DNA of 64,000 bases from Bolinopsis microptera (lineage: Eukaryota > Ctenophora > Tentaculata > Lobata > Bolinopsidae), in NCBI RefSeq assembly GCF_026151205.1, contig NC_087074.1, positions 10,697,226-10,761,225 on the forward strand. Direction: 5' to 3'. Under the pieces are notes generated by a model, which saw nothing but the letters and a program-made list of their open reading frames with translations, did no database searches and was not told where the DNA came from. Positions 1 to 64,000 of this stretch are shown in pieces. Each line of letters opens with the position of its first letter. Position 1 is the stretch's first letter. Position numbers and translations under genes: made by a program.

Positions 1-1574
1 GATCAATTTCGAATTCAGGGCACAGAAACCAACATTTTCCCGCCATTTCCTTCAAAGTTCCGCTTTAGGAAAAGAAATATACTTTAATTCATAACGTCAT
101 GTTTCAAGTCACGTACAGACAAATTATTGGGCAACTGTAGAGCGCACTTGAGCCCTCGAAAACGAAACATTTGAAAGTTAATCAAGCTTTGGATAAAAAG
201 ATACTAACATATGAGTGCAAAATAGTTTATATCTGCCTAATTAACTGAAAAGCAAAAGTGACGATGCGATCGCGAAAAGGCAAAAGAAAAGTAACGTTTA
301 TGGACGTTCTCACTTTAAGCAAGCACGAGTTTGTAATTGTATGTGATCGGCTGTGAGTGTGATACGTTTCATAAAACATTGCACGTCTGCAATCGTGACA
401 CGATGCTTGATTTTTCTGATCTGTTATAAAAACTAGTTTAGGAGTTGTCATTGTGAGATGAATTTGGAAAGCCGTGTTTTCATACTAATCGATCAATCTG
501 AACAGAGTGGTATTAGTTTATCAATGTATTTGAATTAGCAACTAATTAATTGTTGGATGTCAGAAAGTTGTTCTTCGTTGATATGATACCTAATCAAGAA
601 TAACGATTATCGATGAATGATCTCATAGTCGTCTGAACGGTCGTGTTGTGGGTCAAAACAAAATATGTACATGTAACAAAATAGCGTCTTTTAAATAGCG
701 AAAATAAAAACACGGACTACTAAAGGACGGCATGAGCGTTAAACCAGCTAAAAGAATTAAACAACTGTCCTGTAAAATCAGGTCCTAGTTACAGTAGGGA
801 CCTTACAGTCTGACGGAGATTGAGTTATCACAACATCAGGATTCAGGCATTAGCCATATAGGAATCCTAAGTCCTTGGAAATTTATACGGCAGAGTATTT
901 GTACGATATCTTAATCGTATGATGTGTGACGTACAACTAACAGGTACCAGGTAGCTCAGTGTTATGTACACAATGATCTACTCAATTTGTCGAACGTTGG
1001 GCCTGTTATATATCTACAAATTTCTTCAATAGAATCGGATATCGCAACAAAGGAAATGCAATAATGTAGATCTAGAGTTTGGAATGCTTGAATAAAAAGG
1101 AAGTTAAATTCATTAAAAATTAAAAATTTTCGATGACATCAGTCGAACAGCAACCAAGAAAATGTTTGCTCTGGTATGTCAAATGTTGTCAAAGCAACGG
1201 TCTCTATCCACAAAATTTAAAATATAACACTGTTGTCAAAGGCGGAACTTAAACTGATTTAAGTAATGAAATATAATAAATTGGATCATTCTTAAACTCA
1301 GTTATAAAGCTTTAACATCATTATCATATTGCTAGCCTATCATGTAAACAGGTCCCCATATGCTGTATAAAAAATATACAGTACGTGATGACTTATTTAA
1401 TCAGTTGCGTGATCGAATCTTTGCTCTCGACACTACTTTTGAGCCCGTGATGCTATCTCTTCATTCAGTTTATCCAGCATTACCATAACAACATATCTCA
1501 TCGTTCATCTTTAATACTTTAATATAATTAGAAAGTAGGCAAATTCAAAGATCAGTAAATACCGCAATTCTGCG
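1..1574. other. AT-rich stretch without a recognised gene
   Basis: I see no convincing exon, RNA gene or transposon end here. Open frames are short and not protein-like. It may be an intron or the 5' flank of the small coding remnant that follows. Confidence 0.5.
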
Positions 1575-1955
1575 GGCCAGGAAACGAGCGTGTGTCTCTG
1601 TCAGACAGAGTTAACTGAGCTCAGAAGCCAGATGGACACTCTGCTGCAAACTATAGAAGTCAAACAAGGAACTCTACTGCAGCTGACTGAGATGAAAGAT
1701 GAAATAAATTTAATGAAAGTGCGAATTGCTGAAATCCCAGAACTTGTGCAAGCTGCTCTTAGGGCCAAAAGGGTCCAGAGAACCATTATTGACAATAAAC
1801 ACACCTATGGTAAAAGAGCCCACCACGGGACCGCGAAAATTCAGTAGTGGAAATGGCCTTTGGGTTGTAATAAACTCAGATAAAATTGACGTATCAGATC
1901 ACGTCGAGGTTGTAACAGACCAAGAGTTCATCCTCAGATCTCCACCTAAACCTAT
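1575..1955 (+). pseudogene. Coiled-coil coding remnant cut by the composite transposon
   Basis: A polar, heptad-rich frame begins near 1575 (residues such as TELRSQMDTLLQTIEVKQ) and looks like a coiled coil. It shifts frame near 1790, where the continuing frame reads FSSGNGLWVVINSDKIDVSD and then RSPPKPI up to position 1955. The 16-kb transposon begins at 1956. If the transposon and one copy of its 4-bp duplication are removed, the frame runs on for about 22 more codons on the far side (18057-18122) before a stop, and an AATAAA lies near 18,228. The product is not recognised: it could be the last exon of a host gene or an older element's ORF1. The shift at ~1790 says it is already broken or that a splice site is missed. 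Confidence 0.35.
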
Positions 1956-2209
1956 CACAGGAGGAGCTAAGTGCAAAGAAACTGTCACTAACTGCTACAA
2001 ACTGCCACTAACTGCCACAAACTGCCACTAACTGCCACAAACTGCCACTAACTGCCACAAACTGCCACTAACTGCTACAAACTGCCACTAACTGCCACTA
2101 ACTGCCACTAACTGCTACAATCGCGCCCACGCATTTGCGCGCGACAGTAGCAGTTAGTGGCAGTTAGTGGCAGTTAGTGGCAGTTAGTAGCAGTTAGTGG
2201 CAGTTTTTA
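1956..2209 (+). repeat. Left terminal inverted repeat of the composite transposon, itself a hairpin
   Basis: About 24 bp of unique end is followed by tandem 10-bp units of the type AACTGCCACT/AACTGCCACA up to ~2118, a GC-rich centre (CGCGCCCACGCA) and then the same units in reverse orientation (GTGGCAGTTA) to ~2209. The single-stranded repeat could fold on itself as well as pair with the other end. Subterminal tandem repeats are a usual transposase-binding arrangement in CMC-type elements. Confidence 0.85.
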
Positions 2210-3430
2210 TGCGCGTCGGGATTTCAAATCGAGCGCTCATCAATTTTTATAATAGCAAGTCCGCAGCGTTTAGAGCTGCATTGTTGATTATTGGGCAGCG
2301 CTCAGCCTGTCATTCCGCCGAATCTCTATTCATTAATGAACATGATAGCCTGAGGTTCCCAGGTAACATTGTTGACTAAACCAGACTGTGCACGTTGTGC
2401 TAGATGTCAAATGTTGCAGATAGCGTATACGTTTTTTAAAACTATGTTTTGATTTGATTTGACTTGACTTAACTTGTAGTAAACGGTCGGCCGTTTTACA
2501 ACACGGCAATATGACTGCTTGTGTTAGTTTCGACACTAAATATTTTGTTCTCGCTGCATGAGTATATAAATGTTTGATATGAATTATGAAATGAGAAGTC
2601 GTGTATTATGTAATATAATAGATTCAGAAGACTCGTAAATGTGCAAGTATATGAATATTTATATTATATCATATCCATTGAATTATATTCATGGGACCAG
2701 CAAAAGCTCACAGCTAACAGCATTTATTTTTATTTATGATAAGATGATAAGTTCATTATGAGCAATTTTTAATTTAGTTCGTATCAGGCTAGGAGTCTAG
2801 TAATCGAGTTTTATTTGTTAATAAAAAAAACTTCTCTACGGTATTAGGAAAACTGCTGTGATAGACCGGAGCGCAGCAAAAAATTTAATAGCTTGTCCTG
2901 GACCGAATTCTACCAAATATTTACTACAAGTATGACACTTTTCGGATTTAGAAGGGTGCTGTCCAGACTATGAGTATGTTAACGGTGCGCGGTGATATCA
3001 TTGAAGCTAAAGCATAAAGTCGGCACTAAAAATTAAAGTAAATATACCTCACGCCACACACTAATTGCATACGTTTGTAATTTTATTGTCTCTTATCAGC
3101 TTGCTTATTTCTCCTACCCGAACGCCTAACGGAGAGATTACTTTGTTATTTTACGTATCTGACAGGTAAAAATTAATGACAATAAATTTCACCTACTGAA
3201 CGTATTCATAATAGAAAAGTTGCTAGTTTGGTTCTCCACCGTGCAATAGGATCTGTTTCACGTTCCGGTTCACTCTTTAAGATAAAAGCCTCTAATCGAT
3301 GATTTTGCCCTTATAAGCTTATAGCTTAGTTGTACTTGTAGTGAATTCGTACGGAACGTTCACTAAAAATAGTTTGTGAACGCGTTCGCTAAAAGATTTT
3401 AACGTTTGGAACATAAGGAACGTTAAAACA
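2210..3430. other. Left interior of the composite transposon, non-coding
   Basis: There is no credible ORF. A segment at 2296-2370 (with CAGCCTGTCATTCCGCC) is repeated in inverse orientation at ~4085-4175. A motif GAACGTTCACTAAAAATAG with GTGAACGCGTTCGCTAAAAG lies at ~3355-3415 and recurs twice more inside the element. The rest is AT-rich and unexplained. Confidence 0.5.
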
Positions 3431-4501
3431 GGGCCTCCCACGGATTAAACAGTTTTGTGCGGAGAAAGAAGTGAAGAGAGAACGAAGCCAAAGAGTTCTC
3501 CGACAATTGTTCCAGCCAGCCTCACCGCAGCAACGCCAACAGCAAGCAGGAACTTATCCTAATCCATGCAACCTATACAACGCTGACCAAGAATGGACAC
3601 AGGACATGCCACGGTACCACTATAATATTTGCTTTGATTCTCCTTGATAGCACTAGCAGTAGCAGAATTTGCTGCTTATAATTCCTGGGCGTTGCTAAAC
3701 CTGTCATTCCGCCCTATCTGCTATAGACATATTTTTAATCGCCATAATATGTTCAATGTTAAATCAATGTGTTTAACTTAATAAATGCAAAAGCCTGAGC
3801 GAGGTTATACCGTACCCAGGTAAATTGATCTTTGCAAGTTGAATTTGCGTTTCTGAAACCACTCTCTGCACTGGTAATTGTATTTAAAAGGGAACACAAA
3901 ATGATGAACGTGACCAAAATTATTCCCCGCGCGACGCGATAGCCGATAACTGATAAGATTCTCTTTCAGCATTCAGTTTCAGTTAATTCTGGGTAATTCG
4001 CGCGTAAAATCATATTGGCACGTGTGCGTTCCATGTTCTCAGAATTAGGCAACGGTAAGTTTATAATCTTTAACATTAACTGTTTGGAAACAGTTACCTG
4101 AGGACCCCAGGCTATTATGTTCATTAACATATATAGATTTGGCGGAATGACAGGCTGAGCGCGGCCCAGTAAGGAAACAGGTGTTGTTATTTTATGCTGG
4201 GAATCCCAAAAAGTGCTTGATCGGCCAGTTCATCATTGTGTCTCGCTAAATACTTGGCTAGTTTCATTATGCTTCGACTAATCATCACTGTTGGCTTGGG
4301 GATGGTATTCAACTGTTGAGGGCCTACTGTAACAGCCATTAATACGCTTATAGTTTTCAGACAGCTACTAACCGATATCCAATGGGTCTCAGCCATAGAA
4401 TAATACAGGCTCAATTCGGTGGCTCGGAAAAGTATAATCTATAATATTGAAAGGTTCATGCGCAAATTTACCTAGTTTAGCCGTCATTGATTAGGTACAG
4501 A

Positions 4502-4690
4502 CCACTAAAAATAGTTTGTGAACGCGTTCGCTAAAAGATTTTAACGTTCGCAACATAATGGTAAAGGAACGTTAATCAGATTTAAAATATCAACACGTCG
4601 ACACGCCATCGTTTCCCGCAATTTTACATGTTCTAGATGAGTTAGGAGAGTTTTAGCGCGCATGCATGCACGTTTCACTTTTCAGGCCCT
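4502..4690 (+). repeat. GAACGCGTTC repeat block, copy in the left arm
   Basis: It runs from ACTAAAAATAGTTTGTGAAC through GCGTTCGCTAAAAG to a GCGCGCATGCATGCACG stretch. An inverse copy lies at 11800-11995 and a partial copy at ~3355-3425. It contains small palindromes (GAACGCGTTC) and has no match at the corresponding place in the right arm. It may be a degraded mobile element or a subterminal segment that moved between arms. Confidence 0.6.
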
Positions 4691-5107
4691 AAAACTCCGC
4701 TATATAGTGTTTCTGGATAGAAGTCGACTATTTATGCTCAATTCTCGAGCCGATAATAGTCTTGCTTAGATTTTCAGACAATAGTCTTAAGATTCCAGTT
4801 GGTTTCATTGGTGTAATTTATTACAAATATTATCTGTTCGCCTTAAAGTTAGCAAATTTTGCTTTTCGCAATTGAAACTATAAAAGCGATATGATTAGTC
4901 TTGCCAACAAAAGGTGGCTCGAGCTCCATTCCCCCCTACATTCAGTAGGGTTTTGTGTTCACCCGGCTTATATATCAGGGATTTGATCAACACACGAATC
5001 AGGATGTCTGGAAGGGGTTTCGGCAGTATCGAGATAGCCCGACCACTGTCCGCGGACAACTGTCCACGAACACCTGTCTACCAGATCATTACTGCATAAT
5101 GACAGTA

Positions 5108-5191
5108 TCCCCTGAATCAAGCAGGGTTCACATCATCCCCTGAATCAAGCAGGGTTCACATCATCCCCTGAATCAAGCAGGGTTCACATCA
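5108..5191 (+). repeat. 28-bp tandem repeat, three copies
   Basis: Three consecutive identical 28-bp units, each starting TCCCCTGAATCAAGCAGG and ending TTCACATCA, lie inside the 430-bp block that the right palindrome arm has lost. Confidence 0.9.
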
Positions 5192-8144
5192 TCGCACGCG
5201 AATTTCAATCAGCGGTGGTGTCAAGGCTTATTAAACGATTAAGCAACCTTACGGGAGGCGGTGGGTCCATTAATTTCGTCCATTAGACAGAAGAGTACCA
5301 TGTCAGGAATTGGAATAGCTGTTGTTGTTGTTGTTGATGATGGCAACTGATAATACTTCACCAAAAACGAACGACTTATATACCACATTTTAATCGTAAT
5401 CATTTATTTCATTGAGCAATCAATATTATTCTACTACTTGGAAGGAGTTTCTAGATGTCATGGACACGTGGTGTGACGGCGCAACAAAGAAGAAGATACT
5501 TTAATTTCGCAGTACACGTTCTACCGAGAGAAAAGAGGCTTATTCTCTACTGACGCTGCCTCAAGTTTTAGCCAAGATTCTGACGGTCCAGTCTCTTGGT
5601 GGAGCAACTTCGGTTGAGAGGTACCCGAACTACAGAGTTTTCCAATGAAAGCGCTGTCGCAATCGACATCAGCCTCACCCTGTGAGACGAATTGGAGCTT
5701 GTACGACTGGGTGATAAACAAAAAAAGAAACCGCCTCACAGTTAACAAGCAGCGAGACCTTATTAATATTATTATTTATGTTATTATATTTATGTTATTA
5801 TATTTATGTTAACACAAGTTTGCGTCTTATGAAAAATTCACGAATTAAGGAGCAATAATTTTATTATTATTTGCTTATTGCTATACTAGTGACTTATTTT
5901 TATTCATTATTGTTTATTTACTGTCTAATTCCGACAACATAGTTTTATCTCATTGTATCCATTTAAAGTTAAAAACGGACATTAAAATGAACGCTCGGAG
6001 CCCGGAGGCATTCAAACGTTTACGTACCTACGGGCGTTGACTTGAACGTAAATGGGCAGACTATTTAACTTTAAGGTTAAACGGATATTAATATATGTAC
6101 GCTATGCCCTAGCTGGGGCCTCTTCTCAGACTCTCGAGCGTTCAATTTGAATTGGTGTCGATTCAAAATTAAAGTTAATTAAAGTTCAATAAGATAAACT
6201 TATCATTGCTGGTTTGATTTTGGAACCTTCTCTAGACCTAGTAATTTTGGATTCGTAAGTTATGTGCGAGAATAGCTTCCCAGTCCCACGTCAAAGTGAT
6301 TTATAGATTATCCTTATTTTTAAGGGAATCGTTAGGTATTCGTATACTTATAGTATAGTTTTATTATTACACGTACGTGACCAATATTATTCCCCGCGCG
6401 ATGTTATTACAAATTAGATTCTCTTTCACTTTGATCAGTTTCTTTCAAAAACAGATTCGCGCGTCAAATATATTTAGTTTGCGCGCTTTTGGTACTCCCA
6501 AAAGTACGTCAAAATGCAATTCTGTGAATTGCATTATTATAAATTTATAGTCATAGGTAATAGGCTCCATGTCATTGTCCACAGGACTGGTCACCGTTAA
6601 CCTTGTTTAACTTAAACTGGTTGGAAAACGCGGATGTGTTATGAAAAATTATGTTTATCGCTTTGCCATTCGGCCGGTAGAATTAGATCAGAAAATCATG
6701 CGGATACCGATAAGACGATAAAACAGTTATCGAATTTTATACCTTTACCTAAGGCTAATGGTGATGCAACGCTAATGGAATACCTTGATCAGAAAGAAGT
6801 AAGAACTTTTGCTTTTGGCAAATCTAACAACCACGGAAATTTTCAGCGACATCAACGCTAAAATCGGAAACGATTTTCACTTCAAGATCTACTTAGAGAA
6901 AGTAATGACATGTCGGTGGGGATCGCGACGTGATACAAGTAGTATAGTATGGTATCTACCTTAAGTTATGGAACTGCTGAAGGTAATTCGTTAGAAGGCT
7001 TACATCTCGATCCCGGGGTGCGGATAGAAGAAAAACATTATTTATAGTCTTGGACACTTATAACTAGCTGATAGCACAGACTACGTTTTTGTTAGTATAG
7101 GAAGAATTAGGGTCCGCAAAAGATGACAGTCAGGATAAGTTCTATGTCTGTCATGTACAATATATTATTATAGGAGAAACACTATTGTATAGAGAATATG
7201 CTATAGAAAGATATCATGTACATAAAGGTAAGTATACTTATTGGTAGAATTGTGGAACACAACAAGAAAATTGAGAATAATCTTGTGCGAGGGTAGGGAC
7301 CCAGATGGCGTTTCTAACCCAAATAAACTTTAAGGAGACTTCTCATCAGTAGCCGCACCTCCTTAATCGGTTTCTGAACTGGAATTATATGGGCTTCCAG
7401 ACGGCCAGACCGAGTATTACCATCCCATCCTTCTAGAGTTCATCACAAGTAGCACCCACCTTGAAGATCTTTGACACCCAGACACACCCCATTGGCGAAC
7501 AAACTTTGGATATAATCTTACATGCTCCCGAAGGAATCCCTGGTTTATGGTCTTTCTCCTCGTCACCAGCACTTTCGCTAGAGTCACCAGCCCTTTCACT
7601 GGAGTCATCAGCCCAATCATTGAAGTGTACAGAAGTACAGTTGTGTGTTAGATCAATTTCTTAGTCTAACATTTAATACTAATTCGTGCGTAAAATCAAA
7701 TTCGCACGTGTGCACTCAATGCAGTTCTGGTCACGTACCGGTAACTTTAGTCTTTAACTTAAACTGTTTGGAAAACAGATGTGTACATGAAATATATTAA
7801 TGTTTATCAGCCGGTAAAGTATTTGGAGGGAAAAAACTCACATACACCAGACGAAAAATTGGAATGATTGGAGTTACTTTTACTTATCATGTCTAAATAT
7901 TAATAAAGGCCCCTTCCAGCCATTGCCACTGCGAATTTAACCTAAAACCTGCCCAGTTAATAGCGAAGACTGCGAAATTACCACTCCTGCCTAGTAATCT
8001 AATTTACCCTGTCCAGATCAGCAGTATATTACACTAAATCCGCAGGTTTTCTCTTAATTTTTTATGTCAAAACCTGCCTAATTAACTAGTGATCCTGCAT
8101 CAACAGCGCAGGTATTTGTTATTTGGCAGGTTTTCTATTAACTT

Positions 8145-8350
8145 GGCAGGATTTGCTATAAAATTATCAATCCTTTCCGGATGGATTACGGCAGTGATAA
8201 AGTTAAATCGGCAGGTTTTCCATTAACTTGGCAGGATTTTTTATAAAATTATCAATCCTTGCCGGATAGATTACGGCAGTGATAAAGTTAAATCGGCAGG
8301 TTTTCCATTAACTTTGCAGGATTTGTTATAAAATTATCAATCCATGCCAA
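8145..8350 (+). repeat. ~98-bp subterminal tandem repeat
   Basis: Two to three imperfect units each contain ATAAAATTATCAATCC, GATTACGGCAGTGATAAAG and GGCAGGTTTTC. They belong to the left flank of the AGGCCCC element. Confidence 0.75.
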
Positions 8351-8697
8351 ATAGATTATAATGCTATAATCTTATTATGGCAGCGTTAAATTTATAAATT
8401 GGCAGGTTTCTTTTATCTTTCTTTTAAGTTCTTAAGTTATTTGGAATTTTGCTTATTTGGCACCAAAACTAAAAGTCAATAAAACCGAGTTGATTAGCGC
8501 AGTCAAGAAATTGGCCGGAGTTGATAAAAAGCTGACAACCATGGCACTGAATCTCCAAATGAGAGGTATAGTACGCTATATACTTATATAGTACGGTACC
8601 GCAACAATTGACCCCCTCCCCCCCCCCCCCCCTCCGACAAATGACCCCCTGATGCAATCTACCCCGACAATTGACCCCCCATGTAATTACACTGGGG

Positions 8698-8855
8698 TCA
8701 ATTCAGGGTTAGGGTAAGGGTTAGGGTCAGGGTTAGGGTTAGGGTTAGGGTTAGGGTTAGGGTTAGGGTCAGGGTCAGGGTTAGGGTCAGGGTTAGGGTC
8801 AGGGTTAGGGTCAGGGTCAGGGTCAGGGTCAGGGTTAGGGTTAGGGTTACTGGGT
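8698..8855 (+). repeat. Internal telomere-like TTAGGG/TCAGGG array
   Basis: About 25 hexamers alternate GGGTTA and GGGTCA. It lies between the end of the MULE-like element and its internal repeats, with matching isolated GGGTTAGTA units near the other end (9905-9930). It is therefore part of an element and not a chromosome end. Confidence 0.9.
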
Positions 8856-9064
8856 AACACGACTCCTGTCAGCGACATCTGTCCGACAGCGACATCTGTC
8901 CGACTCAGGGTACCAGAAAAAACGACATTTGTCAGAAATTGTGATCTGATTTCAATACAACACATTTCCAATTAGAGACGTGATCTGAACTGTTAATTTG
9001 AATACGTAACATTGCCAATTTGAGATATGATCTGAGCCATAGTGTACTACTAGTTTATTTTCGA

Positions 9065-9345
9065 CCTAGGCAGGCAGGCATGAAGCAACTGCGTTGTGAA
9101 TGGCGAGCTCGTAGTCCATGAGAATGTATTGTGGTTGGTAGCCCCAAGGCCTCAGAAGCCCAGGTGTCTATCTCCTCGAACATGTTGCGGTAGAGGGTCG
9201 TCGATTTTCCAGGAATGAGTCCTTAGAAGAGGAGGAGGTGCCAGCCGTCAGGGAAGAGTCCGTGGACTGTGAAGAGCTGATGGAAGAGATTAGGTGCGGA
9301 TTTGAAGGTACCGTTGGGCGTTGACTACGCAATGCTCCGCGTCCA
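9065..9345 (-). pseudogene. Decayed MULE-domain transposase
   Basis: On the minus strand, translation gives NGTFKSAPNLFHQLFTVHG near 9260-9316, then PGKSTTLYRNMFEEIDTW, and in another frame QYILMDYELAIHNAV (9087-9130). This order (D-G-T-F-K, Q-L, LLPGKS, then D-E before a hydrophobic helix) is the core of the MULE transposase domain. At least one stop and one frameshift separate the blocks, so it cannot make an active enzyme. Upstream minus-strand sequence to ~9590 may belong to its N-terminus. Confidence 0.6.
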
Positions 9346-10389
9346 CCATATGATCTGCGTTCTTAGGAGTCCCCCAAAGGAATGATCGACGAGTCTGTTC
9401 GTCCCATCCAGAGTCCCAGAGCATCATTGGACTGTTGTCGGTAGAGAGGATTTAGTTTGCAGGAATGGATAGCGTTTCCAGATCTCTCGGGTCTGTTTGC
9501 TGCAGATCTGGGTCTGTTTACTGAAGATTGGTTGCCATTGTGGATTGCGATAACTGATCTCCATACGGCTGCTATCCTATATGTACTCATGTAGGCTGTG
9601 TCCTGTGATGTGATCGACAGCTTGTTAGTGTACGGCTAGCACAATCCTGTCCTTAAATAGTCAATCACGTATCGATGGATCAGATCTCAATGGATCAAAT
9701 CAGCATTCGAACAATGGGAGCAACGTCACGAAATTACCCGTGAGTTTGTGAAAATGAAATACGAATGTGAACCGAAATTACAATATGATCCGAAATTCGG
9801 ACAGATGTCGCCAAAAACGACTCCTGTCCGACAGCGAAATCTGTCCGAAATCCCCAATTCGGCTGTCGGACAGATGTCGCTGTCGGACAGATGTCGCCCA
9901 ATCGGGTTACTGTTAGGGTTAGTATAATAAATATATTTGTTTGGTCAATTGTCGGGGGGGGGGGGGGGTCAATTTTCAAGTATTATATCACTTGCACCGT
10001 TTAGCTCCACGTGGTTTCTTAAGCTTAAATACTTAACTGTCCTGTCAAGATAAAGTAAATCACTATCACCTCTCATTCTTAATAAGTTAGTAAGCAAGCA
10101 TCTGATCATTTTAAAACAGTCACCTCCCAATTTAGCAAGTTCTTACATCTATATTACAGTCTACACCCTTCAATAATGAGATAATATGTTTGGCCGGTAG
10201 AGGGTCCGCAGTAGTCCCATTACAGCATTACCTCATTACCTTAGCATTGCTGTACAGTGTACAACTACTATAAGAGTATAAGATATACATCCTTCACCAA
10301 AACTGGTTTGTCCGCTTTCTATTACTAATTTTCCGCTGAAAGTGCCACATCAGTGATCAATTAATATTGGTAAATAGCAATAATTTGAG

Positions 10390-10438
10390 TTATAGGTTGA
10401 CCTCCCACTTAGAGCATATGTGGGAGGTCAACCTATAA
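10390..10438. repeat. Perfect 19-bp hairpin
   Basis: TTATAGGTTGACCTCCCAC at 10390-10408 is perfectly inverted at 10420-10438, with an 11-base loop. It lies inside the AGGCCCC element. It could be the core of a small MITE or a structural end; no duplication is seen at its flanks. Confidence 0.85.
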
Positions 10439-10829
10439 ATTATAGTACGAGCTATTTCCAATTCGTGAATACGAATTTCGATTAAGGTCCAACTTATTAA
10501 GTGTCACTTTAACGTGTGACAAATTTCCGATCAAATATCTCATAATCTGAAAATAACTGCATATTTAGAACTATTATATTAATTGTAATTGAAGATTCTT
10601 TCAGAATCACTTCATTCACTAAATCTTACAATGTGAACAATGAACAGGTAGAGGCACTGCAACTGAAAAAGTGCTGTCCTCACTACTTAAGAACATAGCA
10701 ATCTAATCTTAAAATGGCAACCTAAGAACTGAAGTTAAGCAAACAGTTATTTTCCAATAATCGGTTTTTATATGTACTTTTATACTCAAACTTATCATAG
10801 ACCCCGTGTTGGTAACAGTGGATAATATG

Positions 10830-10931
10830 CAGTGGCGAAACGTACCTAAGAGGCCGCAGCTGCACCCCCCCCCCCCATCCCCTTCCGCATAGCAGGGGTT
10901 GCCGGAGTGTCGGGCGGTCGTTTCGCCACTG
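10830..10931. mobile_element. 102-bp MITE-like element with CAGTGGCGAAACG ends
   Basis: CAGTGGCGAAACG at 10830-10842 is perfectly inverted at 10919-10931. CAGTGGCG-type ends are common in hAT elements, which make 8-bp duplications, but no matching 8-bp flanks are visible here. The centre holds a C run. Confidence 0.6.
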
Positions 10932-11799
10932 ACTAGTGACTACATGTATAAAAGTATAAACTATAGAGCCATGTAGGCATGTAGCATTCTGTACTTCTGT
11001 AGCTTTGCACAAACCAAGTCTCAGTCCTACACCCTACCTAGTAATAAGGTTATACGATCATTACAGTATTCCACATTGTACACTCAAATTATCCAAAACC
11101 CCTGCCAATATAGGTTTAATCACGCCACAAGTTGATTCAAATTATCTCAACTTACGCAGGATTTGCGTTAAATCTGCAGCATTCGGCTTTATATTTAACG
11201 GAAAACCTGCCAAAATAGAGCAAACCTGCCGAGAGTAGGTGAAAGGTGAGGCAGGTTTTGTGTTAATTTTGCAGGCTTTTCTATAAATCAACAACTCGAT
11301 TAAATAATTACGTGAGATAAATCTCTGCACGAATACGATAAATAGGCAGGTTTTCGGTTAATTTTGCAGGAATCATTTTAAGACTTCAAATTGATTATCA
11401 GTCTTAATGTAAAACCTGCCAAATTAGGTGGCAGGTGGCAATGGCTGGAAGGGGCCTTAATAAGGTTTACTGGCTCAGTTTTTGAATGTATGGGAATGAA
11501 AATAATTTCACTCGAATTTCGACAGATCTTATACTAACTTGACTGTACTTGTAGCAAACCGCATGACGTTTATTGATCATCAACTTTCAATAGTTCAAAG
11601 GTATTTTCATCCATAATTAATGATGACACATATATCTGTTAATGCTCGATACTTCATTCCGTGTACTATACAGTGTACACAATTACGTAGAGATGCTGTA
11701 CTGATAGACATTGCGGATGCTGACCATTATACGATAATGAGACTAACATATTTTTTCATTAAATACCTAAATTATTAGCATTTAAAATATTTTCTGCTG

Positions 11800-11995
11800 A
11801 CACGTGCATGCACGCGCGCTAAAACTCTTCTAACTCATCTAGAACAAGTAAAATTGCGGGAAACGATGGCGTGTCGACGTGTTAATATTTCAAATCTGAT
11901 TAACGTTCCTTTACCTTATGTTCCGAACGTTAAATCTTTTAGCGAACGCGTTCACAAACTATTTTTAGTGAACGTTCCGTACGTTCACTACAACT
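11800..11995 (-). repeat. GAACGCGTTC repeat block, inverse copy
   Basis: Inverse of 4502-4690 with a few differences. It is followed by GAACGTTCCGTACGTTCACT, which matches the partial copy near 3355. It sits just outside the inner end of the right palindrome arm. Confidence 0.6.
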
Positions 11996-12199
11996 AAGCC
12001 GGGTGTCTATCAAAGTAAATACTCATACTTTGACAATGACATCATATTTGCGGACCCTAATTCTTCCTAACAAAAACGTAGTCTGTGCTATCAGCTAGTT
12101 ATAAGTGTCCAAGACTATAAATAATGTTTTTCTTCTATCCGCACCCCGGGATCGAGATGTAAGCCTTCTAACGAATTACCTTCAGCAGTTCGGTTCACG

Positions 12200-13561
12200 T
12201 ACTGTAGTGCGACACGTACTCTAGTGCGACATGTACCCTAGTGCGAAACCTCCAAGATCGACACTGTCGCAGTAGAGTACGCTACCTGGATCGTAGTGCG
12301 ACACGTACCCTAGTGCGACAGAGAAATTTCAAGGCCGACACTGTCGCACTACAGTGCGCTACCTGGACTGTAGTGCGACAAGAACTAAAGTGCGACAAAA
12401 CACTTTACGCAATAAAAATTTGACTTTCCATTTTTAAGTTTTAATGACAAGAGTGTAGTCGTGTATGAGTAAATATGGGGTTAAATATAAAATCAAAGAT
12501 TACAATCCACGAAGATTAGGTCCACGAAGATTAGGTCCACGAAGGCAATAGCACCGATCATCTTAAAGTACTTCCGTACTGCTGAGTTCTCTGCGTTGTA
12601 TTCCGGGACTAGGTCATGTTGCTGCATCTTCCTCCAAAGTGCTTGCTTGTGGTGGAAGAAGCATCCTCTCTTGGTAGTATACAGGTTGTCTCCACAGCGT
12701 TTATCAGGGCTCTCTCGTAGTCACTCATGACAGATTGAGGGTCGACTCCAAAAGCAAGGAGCTCATCCAAGAGGGCTTCATAATGTCCAACAGCATCAGC
12801 AATTAGGTAGGTGTTTCGTAGGGAGGTCAGTATCGGAAGCTTTCCGTTTCATATGCTGCTTTGCTGTGTGGACAGAGTTTGCTGCAGGAGTAGGAGGGTG
12901 GGAATAAGTCTTCGTACTGGTCACAGTACCTAGTGTCGTTCATCAGACTGAGACGTCCGGAGCAGATCTTCCCAGTGGATCGCCAGTAGGTCCTGTCGTC
13001 GCGCTTCTAATTATCCAGGCAGTAGCGGTATCCGTCGTGGATAACGTTTCTTGAACCAGTAGTGCGTCCAGGAATGGAGGTGATTGAAGAATACATGTTG
13101 ATGTTGTTCGATGCTTTGGTAGAATCATCGTGACTTTATATATGGCCCAAGAATATGAACTTGTTATCCAAATCGGAGATATACCTTCATACGATACGTG
13201 TGATAGGAATGAGGATCATATGCTGCTTAAGAGTTACCCGGTGGATCACACACTGCATACGTGGCTTGAACTGACCCGAAGGAATTGTGATCAGTGGATC
13301 ACTTCGAAACACGTGATGTGAACCGTTGAATCGTATTCGCAAGATCAATTCGAAATAAGTGACGTGAACCGACCCGACGAATCACTTAATGGTCCATAAG
13401 AAGGATAGGATGTGACCTGAAAATAAGTCAGGATATTTTGTCGCAGTAGAGTACGCTACCTGGATGGTAGTGCGACACGTACCCTAGTGCGACAGAGGGT
13501 GTTTTTGGCGGACTTTGCACTAGAGTACGTGTCGCATTACAGTTCGTGTCGCACTACAGTA
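12200..13561. mobile_element. 1.36-kb MULE-type element with CTGTAGTGCGACACG ends
   Basis: The ends are inverted copies of TACTGTAGTGCGACACG. Several degenerate internal copies of TAGTGCGACA follow on each side (12215-12375 and 13440-13555). It interrupts the right palindrome arm: the arm sequence resumes at ~13562 after stopping at ~12190, with about 86 bp of the arm replaced. A decayed FLYWCH-MULE transposase lies inside on the minus strand. The TA next to each end could be mistaken for a mariner duplication, but the coding remnant argues for MULE. Confidence 0.75.
12540..13065 (-). pseudogene. Decayed FLYWCH zinc finger plus MULE transposase
   Basis: Reading the minus strand from ~13060: IHDGYRYCLDN, a stop, KRDDRTYWRSTGKICSGRLS and LMNDTRYCDQYEDLFPPS. 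These have the aromatic and C/H spacing of a FLYWCH finger. Further on come MSDYERALINAVE (12690-12731) and GCFFHHKQALWRKMQQHDLV (12608-12667), the typical C-terminal part of a MULE domain with the FHxxQALWRK signature. The blocks are in different frames, and the segment between them is too short. FLYWCH fingers in front of a MULE domain are well known in animal MULE transposases. Confidence 0.7.
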
Positions 13562-16500
13562 AGATTACCCTTTCTCTAAGTAGATCTTGAAGTGAAAATC
13601 GTTTCCGATTTTACTTTTAGCGTTGATGTCGCTGAAAATTTCCGTGGTTTTTAGATTTGCCAAAAGCAAAAGTTCTTACTTCTTTCTGATCAAGGTATTC
13701 CATTAGCGTTGCATCACCATTAGCCTTAGGTAAAGGTATAAAATTCGATAACTGTTTTATCGTCTTATCGGTATCCGCATGATTTTCTGATCTAATTCTA
13801 CCGGCCGAATGGCAAAGCGATAAACATAATTTTTCATAACACATCCGCGTTTTCCAACCAGTTTAAGTTAAACAAGGTTAACGGTGACCAGTCCTGTGGA
13901 CAATGACATGGAGCCTATTACCTATGACTATAAATTTATAATAATGCAATTCACAGAATTGCATTTTGACGTACTTTTGGGAGTACCAAAAGCGCGCAAA
14001 CTAAATATATTTGACGCGCGAATCTGTTTTTGAAAGAAACTGATCAAAGTGAAAGAGAATCTAATTTGTAATAACATCGCGCGGGGAATAATATTGGTCA
14101 CGTACGTGTAATAATAAAACTATACTATAAGTATACGAATACCTAACGATTCCCTTAAAAATAAGGATAATCTATAAATCACTTTGACGTGGGACTGGGA
14201 AGCTATTCTCGCACATAACTTACGAATCCAAAATTACTAGGTCTAGAGAAGGTTCCAAAATCAAACCAGCAATGATAAGTTTATCTTATTGAACTTTAAT
14301 TAACTTTAATTTTGAATCGACACCAATTCAAATTGAACGCTCGAGAGTCTGAGAAGAGGCCCCAGCTAGGGCATAGCGTACATATATTAATATCCGTTTA
14401 ACCTTAAAGTTAAATAGTCTGCCCATTTACGTTCAAGTCAACGCCCGTAGGTACGTAAACGTTTGAATGCCTCCGGGCTCCGAGCGTTCATTTTAATGTC
14501 CGTTTTTAACTTTAAATGGATACAATGAGATAAAACTATGTTGTCGGAATTAGACAGTAAATAAACAATAATGAATAAAAATAAGTCACTAGTATAGCAA
14601 TAAGCAAATAATAATAAAATTATTGCTCCTTAATTCGTGAATTTTTCATAAGACGCAAACTTGTGTTAACATAAATATAATAACATAAATATAATAACAT
14701 AAATAATAATATTAATAAGGTCTCGCTGCTTGTTAACTGTGAGGCGGTTTCTTTTTTTGTTTATCACCCAGTCGTACAAGCTCCAATTCGTCTCACAGGG
14801 TGAGGCTGATGTCGATTGCGACAGCGCTTTCATTGGAAAACTCTGTAGTTCGGGTACCTCTCAACCGAAGTTGCTCCACCAAGAGACTGGACCGTCAGAA
14901 TCTTGGCTAAAACTTGAGGCAGCGTCAGTAGAGAATAAGCCTCTTTTCTCTCGGTAGAACGTGTACTGCGAAATTAAAGTATCTTCTTCTTTGTTGCGCC
15001 GTCACACCACGTGTCCATGACATCTAGAAACTCCTTCCAGACATCCTGATTCGTGTGTTTATCATATCCCTGATATATAAGCCGGGTGAACACAAAACCC
15101 TACTGAATGTTTATGTAGGGGGGAATGGAGCTCGAGCCACCTTTTGTTGGCAAGACTAATCATATCGCTTTTATAGTTTCAATTGCGAAAAGCAAAATTT
15201 GCTAACTTTAAGGTGAACAGATAATATTTGTAATAAATTACACCGATGAAACCAACAGGAATCTTAAGACTATTGTCTGAAAATCTAAGCAAGACTATTA
15301 TCGGCTCGAGAATTGAGCATAAATAGTCGACTTCTATCCAGAAACCTAGGAGAATCAGGGGACATCCTGTTGTCAATTTATGGGAGGTCGACTTTACTGC
15401 TTTGATCACAGACGTCCGATACAGCAGCGGAAGCGCAAGATCTGCTGATGAGCAATTCCGTCGGTCTGTACCTAATCAATGACGGCTAAACTAGGTAAAT
15501 TTGCGCATGAACCTTTCAATATTATAGATTATACTTTTCCGAGCCACCGAATTGAGCCTGTATTATTCTATGGCTGAGACCCATTGGATATCGGTTAGTA
15601 GCTGTCTGAAAACTATAAGCGTATTAATGGCTGTTACAGTAGGCCCTCAACAGTTGAATACCATCCCCAAGCCAACAGTGATGATTAGTCGAAGCATAAT
15701 GAAACTAGCCAAGTATTTAGCGAGACACAATGATGAACTGGCCGATCAAGCACTTTTTGGGATTCCCAGCATAAAATAACAACACCTGTTTCCAAACAGT
15801 TAAAGTTAAAGATTATAAACTTACCGTTGCCTAATTCTGAGAACATGGAACGCACACGTGCCAATATGATTTTACGCGCGAATTACCCAGAATTAACTGA
15901 AACTGAATGCTGAAAGAGAATCTTATCGCGTCGCGCGGGGAATAATTTTGGTCACGTACATCATTTTGTGTTCCCTTTTAAATACAATTACCAGTGCAGA
16001 GAGTAGTTTCAGAAACGCAAATTCAACTTGCAAAGATTAATTTACCTGGGTAACCTCGCTCAGGCTTTTGCATTTATTAAGTTAAACACATTGATTTAAC
16101 ATTGAACATATTATGGCGATTAAAAATATGTCTATAGCAGATAGGGCGGAATGACAGGTTCAGCAACGCCCAGGAATTACAAGCAGCAAATTCTGCTACT
16201 GCTAGTGCTATCAGTATCACGGAGAATCGAAGCAAATATTATAGTGGTACCGTGGCATGTCCATTCTGGGTCAGCGTTGTATATACTTATATATGTTGCA
16301 TGGATAAGTCCCTGCTTGCTGTTGGCGTTGCTGCGGCGAGGCTGGCTGGAATAATTGTCGGAGAACTCTTTGGCTTCGTACTCTCTTCACTTCTTTCTCC
16401 GCACAAAACTGTTCAATCCGTGGGAGGCCCTGTTATTCAAATAAAGTTCTGAACCCTCAATCAAGCGTTTAGTTCTAAAACTTTGGTAATGGAAATTGTA

Positions 16501-16820
16501 GTTTTGTAGCTTTTCTCATAACTATCGTCCTATCGAACTGATGATCAATAAACATCACGCGGTTTGCTACAATCAAGTTAGTATAAGGAGTCGTTTACAT
16601 ATCAGCAGAGGGGTCTTCCAAATTGCAAATGATTACGATTGACCATATAATATTGTAATTTTGGCACAATAGCACAATACTAATAGCGATACCCGGATTT
16701 AACATTTAAACAATTTGTAATCGTATTGCCATGCAGTGTTTGTGTAACTGTAGTACTAGTTGGTAATCGCTTTTCTTGTCAAAAAGTTAATATTTGTTTC
16801 CTTCGATAGTAAATTATTTT

Positions 16821-17681
16821 TAGTAGAGGCTCTTACGGGCAAAAAGACGTGTTTTCTGCTACGAGTTTAGAGACCTAACCGCTAATTGGACACAATGGTA
16901 TGATGTCTAAGGATCGATAATATGTTAAGAAGTATAAATTTGGCCTTATTAGTCACGTGCTATACCAATGCGCGTTTTAAACTTTGACAGTCTATTACTC
17001 TAAGGCAAATAGAGTAATTATATTCATATTTTGTCAGCAATAAGATCACATTATTTTCTATTTAGTGTGAAAATATGAGCTAGAACGGACATAATCTCGC
17101 TGAGTTATAGCTGTTTGAAATTTATGATGAACGCGCGGGTGCCAATTGATAACAACTAAATGCTTTTGCGCGTAGTGCGCGTCGAAAATTTGGCAAAAAC
17201 GCTTGCGGAGTGACAATATTCAAACTTCGATAAAGTATATGAAGTGGGTACTTCTCGGAAAGGAAAAATTTAGACAAACACGATGTGACTATTTTTGGGT
17301 TGATTTAATACAACTGCAAAAAATTATTCAAACTTCAAGCAAAAAAGTCAAAATTTTTACCACTTTTTTGGATTTTTACCTCAGAACAAATAGAGGGATT
17401 TGTTTTATTTTTATACAATCTTGTGCGGCTGTCTATTAGCTATCTTTATGCAAGTTTTGACGACATGCCAACAAAATTAACTTGCTCAAAATATCAAAAA
17501 ACATGGTTTTTTGGCCTATTTTTGGCCCAAAAATCGGTTTTTTGCGATTTTACCCCAAAACAATCAGTCCAATCATCTTGAAACCACTTTCAATCGATTC
17601 TACGGTCAAAAATACGTCTAGTAAGGTGTATCTGGGGTCCCTAACGTATCGAGCAGACAATGCCCGTAAGAGCCTCTACTA
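16821..17681. mobile_element. Possible small element with TAGTAGAGGCTCTTACGGGCA ends
   Basis: TAGTAGAGGCTCTTACGGGC plus A at 16821-16841 is perfectly inverted at 17661-17681. The 820 bp between is AT-rich with short non-protein-like frames and a GGCCCAAAAATCGG-type stretch. No clear target duplication was found, so it may also be an internal inverted repeat of the composite transposon. Confidence 0.5.
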
Positions 17682-17799
17682 TTTGTCCCAAATTCATATA
17701 TTTTCTAATAATACAAAATTGTTTTTAGACCAATTATACAATGTCAATAAGTCATGTGGCATGTAAGGCGCCAAAGACAAATTGCTAAAAGGCTCGGCG

Positions 17800-18052
17800 C
17801 AACTGCAGAAAACTGCCACTAACTGCTACAAACTGCCACTAACTGCTACAAACTGCCACTAACTGCTGAAAACTGCGCGCGCAGTGCGTGGGCGCGATTG
17901 TAGCAGTTAGTGGCAGTTAGTGGCAGTTTGTAGCAGTTAGTGGCAGTTTGTAACAGTTAGTGGCAGTTTGTGGCAGTTAGTGGCAGTTTGTGGCAGTTAG
18001 TGGCAGTTTGTAGCAGTTAGTGACAGTTTCTTTGCACTTTGCTCCTCCTGTG
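17800..18052 (-). repeat. Right terminal inverted repeat of the composite transposon
   Basis: Inverted copy of the left end: reading inward from 18052 it matches CACAGGAGGAGC (one mismatch soon after), the TAACTGCCAC-type units and the same GC-rich centre CGCGCCCACGCA. The inner half is again the reverse-orientation array, so this end also forms a hairpin. The array unit order differs slightly from the left end, as expected for slippage after insertion. Confidence 0.85.
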
Positions 18053-18639
18053 CTATATACCGGGTACTATATATTTTGGAGAATTTTGAGGCTCACAGTC
18101 ACAACGTCTCGTCCCATGGGTAAAGTTGTAAGCTGAGTATGCGTTTGAATCTCCTTACTTCGTATGGTGAAACGTCGAAAGGTTTGCTGTAGCCTTTTGT
18201 GACGAGCGTTTGCCCACCGGGGATCCAAAAAATAAAGCTGTTAGTCTTCATGATCATTGATCAACCTGAACCTATGGTGACAATGTTTTACGTGAAATGT
18301 AAAAATCAGGAGTAATATAAAAAGTGTATTTTTAGACTAAAGTGCTAGCTCATACTCATAGTTTAAAAATACAGGGTGGGCCAAAAGTTTGCTCTATCCA
18401 GAGCCCTTGCGCTTGCAGTAGCGCGCGCCCGCCCCACGGTGCTGTGAATGGCGAAAGCACATGGTTAGGTGAAGCCAAAAGTCAGTGGGCATGTGTAAGT
18501 GTTGGCTTTAATACTTTAATAGCTCCGCCGTGTTTTATATTTGAGAGCTGTTGCTTTCCAGATCACAAATGGCAAACTGTACTTCTGGTTCAAGGATTCC
18601 GTCATCAAAATTTGAAAATTCGAATATTTTAGACCACGC

Positions 18640-18751
18640 CCATAAGTTTAACGGGTGATCAGTGATACTCGTAAAATATCTGTTCCATATATTGGGACCG
18701 TCCAACTCGGCGCGCGTCGGCCTGGTAGGTTGTAAACCTACAACCATAAGT
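18640..18751 (+). mobile_element. ~95-bp terminal-hairpin repeat, copy 1
   Basis: Element 18648-18743 starts TTAACGGGTGAT and ends GGTAGGTTGTAAACCTACAA, whose last 20 bases contain a hairpin. CCATAAGT flanks both sides (18640-18647 and 18744-18751). This copy has a 3-base insertion (CAG) after the start and lacks the GACGAG stretch. Confidence 0.8.
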
Positions 18752-18810
18752 ATAAGAGTAGTATAACTATAAGAGTATAGATTAACGTTTGTCGTTTAGC
18801 CATCTCAGAA

Positions 18811-18903
18811 TTAACGGGTGATACTCTTAAAATATCTGTTCCATATATTGGACCGTCGACGAGTCCAACTCGGCGCGCGTCCTGGTAGGTTGTAAACCTA
18901 CAA
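18811..18903 (+). mobile_element. Terminal-hairpin repeat, copy 2
   Basis: It runs from TTAACGGGTGATACTC through GTTCCATATATTGGACCGTC and CAACTCGGCGCGCGTCC to the terminal hairpin. The flanks are TCTCAGAA and TCTCCGAA, an 8-bp duplication with one mismatch. Confidence 0.75.
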
Positions 18904-19137
18904 TCTCCGAATCAATCGTGCCGTAATATATGGCTAAAAAAGAATAGGGTCTTGAAAATTTTATAATTGTTCAGCGGGTCGATTGACTGAACACGTTTGC
19001 ACTAATATTTAATTTTACCAGTAGTTTATTTGTCATTATGGTATGTACCGCGATGATAATACAATTAGGATAACAACTAGGTAAACCGTAAGTCAAATTC
19101 AAAACACACCGCACACCGTACACTCCAATCAGTATTA

Positions 19138-19268
19138 TCAGCAGTTAGCAGCAGTTAGCAGCAGTCAGCAACAGTTAGCAGCAGTTAGCATGGCAGCAAT
19201 GAGCAGCAGTGAGCAGCAGTTAGCAGCAGTGAGCAGCAGTGAGCAGCAGTGAGCAGCAGTGAGCAGCT
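19138..19268 (+). repeat. AGCAGTTAGC/AGCAGTGAGC tandem array
   Basis: About a dozen 10-bp units run directly into a TTGCTCTAACCAGAACCCTC segment (19268-19345). That segment resembles 18390-18470 (TTGCTCTATCCAGAGCCCTT), so this array marks part of a second, larger dispersed repeat. Confidence 0.8.
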
Positions 19269-19349
19269 TGCTCTAACCAGAACCCTCTCGCTTGCAGTAC
19301 ACAGAAGCGCGCGACCGCCGAAGGCGCGGCGTATACACATGGCTATATA

Positions 19350-19442
19350 TTGTAGGTTTACAACCTACCAGGACGCGCGCCGAGTTGGACTCTTCGACGG
19401 TCCAATATATGGAACAGATATTTTACGAGTATCACCCGTTAA
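19350..19442 (-). mobile_element. Terminal-hairpin repeat, copy 3
   Basis: Reverse-orientation copy from TTGTAGGTTTACAACCTACC to TATCACCCGTTAA. No target duplication is obvious, so it may be older or may have been moved together with its flank. Confidence 0.7.
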
Positions 19443-19973
19443 TTAAGGGGAGATACACCAAAAACGTTTTTGCTCCGAACATCGATTTTATTTTATATTA
19501 TGGTTAAATAGACAAAAAGAATAAGATTGCACACCTTCAAAATTTTTTAAAAATATTCCCTCATCGAGAAAAAAAAATTTTCTTTTTCGAAAATTTTTAA
19601 AATTTGGAGAAGTCTGTCACTGTAATACCGATAGTTCGGCTATTTTAAAAGTGTTTTGGCTGATTTTTTTACTGAATATTACTTACACTCCGTACAAGAC
19701 AACCCTATAAAGGATTATATAATTGAACAATAAATGACCAAGTTACAGACCGAACAAGGTGGACAAAGAAAAATTGGGATTTTGGCCTACCACCAAAGTT
19801 GTACATTTTACCACTCGCCCAGGTCATCAGATATCGCCTCAAAAATTCTTGTGAGTGTAGTTGATGATCATGGAAAGCTTTTTGGAACAGGATTTCTCTC
19901 AATTCTGAGTTTTAAGGTATGAAATGTGGCCTCAAACGACTTAGTAAAATTCATCGTAAAAAAGGGTCAAAAA

Positions 19974-20152
19974 TGGCAGACGAATCTTTTAGTACCAAAT
20001 AGGTGATTTTAGAAGACAAATTGTCTTAAATAATTTTCTAGCTCGAACACAAGGGTCCCCCCTTGTATAAATTTTGTACAAATTGTACACATTTTTTACA
20101 AATTTTGTGTCTTTAACTGTTATAAATTTGGTACTAAAAGATTCGTCTTGGC
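19974..20152. mobile_element. 171-bp MITE with AGACGAATC ends and 4-bp TSD
   Basis: The 23-bp ends (starting AGACGAATCTTTTAGTACC) are perfectly inverted at 19978-20000 and 20126-20148. TGGC lies outside both (19974-19977 and 20149-20152). There is no coding capacity. The superfamily is not assigned. Confidence 0.8.
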
Positions 20153-20407
20153 TATGATCTGTCGCTGTGAGAAGCCTCATTGAGTGCGATTCAATAACAT
20201 TGGATCGTATGCAGCTCTCTCAGGGCACCTAATTTTACTAATCTGCCTCAGAGGTGGCTCGTGGGAGCTGGCTGACAGATTTGTTTGGGTGTCCTATTAT
20301 AGTGAAGCAACGGACTGGGGGGAGGGGGGATCGGAGGGCTTAGGGGCCGCCCCAAGCTCCTCTCCCCTACCCCTAATCTCACCGATGACTGCATACAATA
20401 CCATTAC

Positions 20408-20687
20408 CATACACAGGTCCGTATTGCCTGATTTAAGTTACGGAAAAACCAGCGGTCAGCTATCGGAAGCTAGCGGGCGCCTAACGGAGATACACTAAAA
20501 TGCATCATTTATACCTAGCGGATGGCTAGCGGAGTATAGAGGACGCCACGCGCAAACTAGCGGAGAATAGTACTAGCTTCATTAACACACCCGCTAGTTT
20601 CCGCTAGCTATCCGATATTGCCGCTAGGTCCGCTAGTTTTTCCGTAACTTAAATCTGCAAAATCGGCTATATACGGACCCGTGCATA
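20408..20687. mobile_element. Palindromic MITE with CACRGGTCCGTAT ends and 4-bp TSD
   Basis: The ends CACAGGTCCGTAT (20412) and the inverse of CACGGGTCCGTAT (to 20683) are followed on both sides by ATTTAAGTTACGGAAAAAC and then by runs built from GCTAGCGG. CATA flanks both sides (20408-20411 and 20684-20687). A CAC start with a 4-bp duplication is shared with the 16-kb composite element, which suggests the same transposase class (inference). Confidence 0.8.
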
Positions 20688-20959
20688 GCAGAGAGTTGAT
20701 TAATTAATTAAAATATTACAACGCACATTACATGTGCACAGGGCTCGTGTAATGTGTAAGTGATATTTAATAAATGATTAAAAGAACCGATTTTAAAGTT
20801 GCCCCGCCATAGTAAAGCCTTTAGGTCCAAAAATATACCCATTATGCTCACTTAAAAACAGCTCTAAATCAGTAGGCTGTCACTCTATTAATTCACCACA
20901 CCGCTACCTCCACTGCACTAAAAGTTATACAATAAATTCTACAATCCTAATTTTGTATC

Positions 20960-21048
20960 GTGATGGAGACCGGTGTCCATACAAAACATTTACTAGGTTG
21001 CCGTTTGGTGTGAGCAATAACGAACAGCACGCACACTCCTTTGCCCCG
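20960..21048 (+). pseudogene. Possible LTR-retrotransposon reverse transcriptase scrap
   Basis: One frame reads CPYKTFTRLPFGVSNNEQ. The string TRLPFGVSN is typical of the fingers/palm region of Gypsy-type reverse transcriptases. Nothing recognisable surrounds it, so it is at best a short relic. Confidence 0.35.
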
Positions 21049-21589
21049 TCAACCTATATCTAATATATTTAAAGAGTGACAACCATACTACACATTGAAT
21101 TAGGATTCCTTTAAATATCAAATTGATTTATTGTAAACTTGTTTACTCTGTAATAAATGGCATAAAATTGAATTTTTGTTTAACTGAATTTTTGTTTAAC
21201 TGACTGATGTAATGTGTCACAGGCGACAGCAAACAAAAACAAAAACTTATAACATGGGTGAAACAGGACACCACACGTGCACAATCTCAGCCGCGCAGTA
21301 TTATAGCAGTCAATAGTTCAAATTGCAAGGTGTCCTGGACGACCAAATCATATGGATAACCTGTAGTGGGATGCGCTTGATGTGCTTTGTACCATTTACA
21401 ATTAATTATGTGTTAAAACTATGCAGCTTAGTTGTCCAAACGAGGATTGGACATCCTACAACACAAAATTTCACAATGATCATGCGTGTGCTTACGTTCA
21501 AACGTTTGAGTGAATAAAGAGCTTTATATTGCAGTTAGATATTTCCGAATACTATTACTAATAACTATTTCTATTTTCAAGCACCAGTC

Positions 21590-21762
21590 ACCAGATATAA
21601 TATAATAAATAATTTTAGGGTGTCCATGGACGCCTGGACGCCCTCCACCAACGTTTCATACACTTTGCACAAAATACAAGTTAATGAAACTGGTCTATAA
21701 TTTAAGGGGTCGTATTTAATATCCTTTTTTGTGGAGAAGTGGACCAGAAGAATCAAGTGCAA
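21590..21762 (-). pseudogene. Non-LTR retrotransposon reverse transcriptase fragment
   Basis: The minus strand encodes DIKYDPLNYRPVSLTCILCK followed by VYETLVEGV. This is the N-terminal signature of LINE reverse transcriptases (NYRPVSLT, then a K-x-hydrophobic-E helix). The frame stops soon after, and no other RT motif is nearby. It is a 5'-truncated, decayed copy of a LINE different from the 54-57 kb one. Confidence 0.6.
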
Positions 21763-22289
21763 TGTATCATACCATATAGTTTTTATTTGAGATATCGATT
21801 TAAAAATTGTGCTCTCTTATAACTGTTCTTTGACAAGTCGATGAAAATTACGAGTGGCTAAAACATAGAACGTAAAATTGTTCATTGGTGCAAAATGTGA
21901 ACAGCTAATATTGAAGAAGTTTGATATGAATGTATGATGCCTCGGTTCCAATCCTTCGCTCAACAGATTGAAATTGAGTCACTTTATTCTAGTCATGTTA
22001 GTCGTTTATACACACAACCTAGCCTGTTGCAATCTTATTTAAATGTAAGCTCAACACCAGCTCAACTAGCCCCAGTCATCCTGCCCATCCAATTGTAAAA
22101 CCATCTATGAGGATAATTCTATAGATTTATACATTTTGAATTGTCATGAAACTCAGTTTAAGACACCTTGTTACCTAATTGTAAGACAACGTCGCGTTGT
22201 ACACTACGCTGTTGGATAATTCAACCTGAAAAAATTTAAAAGCTATTATTATAGTATTAAATACTTTTAACACTAAAAATTTGAGATCA

Positions 22290-22715
22290 TGAAATGAAAT
22301 GAAATGAAATGAAATGAAATGAAATGAAATGAAATAAAGCATTTATATCCCGCTTATATCAACAACCAATATTATTAAAATAAAAATTGTCGACTTCAAA
22401 GCGGCTGGCGTGGTGACAAAGTGATAATTTAAACTCCAGAATGCATGTATATTCCCATTAAATGTAAAGTGTAAAATGGCCAAAGAAATATGTAATATCT
22501 ATATTATTGAATAAGAAATAAACTATTATATCTCACTCATCTATCTCACAAATTTTACCAGTCCTGATAAAATAACGTTTATTAGGATTTTCCTTGACCT
22601 TCTTCTTCAAATCTAGAACCAGCTGTTTATGTACTGCACGCTCCTCCGGCGATGTAGTTACATTTAAACGTAACGTTGAATAATTCCTTCCCTGATCAAT
22701 ACAAATTTTGCCCAA
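22290..22715 (-). mobile_element. 5'-truncated ORF1-only LINE derivative
   Basis: On the minus strand the last ~60 codons of an ORF1 (SPEERAVHKQLVLDLKKKV, then KRYFIRTGKICEID) end at 22533. About 235 bp of 3' sequence follows, closing with GTTGATATAAGCGGGATATA and a (TTTCA)n tail at 22294-22335. The same ORF1 end, the same spacing and the same tail occur at 52,560-52,925. No ORF2 lies between ORF1 and the tail in either copy. The ORF1 C-terminus resembles the L1 ORF1p / Transposase_22 family. Confidence 0.7.
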
Positions 22716-23649
22716 GATACATTACTATAAAATATGTTATAAAGTAATAGTATTACATGACATATTAAGTCTTAACGCAGTAACAAACCATAACGCACTT
22801 TAACGAACCAACTATGCCTTTATAACTATTGGTCGCTCAGGATCACGGAGCACATGGCTGCCCATCATTCAGAATAAATTTAATTCAGTTTTATTATGAT
22901 TGTTTAGTGTTGTTGGTTACCTACTTTGTGTTTATTTCATTTAAAGTTGCAAATTAACATATTGCAACAAACATTTCTCGCTGAAAATTGTGTTAGTATC
23001 CAGGTTTGATCAGTTAAGGTGACGATTGACTCGATCTAGGTCATGAGTAGAACCGAAGGGTTAAAATATATATAATGTTGCTGGTTGCTTGTATTAACTG
23101 TAAAACATCAATTTTGAGGAATAGGGAAGTGTTTGTAGGTTCTTCTTAGTTATATCGATTTCTCGTGACATTTTAGGTTAGGAACAGACATCAAAATTAG
23201 TTAAGGCAAGAAATGGCACTTTTATAGGTTCAAATATTTGATAATAGCTGCTGGAGACAAACAAGAAGGAAAAAACCGGATCAAAATCTGACCTTGCGTT
23301 CCTGAGATATCGCGATATCACTTTTTATGAAAATTATGGACTTAGAATTTAGAGTTTACATTTGCTGACCGAAATAACAAAAAATCTTGCAGTTTAATAA
23401 AATATTAACCTCAATGTTATTAACCTCAATGTTATATAGTTATTTTTCTGAAAACCAGTTAACCTCATTTATAAAAAAAAGTTAAGCAGCTACAAATATG
23501 TGAATGGCAGCAATGTTGTAGTCATCAACAAATCAATCCATTTAGTGAATAATATTTTTGTCGAATTTGTTGACCCCTTACCTTAATAACAAGGTTGACT
23601 TCTCGGTTATTTTCAAGCTTTGTTCAGAAAATAAATCTAAACTTCCAAA

Positions 23650-23741
23650 GGGGTACAAGGAGGGCCAGGGTACTGGGTAGCAGGAGTTACAAGTGTTACA
23701 AGGAGGGCCAGGGTACTGGGTAGCAGGAGTTACAAGCGTTA
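23650..23741 (+). repeat. ~42-bp tandem repeat, two copies
   Basis: The units contain TACAAGGAGGGCCAGGGTAC and TGGGTAGCAGGAGTTACAAG. The repeat lies a few hundred bases upstream of the first recognised exon of the transporter gene. Confidence 0.85.
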
Positions 23742-23948
23742 CAAGTGTTCGAAAATACAAAATGTGCATCACCTCTGTCTTGTGCAGAACAGAACTTACC
23801 CTTAAAAGTAAACAAATGTGCCTCATCTCCCCACGAGAATCCGCATCTATAAATAATTGTATTAGTTTATATTATTATCTCTCAATAATTTTCCATGACA
23901 ATATTCTACAACTACTTAAACAAGACACAATTCTCCCTTAGGGCTATC

Positions 23949-26900
23949 ATGATTTACTCTCCTCGCTACCTGGTTGAACCAGTGATGCTATTCTTCATGT
24001 ACACTTACATCATGCAGCTCATATTCTATTCCGGTATCTTCCAAGCTGACGTTTGGTATGAACAAACCAAAAACCAGTCCCTTGTCAGGTTTAACACTGT
24101 TTTTTGCATTGTAAAGTTTTCACTTTTCATCGCTAATATTCTTTACTTTACTTTACTTTTATTTTCGTTCTGTATATTGTGTATATTGTATGTATTGTGC
24201 TGCTAATTACCACTGCTAATTACCACTGCCCATTCAGACACTGTCTTTACCACAAATCAGAAGATATCTGTCAGAACCTATCAGAGAATGGCACGCAAGA
24301 GTTCAGTACCTTCAACATGTACATTAGCATAGAGTCCAGCCTGGTGGGGATAGTAGTGAACCTACTAGTGGGGTACATTGCAGACAGGGTTGCCAGGACT
24401 ACTATCCTCAGAGTCACCGTCTTCACCTCTATATTCAGCTCTGCAGGTAAGGGGATATTATGTTTTTAGTAGTTATACAATTATGTATTGTGTACTATTA
24501 TTTATTTACTCTGATAATGTAACACAATATTAACCTTAATATTCAGCTCTGCGGGTAAGGGGATATGTTTTAAATAAGTGTGTATTTAGTGTGTACTTAT
24601 ACTCTAATAATGCAACAATGTTTACCTCTGCATCTGTATTCAGCTTAATATTCAGGGGCCGTGGAGACTACTGACAGTTATCTAGTTTATGGAACGGTAT
24701 TTAGTTTATAGAATGGTATCTAGTTTATGGAATGGTATCTAGTTTATAGAACGGTATCTAGTTTATAGAATGGTATCTAGTTTATGGAATGGTATCTAGT
24801 TTATGGAATGGTATCTAGATTATAGAATGGTATCTAGATTATAGAATGGTAATTAGTTTATAGAATGGTATCTAGATTATAGAATGGTATCTTGTTTATA
24901 GAATGGTATCTAGTTTATAGAATGGTATCTAGTTTATAGAATGGTATCTAGTTTATGAAATGGTATCTAGATTATAGAATGGTAATTAGTTTATAGAATG
25001 GTATCTAAATTATAGAATGGTATCTTGTTTATGGAATGGTATCTAGTTTATAGAATGGTATCTAGTTTATAGAATGGTATCTAGTTTATAGAATGGTATC
25101 TAGTTTATAGAATGGTATCTAGTTTATAGAATGGTATCTTGTTTATAGAATGGTATCTAGTTTATAGAATGGTATCTTGTTTATAGAATGGTATCTAGTT
25201 TATCTAGTTTATAGAATGGTATCTAGGTTATAGAATGGTATCTAGATTATAGAATGGTAATTAGTTTATAGAATGGTATCTAGATTATAGAATGGTATCT
25301 AGTTTATAGAATGGTATCTAGTTTATAGAATGGTATCTAGTTTATAGAATGGTATCTAGTTTATGAAATGGTATCTAGATTATAGAATGGTAATTAGTTT
25401 ATAGAATGATATCTAAATTATAGAATGGTATCTTGTTTATGGAATGGTATCTAGTTTATAGAATGGTATCTAGTTTATAGAATGGTATCTAGTTTATAGA
25501 ATGGTATCTAGTTTATAGAATGGTATCTTGTTTATAGAATGGTATCTTGTTTATAGAATGGTATCTAGTTTATAGAATGGTATCTTGTTTATAGAATGGT
25601 ATCTAGTTTATAGAATGGTATCTTGTTTATAGAATGGTATCTAGTTTATAGAATGGTATCTTGTTTATAGAATGGTAATTAGTTTATAGAATGGTAATTA
25701 GTTTATAGAATGGTATCTAGTTTATAGAATGGTATCTTGTTTATGGAATGGTATCTAGTTTATAGAATGGTATCTTGTTTATGGAATGGTATCTAGTTTA
25801 TAGAATGGTATCTTGTTTATGGAATGGTATCTAGTTTATAGAATGGTATCTAGTTTATAGAATGGTATCTAGTTTATAGAATGGTATCTAGTTTATAGAA
25901 TGGTATCTAGTTTATAGAATGGTATCTAGTTTATAGAATGGTATCTTGTTTATAGAATGGTATCTAGTTTATAGAATGGTATCTTGTTTATAGAATGGTA
26001 TCTAGTTTATAGAATGGTATCTTGTTTATAGAATGGTATCTAGTTTATAGAATGGTATCTAGTTTATAGAATGGTATCTAGTTTATAGAATGGTATCTAG
26101 TTTATAGAATGGTATCTAGTTTATAGAATGGTATCTAGTTTATGGAATGGTATCTTGTTTATAGAATGGTATCTAGTTTATCTAGTTTATGGAATGGTAT
26201 CTTGTTTATAGAATGGTATCTAGTTTATCTAGTTTATGGAATGGTATCTTGTTTATAGAATGGTATCTAGTTTATCTAGTTTATGGAATGGTATCTTGTT
26301 TATAGAATGGTATCTAGTTTATCTAGTTTATGGAATGCAGATGCCTGGTGCACTCTTTAAACCCTCCTTGATTTGGTGTGATATTGTAGATGTAATAATA
26401 ATACATTGTACATCCTTTAAGTCACACTGTACACCAATAGTAATTGTACTAAACACGGGTGGGTCTGTGTTGTTTAAAGTACACCGGAAGAGTGTTTTTG
26501 TGTACATTTGAGGAAGTAAATTAGTCGTAGTCATTATATGTTTGATCTAACTGAAAACCGAGTGGTATTTAAAAAGTTAGGGACGACAATAATGACATAG
26601 AGTTGATAATAATATATAATGGCTATTTAGTTGTGACCAAATATATTGGCGACAGTGTATTTCCGGACCTGATGTCCCTTAAATTAAATAATTACTAGTT
26701 TTATGTGTAAACAAGTACAAGTACAAAAAGTATGTACTTATAATACGTTTAATATATTGTACTAATAGGATTACACAATATTGACTACAGTTTCATTACA
26801 GTTCTGCTGGTGAACTCCTTGGTAATGCAGATGCCGAAATATATTTACTACATAGCAGTCTTCATAGCTTACTTTGGTGGAGGATTTGGGGCTTTTATGG

Positions 26901-29900
26901 GGTAAGAGACGAGAGTAATCTTCTTATTAATGTTTAGATAAATGTTTATAATCATATTTAATTAGACTAACTTTTAAATTCAGTTCTGTAATTTAAACAA
27001 ATTAGTTTGATCAATGACAACTCTTAGTAGTGTCCATCTGCAACCTCATGACAAGTTACAAAAGGTACTTAATTACACACACACAGCACTGTACATAACA
27101 CCACTGTAATGGTACAGTACGCGTCTTTTAGTTACCACAAAGCGTGTGTGTGTGTGTGTGTGTACGTGTTAGTTTTCTCTTACAATAATTCAAATTCCTT
27201 ACCTTGAACATGATATCAGTTTTATCTTACAGTTCCTGATATCTGTAGAAATAGTAATAATATAATCCTGTTTGCAAGGCTTCACATCACACGGTCACAA
27301 AGAAACGGTTGCAATTTGAGAAGATAATAATCATAAAATTTGTTCCAAGTTAGGGTTAAAAAGACTGTGGAGATTTTCTAGTGATAATTTGGCCATCACC
27401 ACAGCATCTGTAGATACAGTTCGGTGGGAATTTTTTTCCCTGCTCTTGCCGAAGGCAAAAAGATCGTAGGGAATAAGTAATCGGGTTTGGATATATGAGG
27501 TGGCCCGACGGTCCTACGTTGACGACAAAAGTCTGCTCCTTCGCAATATAGACCACTCCCCTATAATTATGAGTATAGGAAGCGTCTGTTATGCTGCGCG
27601 CAACGCTCGGCATGTGTTAGTTAATTGCAGTATCCAACGCGAATTTCAATTGTCAAACGATGCCGTTCAAATTAAATTAGCCCAAAGTTTGTGCGCGGCG
27701 TACTAAATATTCGATTATCCTGCACGCGCGCAATGACAAATTACGATGAAAATATTGCAACTTTTTAACAACAAAATAATCCAATATCTAATTTTTATTA
27801 ATCGATAAAATTATCTTTTCGTTTAGTTGCAAATGTTAACGGTTTAAGCAGGGAAAATTAATCGTGCGTGGTGTAACCGCGGCGAAATTCTTGTTTTATA
27901 TAGTTCATTCTTATAAAGTTCATTCTTATGAAGTTATAGTTCATTCTTATGAAGCAACTCAAGTATAACTCACTTATTTATCCGTAGTTGATGAATTTAA
28001 ATATGTCGCATCTTGCAAGCATATTAAGATATTACAATCTGTAATGAGAATTCAAGCGTACAGTAATCAAGTTTTAAATTCACAATACTTGATACTGCAA
28101 AAAGTTTAACTGTCCAATAATTCATTATAGTCTGATGTCACTTTATCAAGATCCTTTATATCAGTGTTACAGAGCAGGCATGCTTGACGCTCACTTATAC
28201 TGCTTAGATTTGAGAATCGTTCATTGGACATTAAAGATAGTGAAAAACCAGTTTTGGCAGATAGTAACTTTATCACAACTATTCCAAAAATGTCAAAATC
28301 CACCATAATTTTTTCACCTTCTTAGTTACACGGTCACTAAGGATTAGTGGTTACCTTGGTTACCCTGGTTACCTTGGTTACCTCATGATATAAAAGAGTA
28401 AAAGTTACCTCTCACACCATTCTCATGATTTCTATTTTCAGGATAGAAATATTATCTCTCACACCATTCTCATGATTTCTATTTTCAGGACAGCAATGTT
28501 ACCTCTCACACCATTCTCATGATTTCTATTTTCAGGACAGCAATGTTACCTCTCACACCATTCTCATGATTTCTATTTTCAGGACAGCAATGTTACCTCT
28601 CACACCATTCTCATGATTTCTATTTTCAGGACAGCAATGTTACCTCTCAGACCATTCTCATGATTTCTATTTTCAGGACAGCAATGTTAGCTCTCACACC
28701 ATTCTCATGATTTCTATTTTCAGGACAGCAATGTTACCTCTCACACCATTCTCATGATTTCTATTTTTAGGATGTAGCAATGTTACCTCTCACACCATTC
28801 TCATGATTTCTATTTTCAGGACAGCAATGTTACCTCTCACACCATTCTCATGATTTCTATTTTCAGGACAGCAATGTTACCTCTCACACCATTCTCATGA
28901 TTTATATTTTCAGGACAGCAATGTTACCTCTCACACCATTCTCATGATTTCTATTTTCAGGACAGCAATGTTATCTCTCACACCATTCTCACGATTTCTA
29001 TTTTCAGGACAGAAATATTACCTCTCACACCATTCTCATGATTTATATTTTCAGGACAGCAATGTTACCTCTCACACCATTCTCATGATTTCTATTTTCA
29101 GGACAGCAATGTTACCTCTCACACCATTCTCATGTTTTCTATTTTCAGGACAGAAATATTACCTCTCACACCATTCTCATGATTTCTATTTTCAGGACAG
29201 CAATGTTACCTCTCACACCATTCTCATGATTTCTATTTTCAGGACAGCAATGTTACCACTCACACCATTCTCATGATTTCTATTTTCAGGACAGCAATGT
29301 TACCTCTCACACCATTCTCATGATTTCTATTTTCAGGACAGCAATGTTACCTCTCACACCATTCTCATGATTTCTATTTTCAGGACAGCAATGTTACCTC
29401 TCACACCATTCTCATGTTTTCTATTTTCAGGACAGAAATATTACCTCTCACACCATTCTCATGATTTCTATTTTCAGGACAGCAATGTTACCTCTCACAC
29501 CATTCTCATGATTTATATTTTCAGGACAGCAATGTTACCTCTCACACCATTCTCATGATTTCTATTTTCAGGACAGCAATGTTACCTCTCACACCATTCT
29601 CATGTTTTCTATTTTCAGGACAGAAATATTACCTCTCACACCATTCTCATGATTTCTATTTTCAGGACAGCAATGTTACCTCTCACACCATTCTCATGAT
29701 TTCTATTTTCAGGACAGCAATGTTACCACTCACACCATTCTCATGATTTCTATTTTCAGGACAGCAATGTTACCTCTCACACCATTTTCATGATTTCTAT
29801 TTTCAGGACAGCAATGTTACCTCTCAGACCATTCTCATGATTTCTATTTTCAGGACAGCAATGTTACCTCTCACACCATTCTCATGATTTCTATTTTCAG

Positions 29901-32900
29901 GATGTAGCAATGTTACCTCTCACACCATTCTCATGATTTCTATTTTCAGGACAGCAATGTTACCTCTCACACCATTCTCATGATTTCTATTTTCAGGACA
30001 GCAATGTTACCTCTCACACCATTCTCATGATTTCTATTTTCAGGACAGCAATGTTACCTCTCACACCATTTTCATGATTTCTATTTTCAGGACAGCAATG
30101 TTATCTCTCACACCATTCTCACGATTTCTATTTTCAGGACAGAAATATTACCTCTCACACCATTCTCATGATTTCTATTTTCAGGACAGCAATGTTACCT
30201 CTCACACCATTCTCATGATTAATATTTTCAGGTCAGCAATGTTACCTCTCACAGCATTCTCATGATTTATATTTTCAGGACAGCAATGTTACCTCTCACA
30301 CCATTCTCATGTTTTCTATTTTCAGGACAGCAATGTTACCTCTCACACCATTCTCATGATTTCTATTTTCAGGACAGCAATGTCACCTCTCACACCATTC
30401 TCATGTTTTCTATTTTCAGGACAGCAATGGCGTACATCTCGGATATTGCGGATAAGAACAGCAGGACATCTCGGATTGCAATAGCAGATGGCATGTTGCA
30501 ACTTGGGGCCATGTTTGGTGAGTTGAGCCACTAAACTCATTGCCTTGATAAGACGTTAGTTCCTTATATCGGGAATGTAAGGACATGTCATATCTAGCAA
30601 ACTATTTATAAGTACTAAGTAGGTCAATTAAAAACATCGGAGATACTACGTTATGTAAAGGGCATGTACATTGAGAGATTAAATTTGTTAGATACCTATA
30701 GTACAAGGTCAATCTCATACTGATTGTGAGAATGCACTTTAAAAATTAATGCGGCATTGTTAACTGTGAGGAATAGTTGCTTTATGACAGTAAATTACTT
30801 TATCTCAATCTGATATGAGTGGAAGTTACCAATGAAACACCATACATGCCATGTTATTATATATAATAAAGCTGTACTTTATCAGTAATAAGTATTGAAA
30901 GATAACCTCTTATTGTAGGTACGTTTGTAAGCGGTCTGTTGATGTCCCATGCTACCTGGTACAGCACACCACTACTTTGCGTTTCTGTTAACGTGAGCTT
31001 TATTCATTATTTCCTCTTTTATTTTAGATCCCTGCCGAACCTACCTAAAGTAACCTAAAGTAACCTAAAGTAACCTAAAGTATCCTAAAGTAACCTAAAG
31101 TAAGTAAGTAATTATTATGTATAATTGATGTAGAGGCTTAGATATTTGGTTTTCATAAATTATTGATGTAAAGACGTCAGACAAGTCGTTAAAATTGGTA
31201 CGTGGTTTTTGATAATTCCAATTAGTTCCCCCTGTTCGTCAACTTTTAAATCGAGAAGGAGCTAGGAAATTACTTAGAAATTGGATCAGGTGATTGAGTA
31301 ATTTGATAGGGAACATGGTGGAGAGTGTATAATCTTACTGCCTACTGGTGTTAGGGTAATTCATAAACTAGCTCTATCATGTTTACTCGACTAACCTCTT
31401 AAACATTTAAAACATTTTGATTTATCATAGCACCGAACATCTGGTCACTTGTGAACAATCAAGGACGCTAAACTTTGCAGTCCCGAGTTTCATTTTACAC
31501 GCGACATTTGTTACGGAACACGCGAAGTATTGTTATCTTTTTAATGTTCAAACCAAGCAACAGGGCTTACTTAGCACGCACGCGTTTTTAGCGCGCATTG
31601 CTGATTTATTTCTGGTCTGGCCATACGTTTACGTACCTTTTTGGGTGACACTCTATATTTTCGTCCCTTACATCATTCACTGCTTACATCAATTTTATCT
31701 TTCCACTTTGTGCTTATGCTCCCACAATTCACACCTCCATCACTGGCCACCTCGGTTCTCACACCATGTATATATATTTCTCCTAAGGTTAAAGGTACCG
31801 TTGTCTGACGGTCGCGCTAAATCACTCTACAGTCGATTTTTTATTTTCATCTCTTTTAGTTTCGCATTGGATAAAGCACATGTTATATCCGCGCGTTACG
31901 TGTGATCATATTTAATCCTGATTTCCCAATTACGTTTCTACTACATGCAGCTTTATACTTTGGATTTCAAACTTCGAGTTTTCGTCAACAGTCAATAATT
32001 ATCCATGATTCATCTGCATCAGTGCCACTTGTGTTATACCTTATAGAATTAGAATTAGAATTAGAATTAGAAATTAGAATTAGAAATTAGAATTAGAAAT
32101 TAGAATTAGAAATTAGAATTAGAAATTAGAATTAGAAATTAGAATTAGAAATTAGAAAGATCATTACAAAATTACATGTGCTGAGATTTTAATATAAAGC
32201 AAAACTAAGTATCATTAAACTAGTTTAGGTTAAGCCTGATGGTTTGAGTCCTATTTAAACATATTTTTGATATCGTGTCCATTAGTCAATGATCAATCAG
32301 ATGTTATATGTTATAACATTACGAACTTATTATATCCAGTATCCACGTTTGCGCTAATTGTGTGATCCTAGAGTTGCAAATTTTACATTCGTTTTAATGG
32401 TGTTTCTTTTATATACGAAGAGCATCTATTGTTGTTCCTTAAGCCGGCTGAACCAGCTATTGTAAACGTTTACGGTCTAAAATGCTGCTCACTTTAGAAT
32501 CACTAAGCTTCTTATTTGAATCCTTAATTTCTGACATCATAATTCCTAAATCTAGGCTGCAAAAATGATAGGTTATCGGATTGTGACCTGAGCAGTGAGC
32601 AGCCGAAACTGACATTATTGTTATATTTATAATATAATTATATTGTGTAGTTTATAGAGTATAAATTTATTGTATAACTTGATTTTATTTCTATAGAAGT
32701 GTTTCGACCAGTTAATTTAGTAAACTAACATAATACAGTACGTCTGCAGTTCCGACTGTAATTCGAAATATTCTGTAGGAATCCATATATTTGTTGGTCA
32801 ATATATTAATATGATGTTTGGTTCATTTGAACTTTGCCTTCTAGAATCTTATAGTGTGAATATTATATTATAGATATTTACAGCGAATATTTTAATTATC

Positions 32901-35900
32901 AGGTTCAGCAGCATTATGTAAAATATGGGAAAAGTTGATCAATAACCGCCGAATATTAGGTACGCGTACTTATACATGTGTTCAGCTGTGATTCAATAAT
33001 ATAATTAAACAACAAGTTAACTTAAGAGTTGCAATTTGATTGATGTCAGATATACAATATCATGCGATAGATTATTACAAAACTTCGAAGGCTTTTAACT
33101 TGAATAATAATATCATTTTTAAAGCAAGGTTTTTAATTGAAGGCAAGCATATCGGTTTTTACTGATGTAAGAGGATTTTCGTTCTTAGTTTCTATGATAT
33201 TGTACTGTACATATTTTTACCTCCTTCACCCTCCTAGCTGCATCAAGACTGATTCTTCATCCACACGCCCTCAATTATTGTCACCACCTGGCACTTTATC
33301 ATATATATAAATCACGTCTTCGCCCCATCATCCCCAATTAAAGACGATTACATATGCATATTGTATAATTCTGCTAAATAAAACATGTCGTATTACTTAT
33401 ACAATGTGTAAACCAACTCCCGGTCCTAGGTTATCAATTTATCTCAAATTTTGCTACTTTTCAAAAGTTCAAAGAATCTTTTAATAAGCTTGAACCTCCC
33501 ATAATATCTCTGGACAGTATAATGTATGTGTCCGCTGAACGAATTTCTCTCTCAATTCTCTCTCAAATTTTATATGTGGTCACTGTTCACTCTTTATTAA
33601 CAAAAAGTTTCTACTATCAGCTAATTTAATTTAATTACTATTTGTTTTAGTTGACTATGAAAACCTTCCCCATGGGGAAGGTTTTCATAGACAACAGTTT
33701 GGCTATGGAATAATTGAAATCACCAAATAAAATTAGCCCACGTTAAGATTCACCGTAAATAAGTACAAAAAATGCACATTCCTACACAGTGCACACTATA
33801 ACTGTTGCCAGATAAAACATTCAATGACTTGCTTTAATTACAATCTATGTTGTATAATATAGATGGCTAATGACTACATGTTTCCATGGTAAAATGATCA
33901 TGTTTCCATGGTAACATCCACTCTATATTTACGAAAAATTCCTATTATCAGCTAATTTATTTATAGTTTAAACTTTAATAGTTGGTGACTAAGTTGGATC
34001 CTCCACTCTGTGTTTCAAAACATATTAGCTGTCGACGTTTCGGCAACACGCCTTTGTCGTAGACAGGACGTTACAATAACTTACATAGCTCAATAAAGGT
34101 AATAGATTTGTTTGAACTAATAACAAAAACTATCAAACTATATGATCGACCCACTCATAAGAGCTAAGAAAGATGACCAATATCAGCTAATGTAATGTAA
34201 TCACAACTTGCTTTAATTACAATTCATACATGATGTGCAATGTATAATATAGATAGCTTATGACCACATATGTTTCCATGTATAATCAGTAGTCAATGAC
34301 TAGACAGGGTTATTGAAAATTACATAATAGAATAAAATGGCGTCTGGACTTGGGACCAGCTCATACATAGTACATTTCATTAATGCCCTCTGAAAACCAT
34401 TCTGCTAGCTAAAAAATGATATTGTTAGGTAAAACGTACTGAAAATTAAAATTAAGATTAAAAATTTAAAACAAAAAGAATGACACGTCATGCTCAGAGT
34501 CGGATTTGTGGTTAAGTTTTGTAGTTGGAAAGTGTTTTTAATGTAGAGTGGGATCAGCTCTGAGGATTTATAATTCGCATCATTTAGTCGTTTCAGAACC
34601 TAGAAATAGTGCTCAAAGCTGGTTTTGTGGTTAAGTTTTGTAGTTGGAAAGTGTTTTTAATGACGTGTTTTATAACTCCCGGCATGACTCCCTTAAGAAC
34701 ACTTTCCGCTGTTAATACAAAATAGCATTTACGATAGTTGTTATACCAATCTGCCTTAATAAATTCGTTCATGAATTCATACACTGTAGACTGTATAAGT
34801 GCAGTACATTTGATTAGCAATTTACTGAGCATGCGACTTAATTGTGCCATGATGTTGATAGTTGCCAAATTTCGGGAGTTGGACTTTCCGTACCAAACTG
34901 TACCATGGTACAATATTTGACGAAAGTCGATTATCTCGAGATCTAACTGATAGAATTTTTTAAAACTTTCCAGATATTTCCAGAGCTATAAGACGAATAA
35001 TATATATAATCGTGCAAGTTTGGGCGAATTTCTATGTGCCAAACTAGATATATGACTTCAAACACGACAAAACTGTACCATAATATGGATTGGTCGAAAA
35101 TCGAGTGTTTTAGTGAAAAACTTAGAATATATTTTCGATTTTCTCAAGATCTGACCAATAGATTTTCTTTAAACTTTTTGAACAGTTACATGGTTATATG
35201 GTGGATAATGTGTACGAGTTTGGGAGAAATTCTATGTGCCAAACTTGAGATATGACTTCAAACACAAGAAAATATCTCCAAATTGGCGGTTTCGGCGGGA
35301 CACAGGAATATACCTTACAAGACATTTTTGTGGCGGACCAATTTGCGACGACCGAAATTTTGGCGGTCCGAAAATATGGCGAAATTGAACAAAAACCGTC
35401 ACATATCGGACGTCACAGAAAATAAGGGTATTTTTCATCATTTTGTTTTCTGACACAAAGGAAATTCAAAATTTTCTAAAAATCGGTAAAATCATGTTGA
35501 AACAAAATGAAACTTATAAATCGATTTCTTCATCTTCCTCTAAGGGGTCCGGCTCGAATCTTTCAGTTTCACTTATTGAGTTTGGTATTAAATTGTTTAT
35601 CTTGACTTAGTCTATAAGACGTTTATGTTAGCACATAAATGTAATTTATTGTAAATTTAAAACGTATAACTTGACATTAAATTCATCATGGAATATTGTG
35701 TTTATTTGTCCCACCATCATATCACTAACTTTTCAAGAACAAAATGAATCGATGAAGCCACAATTATTGGAATAAGCTAAAAATAATGCGACGGATTCTA
35801 TTACGACGACCGAAATTTTGGCGGTCCGAAAATATGGCGAAATTTCGGGAAAACCGTCGCATTTCGTACGTTATAAAAATGTCTTGTAAGGTATTTCAAG

Positions 35901-38900
35901 ATCTGACTGATCGATTTTCTTTAAACTTTCCAGATAGTTACATGGCTATAAGACGGATAATCCGTGCAAGTTTAGGCGAATTTCTCTGTGCCAAACTTGA
36001 TATATGACTTCAAACACGACAAAACTGTACCATAATATGGATTGGTCGAAAATCGAGTGTTTTAGTGAATAACTTAGAATATATTTTCGATTTTCTCAAG
36101 ATCTGACCAATAGATTTTCTTTAAACTTTCCAGATAGTTACATGGCTATATGACGGATAATGTGTACGAGTCTGGGAGAATTTCTATGTGCCAAACTTGA
36201 GATATGACTTCAAACACAAGAAAATATCTCCAAATTGGTGGTTTCTAACGGAACACAGGCATATATTTCGAGATCTAATTGATCGATTTTCTTTAAACTT
36301 TCCAGATAGTTCCATGGCTATAAGACGGATAATCCGTGCAAGTTTAGGCGAATTTCTCTGTGCCAAACTTGATATATGACTTCAAACACGACAAAACTGT
36401 ACCATAATATGGATTGGTCGAAAATCGAGTGTTTTAGTGAATAACTTAGAATATAATATTATATATTTTCAATTTTCTCAAGATCTGACTAATAGATTTT
36501 CTTTAAACTTTCCAGATAGTTACATGGCTATAAGACGGATAATCCATGCGAGTTTGGGCGAATTTCTATGTGCCAAACTTGATATATGACTTCAAACACG
36601 ACAAAACTGTACCATAATATGGATTGGTCGAAAATCGAGTGTTTTAGTGAATAACTTAGAATATATTTTCAATTTTCTCAAGATCTGACCGATAGATTTT
36701 CTTTAAACTTTTTAGATGGTTACATCACTATATGACGGATAATGTGTACGAGTTTGGGAGAAATTCTATGTGCCAAACTTGAGATATGACTTCAAACACA
36801 AGAAAATATCTCCAAATTGGCGGTTTCGGCGGAATTACACAGGAATATATTTCAAGATCTGACTGATAGATTTTCTTAAAACTGTCCAGATAATTACATG
36901 GCTATATGACGGATAATTTGTACGAGTTTGGGAGAATTTCTATGTGCCAAACTTGATATATTCCTGTGTTCCGCCGAAACCGCAAATTTGGAGATATTTT
37001 CTTGTGTTTGAAGTCATATCTCAAGTTTAGCACATAGAAATTCGCCCAAACTCGTACACATTATCCGTCTTATAGCCATGTAACTATCTGGAAAGTTTAA
37101 AGAAAATGTATCAGTCAGATCTTGAAATATATTCCTGTGTTCCGCCGAAACCGCCAATTTGGAGATATTTTCTTGTGTTTGAAGTCATATCTCAAGTTTG
37201 GCACATAGAATTTCTTCCAAACTCGTACACATTATCCGTCATATAGCCATGTAACCATCTAAAAAGTTTAAAGAAAATCTATTGGTCAGATCTTGAGAAA
37301 ATTGAAAATATATTCTAAGTTAATCACTAAAACACTCGATTTTCGACCAATCCATATTATGGTACAGTTTTGTCGTGTTTGAAGTCATATATCAAGTTTG
37401 GCACATAGAAATTCGCCCGAACTCGCACGGATTATCCATGTTAGCCATGTAACTATCTGGAAAGTTTAAAGAAAATGTATCAGTTAGATCTTGAAATATA
37501 TGCCTGTGTTCCGTTAGAAACCGCCAATTTGGAGATACTTTCTTGTGTTTAAAGTCATATCTCAAGTTTGGCACATAGAAATTCTCCCAAACTCGTACAC
37601 ATTATCCGTCATATAGCCATGTAATTATATGGAAAGTTTTAAGAAAATGTATCAGTCAGATCTTGAAATATATTCCTGTGTTCCGCCAAAACCGCCAATT
37701 TGGAGATATTTTCTTGTGTTTGAAGTCATAGGGTAAGGCACGTAATTTTGTCAGGGTACCTAATTTTGTCATTTTGCTCTGAAAAACTGCCTCGGCTCGG
37801 AATTTCAGCTTGAAAGAAAAGGTTTGTGTATAAAAAGAAAGCTTAGACTTTGCTGAAACTGCTCCTACAAAGTTTAAGTTTCTAGCTCTTTTGCATCTGT
37901 GTCAAAAATGAAGGCGAAACTGTTAACCCGAAAAATAAATAAGATCCTTAAAGTTTTCTTAAGGAATTTTCAAAATTTTGATTTATTGCTATTTCAAAAG
38001 TAATTGAGCTAGCTTCATGCCATTGCATATTTCAAATATCTTCTACAGCAGAAGTATACGTACAAATTTTCAAGTCTCTAGCGCAATTATTGTTCAAGTA
38101 ACAGAGGGTGACAAAATTAGGTTCGATTTTGCCAAAAGTACCTAATTTTGTCAAAAAAATCGACCTTTCTCAAATTTCTTGTAAATCACAGATTGTGTTG
38201 AAAATGGCCTTATACAACTATTCTGAAGTTTTTTTGCCCATAGGATATGTATAAGGCACTTATAATAGCATTTAAACACTTATAATAATAGCATATTTTC
38301 GCCGAGAAATATACTGTAATTCTGGGTTTTAAAGAGCTATTGGTAAATATAGTTTCGTGAATCAGTAACCAATATTGATTCATGCTTCATAGAAAGTTTT
38401 CAAGATGCCAGTGGTTTCAGGGGCATTTGGGGGCTATTTTCCAAGATTAGATACCCAAAAAGTGTCATCTTTTCATCAAGCTACAAAACTATGAAAACAT
38501 CATATCTTTGGGATTTTTGAGGTCAATGTTGGTAAAAAAGCGCTCGAATGATGCATCCAGGTAGTCTAAAATACCGAGAAACGGTTAATTTTTGCACAAT
38601 CTTAAGTGACAAAATTAGGTTCGGGGTGACAAAATTAAGTAAAGTCACCTAATTTTGTCATTTTTTCAAAATAATTTTTTTGAACATCTTCAACACCAGC
38701 AATTTCGATCATTTTTGTGTTAGAACTTGCCTAGACTGTCTACTATAACATGGTGGAGGTTTCATCTAAATCGGAATTTCAGACGAGGTTAAAACCCATG
38801 GTTTATATCAGGCAGTCGGAAAATTGCCAAAAAATGACAAAATTATGTGCTTTACCCTATCTCAAGTTTGGCACATAGAAATTCTCCCAAACTCGTACAC

Positions 38901-41900
38901 ATTATTCGTCATATAGCCATGTAACCATCTAAAAAGTTTTTAAAGAAAATCTATCAGTCAGATCTTGAGAAAATCGAAAATATATTCTAAGTTATCCACT
39001 AAAAGACTCTATTTTCGACCAATCCATATTATGGTACAGTTTTGACGAAAGTCCTTCTGAATTTCGGTAACAAATTAGGACTTAATTTGAGTTTACTGCA
39101 CGCGCGATGAATAATTTGTGTTTATAGAGATCTGCGGCGCGTTATCAGGTTAACCAATGAAATCACGGCGTTTTTGTCACGTGACAGTCGAGTGTAGAGT
39201 GATTAATTATCATCCGTTGTCTGACAATTATAAGCCGAACTGGAAATTTGCAAATATTTACAGTTCTTACCAAGACGAAATATCGAACGTTGCCACCTCA
39301 CTTAATCCCTTCAAATTCACGTGAGACCCTTAAATATATCAAATCGATCATGGGCCACATGATTTGTAGAACTTCTGTTGTATGTTTATAACCTACCAGG
39401 ACGAGCGCCGAGTTGGACTCGTCGACGGTAATATATGGAACAAGTATTTTACGAGTATCACCCGTTAAAACTTCTGACGCCGACCGCAGCTGATGAAGAC
39501 TATTGAGCACTTCCCAGATTACCCATAAAACAGTGTAGGTGACAGAGATAAACATTTAGCATATCATGAAAAATTAACGATTATAACGAATTCAGAAATA
39601 ATGGTCGCCATCTTTGTATGGGATGGAAGAAGGGCGCCAAGTTGAGCTCAAATGTAACATTTTGTAGTAGTCCGTGTGTGAGCGGAGAGAAGTTCAAGAA
39701 TAGAACTTTATGGTGGATCATATTGTAGATTCACCGAAAGTGAAAGAAAACGGAGCTGAGTGTTAGATTTATTGATTCTTTAAAATCTAGACTTTCCACT
39801 TTTTCACACATTCTTTTTGTTATAAGGGTTACTGTCCTAGCGCGCATTGCTGATTTATTTCTATGTTTTTATATGTGCATATCTGAGATATGGTGCTGCA
39901 TTAAAAGATTTCATCAATTCGATGACAATTCAAACTGCGAAGTTGCATGATTTTGAAATTCATGGTAAAATTTTTGAAAATGTATTCTAAACTCAATTAA
40001 AGCTAACATGGAATTAACCAAATGCTTAAATGCATACTACTAGTCCACTGTTCATTACTTAAACACTTAATAACAAATCTCAAGTTCGTCCTTCCCCTCT
40101 CGTAAGTCTGATGACAGCCACGTGCTCTCCTTGTTCTTGAAAGTCCGGGAAGATTTACCTCGTGTAACTTTAATCTCGTCAAACAGCCAAGCATCATCTT
40201 GAGCAGCAGTGATGAAGATACAGCCAGCTTTTCCAATGTTCTTTAGGTTGGGCAGGATGAAGGTGTCTGTTGCTCCGGCAATAAAGTCGTCTTTACCTTT
40301 ATTGTCCAGGATCCCTGTGGTGGTGTTCCCCTTCCTGCTTTTAGTGCTGCTAATTGTCAGTCTAGCGTGGATGTTGTCCGTGCCGGCGTGATTCTCATTT
40401 TTAGTCGTGATCGCAAGAACGTAGGTTGCATCCCCCTGCTTGCAAAAGCTCATCTTATCCATTCCTTCACTTGTATCTGAGGGCAGATAGCTCCCGTCAG
40501 TGTTGTACACGTATGTCTTCTCCGAGCCAGCAGTCACTGTTATCACTGGTTATGTAGTCCACCATCCACGCGTCATCTGATTTAGCTTCGATTTCCACGC
40601 ACTTCACTTTACCGATGTCAATGTCTGAATCGGCTGCAAAGTTGTCAGTTGCTCCCAACTGGAAATCATTCTTCGATGGGTCGTCTAGTACACCAAACAC
40701 TACCTCGCCATTGGTTCCTTTTACCTTCGCTACAAAGCTACCGTCAGTGCCGTCGTACTTCCGAGATCCAGTAACGACATCCAGCTGGTAGTGGACAGAG
40801 AGAGCTTGTGCGGCCAGGAGACCCAGGAACAGGAGTTGAGAAAGTTGTAGCTTCATTCTCAGCTTGAACGATGTGAATAGATAAAAATATCAAATGATGG
40901 TAGCTTTAAGCTTTATAGACTGCTTTGAACGCGGCTCATTGAATGTTTGAAGTTTAAACAATGGGCTACCTCAATGGAGAATAAGAATTTTACTTCTGGT
41001 AAGATACCTCATTCGATGGTCAAATTTGTAATTCAATATCATAGTTTACTAAGTAACAAACGACTCTCTTCGCATAACAACGTAGTTGCTCACGTAAATA
41101 TATATATTGAAGCGGACACCGGACAGTAACCTCAGTACCCAGATGGTGCTACACCGTTAGTCTAGATCTTCTTCTCGTCCGCACAGAACTCAAAACAGTT
41201 ATTAGTAAATGACAACTCCGCTCCTCAGAAGTCCCCTGAGTGTTGAACGAACAGATGAAAAAGTTAACTTACTGCCAAAAGATTGGCCTGAAAATTTTCT
41301 GGTGTTAAATTTAGTCTAACATTTACAATTTACATACAGGGTGTGTTAAACAGATCAGATCATTTGACATTTTTCACTCATGACTCATTTAAAATTAAAG
41401 TTTCAACGATGTTTTTGACAAGGATAATCTCTAGACACTTTGGACTATAATTTCTATGAGTGTTTTTGGAACTATTTTAGAGCAAAAATAATTCGTTTAA
41501 GACATCATCGAGATTTACCGTAAAGCTGGACCTTAACGGGTGATACTCGTAAAATATTTGTTTCGACAGGACCGTCGACGAGTCCAACTCGGCGCGCGTC
41601 CTGGTAGGTTATAAACCTACAAAGCTGGACCAAGATAGCGCCGATTAATTATATATGCCCTTTTACTGTTTTAGTAGTTAATAGTAATTTAGATTTAAGA
41701 GTGCAGTAAACCTCTATTATACCGTGTTTATCTCTATAATGTGAACCCCCCTTCCCCTCCCCCCCCCCCCCCCCCCCAATACGACACTGTAACCACAATA
41801 CACGTGCACTGCCACTAAACTAATGAGTATTGCTGAAAGCACAGTGTAAGGCCTACACGGACCGCCTCTAACTAGCTAATCCCTGTTTACATGCCGTGTA

Positions 41901-44900
41901 GCAGGGGACTAGAAAGAGCTAAACTAGTAAGCGGGGCATAGCCAATACGCTCGACGCTTGACAGATACTGGGGATTAGCGTCATCTTTCTTATACCAAGT
42001 TCTTTAGTTCTTTCTGTATCATTTATTTTTCGTTTCATCCGACAAGCCCGGCATAGGGGGTTTTACTGTACAGTGTACATGAAAAAAATAGTTATTAGTT
42101 GTTGGGCTGTTGGAGTTATCGAACGAAAAGCTTAAAGACTGTCACATGGAAAGGATGGTTTTAGTTTTACATCCCTCACGACACGGTGTTCAGTCTAGGT
42201 AAATTATAGATTGTAGGTTGATAATGTACTTTTATAACTTAATAAGAAACCATCCTGAATTTCTCAGATTCAAAAATAATTTTTGAAACATTTTTGAGTA
42301 TTCCCGGTAAAAATGGTAAAATTCTCAGATTAAAAATTTCTCAAAAATACTCTTGACCTCCCCCCCCCCCCCCCCCCCCCCCCCCCCCTGAAAAATGAGA
42401 GTTCTAGCTTCTCATATGTCCGAGATATGAAGCATAACGAGTTTATTCATTTACATGTTTGGTGGTAAGGTACTAACTGCTAATAACTTTGCTCCTTTTT
42501 GAAAAATTACGGAATACTGCAAGGGACGGGATAGAAAGAAAGGGGCGGCATTTTTATCCGTCCCGCTCAATAAATGATCTCTGCACATGCACAGTTTTAA
42601 TAATCCCAGGGAGTTGTATTTATTTCACTGAACATAATAAACCGCACAACGATAGTGTTAAACTCTAATTAGGACTTTAGGAGTGTGGAGGGTATACATA
42701 CTGTTCGACACGTGCTTAGGTTCAACGCACCCTGAGGATTAATTCCGCGCACTACACAGACAGTTCTTGGACACGTACAAAAGTTCTGTCGAACTTCTGC
42801 ACTCATAAGTCATAATTGGATACATTTTCAATTAATTCAGTTTCATCATTGAACAATCCGGTTATCTGCAGTCTAATATTGTACATTATATTTATAATTC
42901 AAAAGTTGGCGAGCAAGGAGGGCCTCGTAGATTATAAGCCCATTTTAACAAATATTCAGATTAAACTTTTTCAATAATTCGATTATATTCGCAGTTGTGC
43001 CTGGGTTTCTACGTGCTTTTTGTCATCAGAGATCCTCAACGAGCAAAGAAACCAAGAGCCGAAATCCGAATCCGTCAGTTTCAAGGAAGTAAGTTAATGC
43101 CAACTTTTCTCTTAGCATTTAGCAATTTAATATCGTCTTGCGAATGAAATGACATTCACAGACTCACCCCACGTGTACATATTTACAGGCTCGTGTTTTT
43201 TAAGATTGTCGCGCTATTCGAGATGATCATTCGAACGCCATCTTATGCTGCGAATCAAGTATTGATTGATTTGAACCAAGTGTTTACGTTTCGGGTTTCA
43301 GCTTAAATTGGTTAATTAGTTAATGAATCCATCAGCTAATTAGTTATAAACAGAGTTACTTTTTACTGTTCCCCGTCTTCTCATACTATCGATTTCATCC
43401 AAGTACGGAAAGGAGGTTCCAACATACTGCTCTACGGATACCTGTACCACCTCGACAGAAAGAGGGAACACCTCTGTAACAACTCCACTTTATAAGCCTT
43501 TGCAAGGGGTGAAGCGCCTTCTTATTGGATCACCTTACTGTATTAGTGTATTGCATGCTTCTGTAGTCTGCACCGTTATAGTAGTTCTATAAGCGCTACG
43601 AATTCGTTTAAATAGCGATGATTTTTTATGATTAAAAGTTTTAAATTAAGACTGGATCTGTAAACCATATCGGATACACTTATGCTATGAACTAATGTTC
43701 CGAACATAAGTATTACCGGCCTTCTTCTGGCCACAAATCCTTTGGAACAAGTTGATCTTCTATCAATTTTGAGATGGATCGATTAAATTATTCGACGCAT
43801 GGTGGCAGCTTCATTCATTAAGCATTTAAGGACCATTTTAAACAAAAAATTTACTTGAAGGGGATGATCATTATACTAATACTGGAGGATCGAAATCATT
43901 AGGTGGTGAATCTGAAAGGATGTTAATTGGGAGACTACAGACTACAGAGGTCTCGAATAAATCATTAGGTACTGAATCTGAAAGGATGTTGATTGGGAGA
44001 CTAGGGAGGTCTCGAATAAATCATTAGGTAGTGAATCTGAAAGGATGTTGATTGGGAGACTAGGGAGGTCTCGAATAAATCATTAGGTAGTGAATCTGAA
44101 AGGATGTTGATTGGGAGATTAGGGAGGTCTCGAATAAATCATTAGGTAGTGAATCCGAAAGGATGTTGATTGGGAGACTAGGGAGGTCTCGAATAAATCA
44201 TTAGGTAGTGAATCTGAAAGGATGTTGATTGGGAGACTAGGGAGGTCTTGAATAAATCATTAGGTAGTGAATCTGAAAGGATGTTGATTGGGAGACTAGG
44301 GAGGTCTCGAATAAATCATTAGGTACTGAATCTGAAAGGATGTTGATTGGGAGACTAGGGAGGAATAAATGTGTATTGAATACCATCTTAGAATGAACAC
44401 TCACTACGTTTAATGAATTTGATAAGGATTACCGCATTAATGTATTGTGTGCACAATCCTGTTAAATCATAATTAATAATAATAATAAAATGTTAAAATG
44501 AGGATATCGTAATCATCAGCCCCGTATCTCCATCTCCTTCATCTGACCGTTACTTTTACAGGCGTTTTCACAGATGGTAGACGTTTATACAGGACCATCC
44601 AGATATCGTGCCAGAATTTACATTCTCTCAGCTGCATATTTGCTCCACTTTACCGCATTCCTCTCTTATGCAGGATTCTTTGTTAACTACTTGTTGTTGC
44701 CTCCATTCAACTGGCCTGCCGACAAAATTGGTCTCATCTCCTCCAGTGAGTATGAAACAAGTTTTAATTGGATCACCTTCCAAAACTATAAGTATTCTGT
44801 GGAGTCCTCGGCGGAATTACAAAAAATATCTAAAATAAAATCTGTTGTTCAAAGAAAGTTATCATCTTCAACCATATCACAATTTATTCAAGTTTCAACA

Positions 44901-46606
44901 AATTAAATCTCGTGATATCGCCCTCAGGATCTGAAAGTCTATTCATTTCTTATTTTCAGTATCAAGTATAGCTAACTTCCTGATGGTGATACTAGTTCCC
45001 TTCATGAAGATGGCAAGAATACCTGAGACCCTGATCGCCTCTATCTCCTGTGGAATGTGTTGTTTGGGTTTTGGAGTGGTCACGATTGCTAGGAGCTTTA
45101 CCCTCATGACTGTTGGTGGGTACTGTGCTCTTCTCTTTTAATCTATAATTATATTATCTTCGACTTAAGTATAGTTTTCGTATCTATGGATGCGGATTCT
45201 GGTGAGGAAGTGAGGCATATTTGTTTTACACGTGAGAGTGATTCTGCCCGGTTTTATTGGTCAATAGTGGAAGCTGATTGGTTAATTGCTGTCACGAGTA
45301 AAAAATATGCCTCACCTCCCCGCCAGAATTCACGACTAAAGATAATTTTATCGATGCTGATATTGTTGATAACTGAGTTAGTCTTAATTCTAAGCGCTGA
45401 GTCAAGTTAAAATTTAAATTTTGTCCGGTAAAAAACCATTTTTAACGGAATCATATCTTGTTTGGAGACATCTTTTTAAAATGGGTTTATATAACTTGGT
45501 AGGTAGCAGCAGCTATATTAATTGATAATATATAATACATATACATATTATATAATAAATATAGTGAGTAGTTAAAATTGAATTTATAATAAGGTGCATA
45601 ATTCTTTTTTTCCATGATAGGTCAAGCATTGAATAGCTCGGATATATCGTTTTTTAGTATGTTTTTATTAACGAAGTGTGGTATAAATAATAGAAATTAG
45701 TTATCTATAGATTAATATATTAATTGATTAATTATGACATATCACGACAGATCATTGTATCTCCAGCGAACCTGTTGAAAGGGGGCAGTGGCGTAGCGCT
45801 GGCTTTGTACAGATCTCGACTATCTAAAGTTGTGAAACCGACCCAGTATGGTCAGGTTTGTAAAACTTGTCAATTAAACTTGTAAAACTTGTCAGAGTGC
45901 CATGTTTTGTAGTCTTTTATATACGAGAAAGAATGTGTTAGTTTTACGGTAATTAGGAATATGATTAGCTGACTAATTGGTAACTAATAACTAATTCGGA
46001 GGTACGTGGGAGAGATTCAAAATCTCATATTTTTCCTCAACAGAACATATTTTATCAAATTCTCATTTCAGTTGTTTATGTTGCTGAACTGTTTCGAGTC
46101 CCTGGCCACTCTGATATCATCAGTAGGATTATATCAAGTTTATTTGTATACCAGGAAGTGGTTCCCGGGATTTGCGTTTACCATTCTCGTCGTATTGGAG
46201 GCAGTTGCTCTTGTACTCACTCTGTAAGCTCATATTATTCTCCCACGGTTGCGTGCAGTGTCATCAGTTTCATTTCTCTGATTTTGTTTTTTAAGCACTC
46301 CCATTTAAAATCTCAAAATCAAAAACTGCCGATATCTCTTGGGTGTATTTCAAGGGTCCATCTCATTATCCACATATTTAATTAATACCTAATTAACACA
46401 TAATTAACGTGTTCAGATGGGACGGTTGGTTAGCACGACTGCAGGGTGAGCCGGACCACATGGACCCCGAACTTCTTCAAGAAGACCAGCAGGAAGTAGA
46501 CGATGATGAGTTACTCAGTCCTGATGATTATGTGAGCACTAGTGAGAATGGACAAGTTAATAATGGACTGGAAATTGAGGTGAACCCGGGACGTTCGATC
46601 AATTAA
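23949..46606 (+). CDS. SLC46-like major facilitator transporter, 11 exons
   Basis: The exons are 23949-24088, 24238-24446, 26802-26901, 30420-30517, 30919-30992, 42995-43088, 44581-44745, 44960-45115, 45767-45855, 46072-46223 and 46417-46606. They join in one frame of 489 codons including the stop; the SLC46 family is usually about 460 residues. An in-frame ATG at 23895 is an alternative start, and an AG at 23941 leaves room for an upstream exon. Features seen: LVEPVMLFFMYTYI (first membrane helix), an outer loop with NLS and NGT glycosylation sites, the MFS loop GYIADRVARTTILR near residue 90, AYISDIADKNSRT, LLPPFNWPADKIGLIS, LYRSRLSKVV, and an acidic cytoplasmic tail of ~60 residues. SLC46 proteins are proton-coupled carriers of folate-like compounds at plasma or lysosomal membranes; the substrate here is unknown. 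The first donor (AG|GTTTAA) is weak. For exon 7 the AG at 44579-44580 keeps frame and the AG at 44560-44561 does not. Confidence 0.85.
24432..24660 (+). repeat. Duplicated exon-2 end with its splice donor
   Basis: The real exon end and donor (ATTCAGCTCTGCAGGTAAGG, 24433-24452) are copied in the intron at about 24540-24559 as ATTCAGCTCTGCGGGTAAGG, with partial echoes (ACCTCTGCATCTGTATTCAG) near 24640. The copied donor GGTAAGGGGATAT is intact and could act as a decoy. Confidence 0.75.
24680..26335 (+). repeat. 19-bp minisatellite in transporter intron 2
   Basis: About 85 units of TAGTTTATAGAATGGTATC, with TTG/TAG and GGA/AGA variants arranged in higher-order blocks. The last ~200 bp contains units with an extra TTTATCTAG, showing recent expansion at that end. 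Confidence 0.95.
26902..28404. other. Transporter intron 3, unique part
   Basis: A (GT)n run lies at about 27143-27163. A GC-richer open stretch at 27500-27706 is not protein-like to me. I recognise no gene or mobile element. Confidence 0.5.
28405..30419 (+). repeat. 47-bp minisatellite made of splice-acceptor copies
   Basis: About 43 near-identical units each contain TTCTATTTTCAGGACAGCAA followed by TGTTACCTCTCACACC and ATTCTCATGA. The last unit runs straight into exon 4 of the transporter, whose start is TTCTATTTTCAG|GACAGCAATGG. Each unit is therefore a copy of that intron's pyrimidine tract and AG plus the first ten exon bases. Some units vary (GATGTAGC, AGAAATATT), giving sub-blocks that repeat in the same order. 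Confidence 0.95.
31045..31107 (+). repeat. TAACCTAAAG tandem repeat
   Basis: About six 10-bp units (one reads TATCCTAAAG) lie just after exon 5 of the transporter, ending in a GTAAGTAAGTAA stretch. Confidence 0.9.
31108..32039. other. Intron segment with a long but unrecognised open frame
   Basis: A 162-codon open frame (31417-31905) is hydrophobic and H/Y/F-rich. It looks like unselected sequence or a decayed element. A 25-bp piece (TAGCGCGCATTGCTGATTTA onward, near 31590) recurs near 39840, so part of it belongs to a dispersed repeat. Confidence 0.4.
32040..32157 (+). repeat. AGAATTAGAAATT tandem repeat
   Basis: About nine units of 6-13 bp (TTAGAA and TTAGAATTAGAAA). Confidence 0.9.
32158..34914. 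other. AT-rich intron sequence
   Basis: No exon was recognised. A 40-bp segment (GTGGTTAAGTTTTGTAGTTG...) is present twice, at ~34508 and ~34626. Two related blocks with ATGTTTCCATG lie near 33,850-33,910 and 34,195-34,285. They look like fragments of old repeats. Confidence 0.5.
33650..33695. repeat. 46-bp near-perfect palindrome
   Basis: CTATGAAAACCTTCCCCA is followed immediately by its exact reverse complement (33655-33690), and the symmetry extends four more bases each side after one mismatch. There is no loop, so it would extrude as a cruciform. Confidence 0.9.
34915..39053. repeat. Satellite-like block of ~170-195-bp units in opposed orientations
   Basis: Units share TTTCTTTAAACTTTCCAGAT, CATGGCTATAAGACGGATAA and TCTATGTGCCAAACTTGA. 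They come in two versions: one continues into CACAAGAAAATATCTCCAAA, the other into CACGACAAAACTGTACCATA. Orientation flips near 36,960, so 34,915-36,960 and 36,961-39,053 form a large palindrome. TTTGACGAAAGTC occurs at both outer edges (34917 and 39041 regions) and may be a 13-bp target duplication for the whole block. A separate transposon sits at 37731-38856. Confidence 0.8.
37729..38858. mobile_element. 1.1-kb transposon with GGGTAARGCAC ends and TA duplication
   Basis: Element 37731-38856 has ends GGGTAAGGCACGTAATTTTG and the inverse of GGGTAAAGCACATAATTTTG. TA flanks both. Sister satellite units without the insertion read GTCATATCTCAAG, giving an exact empty site and proving a TA duplication. 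TAATTTTGTCA is repeated several times inside (e.g. 37745, 37760, 38150, 38650). The TA target and size fit a non-autonomous Tc1/mariner-type element; no transposase remnant was recognised. Confidence 0.85.
39378..39468 (-). mobile_element. Terminal-hairpin repeat, copy 4
   Basis: Reverse-orientation copy. AACTTCTG flanks both sides (39370-39377 and 39469-39476), an exact 8-bp duplication. Confidence 0.8.
40067..40856 (-). CDS. Secreted protein with two PLAT/LH2 domains, nested in a transporter intron; frame broken once
   Basis: Translation from 40856 gives a signal peptide (MKLQLSQLLFLGLLAAQALS), then a first PLAT domain (YQLDVVTGSRKYDGTDGSF, NDFQLGATDNF, DDAWMVDYIT). A second PLAT domain (YVLAITTKNENHAGTDN, DDFIAGATDTF, DDAWLFDEIKV) ends at a stop at 40067. 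PLAT domains bind lipids or protein partners; small secreted PLAT proteins exist in several invertebrates with unknown roles. The frame shifts once, where CACTGTTAT (40535) and CACTGGTTAT (40544) form an imperfect tandem repeat; without the extra 10 bases the first domain would read on into the second. It may be a recent pseudogene, a polymorphism or a sequencing error. It appears to be a single exon and lies antisense to the SLC46-like gene. Confidence 0.75.
40912..40917 (-). promoter_or_regulatory. TATA box of the PLAT gene
   Basis: TATAAA on the minus strand, about 55 bases before the start codon, in the context AGTCTATAAAGCTTAAAG. The spacing fits a short 5' leader. Confidence 0.5.
41522..41631 (+). 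mobile_element. Terminal-hairpin repeat, copy 5
   Basis: Copy from TTAACGGGTGATACTCG (41533) to the hairpin ending CCTACAA. The 9-bp AGCTGGACC is present on both sides (41524-41532 and 41623-41631), and two further A bases also match. Confidence 0.85.
41755..42390. other. Two long C homopolymers in transporter intron 5
   Basis: C runs of about 20 and nearly 30 bases lie at ~41758-41777 and ~42361-42388. Similar C or G runs occur near 8617, 10866, 9953, 49986 and 50046. They may be old tails or slippage products. Nothing else was recognised between them. Confidence 0.8.
43887..44369 (+). repeat. 59-bp minisatellite in transporter intron 6
   Basis: Eight units contain AATCATTAGGTAGTGAATCT, GAAAGGATGTTGATTGGGAG and ACTAGGGAGGTCTCG. 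The first unit has a small extra duplication (ACTACAG). Confidence 0.95.
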
Positions 46607-46644
46607 ATTCTGTATTGATGTGGAACAAATAACTTAATGTCTAA

Positions 46645-46650
46645 AATAAA
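46645..46650 (+). terminator. Poly(A) signal of the transporter gene
   Basis: AATAAA lies about 40 bases after the stop codon at 46606, in the context GTCTAAAATAAAAGTG. Confidence 0.6.
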
Positions 46651-47717
46651 AGTGTCAGAGGATTGGGAATTGGGATTCCTGTCAGCCAAACATGATAATT
46701 AATATGTGGGTAACTGTTAAGTTTTAACTGAATTAAGTTGTCCAGGAATTGAATCCACCCCGCCTTTCTTGGAATATATTTTTAGGTGGCATGAGACTGT
46801 CGCCTTAATCTAAGACAACATATTTATATTCACTGAGTATATCTAGTCACGAGAAATTATTTCCCTAATTATCTTGAAACACCGGGATTGGTTCATCATA
46901 TTTTTAGTTTCTTACAGATTGTCGTGAAGCGAATAAACGTCAGAATTAATCTTCCTTAAATGGCACGTTTTAAATGGTTTTGTATTGTTAACTAAAACGT
47001 TTATTTTGTTATGAGTGTTGACCTTTTCAGAAGATTTTGTTGGCGAATGTCCTTTGTCTATGTTTAATCAAGTTCAATGTAAATTTAATCTAAACTTCTA
47101 CTATACACTAATTTTTAAATTCGATTTTATTGTAAACTGTTTTTAGATTGTTACGATTTAGTTTCCGTTGATATGCGAATGGCATCCAAGCGTTGGCGAA
47201 ATTAATAGATAGGATCGGAGTCGGCTGTCAAATTGTTCGCTGAATAAACTAATTTCAGCTTGATTAGTTGATTAGTTGATTAGTTGATTAGTCGATTAGT
47301 TGATTAGTTGATTAGTTGATTAGTCGATTAGTTGATTAGTTGATTCCTGAAATTCAGAGGAAAACGAAATAGCTGCATTCTGTAAAACGTAATATCTCTA
47401 TAAAGTTACTTTGTACTGGTCAAATACACGATTATAATACAAATTTGTATCACAATTATATATCATAATTATAGTCTACACTGTTGTATTAATCAATCAA
47501 TGTAACGCGTTTGAAATAGAAAACAAATTATTGTTATCGTTAACATAACATGATACACCACATCAAAAACATTTTAAAAAATATTATATCATTGTTGTTG
47601 TTGATTGTATGATGTTTAAACTGTGATATAAATCACAATTGTTGTTAATTAGTAATTATATATATAATAACATTTATAAACAAAAGAGCACCTAAAGAGG
47701 CTCAGCAAAGTGCTGGC
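46651..47717. other. Intergenic space between two convergent genes
   Basis: The transporter (+) and the Ig/ZP gene (-) end tail-to-tail here. The stretch 47,255-47,345 is an array of TTGATTAG / TCGATTAG octamers (about 11 units). No RNA gene was recognised. Confidence 0.6.
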
Positions 47718-47995
47718 CTATTTACGCTTACGAAGACTCATTCGTTCAATATGTCTCAAAGTAAATAAACTCCTCCATCCTACTCTATCTCTTGCTAAGT
47801 TCACTAAGTTGGTAAAATCATCTTCATTTTTCAAATAAATTTGTCTCTTAAATAGGTCCTTTTTCACAATAATATCATACAAATTAGTCCTGTGTCTACC
47901 CACTCGTCCCTTTAGTGTTTGACATCCTAGTGTAGCAAATAACAGAGACTGGTAGGCAGGTGTGTCGTTGTCACTGCGTAGAATTAGTAATTACA
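47718..47995 (-). pseudogene. LINE 3'-terminal coding fragment
   Basis: The minus strand reads DNDTPAYQSLLFATLGCQTL, then KGRVGRHRTNLYDIIVKKDL and LARDRVGWRSL before a stop at 47718. The G-R-x-x-T-N and A-R-D-R-x-x-W-R elements are typical of the C-terminal tail of RTE-type LINE proteins. It is different in sequence from the full LINE at 54-57 kb. Confidence 0.6.
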
Positions 47996-48156
47996 CTAAA
48001 GAAAATCACCTCACTTTCTGCGATTATTTGAATATAATTTAAAAATTTCCCAATGAACAACTCTCTTTAGTTCATAACCCATTAGTCTATTTAGTATTTA
48101 CAATAGCTAACGTTAGCTCAGTTTACGATATAGTCATCTTGATAAACCTTATTGTG

Positions 48157-48236
48157 CTACAGCAGAACCTGCAGCAGGAGGAAGAAGGTCAAAATTCCAG
48201 GTCCTAATTTTACACCAACTCCCAAAACCAGCTCAT
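48157..48236 (-). CDS. Last exon: hydrophobic C-terminal tail
   Basis: It encodes DELVLGVGVKLGPG followed by ILTFFLLLQVLL and a stop. The chain ends inside the hydrophobic stretch, with no cytoplasmic residues. This fits a GPI-anchor signal, or a simple C-terminal anchor that is removed when the furin-type site is cut. The entry is phase 1, as in the Ig exons. Confidence 0.75.
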
Positions 48237-51200
48237 CTGAAAATATGTAGATTAAATCTCTGAATTCTTTAGGTAAATTTGGAGTTACTTTTTAAAGTTT
48301 GTACTTATATTTTTAATCTAAACTTTTATCGGGTGTTAACGTCGGAATATTCCTACTGTTGACTGGTCTCTCAAGAAGTGTCCAGAAATATTACCAAGCA
48401 CAGTGAGAGTCATAGAATCAGATATAGTTTCGTTCAGTTTACAAGTCAGTTCTACGGTTATCACTCCTGATTGTTCCACTGTAAGGTCTACAAGTTTCAG
48501 TGTGTACGTTGTGATGTAGGTTGCTGGGTCGAAAGATTCCTCAATGAATATAGTGGCCCTGATAATAAATGGAATTTAATTTCTTCAAGAGTATCAATAA
48601 TAAGACTTAATTTTTAAGTAGTACCCTGGAATCTGGATATATAAGCAACATCAAAAACTAGGCACTGATGAAATGTATCATGTTATTTTGAGTTTAAAAT
48701 TGTATATGTGCAATTTGATTAAAATTCGATCCAATTTAATATTGAATTTCATTACCATGATTACGGACAAAACTTACTTATTATCCACAAGGTCAGTGTC
48801 ATCAAGCTTCCAAGTTACTCTCTCTGGAACCGGCTTAGCAATCACATGTACATCTAAAATCAGTTCCTCGCCATTGTTTAACTTCTGATCTTCTACAAAA
48901 GTTTTGGTAAATGTCATCGGAACTGAAATGTTATAGCTTTAGAAGTTTATAAGTTTATAAGTTTATAGTGTCATAAAGTCCGGTAAAACTTCACCAGAAC
49001 TGATCATCATTAATTCACTTTTCTGTCCATAATTTCAGGATCAGAATTGTAATTTTTATCTCACCTCTGATTTCAACGGGATGACTAGGCACTATCGGTC
49101 CTTGATAAATGTGGAACTGTTCACCGTTCAGATCACTTGATACTTCAGCGAATCTCTTCCGTCTGTTTTTTAAGCACAAGTCTGTACAGCCAAAACTGAA
49201 AGTGTTGATGAATTATGAATAAAGTCATAAGGATTGGATACAGTCGAGTTATATAAAATGAGTATATAAAATGATAATTAAATGATTGATGAAGTAAACA
49301 CATATTCTAAAGATTAATCCTTGAGCTAACTTCCCGGGAAATGGAAAAGGTTCTATTTTATTTTACTTTTACGGAAGAAAATTAATTTAGGAAGGCCGAC
49401 TTTGAATATTCTTTAAACAGATGGTTTTTGAATGTGTTAACGTTTACAAAAAGAGTTCAACTACACTCAATGAAGATGCCTGCCTACATAGCTCAATGAA
49501 TATAATCAATAATGACATCATAATACCATTACCTGTTATCCGAAAGACTACAGACTTTTATAACAGCGTGAATGTAGATCGGAGTCTGGCTGTCCAAAAA
49601 GCTAAAAGCTTTAAAGATAAATCGTTTAGATTTGGGGTCTGAATGAGGCTGCAAATTCGAGTCTGTTTCAATAAACTTGAAGGTGGAGTCCACGATGCAC
49701 CTGAAATGAATTTAAATTAAGTAAAAGTAAAACCTAAAGGTCACAACATATTTATCTAGCTATATGGAAATTAAATTCCCTTCGTTAATATTTCACTTAA
49801 AAAAAGCTTTGAAATTATGGATATAACTATAAGCTATAGTTTCGTGCTTTCTAAAAAGAAAACAGCATCGTTATCACTATTTTAACTCAGTCACACTCAC
49901 TACTGTGTGATATGAAATATGAATACTATTTATGGCACGTTGAGACAGCAATAATCCAATCAGCTTCCAGCGTTGACCAATCAAAATGTTTTCACCCCCC
50001 CCCCCGCATAGGGGTAGGTGAAAACATGTTTCACCTCCCCCGTTGGGGGGGGGGGGGGTAGCGGGGGCGGGATCGTATGGCCACTGGACTCCCAATTAAA
50101 GAACTGACCCTTCCTTCACCAAGTCGTAGGACAAGTTTCCATCCTCCTCAGTTTCACTGTCCTTTGCCTGTATTCTGACCACACCCAGAGACTGGTCTGG
50201 ATCTAATGAATCCAGTGTGACCTGGTTATGTGTTTTAGTTTATCAAAGCTATTCTTCTCAGTGCTTAAGTGATTATTGTTGGGAATATCATAAGTTGCTA
50301 TAAAGTGGTAAAGAATCGAAATTTTATTCCATCCTAATTAACACATCCCAATCAACTCCTAAATTGGTTTAAAGACTTTAAATTTCAGATGATACATGGT
50401 CTTTATATTGATCCAAGGTCTTTATATTCCATGGTATAGTTGCAAAATGAAGTTGGCGATGAGTACTACAAATCAGTGGATTACAAATTTCACACAAGAC
50501 CTGCATGTTGATATTAGCGTTAAGTGTTAGCTGAAAGGGAAAGTTGACCACTTTGTTGGCATATGTTGCGTCCTCGTAGATATCTAGAAGGAAACGTAGC
50601 GAACCTTCACCCGTCACCTTTTCCACAATGGCTGCACCCTTTACCTCCCAAGATGCATACTTGGTGGCACCTGGGAAATTAAAAAAGTGTCTATCATGAT
50701 TGTGGTTACATTTAAGATTTATCAAGTTTTTATTTTTTAACTTTTAGCTTTTTTTCTTTATAAATCTAGCAACTTTCGATCCGACAAAACTGCTCCGTCA
50801 AACTATCTTTTATCGTTTAAAACGTAAATTGCAATTTGAATTGTGTTTAAAAAGTATAATTATAGTTCATAGATAATAAAAACTTGTGAATGTGCAGTTT
50901 TTGTTAACTGTTGATAATCTAGCTCTCTTATCTCTATTTTATCGCTACATTATAACTGCCATTGTGCGGGTACTGTGTTTTTACTTTATACAAGTACAAG
51001 TACACTATGGATGATGATGAAATGGATACTCTTCAAAGATTGTCAAATTACTCTTCCTACATTACCGAACACCATCAGGTCTATAACGCTTGGGTCACTG
51101 AACTCGCGGGAGCTAGATGAACTGTGAGGCAACTTGGTCGTTTAGCTCCGGACAGTCTATGCAACGTCTATGCAACGTCCATGCAACAACAAAAGAACCG

Positions 51201-54200
51201 TCTATGCAACGTCTATGCAACGTCCCTGCACAATGAACACTCTATGCACACTCCCTGCACGGTCAGTCTATGCAACGTCTATGCAACGTCTATGCAACGT
51301 CTATGCACCGTCCCTGCACAGTACCATATGAACACCGGCTACTAGCCGGCTACTAGCCGGCTAGTAGCCACTTTTGTAATAACAGCTCCTCAACTTCACA
51401 TTACCAACCGGCTACTAACCGGCACTTGAAAAGTGGTCACTAGCCGGCTACTAACCGGCTACTAGCCGGCTAGTGACCACAAAGTGGCTACTAACCGGCT
51501 ACTAAGCGGTCACTAGCCGGCTATTAGCCGAGCTCTAAAGCAGACCTACTAGTAGCCACTTGGTGGTTACTAGCCGGTTAGTAGCCGGTTAGTAGCCGGC
51601 TAGTGACCGCTTTTCAAGTGCCGGCTAGTAGCCGGTTTAGAACCGGCTACTAATAGGTCTGCTTTAGAGCTCGGCTAATAGCCGGCTAGTGACCGCTTAG
51701 TAGCCGGTTAGTAGCCACTTTGTGGTCACTAGCCGGCTAGTAGCCGGTTAGTAGCCGGCTAGTGACCACTTTTCAAGTGCCGGTTAGTAGCCGGTTGGTA
51801 ATGTGAAGTTGAGGAGCTGTTATTACAAAAGTGGCTACTAGCCGGCTTGTAGCCGGCTAGTAGCCGGTGTTCATATGGTACTGTGCAGGGACGTTGCATA
51901 GACGTTGCATAGACGTTGCATAGACGTTGCATAGACTGACCGTGCAGGGAGTGTGCATAGAGTGTTCATTGTGCAGGGACGTTGCATAGACGTTGCATAG
52001 ACGGTTCTTTTGTTGTTGCACGGACGTTGCATAGACGTTGCATAGACTGTCCGGAGCTAAACGACCAACTTCCCATCTTATCCGATCGCAAAGTACTGTT
52101 ATCAAGCTGCAGGCTGAACTTCTGGAAAGCAAATCGAAGCAGTTGGAATCCGTGCACTCCAAGTCCACCGTCAAGACCAGCGTTCAGGACACTGTTCAAG
52201 CTGGGATAATCACATACAGTCAAGCTGTTTCAAAAGCCGCACCTGTACTCACAGAAGAGAGCTTGAAAAAGGTTGTACAGAATGTTATATCAGAAGAGGA
52301 TCCAACTAAGAATGTGTTAATATTTGGTTTCGAGGAGACTAGTGAAGAGAATCTGAGTCATGAAGTTAGCGAGATGTTTCAGCAGATTGAAGAAAAGCCA
52401 CACTTCGAAGCTGTCCGGGTTGGGAAGAAGTCAGCTGAAAAGATTAGACCAGTTAAAGTTTCTTTTGAAAATTCAAGTACAGTCCATCAGATATTAGTGA
52501 AAGCCAAAGAACTGAGACTGATTCCACGTCATAAAACTGTTTTCATTTCTCCGGACCAATCACCTGAGGAACGAACTATCCATCAACAGTTGGTCTTAGA
52601 GATGAAACAGATTGCCAAAGAAGACACAGATAAACATTATTATATCAGAAGTGATAAAATTTGTTGTAAGGACAAGGTAGTGGAGTGAACGATTTATAAT
52701 AATGTTTAATGATATACATCCATGAGTTGTTTTTTTTAACCGTTGCTATACTAACTTTTAATGTCAATAAGTAATTTGGTTTTAGATTTTTTATATCATA
52801 CTCATTCACTGAATATCTTAGTTTGGGGTATATTCATAGGCCAGCCGCTTTGACATCGGCAATCTTTATTTTTATTTGGATTGTTGATATAAGCGGGATA
52901 AAAATGCTTTATTTCATTTCATTTTCAATTAGATTAATTTCAATAATTTCCATGATATTTCACCTGTTCTATTGAATGAGCACTCAAATGATATCTTAAG
53001 TTCTCCTCCTCTGGTTATACCGTTACTGTAATCAATTTACTGGAAATTCCTATCATCTGAAAAATTAATTTATAGGAAAATTTACAAGGAAAAAAACGTA
53101 ATTTTCAAGACTTGATTTATAATCTTTTTTTAAGTTATAATTTATTTATTCTACCACCCGTCTCTTCAGCTCAATCGAAATTAAACGACAAAAATCTGCT
53201 AATAACTAACAAATATAACGGTAAATGAAGAGCATCTTACTTGGTTTTTGTAAATGACATGACTGTTATTATAAGATACCGTCGTACCGCATTTGTCTAA
53301 ATCTGTTCTGATTTCTTGAGAGTCTCCCTTAATCTCACACTCTGTAATGAAGTATTGACAACGTGATTTACGGTATAAAAATTCTATCAGATATTCAAAA
53401 ATAGATGCAAACAAACTCTAAAAATTATCAAATAAAATACCTTTGTCGTTGAGCAATATTGCATCAAAACTAATTTTCTCGGTAATGAACAACTTTATTC
53501 CGTATCCATCACAAGTGACAGTAGCCACTGAAGACAACAAAATATAAATTATCACAGACAGAAGAAAGAAATTAATTTCCAATCCCTGTTGGTAAATATG
53601 AAGTCAGAAATTTGGAAAATATTTCTCAATGAACATTGATCTATACAAAATATGAAAGTGTAATAATATTAACAAGTACTGAGGATAACCCGATTGAAAT
53701 TTATTCCTTATCAATGATAATTTCATTTGGAAACCATAATGTCTCCAAATCATATTTAGTAGATTAACCTGGTGGACAAGATGGGGATTCAGATAGGGTA
53801 CCGTCAGTGCACACCATTGACGACGGTCCAGTTATGACAAATCCGCTGTCGCACCTTATTTCGTATGTTGAGCCTGAATCAATCGTCGAATATGGAGATA
53901 TGATGCCTTGTTCGATAACGGGCATGCTACAAGGTGCTGAAAGGGAAAATCTGATTAAGGGTAAAAAATGCTTCCACAGTTCAAAGTATTTTAGATATAT
54001 ACACTTTGTAGCGACTTACTCATGATTCAAAAATAAATTCTAATTTTACAATCCACATTTTGAGGACAAAGAAAGTTTTATGTTTTATTACGAGAGACCG
54101 TCAAAGTTATTTTATGTGAGCTCTAACATCTTCAATGACCATAGTACACCCTTTACGAGGTGCCACTATTAAGTACAGTAATCTGTTCTGGATGATTCCA

Positions 54201-57200
54201 GTTTAAACAGATGAGGTGCAACAAAAAACTATGGATCTAGACCAGTAAAGGTCGATAAAAAACTACCAGGTTCGAGGGGCCAGCTACCCTTCAACCTTAA
54301 AATAGCTACTGAAACATCAATGAATAACCAAAAGTGGAGTGACTCTCGGAGTTCAAGGAGGGGTGTAGCCGGGATGAAGTGCTCTGGGCAAAGCCGCAAG
54401 GACCCCAGTGTGCAGATGAGAACAAAGAAGTCGCCTTATTTCAACAGTGTTATTAGTTCACAGCATATCACTCATGTGGACCCGGAGAAGGGGAGAGCAC
54501 TCCCATGCAACTTTATCAAACACAGCATTAATGTGGGAACGTGGAATGTGTAATCATTGGAGACCAGTTCCTCAAAACTGTATGAATTGTCACAGAATAT
54601 GTCAGCATATAAAATGGATGTCTTGGGGCTGACAGAGACGCACAGACCCGGCACTGGTGAGGTTACCTTGGATGATGGGTCCTCTTTATTAACTCAGGAA
54701 GAAGTGATGGGTACAGACGACAAGGAGTAGGTTTAGTCCTCTCGAAGAAGACTAAAAATTCATTGATTTCATACAGTCCGATATCAGAACGTATTCTTGC
54801 AGCGAGGCTGCACAGTCGACATATCAACATTTCGATTGTGATAGCTTATGCTCCAACTGAGGATGCAGCAGTCGGGGTAAAGGATGACTTTTATCAGCAG
54901 CTATCTGGGGCATTTGATGAACTACCAGCTCATGACGTGAAGTTTTTACTTGGAGATCTAAATGCTCGCATTGGCCAAGATAACTCAGCTTGGTCCGGTG
55001 TGATTGGTAAGCATTCCCTTCACGTTTCATCAAATGACAACGGCCTTAGACTATTAGATTTCTGTGCATTACATCAGCTGACAATCGGTGGGACGCTTTT
55101 CCAGCATCGTGATATTCATAAAGGAAGTTGGAAGTCTCCAGATGGCCGCACAGTAAATCAGATTGACCATGTCTGTATTTCTACCAAGTGGAGTCACTCT
55201 CTACTTGACGTAAGATCATGCAGGGGTGCAGACATTGGCTCCGATCATTATTTGGTTCGGGGTCAATTTAGAGTCAAACTTATGGCAGTTCAAAAAATGA
55301 ACGCCTCTCGTAGGATATCTCCAGCAATTGAGAATCTTAGAGATCAGTCCAAGGTTGAAGAGTACTGCATTGCTCTTCAAAATCGTTTTAGCTGCCTACC
55401 AATGGAGGAGAATCTTGATGGAGAATGGACATTAGTTAAGGATACTATTAAAGAAGTGTCTATGGAGGTACTGGGTGAGCGCCCACGGCGCAGAAAGCAG
55501 CAGCATTTGTCTCAAGAGACAAAAAGTCTTATTGCAGAACGCAGTAAGATTAAACAGATGGCGCCTAGTGACAACAACAATAGGAGCGAGTATTCTCGGG
55601 CCAACAAACTTGTCAAAAAAAGCTGCAGGAAAGACGACGAGAATTGGGCTCTTAGAGTTGCAGCAGATCTGGAAACAGCTGCTGTCCATGGCCGGCAAAG
55701 GGAAGTCTGGCAACGGATAAAAACACTGTCCGGTAAGAAGAATCGAAAATCAACTGCTGTAAGAGACAAATCCGGGAAGTTGATTGCTGATCCCTCTGCT
55801 CAGAGAGAGAGATGGGGAGAACATTTTTCGGAGCTATTAAACCCTCCTCCCACGAATGCGGATCTGTCTGACCTGGACCATCTTGAAGTGGTTCCATGCT
55901 TTCCTTATCTTGGTGATGGTGATGGTCCCCCCACTAGACTTGAGATTTTAAACTGTCTCAAAAAATTGAAGAACCACAAAAGTGCTGGGATCGACGAAAT
56001 CTCTAATGAGCAGTTAAAGTATGGGGCAAGTGGTCTTGTGGATAGGATGGAGAAATTGTTCTCTAAAGTTTGGAATTCAGAAGCAGTGCCTGACGACTGG
56101 TTGAAAGGCATCGTGATAATTGTACCAAAGAAGGGTGATACCTCTCATTGCTCCAATAATAGGGGAATCACTCTAAGATCTACAGCATCTAAACTGTATC
56201 AAATCATCATATTACAACGCATGAGTGACGGTTTAGAAAGTTTGCTACGAGACAATCAGTGTGGGTTTAGAAAGAACAGATCATGCATTGATCAGATTTA
56301 TTCACTCCGCACTATTATACATAACTGCATTGAATATAATCTCCCCCTGTATGTAAATTTTGTGGACTTCAAGGCAGCTTTTGATTCCATCGACAGGAAT
56401 TATATTTGGAAAGCTTTCAGTCATTATGGCCTGCCATGTAAATACATTCAAATAATACAGGCATTCTTTAATGGAACTGTTAGTGCAGTTAGACACAATG
56501 GTGAACTATCAGAATGGTTTGAAGTAAGTTCAGGCAGTGGCCAAGGAGACATTCAGGGTCCCCCACTTTTTAATGTCTGCCTCAATGTGGCTGCTGAGAG
56601 AACAGAAAGCAACAAAGTGGTGTCCCACGGAGCGGTTCTTCAAAGATCTATCAGTCCGCTTGTTGATGATATCACTGTGTTAGATACAGATTATGCAGAT
56701 GACATGGCTGTACTGGATAACAGCGAGGAAGGTCTTCAAGAAACAACTGACCTTTTGTGTATGTATGGTGCCCAGGGAGGTCTTAGAATCAATGGTAAAA
56801 AGACTGAGGCTATGGTCATTGGTAAAGCAACCTCTCAACGGCCATACACGAAAGAAGCCACAGTGAACATCACTGTTGAAGACACGCCAGTGCAGCAAGT
56901 TAGTGACTTTACGTACTTAGGTACAATTATTTCCAGCGACGGTACTATCGACCGTGAGCTGTCAGCTAGGATTCAGAAAGCTTCCGGAGCCTTCAATCAA
57001 CTGAGTAATATATGGAAAAACCGCAACATCCAGTCTTATACAAAGATCAGGATTTATAAGGCAGCAGTTTTGACAATATTGTTGTATGGTAGTGAGGTTT
57101 GGAACACAACCAAAAAGCAGCTACATCGCTTTGAGGTGTTCCATCAGCGTTGCTTGAGGAGAATACTTAGGATAAAATGGCTCGATCGGGTTAGAAACAC

Positions 57201-60200
57201 TGAAGTGCTGGAGCGTGCAAAGATAAATCCAGTAGAGATGTACATAGGAGCAAACCGCCTGCGTTGGTTTGGCCATGTCACCAGAATGCCAGACACTAGG
57301 CTTCCTAAGTACCTGCTTAACTGGACCCCTGCCCATGGGAAAAGATCTAGGGGCCGTCCAAGAAAGAACTGGAGGAAATGTCTGCTGGAAGATGCTGCGG
57401 CGTTTACAGGAAACACTGACATAGACCTAGAAGGAGCGAGCGAGATGGCTAGTGACCGCAAACTTTGGAGGGAGATGATACGTCACAAACGGGAGTTCAT
57501 TGGTGCAGGCCACTCGAATGATTGAGGAGACCTAATCAAGTAAGTCTAACATCTTCAAGGGCGAATCAAACTATTGCAGTTGTATGTTTACTGCAACGTA
57601 TAAGAAGACTATTAGCTAAAAGGGAATCAAAATATTATGGAAACAAGATCATACACAAATAATCGTCCTTAAACTTTTGTAGAACATTATTCTTAATTAA
57701 ATCACCTAGAACGTTGACCACAACTCCGTGGGTAGATACAGGTGAGTTTGGGTACTGTGTTGATGTTACCGAGCATTTGTATGTGAATGTTGACTGGTTA
57801 GCAAAATCAGCAAGCTTGGTAGCCTTGATGGTGAGTTCTGCCACCTGTATGCCGGTTACATTGACTGTACCGTTGCTGACATCATAGTTCGTAATATCCG
57901 ATACAGATACAGTCGTACCATCAGGAGCCTTCCAGACTACATTAACAGGGGTTCCACCTACGTCTAGTTCTCCTACTGCACAGGTCAACGTCTGATCCTC
58001 ACCAGTAATGACTGAATAAGTCACTGACGCTACAGCTGAAAGATGTATATGCTTATATGTAAATAAATCATTCAGTCTTTTTAAACTTTTGAAGATGGCT
58101 ATAATTTTTTCACCCTGGTCTACTGACCAGGAAGAAAAGTTAAAGTGGGCAAAAACAAGTGTTTTTTGCCCACCTCAGAGGTAGGCAGAGCATCTCAATG
58201 CTATCCTTTCGTGGGCTATCTTGGCCCAACCTCTCTTAAAAAAAGAAAAAAAAAGCCTAAATTAAGAAAGATTACTGCTGAAAAATTCGAATAAGACCTC
58301 GTTATACACATTGTGGTTTTCAAAATGTATCAAGATTACTCACTGAAAACGTTAGAGTTGACATCAGTCTCTTCTGGAGACGCTGATGTTTTTGCATGCT
58401 CGTCAGATTGAATGACACAGGTGAAAAGAGCATCAGCCGTGTTTTCACCAACAGGTATGGTCAGAATTGTAGTTTGACTGTTGGTGCCAGAAACGTAAGT
58501 TCCAACTTCAATAGCATAGCTGTCAGTACCGTCAGTTATAGCATCACCCGAAGGTTTCTTCCATGTTACCGCCTCCAGCTGCTTACTCAAACCACTTACT
58601 ACACAAGATATTGTAGCTTCTGTGTTTTTCAGCACTTCGCTACCCTTAGCTTTTACATCTGAAACAATCAGTCATTTAAAGTAAGCCCGCAATAAAAAAT
58701 ATCAACAGTATTGTACAGGAACTGAATCATTGAACTTTCTCAACTAAATTCACTGGATCCTATGATGAGTTTAATTTTGTTTTTACAGTAGGATGTAACA
58801 AGTTATATCTTAGATATAAAGTTAAAACAGCAGAGCATCATTTATGGGCAGTTATAAATACCACCAAGTCCTAAGAAACTTACCGAAAGTAAGGAAGTTG
58901 ACAACAATCTCTCTTTGAAAGTAGATGTTGCTGAATCCGAATATTCTACAGATTGCGCAGCACATTTGTATGTCGCGGGATTTGCAGCGACAGCTACACT
59001 TGTAAGAGTGGCAACATCGATGGTCAGAGTTGATGTCTGAATTTTGGTACCAGAGTCAGCTGATCCCTGTGCGATGGTGTACCCTGCACTATCACTTGTT
59101 ATATCAGCCCCAGCATTATCCTTCCACGACACAATAACATCTGTAACCACATCTCCGATATCACAAGTCAATGTCTGAGCCACAGCGGTGGTGGCTTTTT
59201 TAGGAGTCTCCGGAACGACGGCTAAAATAATTTGATTCTTTCAAACTCACAAAACATTTGGTATGTTAAAGTATCATTACATGTAGTTGTAACTAAAATA
59301 GCTTAAATTAAGAAAGATTACTGCTGCAAAATTTGAATAAGACCTCGTTATACACATTGTGGTTCTCAAAATGTATCAAGATTACTCACTGAAAACGTTC
59401 GAGTTGACATCAGTCTCTTCTGGAGACGCTGATGTTTTTGCATGCTCGTCAGATTGAATGACACAGGTGAAAAGAGCATCAGCCGTGTTTTCGCCAGCAG
59501 GTACGGTCAAAATTGTAGTTTGAATGTTTGTGCCAGAAACGTAAGTTCCAACCTCAATAGCATAGCTGTCAGTACCGTCAGTTATAGCATCACCCGAAGG
59601 TTTCTTCCATGTTACCGCCTCCAGCTGCTTACTCAAACCACTTACTACACAAGATATTGTAGCTTCTGTGTTTTTCAGCACTTCGCTACCCTTAGCTTTT
59701 ACATCTGAAACAATCAGTCATTTAAAGTAAGCCCGCAATAAAAAATATCAACAGTATTGTACAGGAACTGAATCATTGAAATTTCTCAACTAAATTCACT
59801 GGATCCTATGATGAGTTTAATTTTGTTTTTACAGTAGGATGTAACAAGTTATATCTTAGATATAAAGTTAAAACAGCAGAGCATCATTTATGGGCAGTTA
59901 TAAATACCACCAAGTCCTAAGAAACTTACCGAAAGTAAGGAAGTTGACAACAATCTCTTTGAAAGTAGATGTTGCTGAATCCGAATATTCTACAGATTGC
60001 GCAGCACATTTGTATGTCGCGGGATTTGCAGCGACAGCTACACTTGTAAGAGTGGCAACATCGATGGTCAGAGTTGATGTCTGAATTTTGGTACCAGAGT
60101 CAGCTGATCCCTGTGCGATGGTGTACCCTGCACTATCACTTGTTATATCAGCCCCAGCATTATCCTTCCACGACACAATAACATCTGTAACCACATCTCC

Positions 60201-62467
60201 GATATCACAAGTCAATGTCTGAGCCACAGCGGTGGTGGCTTTTTTAGGAGTCTCCGGAACGACGGCTAAAATAATTTGATTCTTTCAAACTCACAAAACA
60301 TTTGGTATGTTAAAGTATCATTACATGTAGTTGTAACTAAAATAGCCTAAATTAAGAAAGATTACTGCTGCAAAATTTGAATAAGACCTCGTTATACACA
60401 TTGTGGTTCTCAAAATGTATCAAGATTACTCACTGAAAACGTTCGAGTTGACATCAGTCTCTTCTGGAGACGCTGATGTTTTTGCATGCTCGTCAGATTG
60501 AATGACACAAGTGAAAAGAGCATCAGCCGTGTTTTCACCAGCAGGTACGGTCAAAATTGTAGTTTGAATGTTTGTGCCAGAAACGTAAGTTCCAACCTCA
60601 ATAGCATAGCTGTCAGTACCGTCAGTTATAGCATCACCCGAAGGTTTCTTCCATGTTACCGCCTCCAGCTGCTTACTCAAACCACTTACTACACAAGATA
60701 TTGTAGCTTCTGTGTTTTTCAGCACTTCGCTACCCTTAGCTTTTACATCTGAAACAATCAGTCATTTAAAGTAAGCCCGCAATAAAAAAAATATTAACAG
60801 TATTGTACAGGAACTGAATCATTGAACTTTCTCAACTAAATTCACTGGATCCTATGATGAGTTTAATTTTGTTTTTACAGTAGGATGTAACAAGTTATAT
60901 CTTAGATATAAAGTTAAAACAGCAGAGCATCATTTATGGGCAGTTATAAATACCACCAAGTCCTAAGAAACTTACCGAAAGTAAGGAAGTTGACAACAAT
61001 CTCTTTGAAAGTAGATGTTGCTGAATCCGAATATTCTACAGATTGCGCAGCACATTTGTATGTCGCGGGATTTGCAGCGACAGCTACACTTGTAAGAGTG
61101 GCAACATCGATGGTCAGAGTTGATGTCTGAATTTTGGTACCAGAGTCAGCTGATCCCTGTGCGATGGTGTACCCTGCACTATCACTTGTTATATCAGCCC
61201 CAGCATTATCCTTCCACGACACAATAACATCTGTAACCACATCTCCGATATCACAAGTCAATGTCTGAGCCACAGCGGTGGTGGCTTTTTTAGGAGTCTC
61301 CGGAACGACGGCTAAAATAATTTGATTCTTTCAAACTCACAAAACATTTGGTATGTTAAAGTATCATTACATGTAGTTGTAACTAAAATAGCCTAAATTA
61401 AGAAAGATTACTGCTGCAAAATTTGAATAAGACCTCGTTATACACATTGTGGTTCTCAAAATGTATCAAGATTACTCACTGAAAACGTTCGAGTTGACAT
61501 CAGTCTCTTCTGGAGACGCTGATGTTTTTGCATGCTCGTCAGATTGAATGACACAGGTGAAAAGAGCATCAGCCGTGTTTTCACCAGCAGGTACGGTCAA
61601 AATTGTAGTTTGAATGTTGGTGCCAGAAACGTAAGTTCCAACCTCAATAGCATAGCTGTCAGTACCGTCAGTTATAGCATCACCCGAAGGTTTCTTCCAT
61701 GTTACCGCCTCCAGCTGCTTACTCAAACCACTTACTACACAAGATATTGTAGCTTCTGTGTTTTTCAGCACTTCGCTACCCTTAGCTTTTACTCAAACCA
61801 CTTACTACACAAGATATTGTAGCTTCTGTGTTTTTCAGCACTTCGCTACCCTTAGCTTTTACATCTGAATCATTGAACTTTCTAAACTAAAATCACTGGA
61901 TCCTTAGATCCTATGATGAGTTTAATTTTGTTTTAACAGTAGGATGTAACAAGTTATCTTAGATATAAACTAACTGACCACAGCGTTTCAACAGCTCAGT
62001 GTCTAAGAGCGGCAATAATACGTAATAATTTGGCCCTTTATTGAATGAATTGTTGTACGAAAATCATTGAACTTACTTGATCATCAGTATGACAGATAAA
62101 ACTGTCAGCCTAGATATGTTACGCTCACCCAGTGTTAGAATGGTAGCTTCGACTTCTACGTTGCTGGTTGCAGGAGAATCTGTGTATTGGCCAGACTGGA
62201 CTGAGCACTTGTAGGTCACTGATGATAGACTAGTAAAATCAGGCAGCTTCGCAGCTTTGATGGTTAGTTCTGCTACCTGATTTCCGCTTCCATCTACTGA
62301 TCCTCGGCTGAAACCATAGTTGTCGGTATCCCCTGTCAAAACTTCAGCACCATCATTATCCTTCCAAGTTACAGTAGCAGGGGTTCCACTAGGGTCGAGC
62401 CCTCCGATATTGCAAGTCAATGTCTGGTCTACAGTGATGGTGATATCCTTGGGAGTCGAAGTAACAT
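48157..62467 (-). CDS. Multi-Ig, CCP and ZP domain surface protein (3' part of gene)
   Basis: Exons in transcript order: 62129-62467, 61480-61864 (broken), 60976-61311, 60434-60748, 59930-60265, 59390-59704, 58884-59221 (frameshift), 58344-58658, 57706-58035, 53769-53936, 53441-53527, 53241-53383, ~53025-52964, 50501-50670, 50109-50221, 49533-49700, 49065-49195, 48778-48922, 48395-48558 and 48157-48236. Apart from the two broken copies and one junction at ~53,030, all phases fit. The order is Ig repeats, CCP, ZP-N, ZP-C, a furin-type RRKR, an I-set Ig half-pair and a hydrophobic C-terminus. Ig plus CCP plus ZP suggests a cell-surface or released adhesive or recognition protein; ZP domains polymerise. 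Role in self/non-self recognition is conjecture. The 5' end lies beyond 62,467. Confidence 0.8.
48395..48922 (-). CDS. Membrane-proximal Ig-like domain split over two exons
   Basis: Exon 48778-48922 gives LNNGEELILDVHVIAKPVPE and RVTWKLDDTDL. Exon 48395-48558 gives YTLKLVDLTVEQSGVITVEL, then TCKLNETISDSMTLTVLG. The I-set pattern is clear (tryptophan in strand C, cysteine in strand F). The strand-B cysteine is replaced by valine, so the usual disulphide is missing. Confidence 0.7.
49065..53527 (-). CDS. ZP domain exons
   Basis: ZP-N: VTCDGYGIKLFITEKISFDA (53441-53527), LDKCGTTVSYNNSHVIYKNQ (53241-53383) and ITRGGELKISFECSFNRT (~53025-52964). ZP-C: LRFLLDIYEDATYANKVV with FQLTLNANINMQ (50501-50670), LDSLDPDQSLGVVRIQAKDS (50109-50221), CIVDSTFKFIETDSN plus KRFIFKAFSF and YIHAVIKVC (49533-49700), and FGCTDLCLKNRRKRFAEV (49065-49195). 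The last holds the RRKR furin-type site usual after ZP domains. The 5' junction of the 52964 exon is unresolved: with the AG at 53040 its first codon is TAA, and with the AG at 53026 the phase is wrong. Its 3' phase fits the next exon exactly. Confidence 0.8.
51131..52071. mobile_element. 931-bp palindromic element with 5-bp TSD
   Basis: Ends GGTCGTTTAGCTCCGGAC are perfectly inverted at 51136 and 52066. AACTT flanks both sides (51131-51135 and 52067-52071). Each arm first has tandem GTCTATGCAAC units, then a region of TAGCCGGCTAG-type units. The two arms are inverted over nearly the full length, with the centre near 51,600. It has no coding capacity. Confidence 0.9.
52072..52688 (+). CDS. LINE ORF1 protein (Transposase_22/L1 ORF1p-like), 5' end displaced
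   Basis: A coiled-coil segment (LQAELLESKSKQLESVHSK) is followed by an RRM-like part (NVLIFGFEETSEENLSHEV ... RPVKVSFENSSTVHQILVKA) and a C-terminal domain (FISPDQSPEERTIHQQLV ... KHYYIRSDKIC). This matches the layout of L1-type ORF1 RNA-binding proteins. The open frame formally begins at 52038 inside the inserted palindrome. Before the insertion, the frame would have begun at the ATG at 51115 or, with a frameshift, at 51007. The upstream 37-codon frame stops at TGA overlapping that ATG (ATGA). Confidence 0.7.
53769..53936 (-). CDS. CCP/sushi domain exon
   Basis: Reads APCSMPVIEQGIISPYS, TYEIRCDSGFVITGP, SMVCTDGTLSESPSCPP. The four cysteines, the P-x-I-x-x-G motif and the C-x-x-G-F motif are those of a complement control protein module. 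It is phase 1-1 and can be inserted or skipped without shifting the frame. It sits between the Ig repeats and the ZP domain. Confidence 0.85.
54320..54553 (+). pseudogene. 5' coding part of the LINE, ending at a premature stop
   Basis: A basic, S/R-rich leader from the ATG at 54320 runs into the endonuclease start INVGTWNV and then a TAA, where family members usually continue with arginine. It shows the element once had a longer N-terminus. Confidence 0.6.
54763..57525 (+). CDS. LINE endonuclease/reverse transcriptase (N-terminus broken)
   Basis: This 920-codon frame holds the later endonuclease motifs (LLGDLNARIGQDN near residue 63, GSDHYLV near 159). It also has the RT motifs: SAGIDEISNEQLKYG, FVDFKAAFDSIDR near 533, GSGQGDIQGPPLFN and the catalytic DYADDMAVL near 643. 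The C-terminal tail reads RLRWFGHVTRMPDTRLPKYL and GRPRKNWRKCLLEDA. The first endonuclease motif (INVGTWNV, ~54528) and DVLGLTETHRPGTGEV lie upstream in other frames, with a stop at 54550 and a frameshift near 54,690. The copy is therefore close to intact but probably inactive. Confidence 0.85.
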   Translation: MISYSPISERILAARLHSRHINISIVIAYAPTEDAAVGVKDDFYQQLSGAFDELPAHDVKFLLGDLNARIGQDNSAWSGVIGKHSLHVSSNDNGLRLLDFCALHQLTIGGTLFQHRDIHKGSWKSPDGRTVNQIDHVCISTKWSHSLLDVRSCRGADIGSDHYLVRGQFRVKLMAVQKMNASRRISPAIENLRDQSKVEEYCIALQNRFSCLPMEENLDGEWTLVKDTIKEVSMEVLGERPRRRKQQHLSQETKSLIAERSKIKQMAPSDNNNRSEYSRANKLVKKSCRKDDENWALRVAADLETAAVHGRQREVWQRIKTLSGKKNRKSTAVRDKSGKLIADPSAQRERWGEHFSELLNPPPTNADLSDLDHLEVVPCFPYLGDGDGPPTRLEILNCLKKLKNHKSAGIDEISNEQLKYGASGLVDRMEKLFSKVWNSEAVPDDWLKGIVIIVPKKGDTSHCSNNRGITLRSTASKLYQIIILQRMSDGLESLLRDNQCGFRKNRSCIDQIYSLRTIIHNCIEYNLPLYVNFVDFKAAFDSIDRNYIWKAFSHYGLPCKYIQIIQAFFNGTVSAVRHNGELSEWFEVSSGSGQGDIQGPPLFNVCLNVAAERTESNKVVSHGAVLQRSISPLVDDITVLDTDYADDMAVLDNSEEGLQETTDLLCMYGAQGGLRINGKKTEAMVIGKATSQRPYTKEATVNITVEDTPVQQVSDFTYLGTIISSDGTIDRELSARIQKASGAFNQLSNIWKNRNIQSYTKIRIYKAAVLTILLYGSEVWNTTKKQLHRFEVFHQRCLRRILRIKWLDRVRNTEVLERAKINPVEMYIGANRLRWFGHVTRMPDTRLPKYLLNWTPAHGKRSRGRPRKNWRKCLLEDAAAFTGNTDIDLEGASEMASDRKLWREMIRHKREFIGAGHSND
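57706..58035 (-). CDS. Ig exon Z (last of the distal Ig series)
   Basis: Ig-like: DQTLTCAVGELDVG, VNVVWKAPDGTTV, AELTIKATKLADF, TFTYKCSVTSTQY. It is closest to exon W at 62129-62467 (both have VGGTPV/PSGTPA-type loops and QVAELTIKA). W and Z therefore look like the original outer pair around the amplified X/Y exons. Phase 1-1. Confidence 0.8.
58884..59221 (-). pseudogene. Y exon copy with a 2-bp insertion
   Basis: Near 58912 this copy has CTCTCTTTGAAAG where the other two have CTCTTTGAAAG. The 2-bp gain shifts the last ~15 codons and makes the exon 338 instead of 336 bases, so it no longer joins X in phase 1. Skipping it would restore the frame. A sequencing or assembly error in near-identical copies is possible. 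Confidence 0.7.
61480..61864 (-). pseudogene. Outermost X exon broken by a 70-bp tandem duplication
   Basis: The block 61721-61790 is repeated exactly at 61791-61860. Seventy bases shift the frame, and a stop follows after the first ~25 codons of the exon. The upstream intron has also lost the segment present in the other copies, with the joint at a short CTGAA repeat. Skipping this exon (62129-62467 joined to 60976-61311) keeps the frame. Confidence 0.8.
62129..62467 (-). CDS. Ig exon W (first visible)
   Basis: Reads STPKDITITVDQTLTCNIGG, ATVTWKDNDGAEV, AELTIKAAKLPDF, VTYKCSVQSGQY. The Ig cysteines and tryptophan are present. The acceptor TTCAG is at 62468 and the donor GTGAGC after 62129; phase 1-1. 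Further Ig exons or the signal-peptide exon must lie upstream. Confidence 0.8.
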
Positions 62468-62614
62468 CTGAATTGTTTGGTTCGTGGTAGAGGATATTTT
62501 TATTATACATGACAGAAAATTCATACAGCCTAACAATATAATTTGCACTCCTTAAGGAATGCATGACTGCAAGTTGCAATATCAATAAAACGTTACTTTC
62601 AGGATTTATAATAA

Positions 62615-62768
62615 ATGATTTGACCAAAACCCATAATTGGGTTCTCGATATCATTTTGCATTTGCATACGGTCATTCAAACTAATATCATTTACTTTTGT
62701 TTGGGAAAGAGAGACACTGGCTGTGGTCCACTCTACCCATAATTATGGGTTTTGGTCAAATATCATCT
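62615..62768. mobile_element. Small MITE-like inverted repeat
   Basis: TTGACCAAAACCCATAATT near 62620 is inverted as AATTATGGGTTTTGGTCAA near 62740-62758. ATGAT lies just outside on the left and ATCAT, its inverse, on the right, so the symmetry extends further. It sits just upstream of exon W. Confidence 0.6.
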
Positions 62769-63617
62769 CTTATTGATTATAATGTCAGGGTACTTTACTA
62801 AGTCGAAATGTAAACTCATAACTTCATTAATAACGAGGTAATTTCAATGATTTCGAAATTTAACCTTAAAAAACATTTTCTTGTGTTTAGGTAAGCAAAT
62901 CTGTCGATCACTGACTGAATATGGCACTTTTTACTCATTCAAGTTGGCATTAAATTCATATATAATGCCATTTAAATGTCGTGGGAAAGCAAAATTTATT
63001 CGAATAACGAATGAGCAAAATTCTCACCTTACGCGTGCAAACTTTGAGCGGACGTTGCGTGCGCATATAATATTGAATCACGGCCGTAAATTTGTGCATA
63101 GCGGTATTTTATACATTGTTTGATAAGCGTGCAAAGTTTCAAAAAATTTCAAATAGAACTTGGATCACAACGGGACTCCAAAGTTGATAAAAATCGTGAA
63201 AACACCAATTTTCAATGATTTTAGCAATTTTCTATCAATTTGGGCTTGTCCTCACGTGTGCAACTTTTTGATTTACAACTTTAAAACTAGCCTATGACAC
63301 CATTTAGACCTTTAGGAAGCAAATTTGAGCTTTACAACTTAAGGGATGGCCCAACACCAGAGAATATTACATATATCTTTATGAAAGAGATTTCTAACTC
63401 AATTTTAATTTTTAACAGGTTTTTTAAGGCACCTGAATATGGCGATTATGGGTTTTTTACCGTATTTCGTATAACAGTGCTGGCGCGTATTTTGCGCAAC
63501 TTTCTTAAAAACCTCCACACAACTATTTCTTATTCTTGTCATATTTGACATTGAATTAGAATGTTTTAAACTTAAAATATGCATGCTGAACTACTTTCGG
63601 TGAGTCTTAATGCCTGA
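62769..63617. other. AT-rich intron or upstream sequence
   Basis: No exon was recognised. Open frames at 62881-63123 and 63294-63548 look non-coding. It probably lies in an intron of the Ig/ZP gene, whose 5' part is outside the window. Confidence 0.4.
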
Positions 63618-63757
63618 AAACAGTAAAGGGGGTATAATAGTAAAGGGGGTAAATAGTAAAGGGGGTATAATAGTAAAGGGGGTAAACAGTAAAGGGGATA
63701 TAATAGTAAAGGGGGTATAATAGTAAATGGGGTATAATAGTAAAGGGGGTATAATAG
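63618..63757 (+). repeat. AGTAAAGGGGGTATAAT tandem repeat
   Basis: Eight to nine 14-17-bp units; one variant has TAAATGGGG. A terminal-hairpin repeat has inserted into the last unit. Confidence 0.9.
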
Positions 63758-63859
63758 TTAACGGGTGATACTCGTAAAATATTTGTTCCATATATTGGAC
63801 CGTCGACGAGTCCAACTCGGTGCGCGTCCTGGTAGGTTGTAAACCTACAAGTATAATAG
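63749..63859 (+). mobile_element. Terminal-hairpin repeat, copy 6
   Basis: Element 63758-63850, flanked by GTATAATAG on both sides (63749-63757 and 63851-63859). Because the target is a unit of the tandem array, the 9-bp identity alone could come from the array. However, the right-hand copy is followed by unique sequence, which supports a true duplication. Confidence 0.8.
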
Positions 63860-64000
63860 TTATACTGGGGTGGGAGATAAGTGCAAGTATTATGGAATAC
63901 TCGTGTATCTGTACACATATGGTACACACTTAAGCACTTCACTCCAAGGGTAGTCTAAATATTGCATATTTTTGTATGATTTTGTTGGGTGGTGTGTATT

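Follow-up and report, generated by a model that had tools for sequence, protein, structure and literature searches.

A minisatellite of candidate 3' splice sites where intron 3 meets exon 4 in an SLC46-like gene of Bolinopsis microptera

The window, by which we mean the whole stretch of 64,000 nucleotides analyzed here (Bolinopsis microptera, contig NC_087074.1, positions 10,697,226 to 10,761,225), carries a gene whose exons 1 to 5 and 6 to 10 were predicted from open frames and splice consensus sequences (Table 1). Exon 4 lies between an intron 3 of 3,518 nt and an intron 4 of 401 nt and has a length of 98 nt, so its skipping would shift the frame. For exon 8, the start at 45767 opens the frame in both versions of the locus described below, and another start gave stops. 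The model probably lacks one exon between exons 5 and 6, where a search for a further exon gave none. With the joined protein, the PDB search gave the proton-coupled folate transporter 7bc6 (E = 3e-12) as the sole match up to E = 1, with the best stretch in the C-terminal half, and Pfam assigned MFS_1 (8.5e-21); exons 1 to 5 alone matched nothing in the PDB at E 0.001. Because of the 7bc6 match and the MFS_1 assignment, the label SLC46-like (PCFT-related), already given to the gene in a sequence-only reading of this DNA, holds.

Table 1. Predicted exons, repeat arrays, and boundary-related features in the window (window coordinates)
Feature	Position	Strand	Basis or remark
Exon 1	23942-24088	+	gene model
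Exon 2	24238-24446	+	gene model
Two-copy duplication of the exon-2 donor boundary: degenerate duplicate (28/32 bases)	24539-24570	+	32-base window comparison
Intron-2 array of about 88 copies of a 19-bp unit	24679-26337	+	internal control; one unit's change between versions
Exon 3	26802-26901	+	donor GTAAGA begins intron 3
47-bp minisatellite, 43 copies	28404-30429	+	TRF, unit split, motif counts, 79-unit second version
42 upstream (decoy) acceptors, first exonic bases	28442-30373	+	unit split; 41/42 give a stop
141-nt extension (three units), +47 codons	30279-30419	+	sole open upstream acceptor; open at the same position in the second version
Exon 4, 98 nt	30420-30517	+	open frame with neighbours, donor GTGAGT, MFS_1/PCFT match of the joined protein
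Exon 5	30919-30992	+	gene model
Exon 6	44562-44745	+	gene model
Exon 7	44960-45115	+	gene model
Exon 8	45767-45855	+	gene model; start picked to preserve frame
Exon 9	46072-46223	+	gene model
Exon 10	46417-46606	+	gene model; includes the stop codon

At the intron 3/exon 4 boundary, TRF reported a tandem array with a period of 47, 43.0 copies, 95% matches, and a score of 3722, ending at 30429; an array end at 30440, as given earlier, falls 20 bases inside the exon. Cutting the array at ATTTT[CT]AG/G delimits the units and yields 43 acceptors, whose first exonic bases run from 28442 to 30420. Thus, the earlier count of about 43 tandem copies of one 3' splice site is borne out both by TRF and by the unit split. 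With 43 units in tandem and 95% matches among them, a chance origin of the array is ruled out.

When two of the units were used to search the assembly from which the window comes, at least one further array was listed, about 200 kb from the window locus on the same contig (C3:10522165-10525892). This second array consists of 79 units and leads into an exon 4 identical to that of the window, and the copy number of the acceptor array is therefore 43 versus 79 between two versions within one assembly. The window is collinear with the second region over large parts, with insertions on either side. For adjoining stretches, identity is about 88-99% wherever a match exists; one 4-kb probe (L041) gave none among the matches listed. 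The two versions represent a long tandem duplication or, alternatively, two haplotypes that the assembly has put one after the other. An internal control is offered by the 19-bp array of intron 2: it counts 88.6 and 89.6 copies in the two versions, a difference of one unit, so that the great change is confined to the acceptor array. The order of unit types agrees near the ends of the acceptor array (units 2-8, and 13 of the 15 last units in the window) and differs mid-array, and the longer array repeats a block of 14 units. In a protein search of the same genome with exons 3-5, exons 3 and 4 occurred only in the two versions among the matches listed; a third exon-5-like copy on C8 had no exon-4 similarity within the 3 kb examined.

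With simple arrays excluded, mismatches between the two versions number 8/4,631 just left of the acceptor array and 27/1,321 just right of it (Fisher P = 6e-12), the last one before the array being at 27781 and the first one after it at 30582. Over 11 stretches within 1-54135, the counts are 32/10,327 to the left and 171/13,182 to the right. Such a step in divergence would be expected if a tract of exchange or conversion had its end within the array; but divergence also varies elsewhere, and the step is therefore given as an observation only.

Each unit is composed of 37 bp of intron 3 and 10 bp of exon 4 (GACAGCAATG). Its intronic part contains the branch-point-like motifs CTCAC and CTCAT, 27 and 16 nt before the end of the AG, followed by a pyrimidine tract and CAG; by their consensus, the two motifs are putative branch points. 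As the even unit spacing indicates, none of the AG acceptors is missing (0/122 units without AG in both arrays), and two of the units in the window measure 49 bp. CTCAC is in place in 41/43 units of the window and 67/79 units of the second array, and the 25 nt before the acceptor are free of another AG in 42/43 and 78/79 units, respectively. Hence, most units are near-complete 3' splice sites. The last unit serves as the exon-4 acceptor in the gene model and opens into GACAGCAATGGCGTACATC..., in line with the previous description of an array that ends in the true exon, as far as the gene model goes. A difference between the exon start and the repeat unit, named beforehand as a point against this description, was not seen in the first ten exonic bases, which match the commonest unit; beyond them, the exon (GCGTACATC) departs from the unit (TTACCTCTC). 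The ATG that was said to follow each acceptor is present in most units, but with the first unit set aside, GCAATG is missing in 6/42 (types F, G, and N).

The acceptors are not identical, contrary to what the sequence-only reading had assumed. There are 22 unit types among 120 units (the first unit of each array excluded), and the 23-base acceptor (-20 to +3) is the same as the real one in only 5/43 units, the real one counted. Another 26 of the 43 are one base off, with A for T in the pyrimidine tract. Between -20 and -5, the real acceptor has 13 pyrimidines, a number reached in 5/43 units (itself counted), whereas the remaining 38 have 12 or fewer; this 13-pyrimidine class occupies the last position in both versions. 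Among the 112 units of 47 bp, that is, leaving out both first units and the eight units of 49 bp, 16/47 columns are variable overall and 1/9 in the acceptor core, the AG being invariant. This is not a significant excess of conservation of the acceptor core within the array (P = 0.11), and selection keeping the acceptors is unsupported; nor did the variation of the unit columns in these 112 units give any sign of selection for or against decoys.

Three other properties of the array were considered. The consensus unit contains just a weak GT (AAT/GTTACC), and it is therefore unlikely that the unit in its present form makes internal exons. Recursive splicing was rejected as well, as the consensus unit reads CAG/GA instead of AG/GT; one acceptor per version reads CAG/GTC, which is too weak as a base for it. 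RNA at the end of the array (30280-30517) showed no unusual folding (z = 1.19), and masking of this end by RNA structure is thus unsupported.

To see the array in the context of other boundaries, both ends of each of the 10 exons (20 positions, the final one at the stop codon) were compared in 32-base windows with sequence within 1.5 kb, ignoring matches nearer than 40 bases. The highest values were found for the exon-2 donor (28/32) and the exon-4 acceptor (26/32), followed by the exon-5 donor (22) and the exon-2 acceptor (21). Control positions reached 24 or more in 14/227 cases (73 of 300 drawn positions had been dropped beforehand, as they lie in known arrays), and the extra boundary duplication in the SLC46-like gene is for this reason only suggestive. 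Genome-wide, three TTTTCAGG at a spacing of 28-58 bp occur at 218 + 149 places versus 36 + 57 for the reversed pattern; 103 of these places are the two arrays of the SLC46-like locus. A variant pattern gave 43 + 124 versus 29 + 55 (reversed), and its listed matches include long acceptor-like arrays on C7, C8, and C9.

What would splicing to an upstream copy do to the message? In the window, 41/42 upstream acceptors reach a stop within exons 4-5, and 40/41 of these stops precede the exon-4 donor by more than 50 nt; in the second version, a stop results from 77/78 upstream acceptors. The frameshifting proposed earlier for upstream use is supported to the extent that nearly every upstream acceptor would lead to a stop. 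The sole open choice is the acceptor three units up, which is open because its unit reads ATGTTT rather than ATGATT and thus lacks the TGA. Since this T is present in 5/43 units of the window, an open choice that adds 47 codons is unremarkable by itself.

Exons 1-5 are identical in both versions, and exons 6-10 (771 nt) differ at 7 positions, 7/7 of them synonymous; tested against random changes in which transitions were given double weight, this has P = 5e-5. The exons found on both sides of the array are open in both versions. With all seven differences synonymous, the protein seems to have been kept beside 43 as well as 79 copies, and this speaks for productive splicing.

In our model, which draws on sequence comparison, the boundary minisatellite is probably a tolerated passenger, with the last acceptor as the main productive one, and not an evolved device. 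A slip or an unequal exchange would have duplicated 47 bp spanning the intron 3/exon 4 boundary, and the array would then have grown and turned over as an ordinary minisatellite. Intron 3 would thereby hold 42 (or 78) decoy 3' splice sites ahead of the real one. The last acceptor would be chosen in most transcripts, as it is nearest to the exon-4 donor and belongs to the most pyrimidine-rich class. Exon definition presumably acts on the 98-nt exon 4 after the 3.5-kb intron; with an intron 4 of 401 nt, this is an assumption. Transcripts spliced further upstream would bear early stops and would be cleared by nonsense-mediated decay (NMD), and the array may therefore cost some transcripts. As far as the available text of PMC9225289 goes, the upstream one of two competing 3' sites is preferred overall, a preference that is weaker with long introns; exon definition favours the sites closest across the exon, which in the 3'-site data appears as a reduced upstream preference.

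The same preference for upstream 3' sites could also be read in another way. If upstream acceptors were used frequently, or if several U2AF/U2 occupied the array at once, the products would be NMD targets or a retained intron, and the array would act as a poison-splice rheostat whose length sets the amount of functional transporter. The stops from nearly all upstream sites in both versions and the difference of 36 units in array length are in line with this idea. Furthermore, according to the part of PMC5389562 available, a strong 3' site present in duplicate splices poorly and can be occupied by two U2AF and two U2 snRNPs, and it is therefore imaginable that 43 sites block the intron. We nevertheless consider such a rheostat rather unlikely, as the acceptor core lacks significant conservation and amphioxus minisatellites of this type, the 'mirages', are reported not to disturb regular splicing (available text of PMC3087553); undisturbed splicing is also stated for Adh, troponin C, and PGBD5 in what is available of PMC3902484. 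A self-expanding form of it, in which each added unit would capture U2AF/U2 and divert transcripts to NMD, appears distinctly improbable. If it were true, the versions with 43 and 79 units would yield measurably different amounts of functional mRNA.

It is very unlikely that the array or its copy number is an assembly artefact. Copy numbers come from one assembly, and two versions that are nearly identical and separated by about 200 kb could be haplotypes in series, but the array lies at the same boundary in both versions with different unit orders, and the flanks of the two versions differ by insertions. Finally, a second protein form, in which exon 4 gains 47 in-frame codons by the acceptor three units upstream, is hardly credible: although this is the sole open upstream choice in both versions, owing to the T for A that removes the TGA, that T has a chance of about 0.12, the insert would come to lie within a likely transmembrane helix, and the two versions probably share common descent and thus are not two tests.

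Other systems have more than one acceptor in tandem. NAGNAG motifs are tandem acceptors, and the array shares this arrangement with them and with introns gained by tandem duplication; unlike in both, the sites here are 47 bp apart and most have their own branch-point-like motifs. Tandem duplication is, in the accessible text of PMC3087553, a proposed route to new introns. GloC-2x3'ss, as described in the excerpt of PMC5389562, also has strong acceptors placed serially on one pre-mRNA, but it is an engineered substrate with two sites, whereas 43-79 are found here in a natural gene. Indeed, the choice of 3' splice sites is usually studied two sites at a time. The array is a natural test of 3' splice-site competition, with 43 and 79 near-identical acceptors in one intron each and with nearly every wrong choice marked by a stop. 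cDNA from the animal would measure proximity across the exon versus first-come scanning versus multiple occupancy.

In our best reading, the array resembles the mirages of amphioxus, minisatellites at intron-exon boundaries, of which Canestro 2002 is said to be the original report. In the available parts of the sources, mirages are described for the amphioxus globin genes BflGb6 and BflGb9 and for Adh3 (PMC3087553) as well as for PGBD5 and troponin C (PMC3902484), and the reported hosts are cephalochordates. The likeness, again judged from the accessible text of PMC3087553, extends to several features. As in mirages, the repeat unit spans the intron-exon boundary (here with 37 bp of intron and 10 bp of exon) and the array adjoins a real boundary of the gene (here by a gene model in which one middle exon was not found). 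Splice signals are retained in many units (43 and 79 units with AG here), and the length is unstable between haplotypes or copies (43 versus 79 here, in alleles or duplicates). Furthermore, the interior is homogenised while edge units are left out; here, the unit orders agree at the ends and differ in the interiors. Dimensions differ: in the same source, the units of BflGb6 number 6 and 3 and measure 150-160 bp, and those of Adh3 measure 10-72 bp, compared to 43 and 79 units of 47 bp in the SLC46-like gene. In the literature on boundary minisatellites that we found, there was no case with tens of acceptors, and amphioxus mirages are the match in kind. In sum, the array of the SLC46-like gene is an unusually large new case of the mirage type, of a kind that is itself known.

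Large portions of the window (1-63742) are collinear with a second, near-identical version of the locus about 192 kb upstream on the same contig (G000:C3:10504999-10565708, G000 being the window's own assembly), with mismatches of 0.2 to 3% in the collinear portions and big insertions in both versions. The upstream version would be either a tandem duplication or the product of haplotypes placed in series. Across the acceptor array, the 47-bp minisatellite spanning the intron 3/exon 4 boundary of the SLC46-like transporter gene, the mismatch between the two versions jumps from 0.17% to 2.04% (window 27781-30582), a step of the kind that would be left by an exchange or conversion tract with its end in this interval. 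One insertion in the window (54135-57545), with no counterpart at the matching position of the second version, contains an open frame of 949 amino acids that, by eye, looks like a putative LINE endonuclease/reverse transcriptase.

Among the matches listed in a variant-pattern search of the assembly were further long arrays on three other contigs, with units spaced at about 39 to 51 bp (see table). A third copy of exon 5, together with its flanks and part of the adjoining PLAT-like sequence, is found at L039 on contig C8 (14303345-14303428); no similarity to exon 4 was found there within the 3 kb compared. In the window, the PLAT/LH2 open reading frame lies in the interval that separates the transporter gene's exon 5 from its exon 6. 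A Pfam scan of one open reading frame related to the Ig-like-looking module gave no match.

Additional arrays and features in the assembly and the window
Feature	Position	Strand	Basis
Long array with TTTTCAGG in units	G000 C7:11292312-11293564		variant-pattern search
Long array with TTTTCAGG in units	G000 C8:17989345-17990271		variant-pattern search
Long array with TTTTCAGG in units	G000 C9:16559818 onward		variant-pattern search
PLAT/LH2-domain ORF	window 40067-40549	minus	Pfam, 1.2e-05
Ig-like-looking module (putative), repeating about every 1,045 bp	window 58336-61792	minus	by eye
Interstitial telomere-like AGGGTT array, ~24 copies	window 8705-8849		TRF

Immediately before the exon-2 acceptor of the transporter gene, TRF reported 2.3 copies of a 13-bp repeat, CTGCTAATTACCA (window 24200-24229), which duplicates a branch-point-like CTAAT. 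At the other end of this exon, a degenerate copy of the donor boundary lies 108 bp downstream (window 24431-24570 for boundary and copy together), matches it at 28 of 32 bases and retains GCGG|GTAAGG. This likeness is suggestive of a two-copy donor mirage, the term used in amphioxus for tandem copies of an intron-exon boundary beside the real one.
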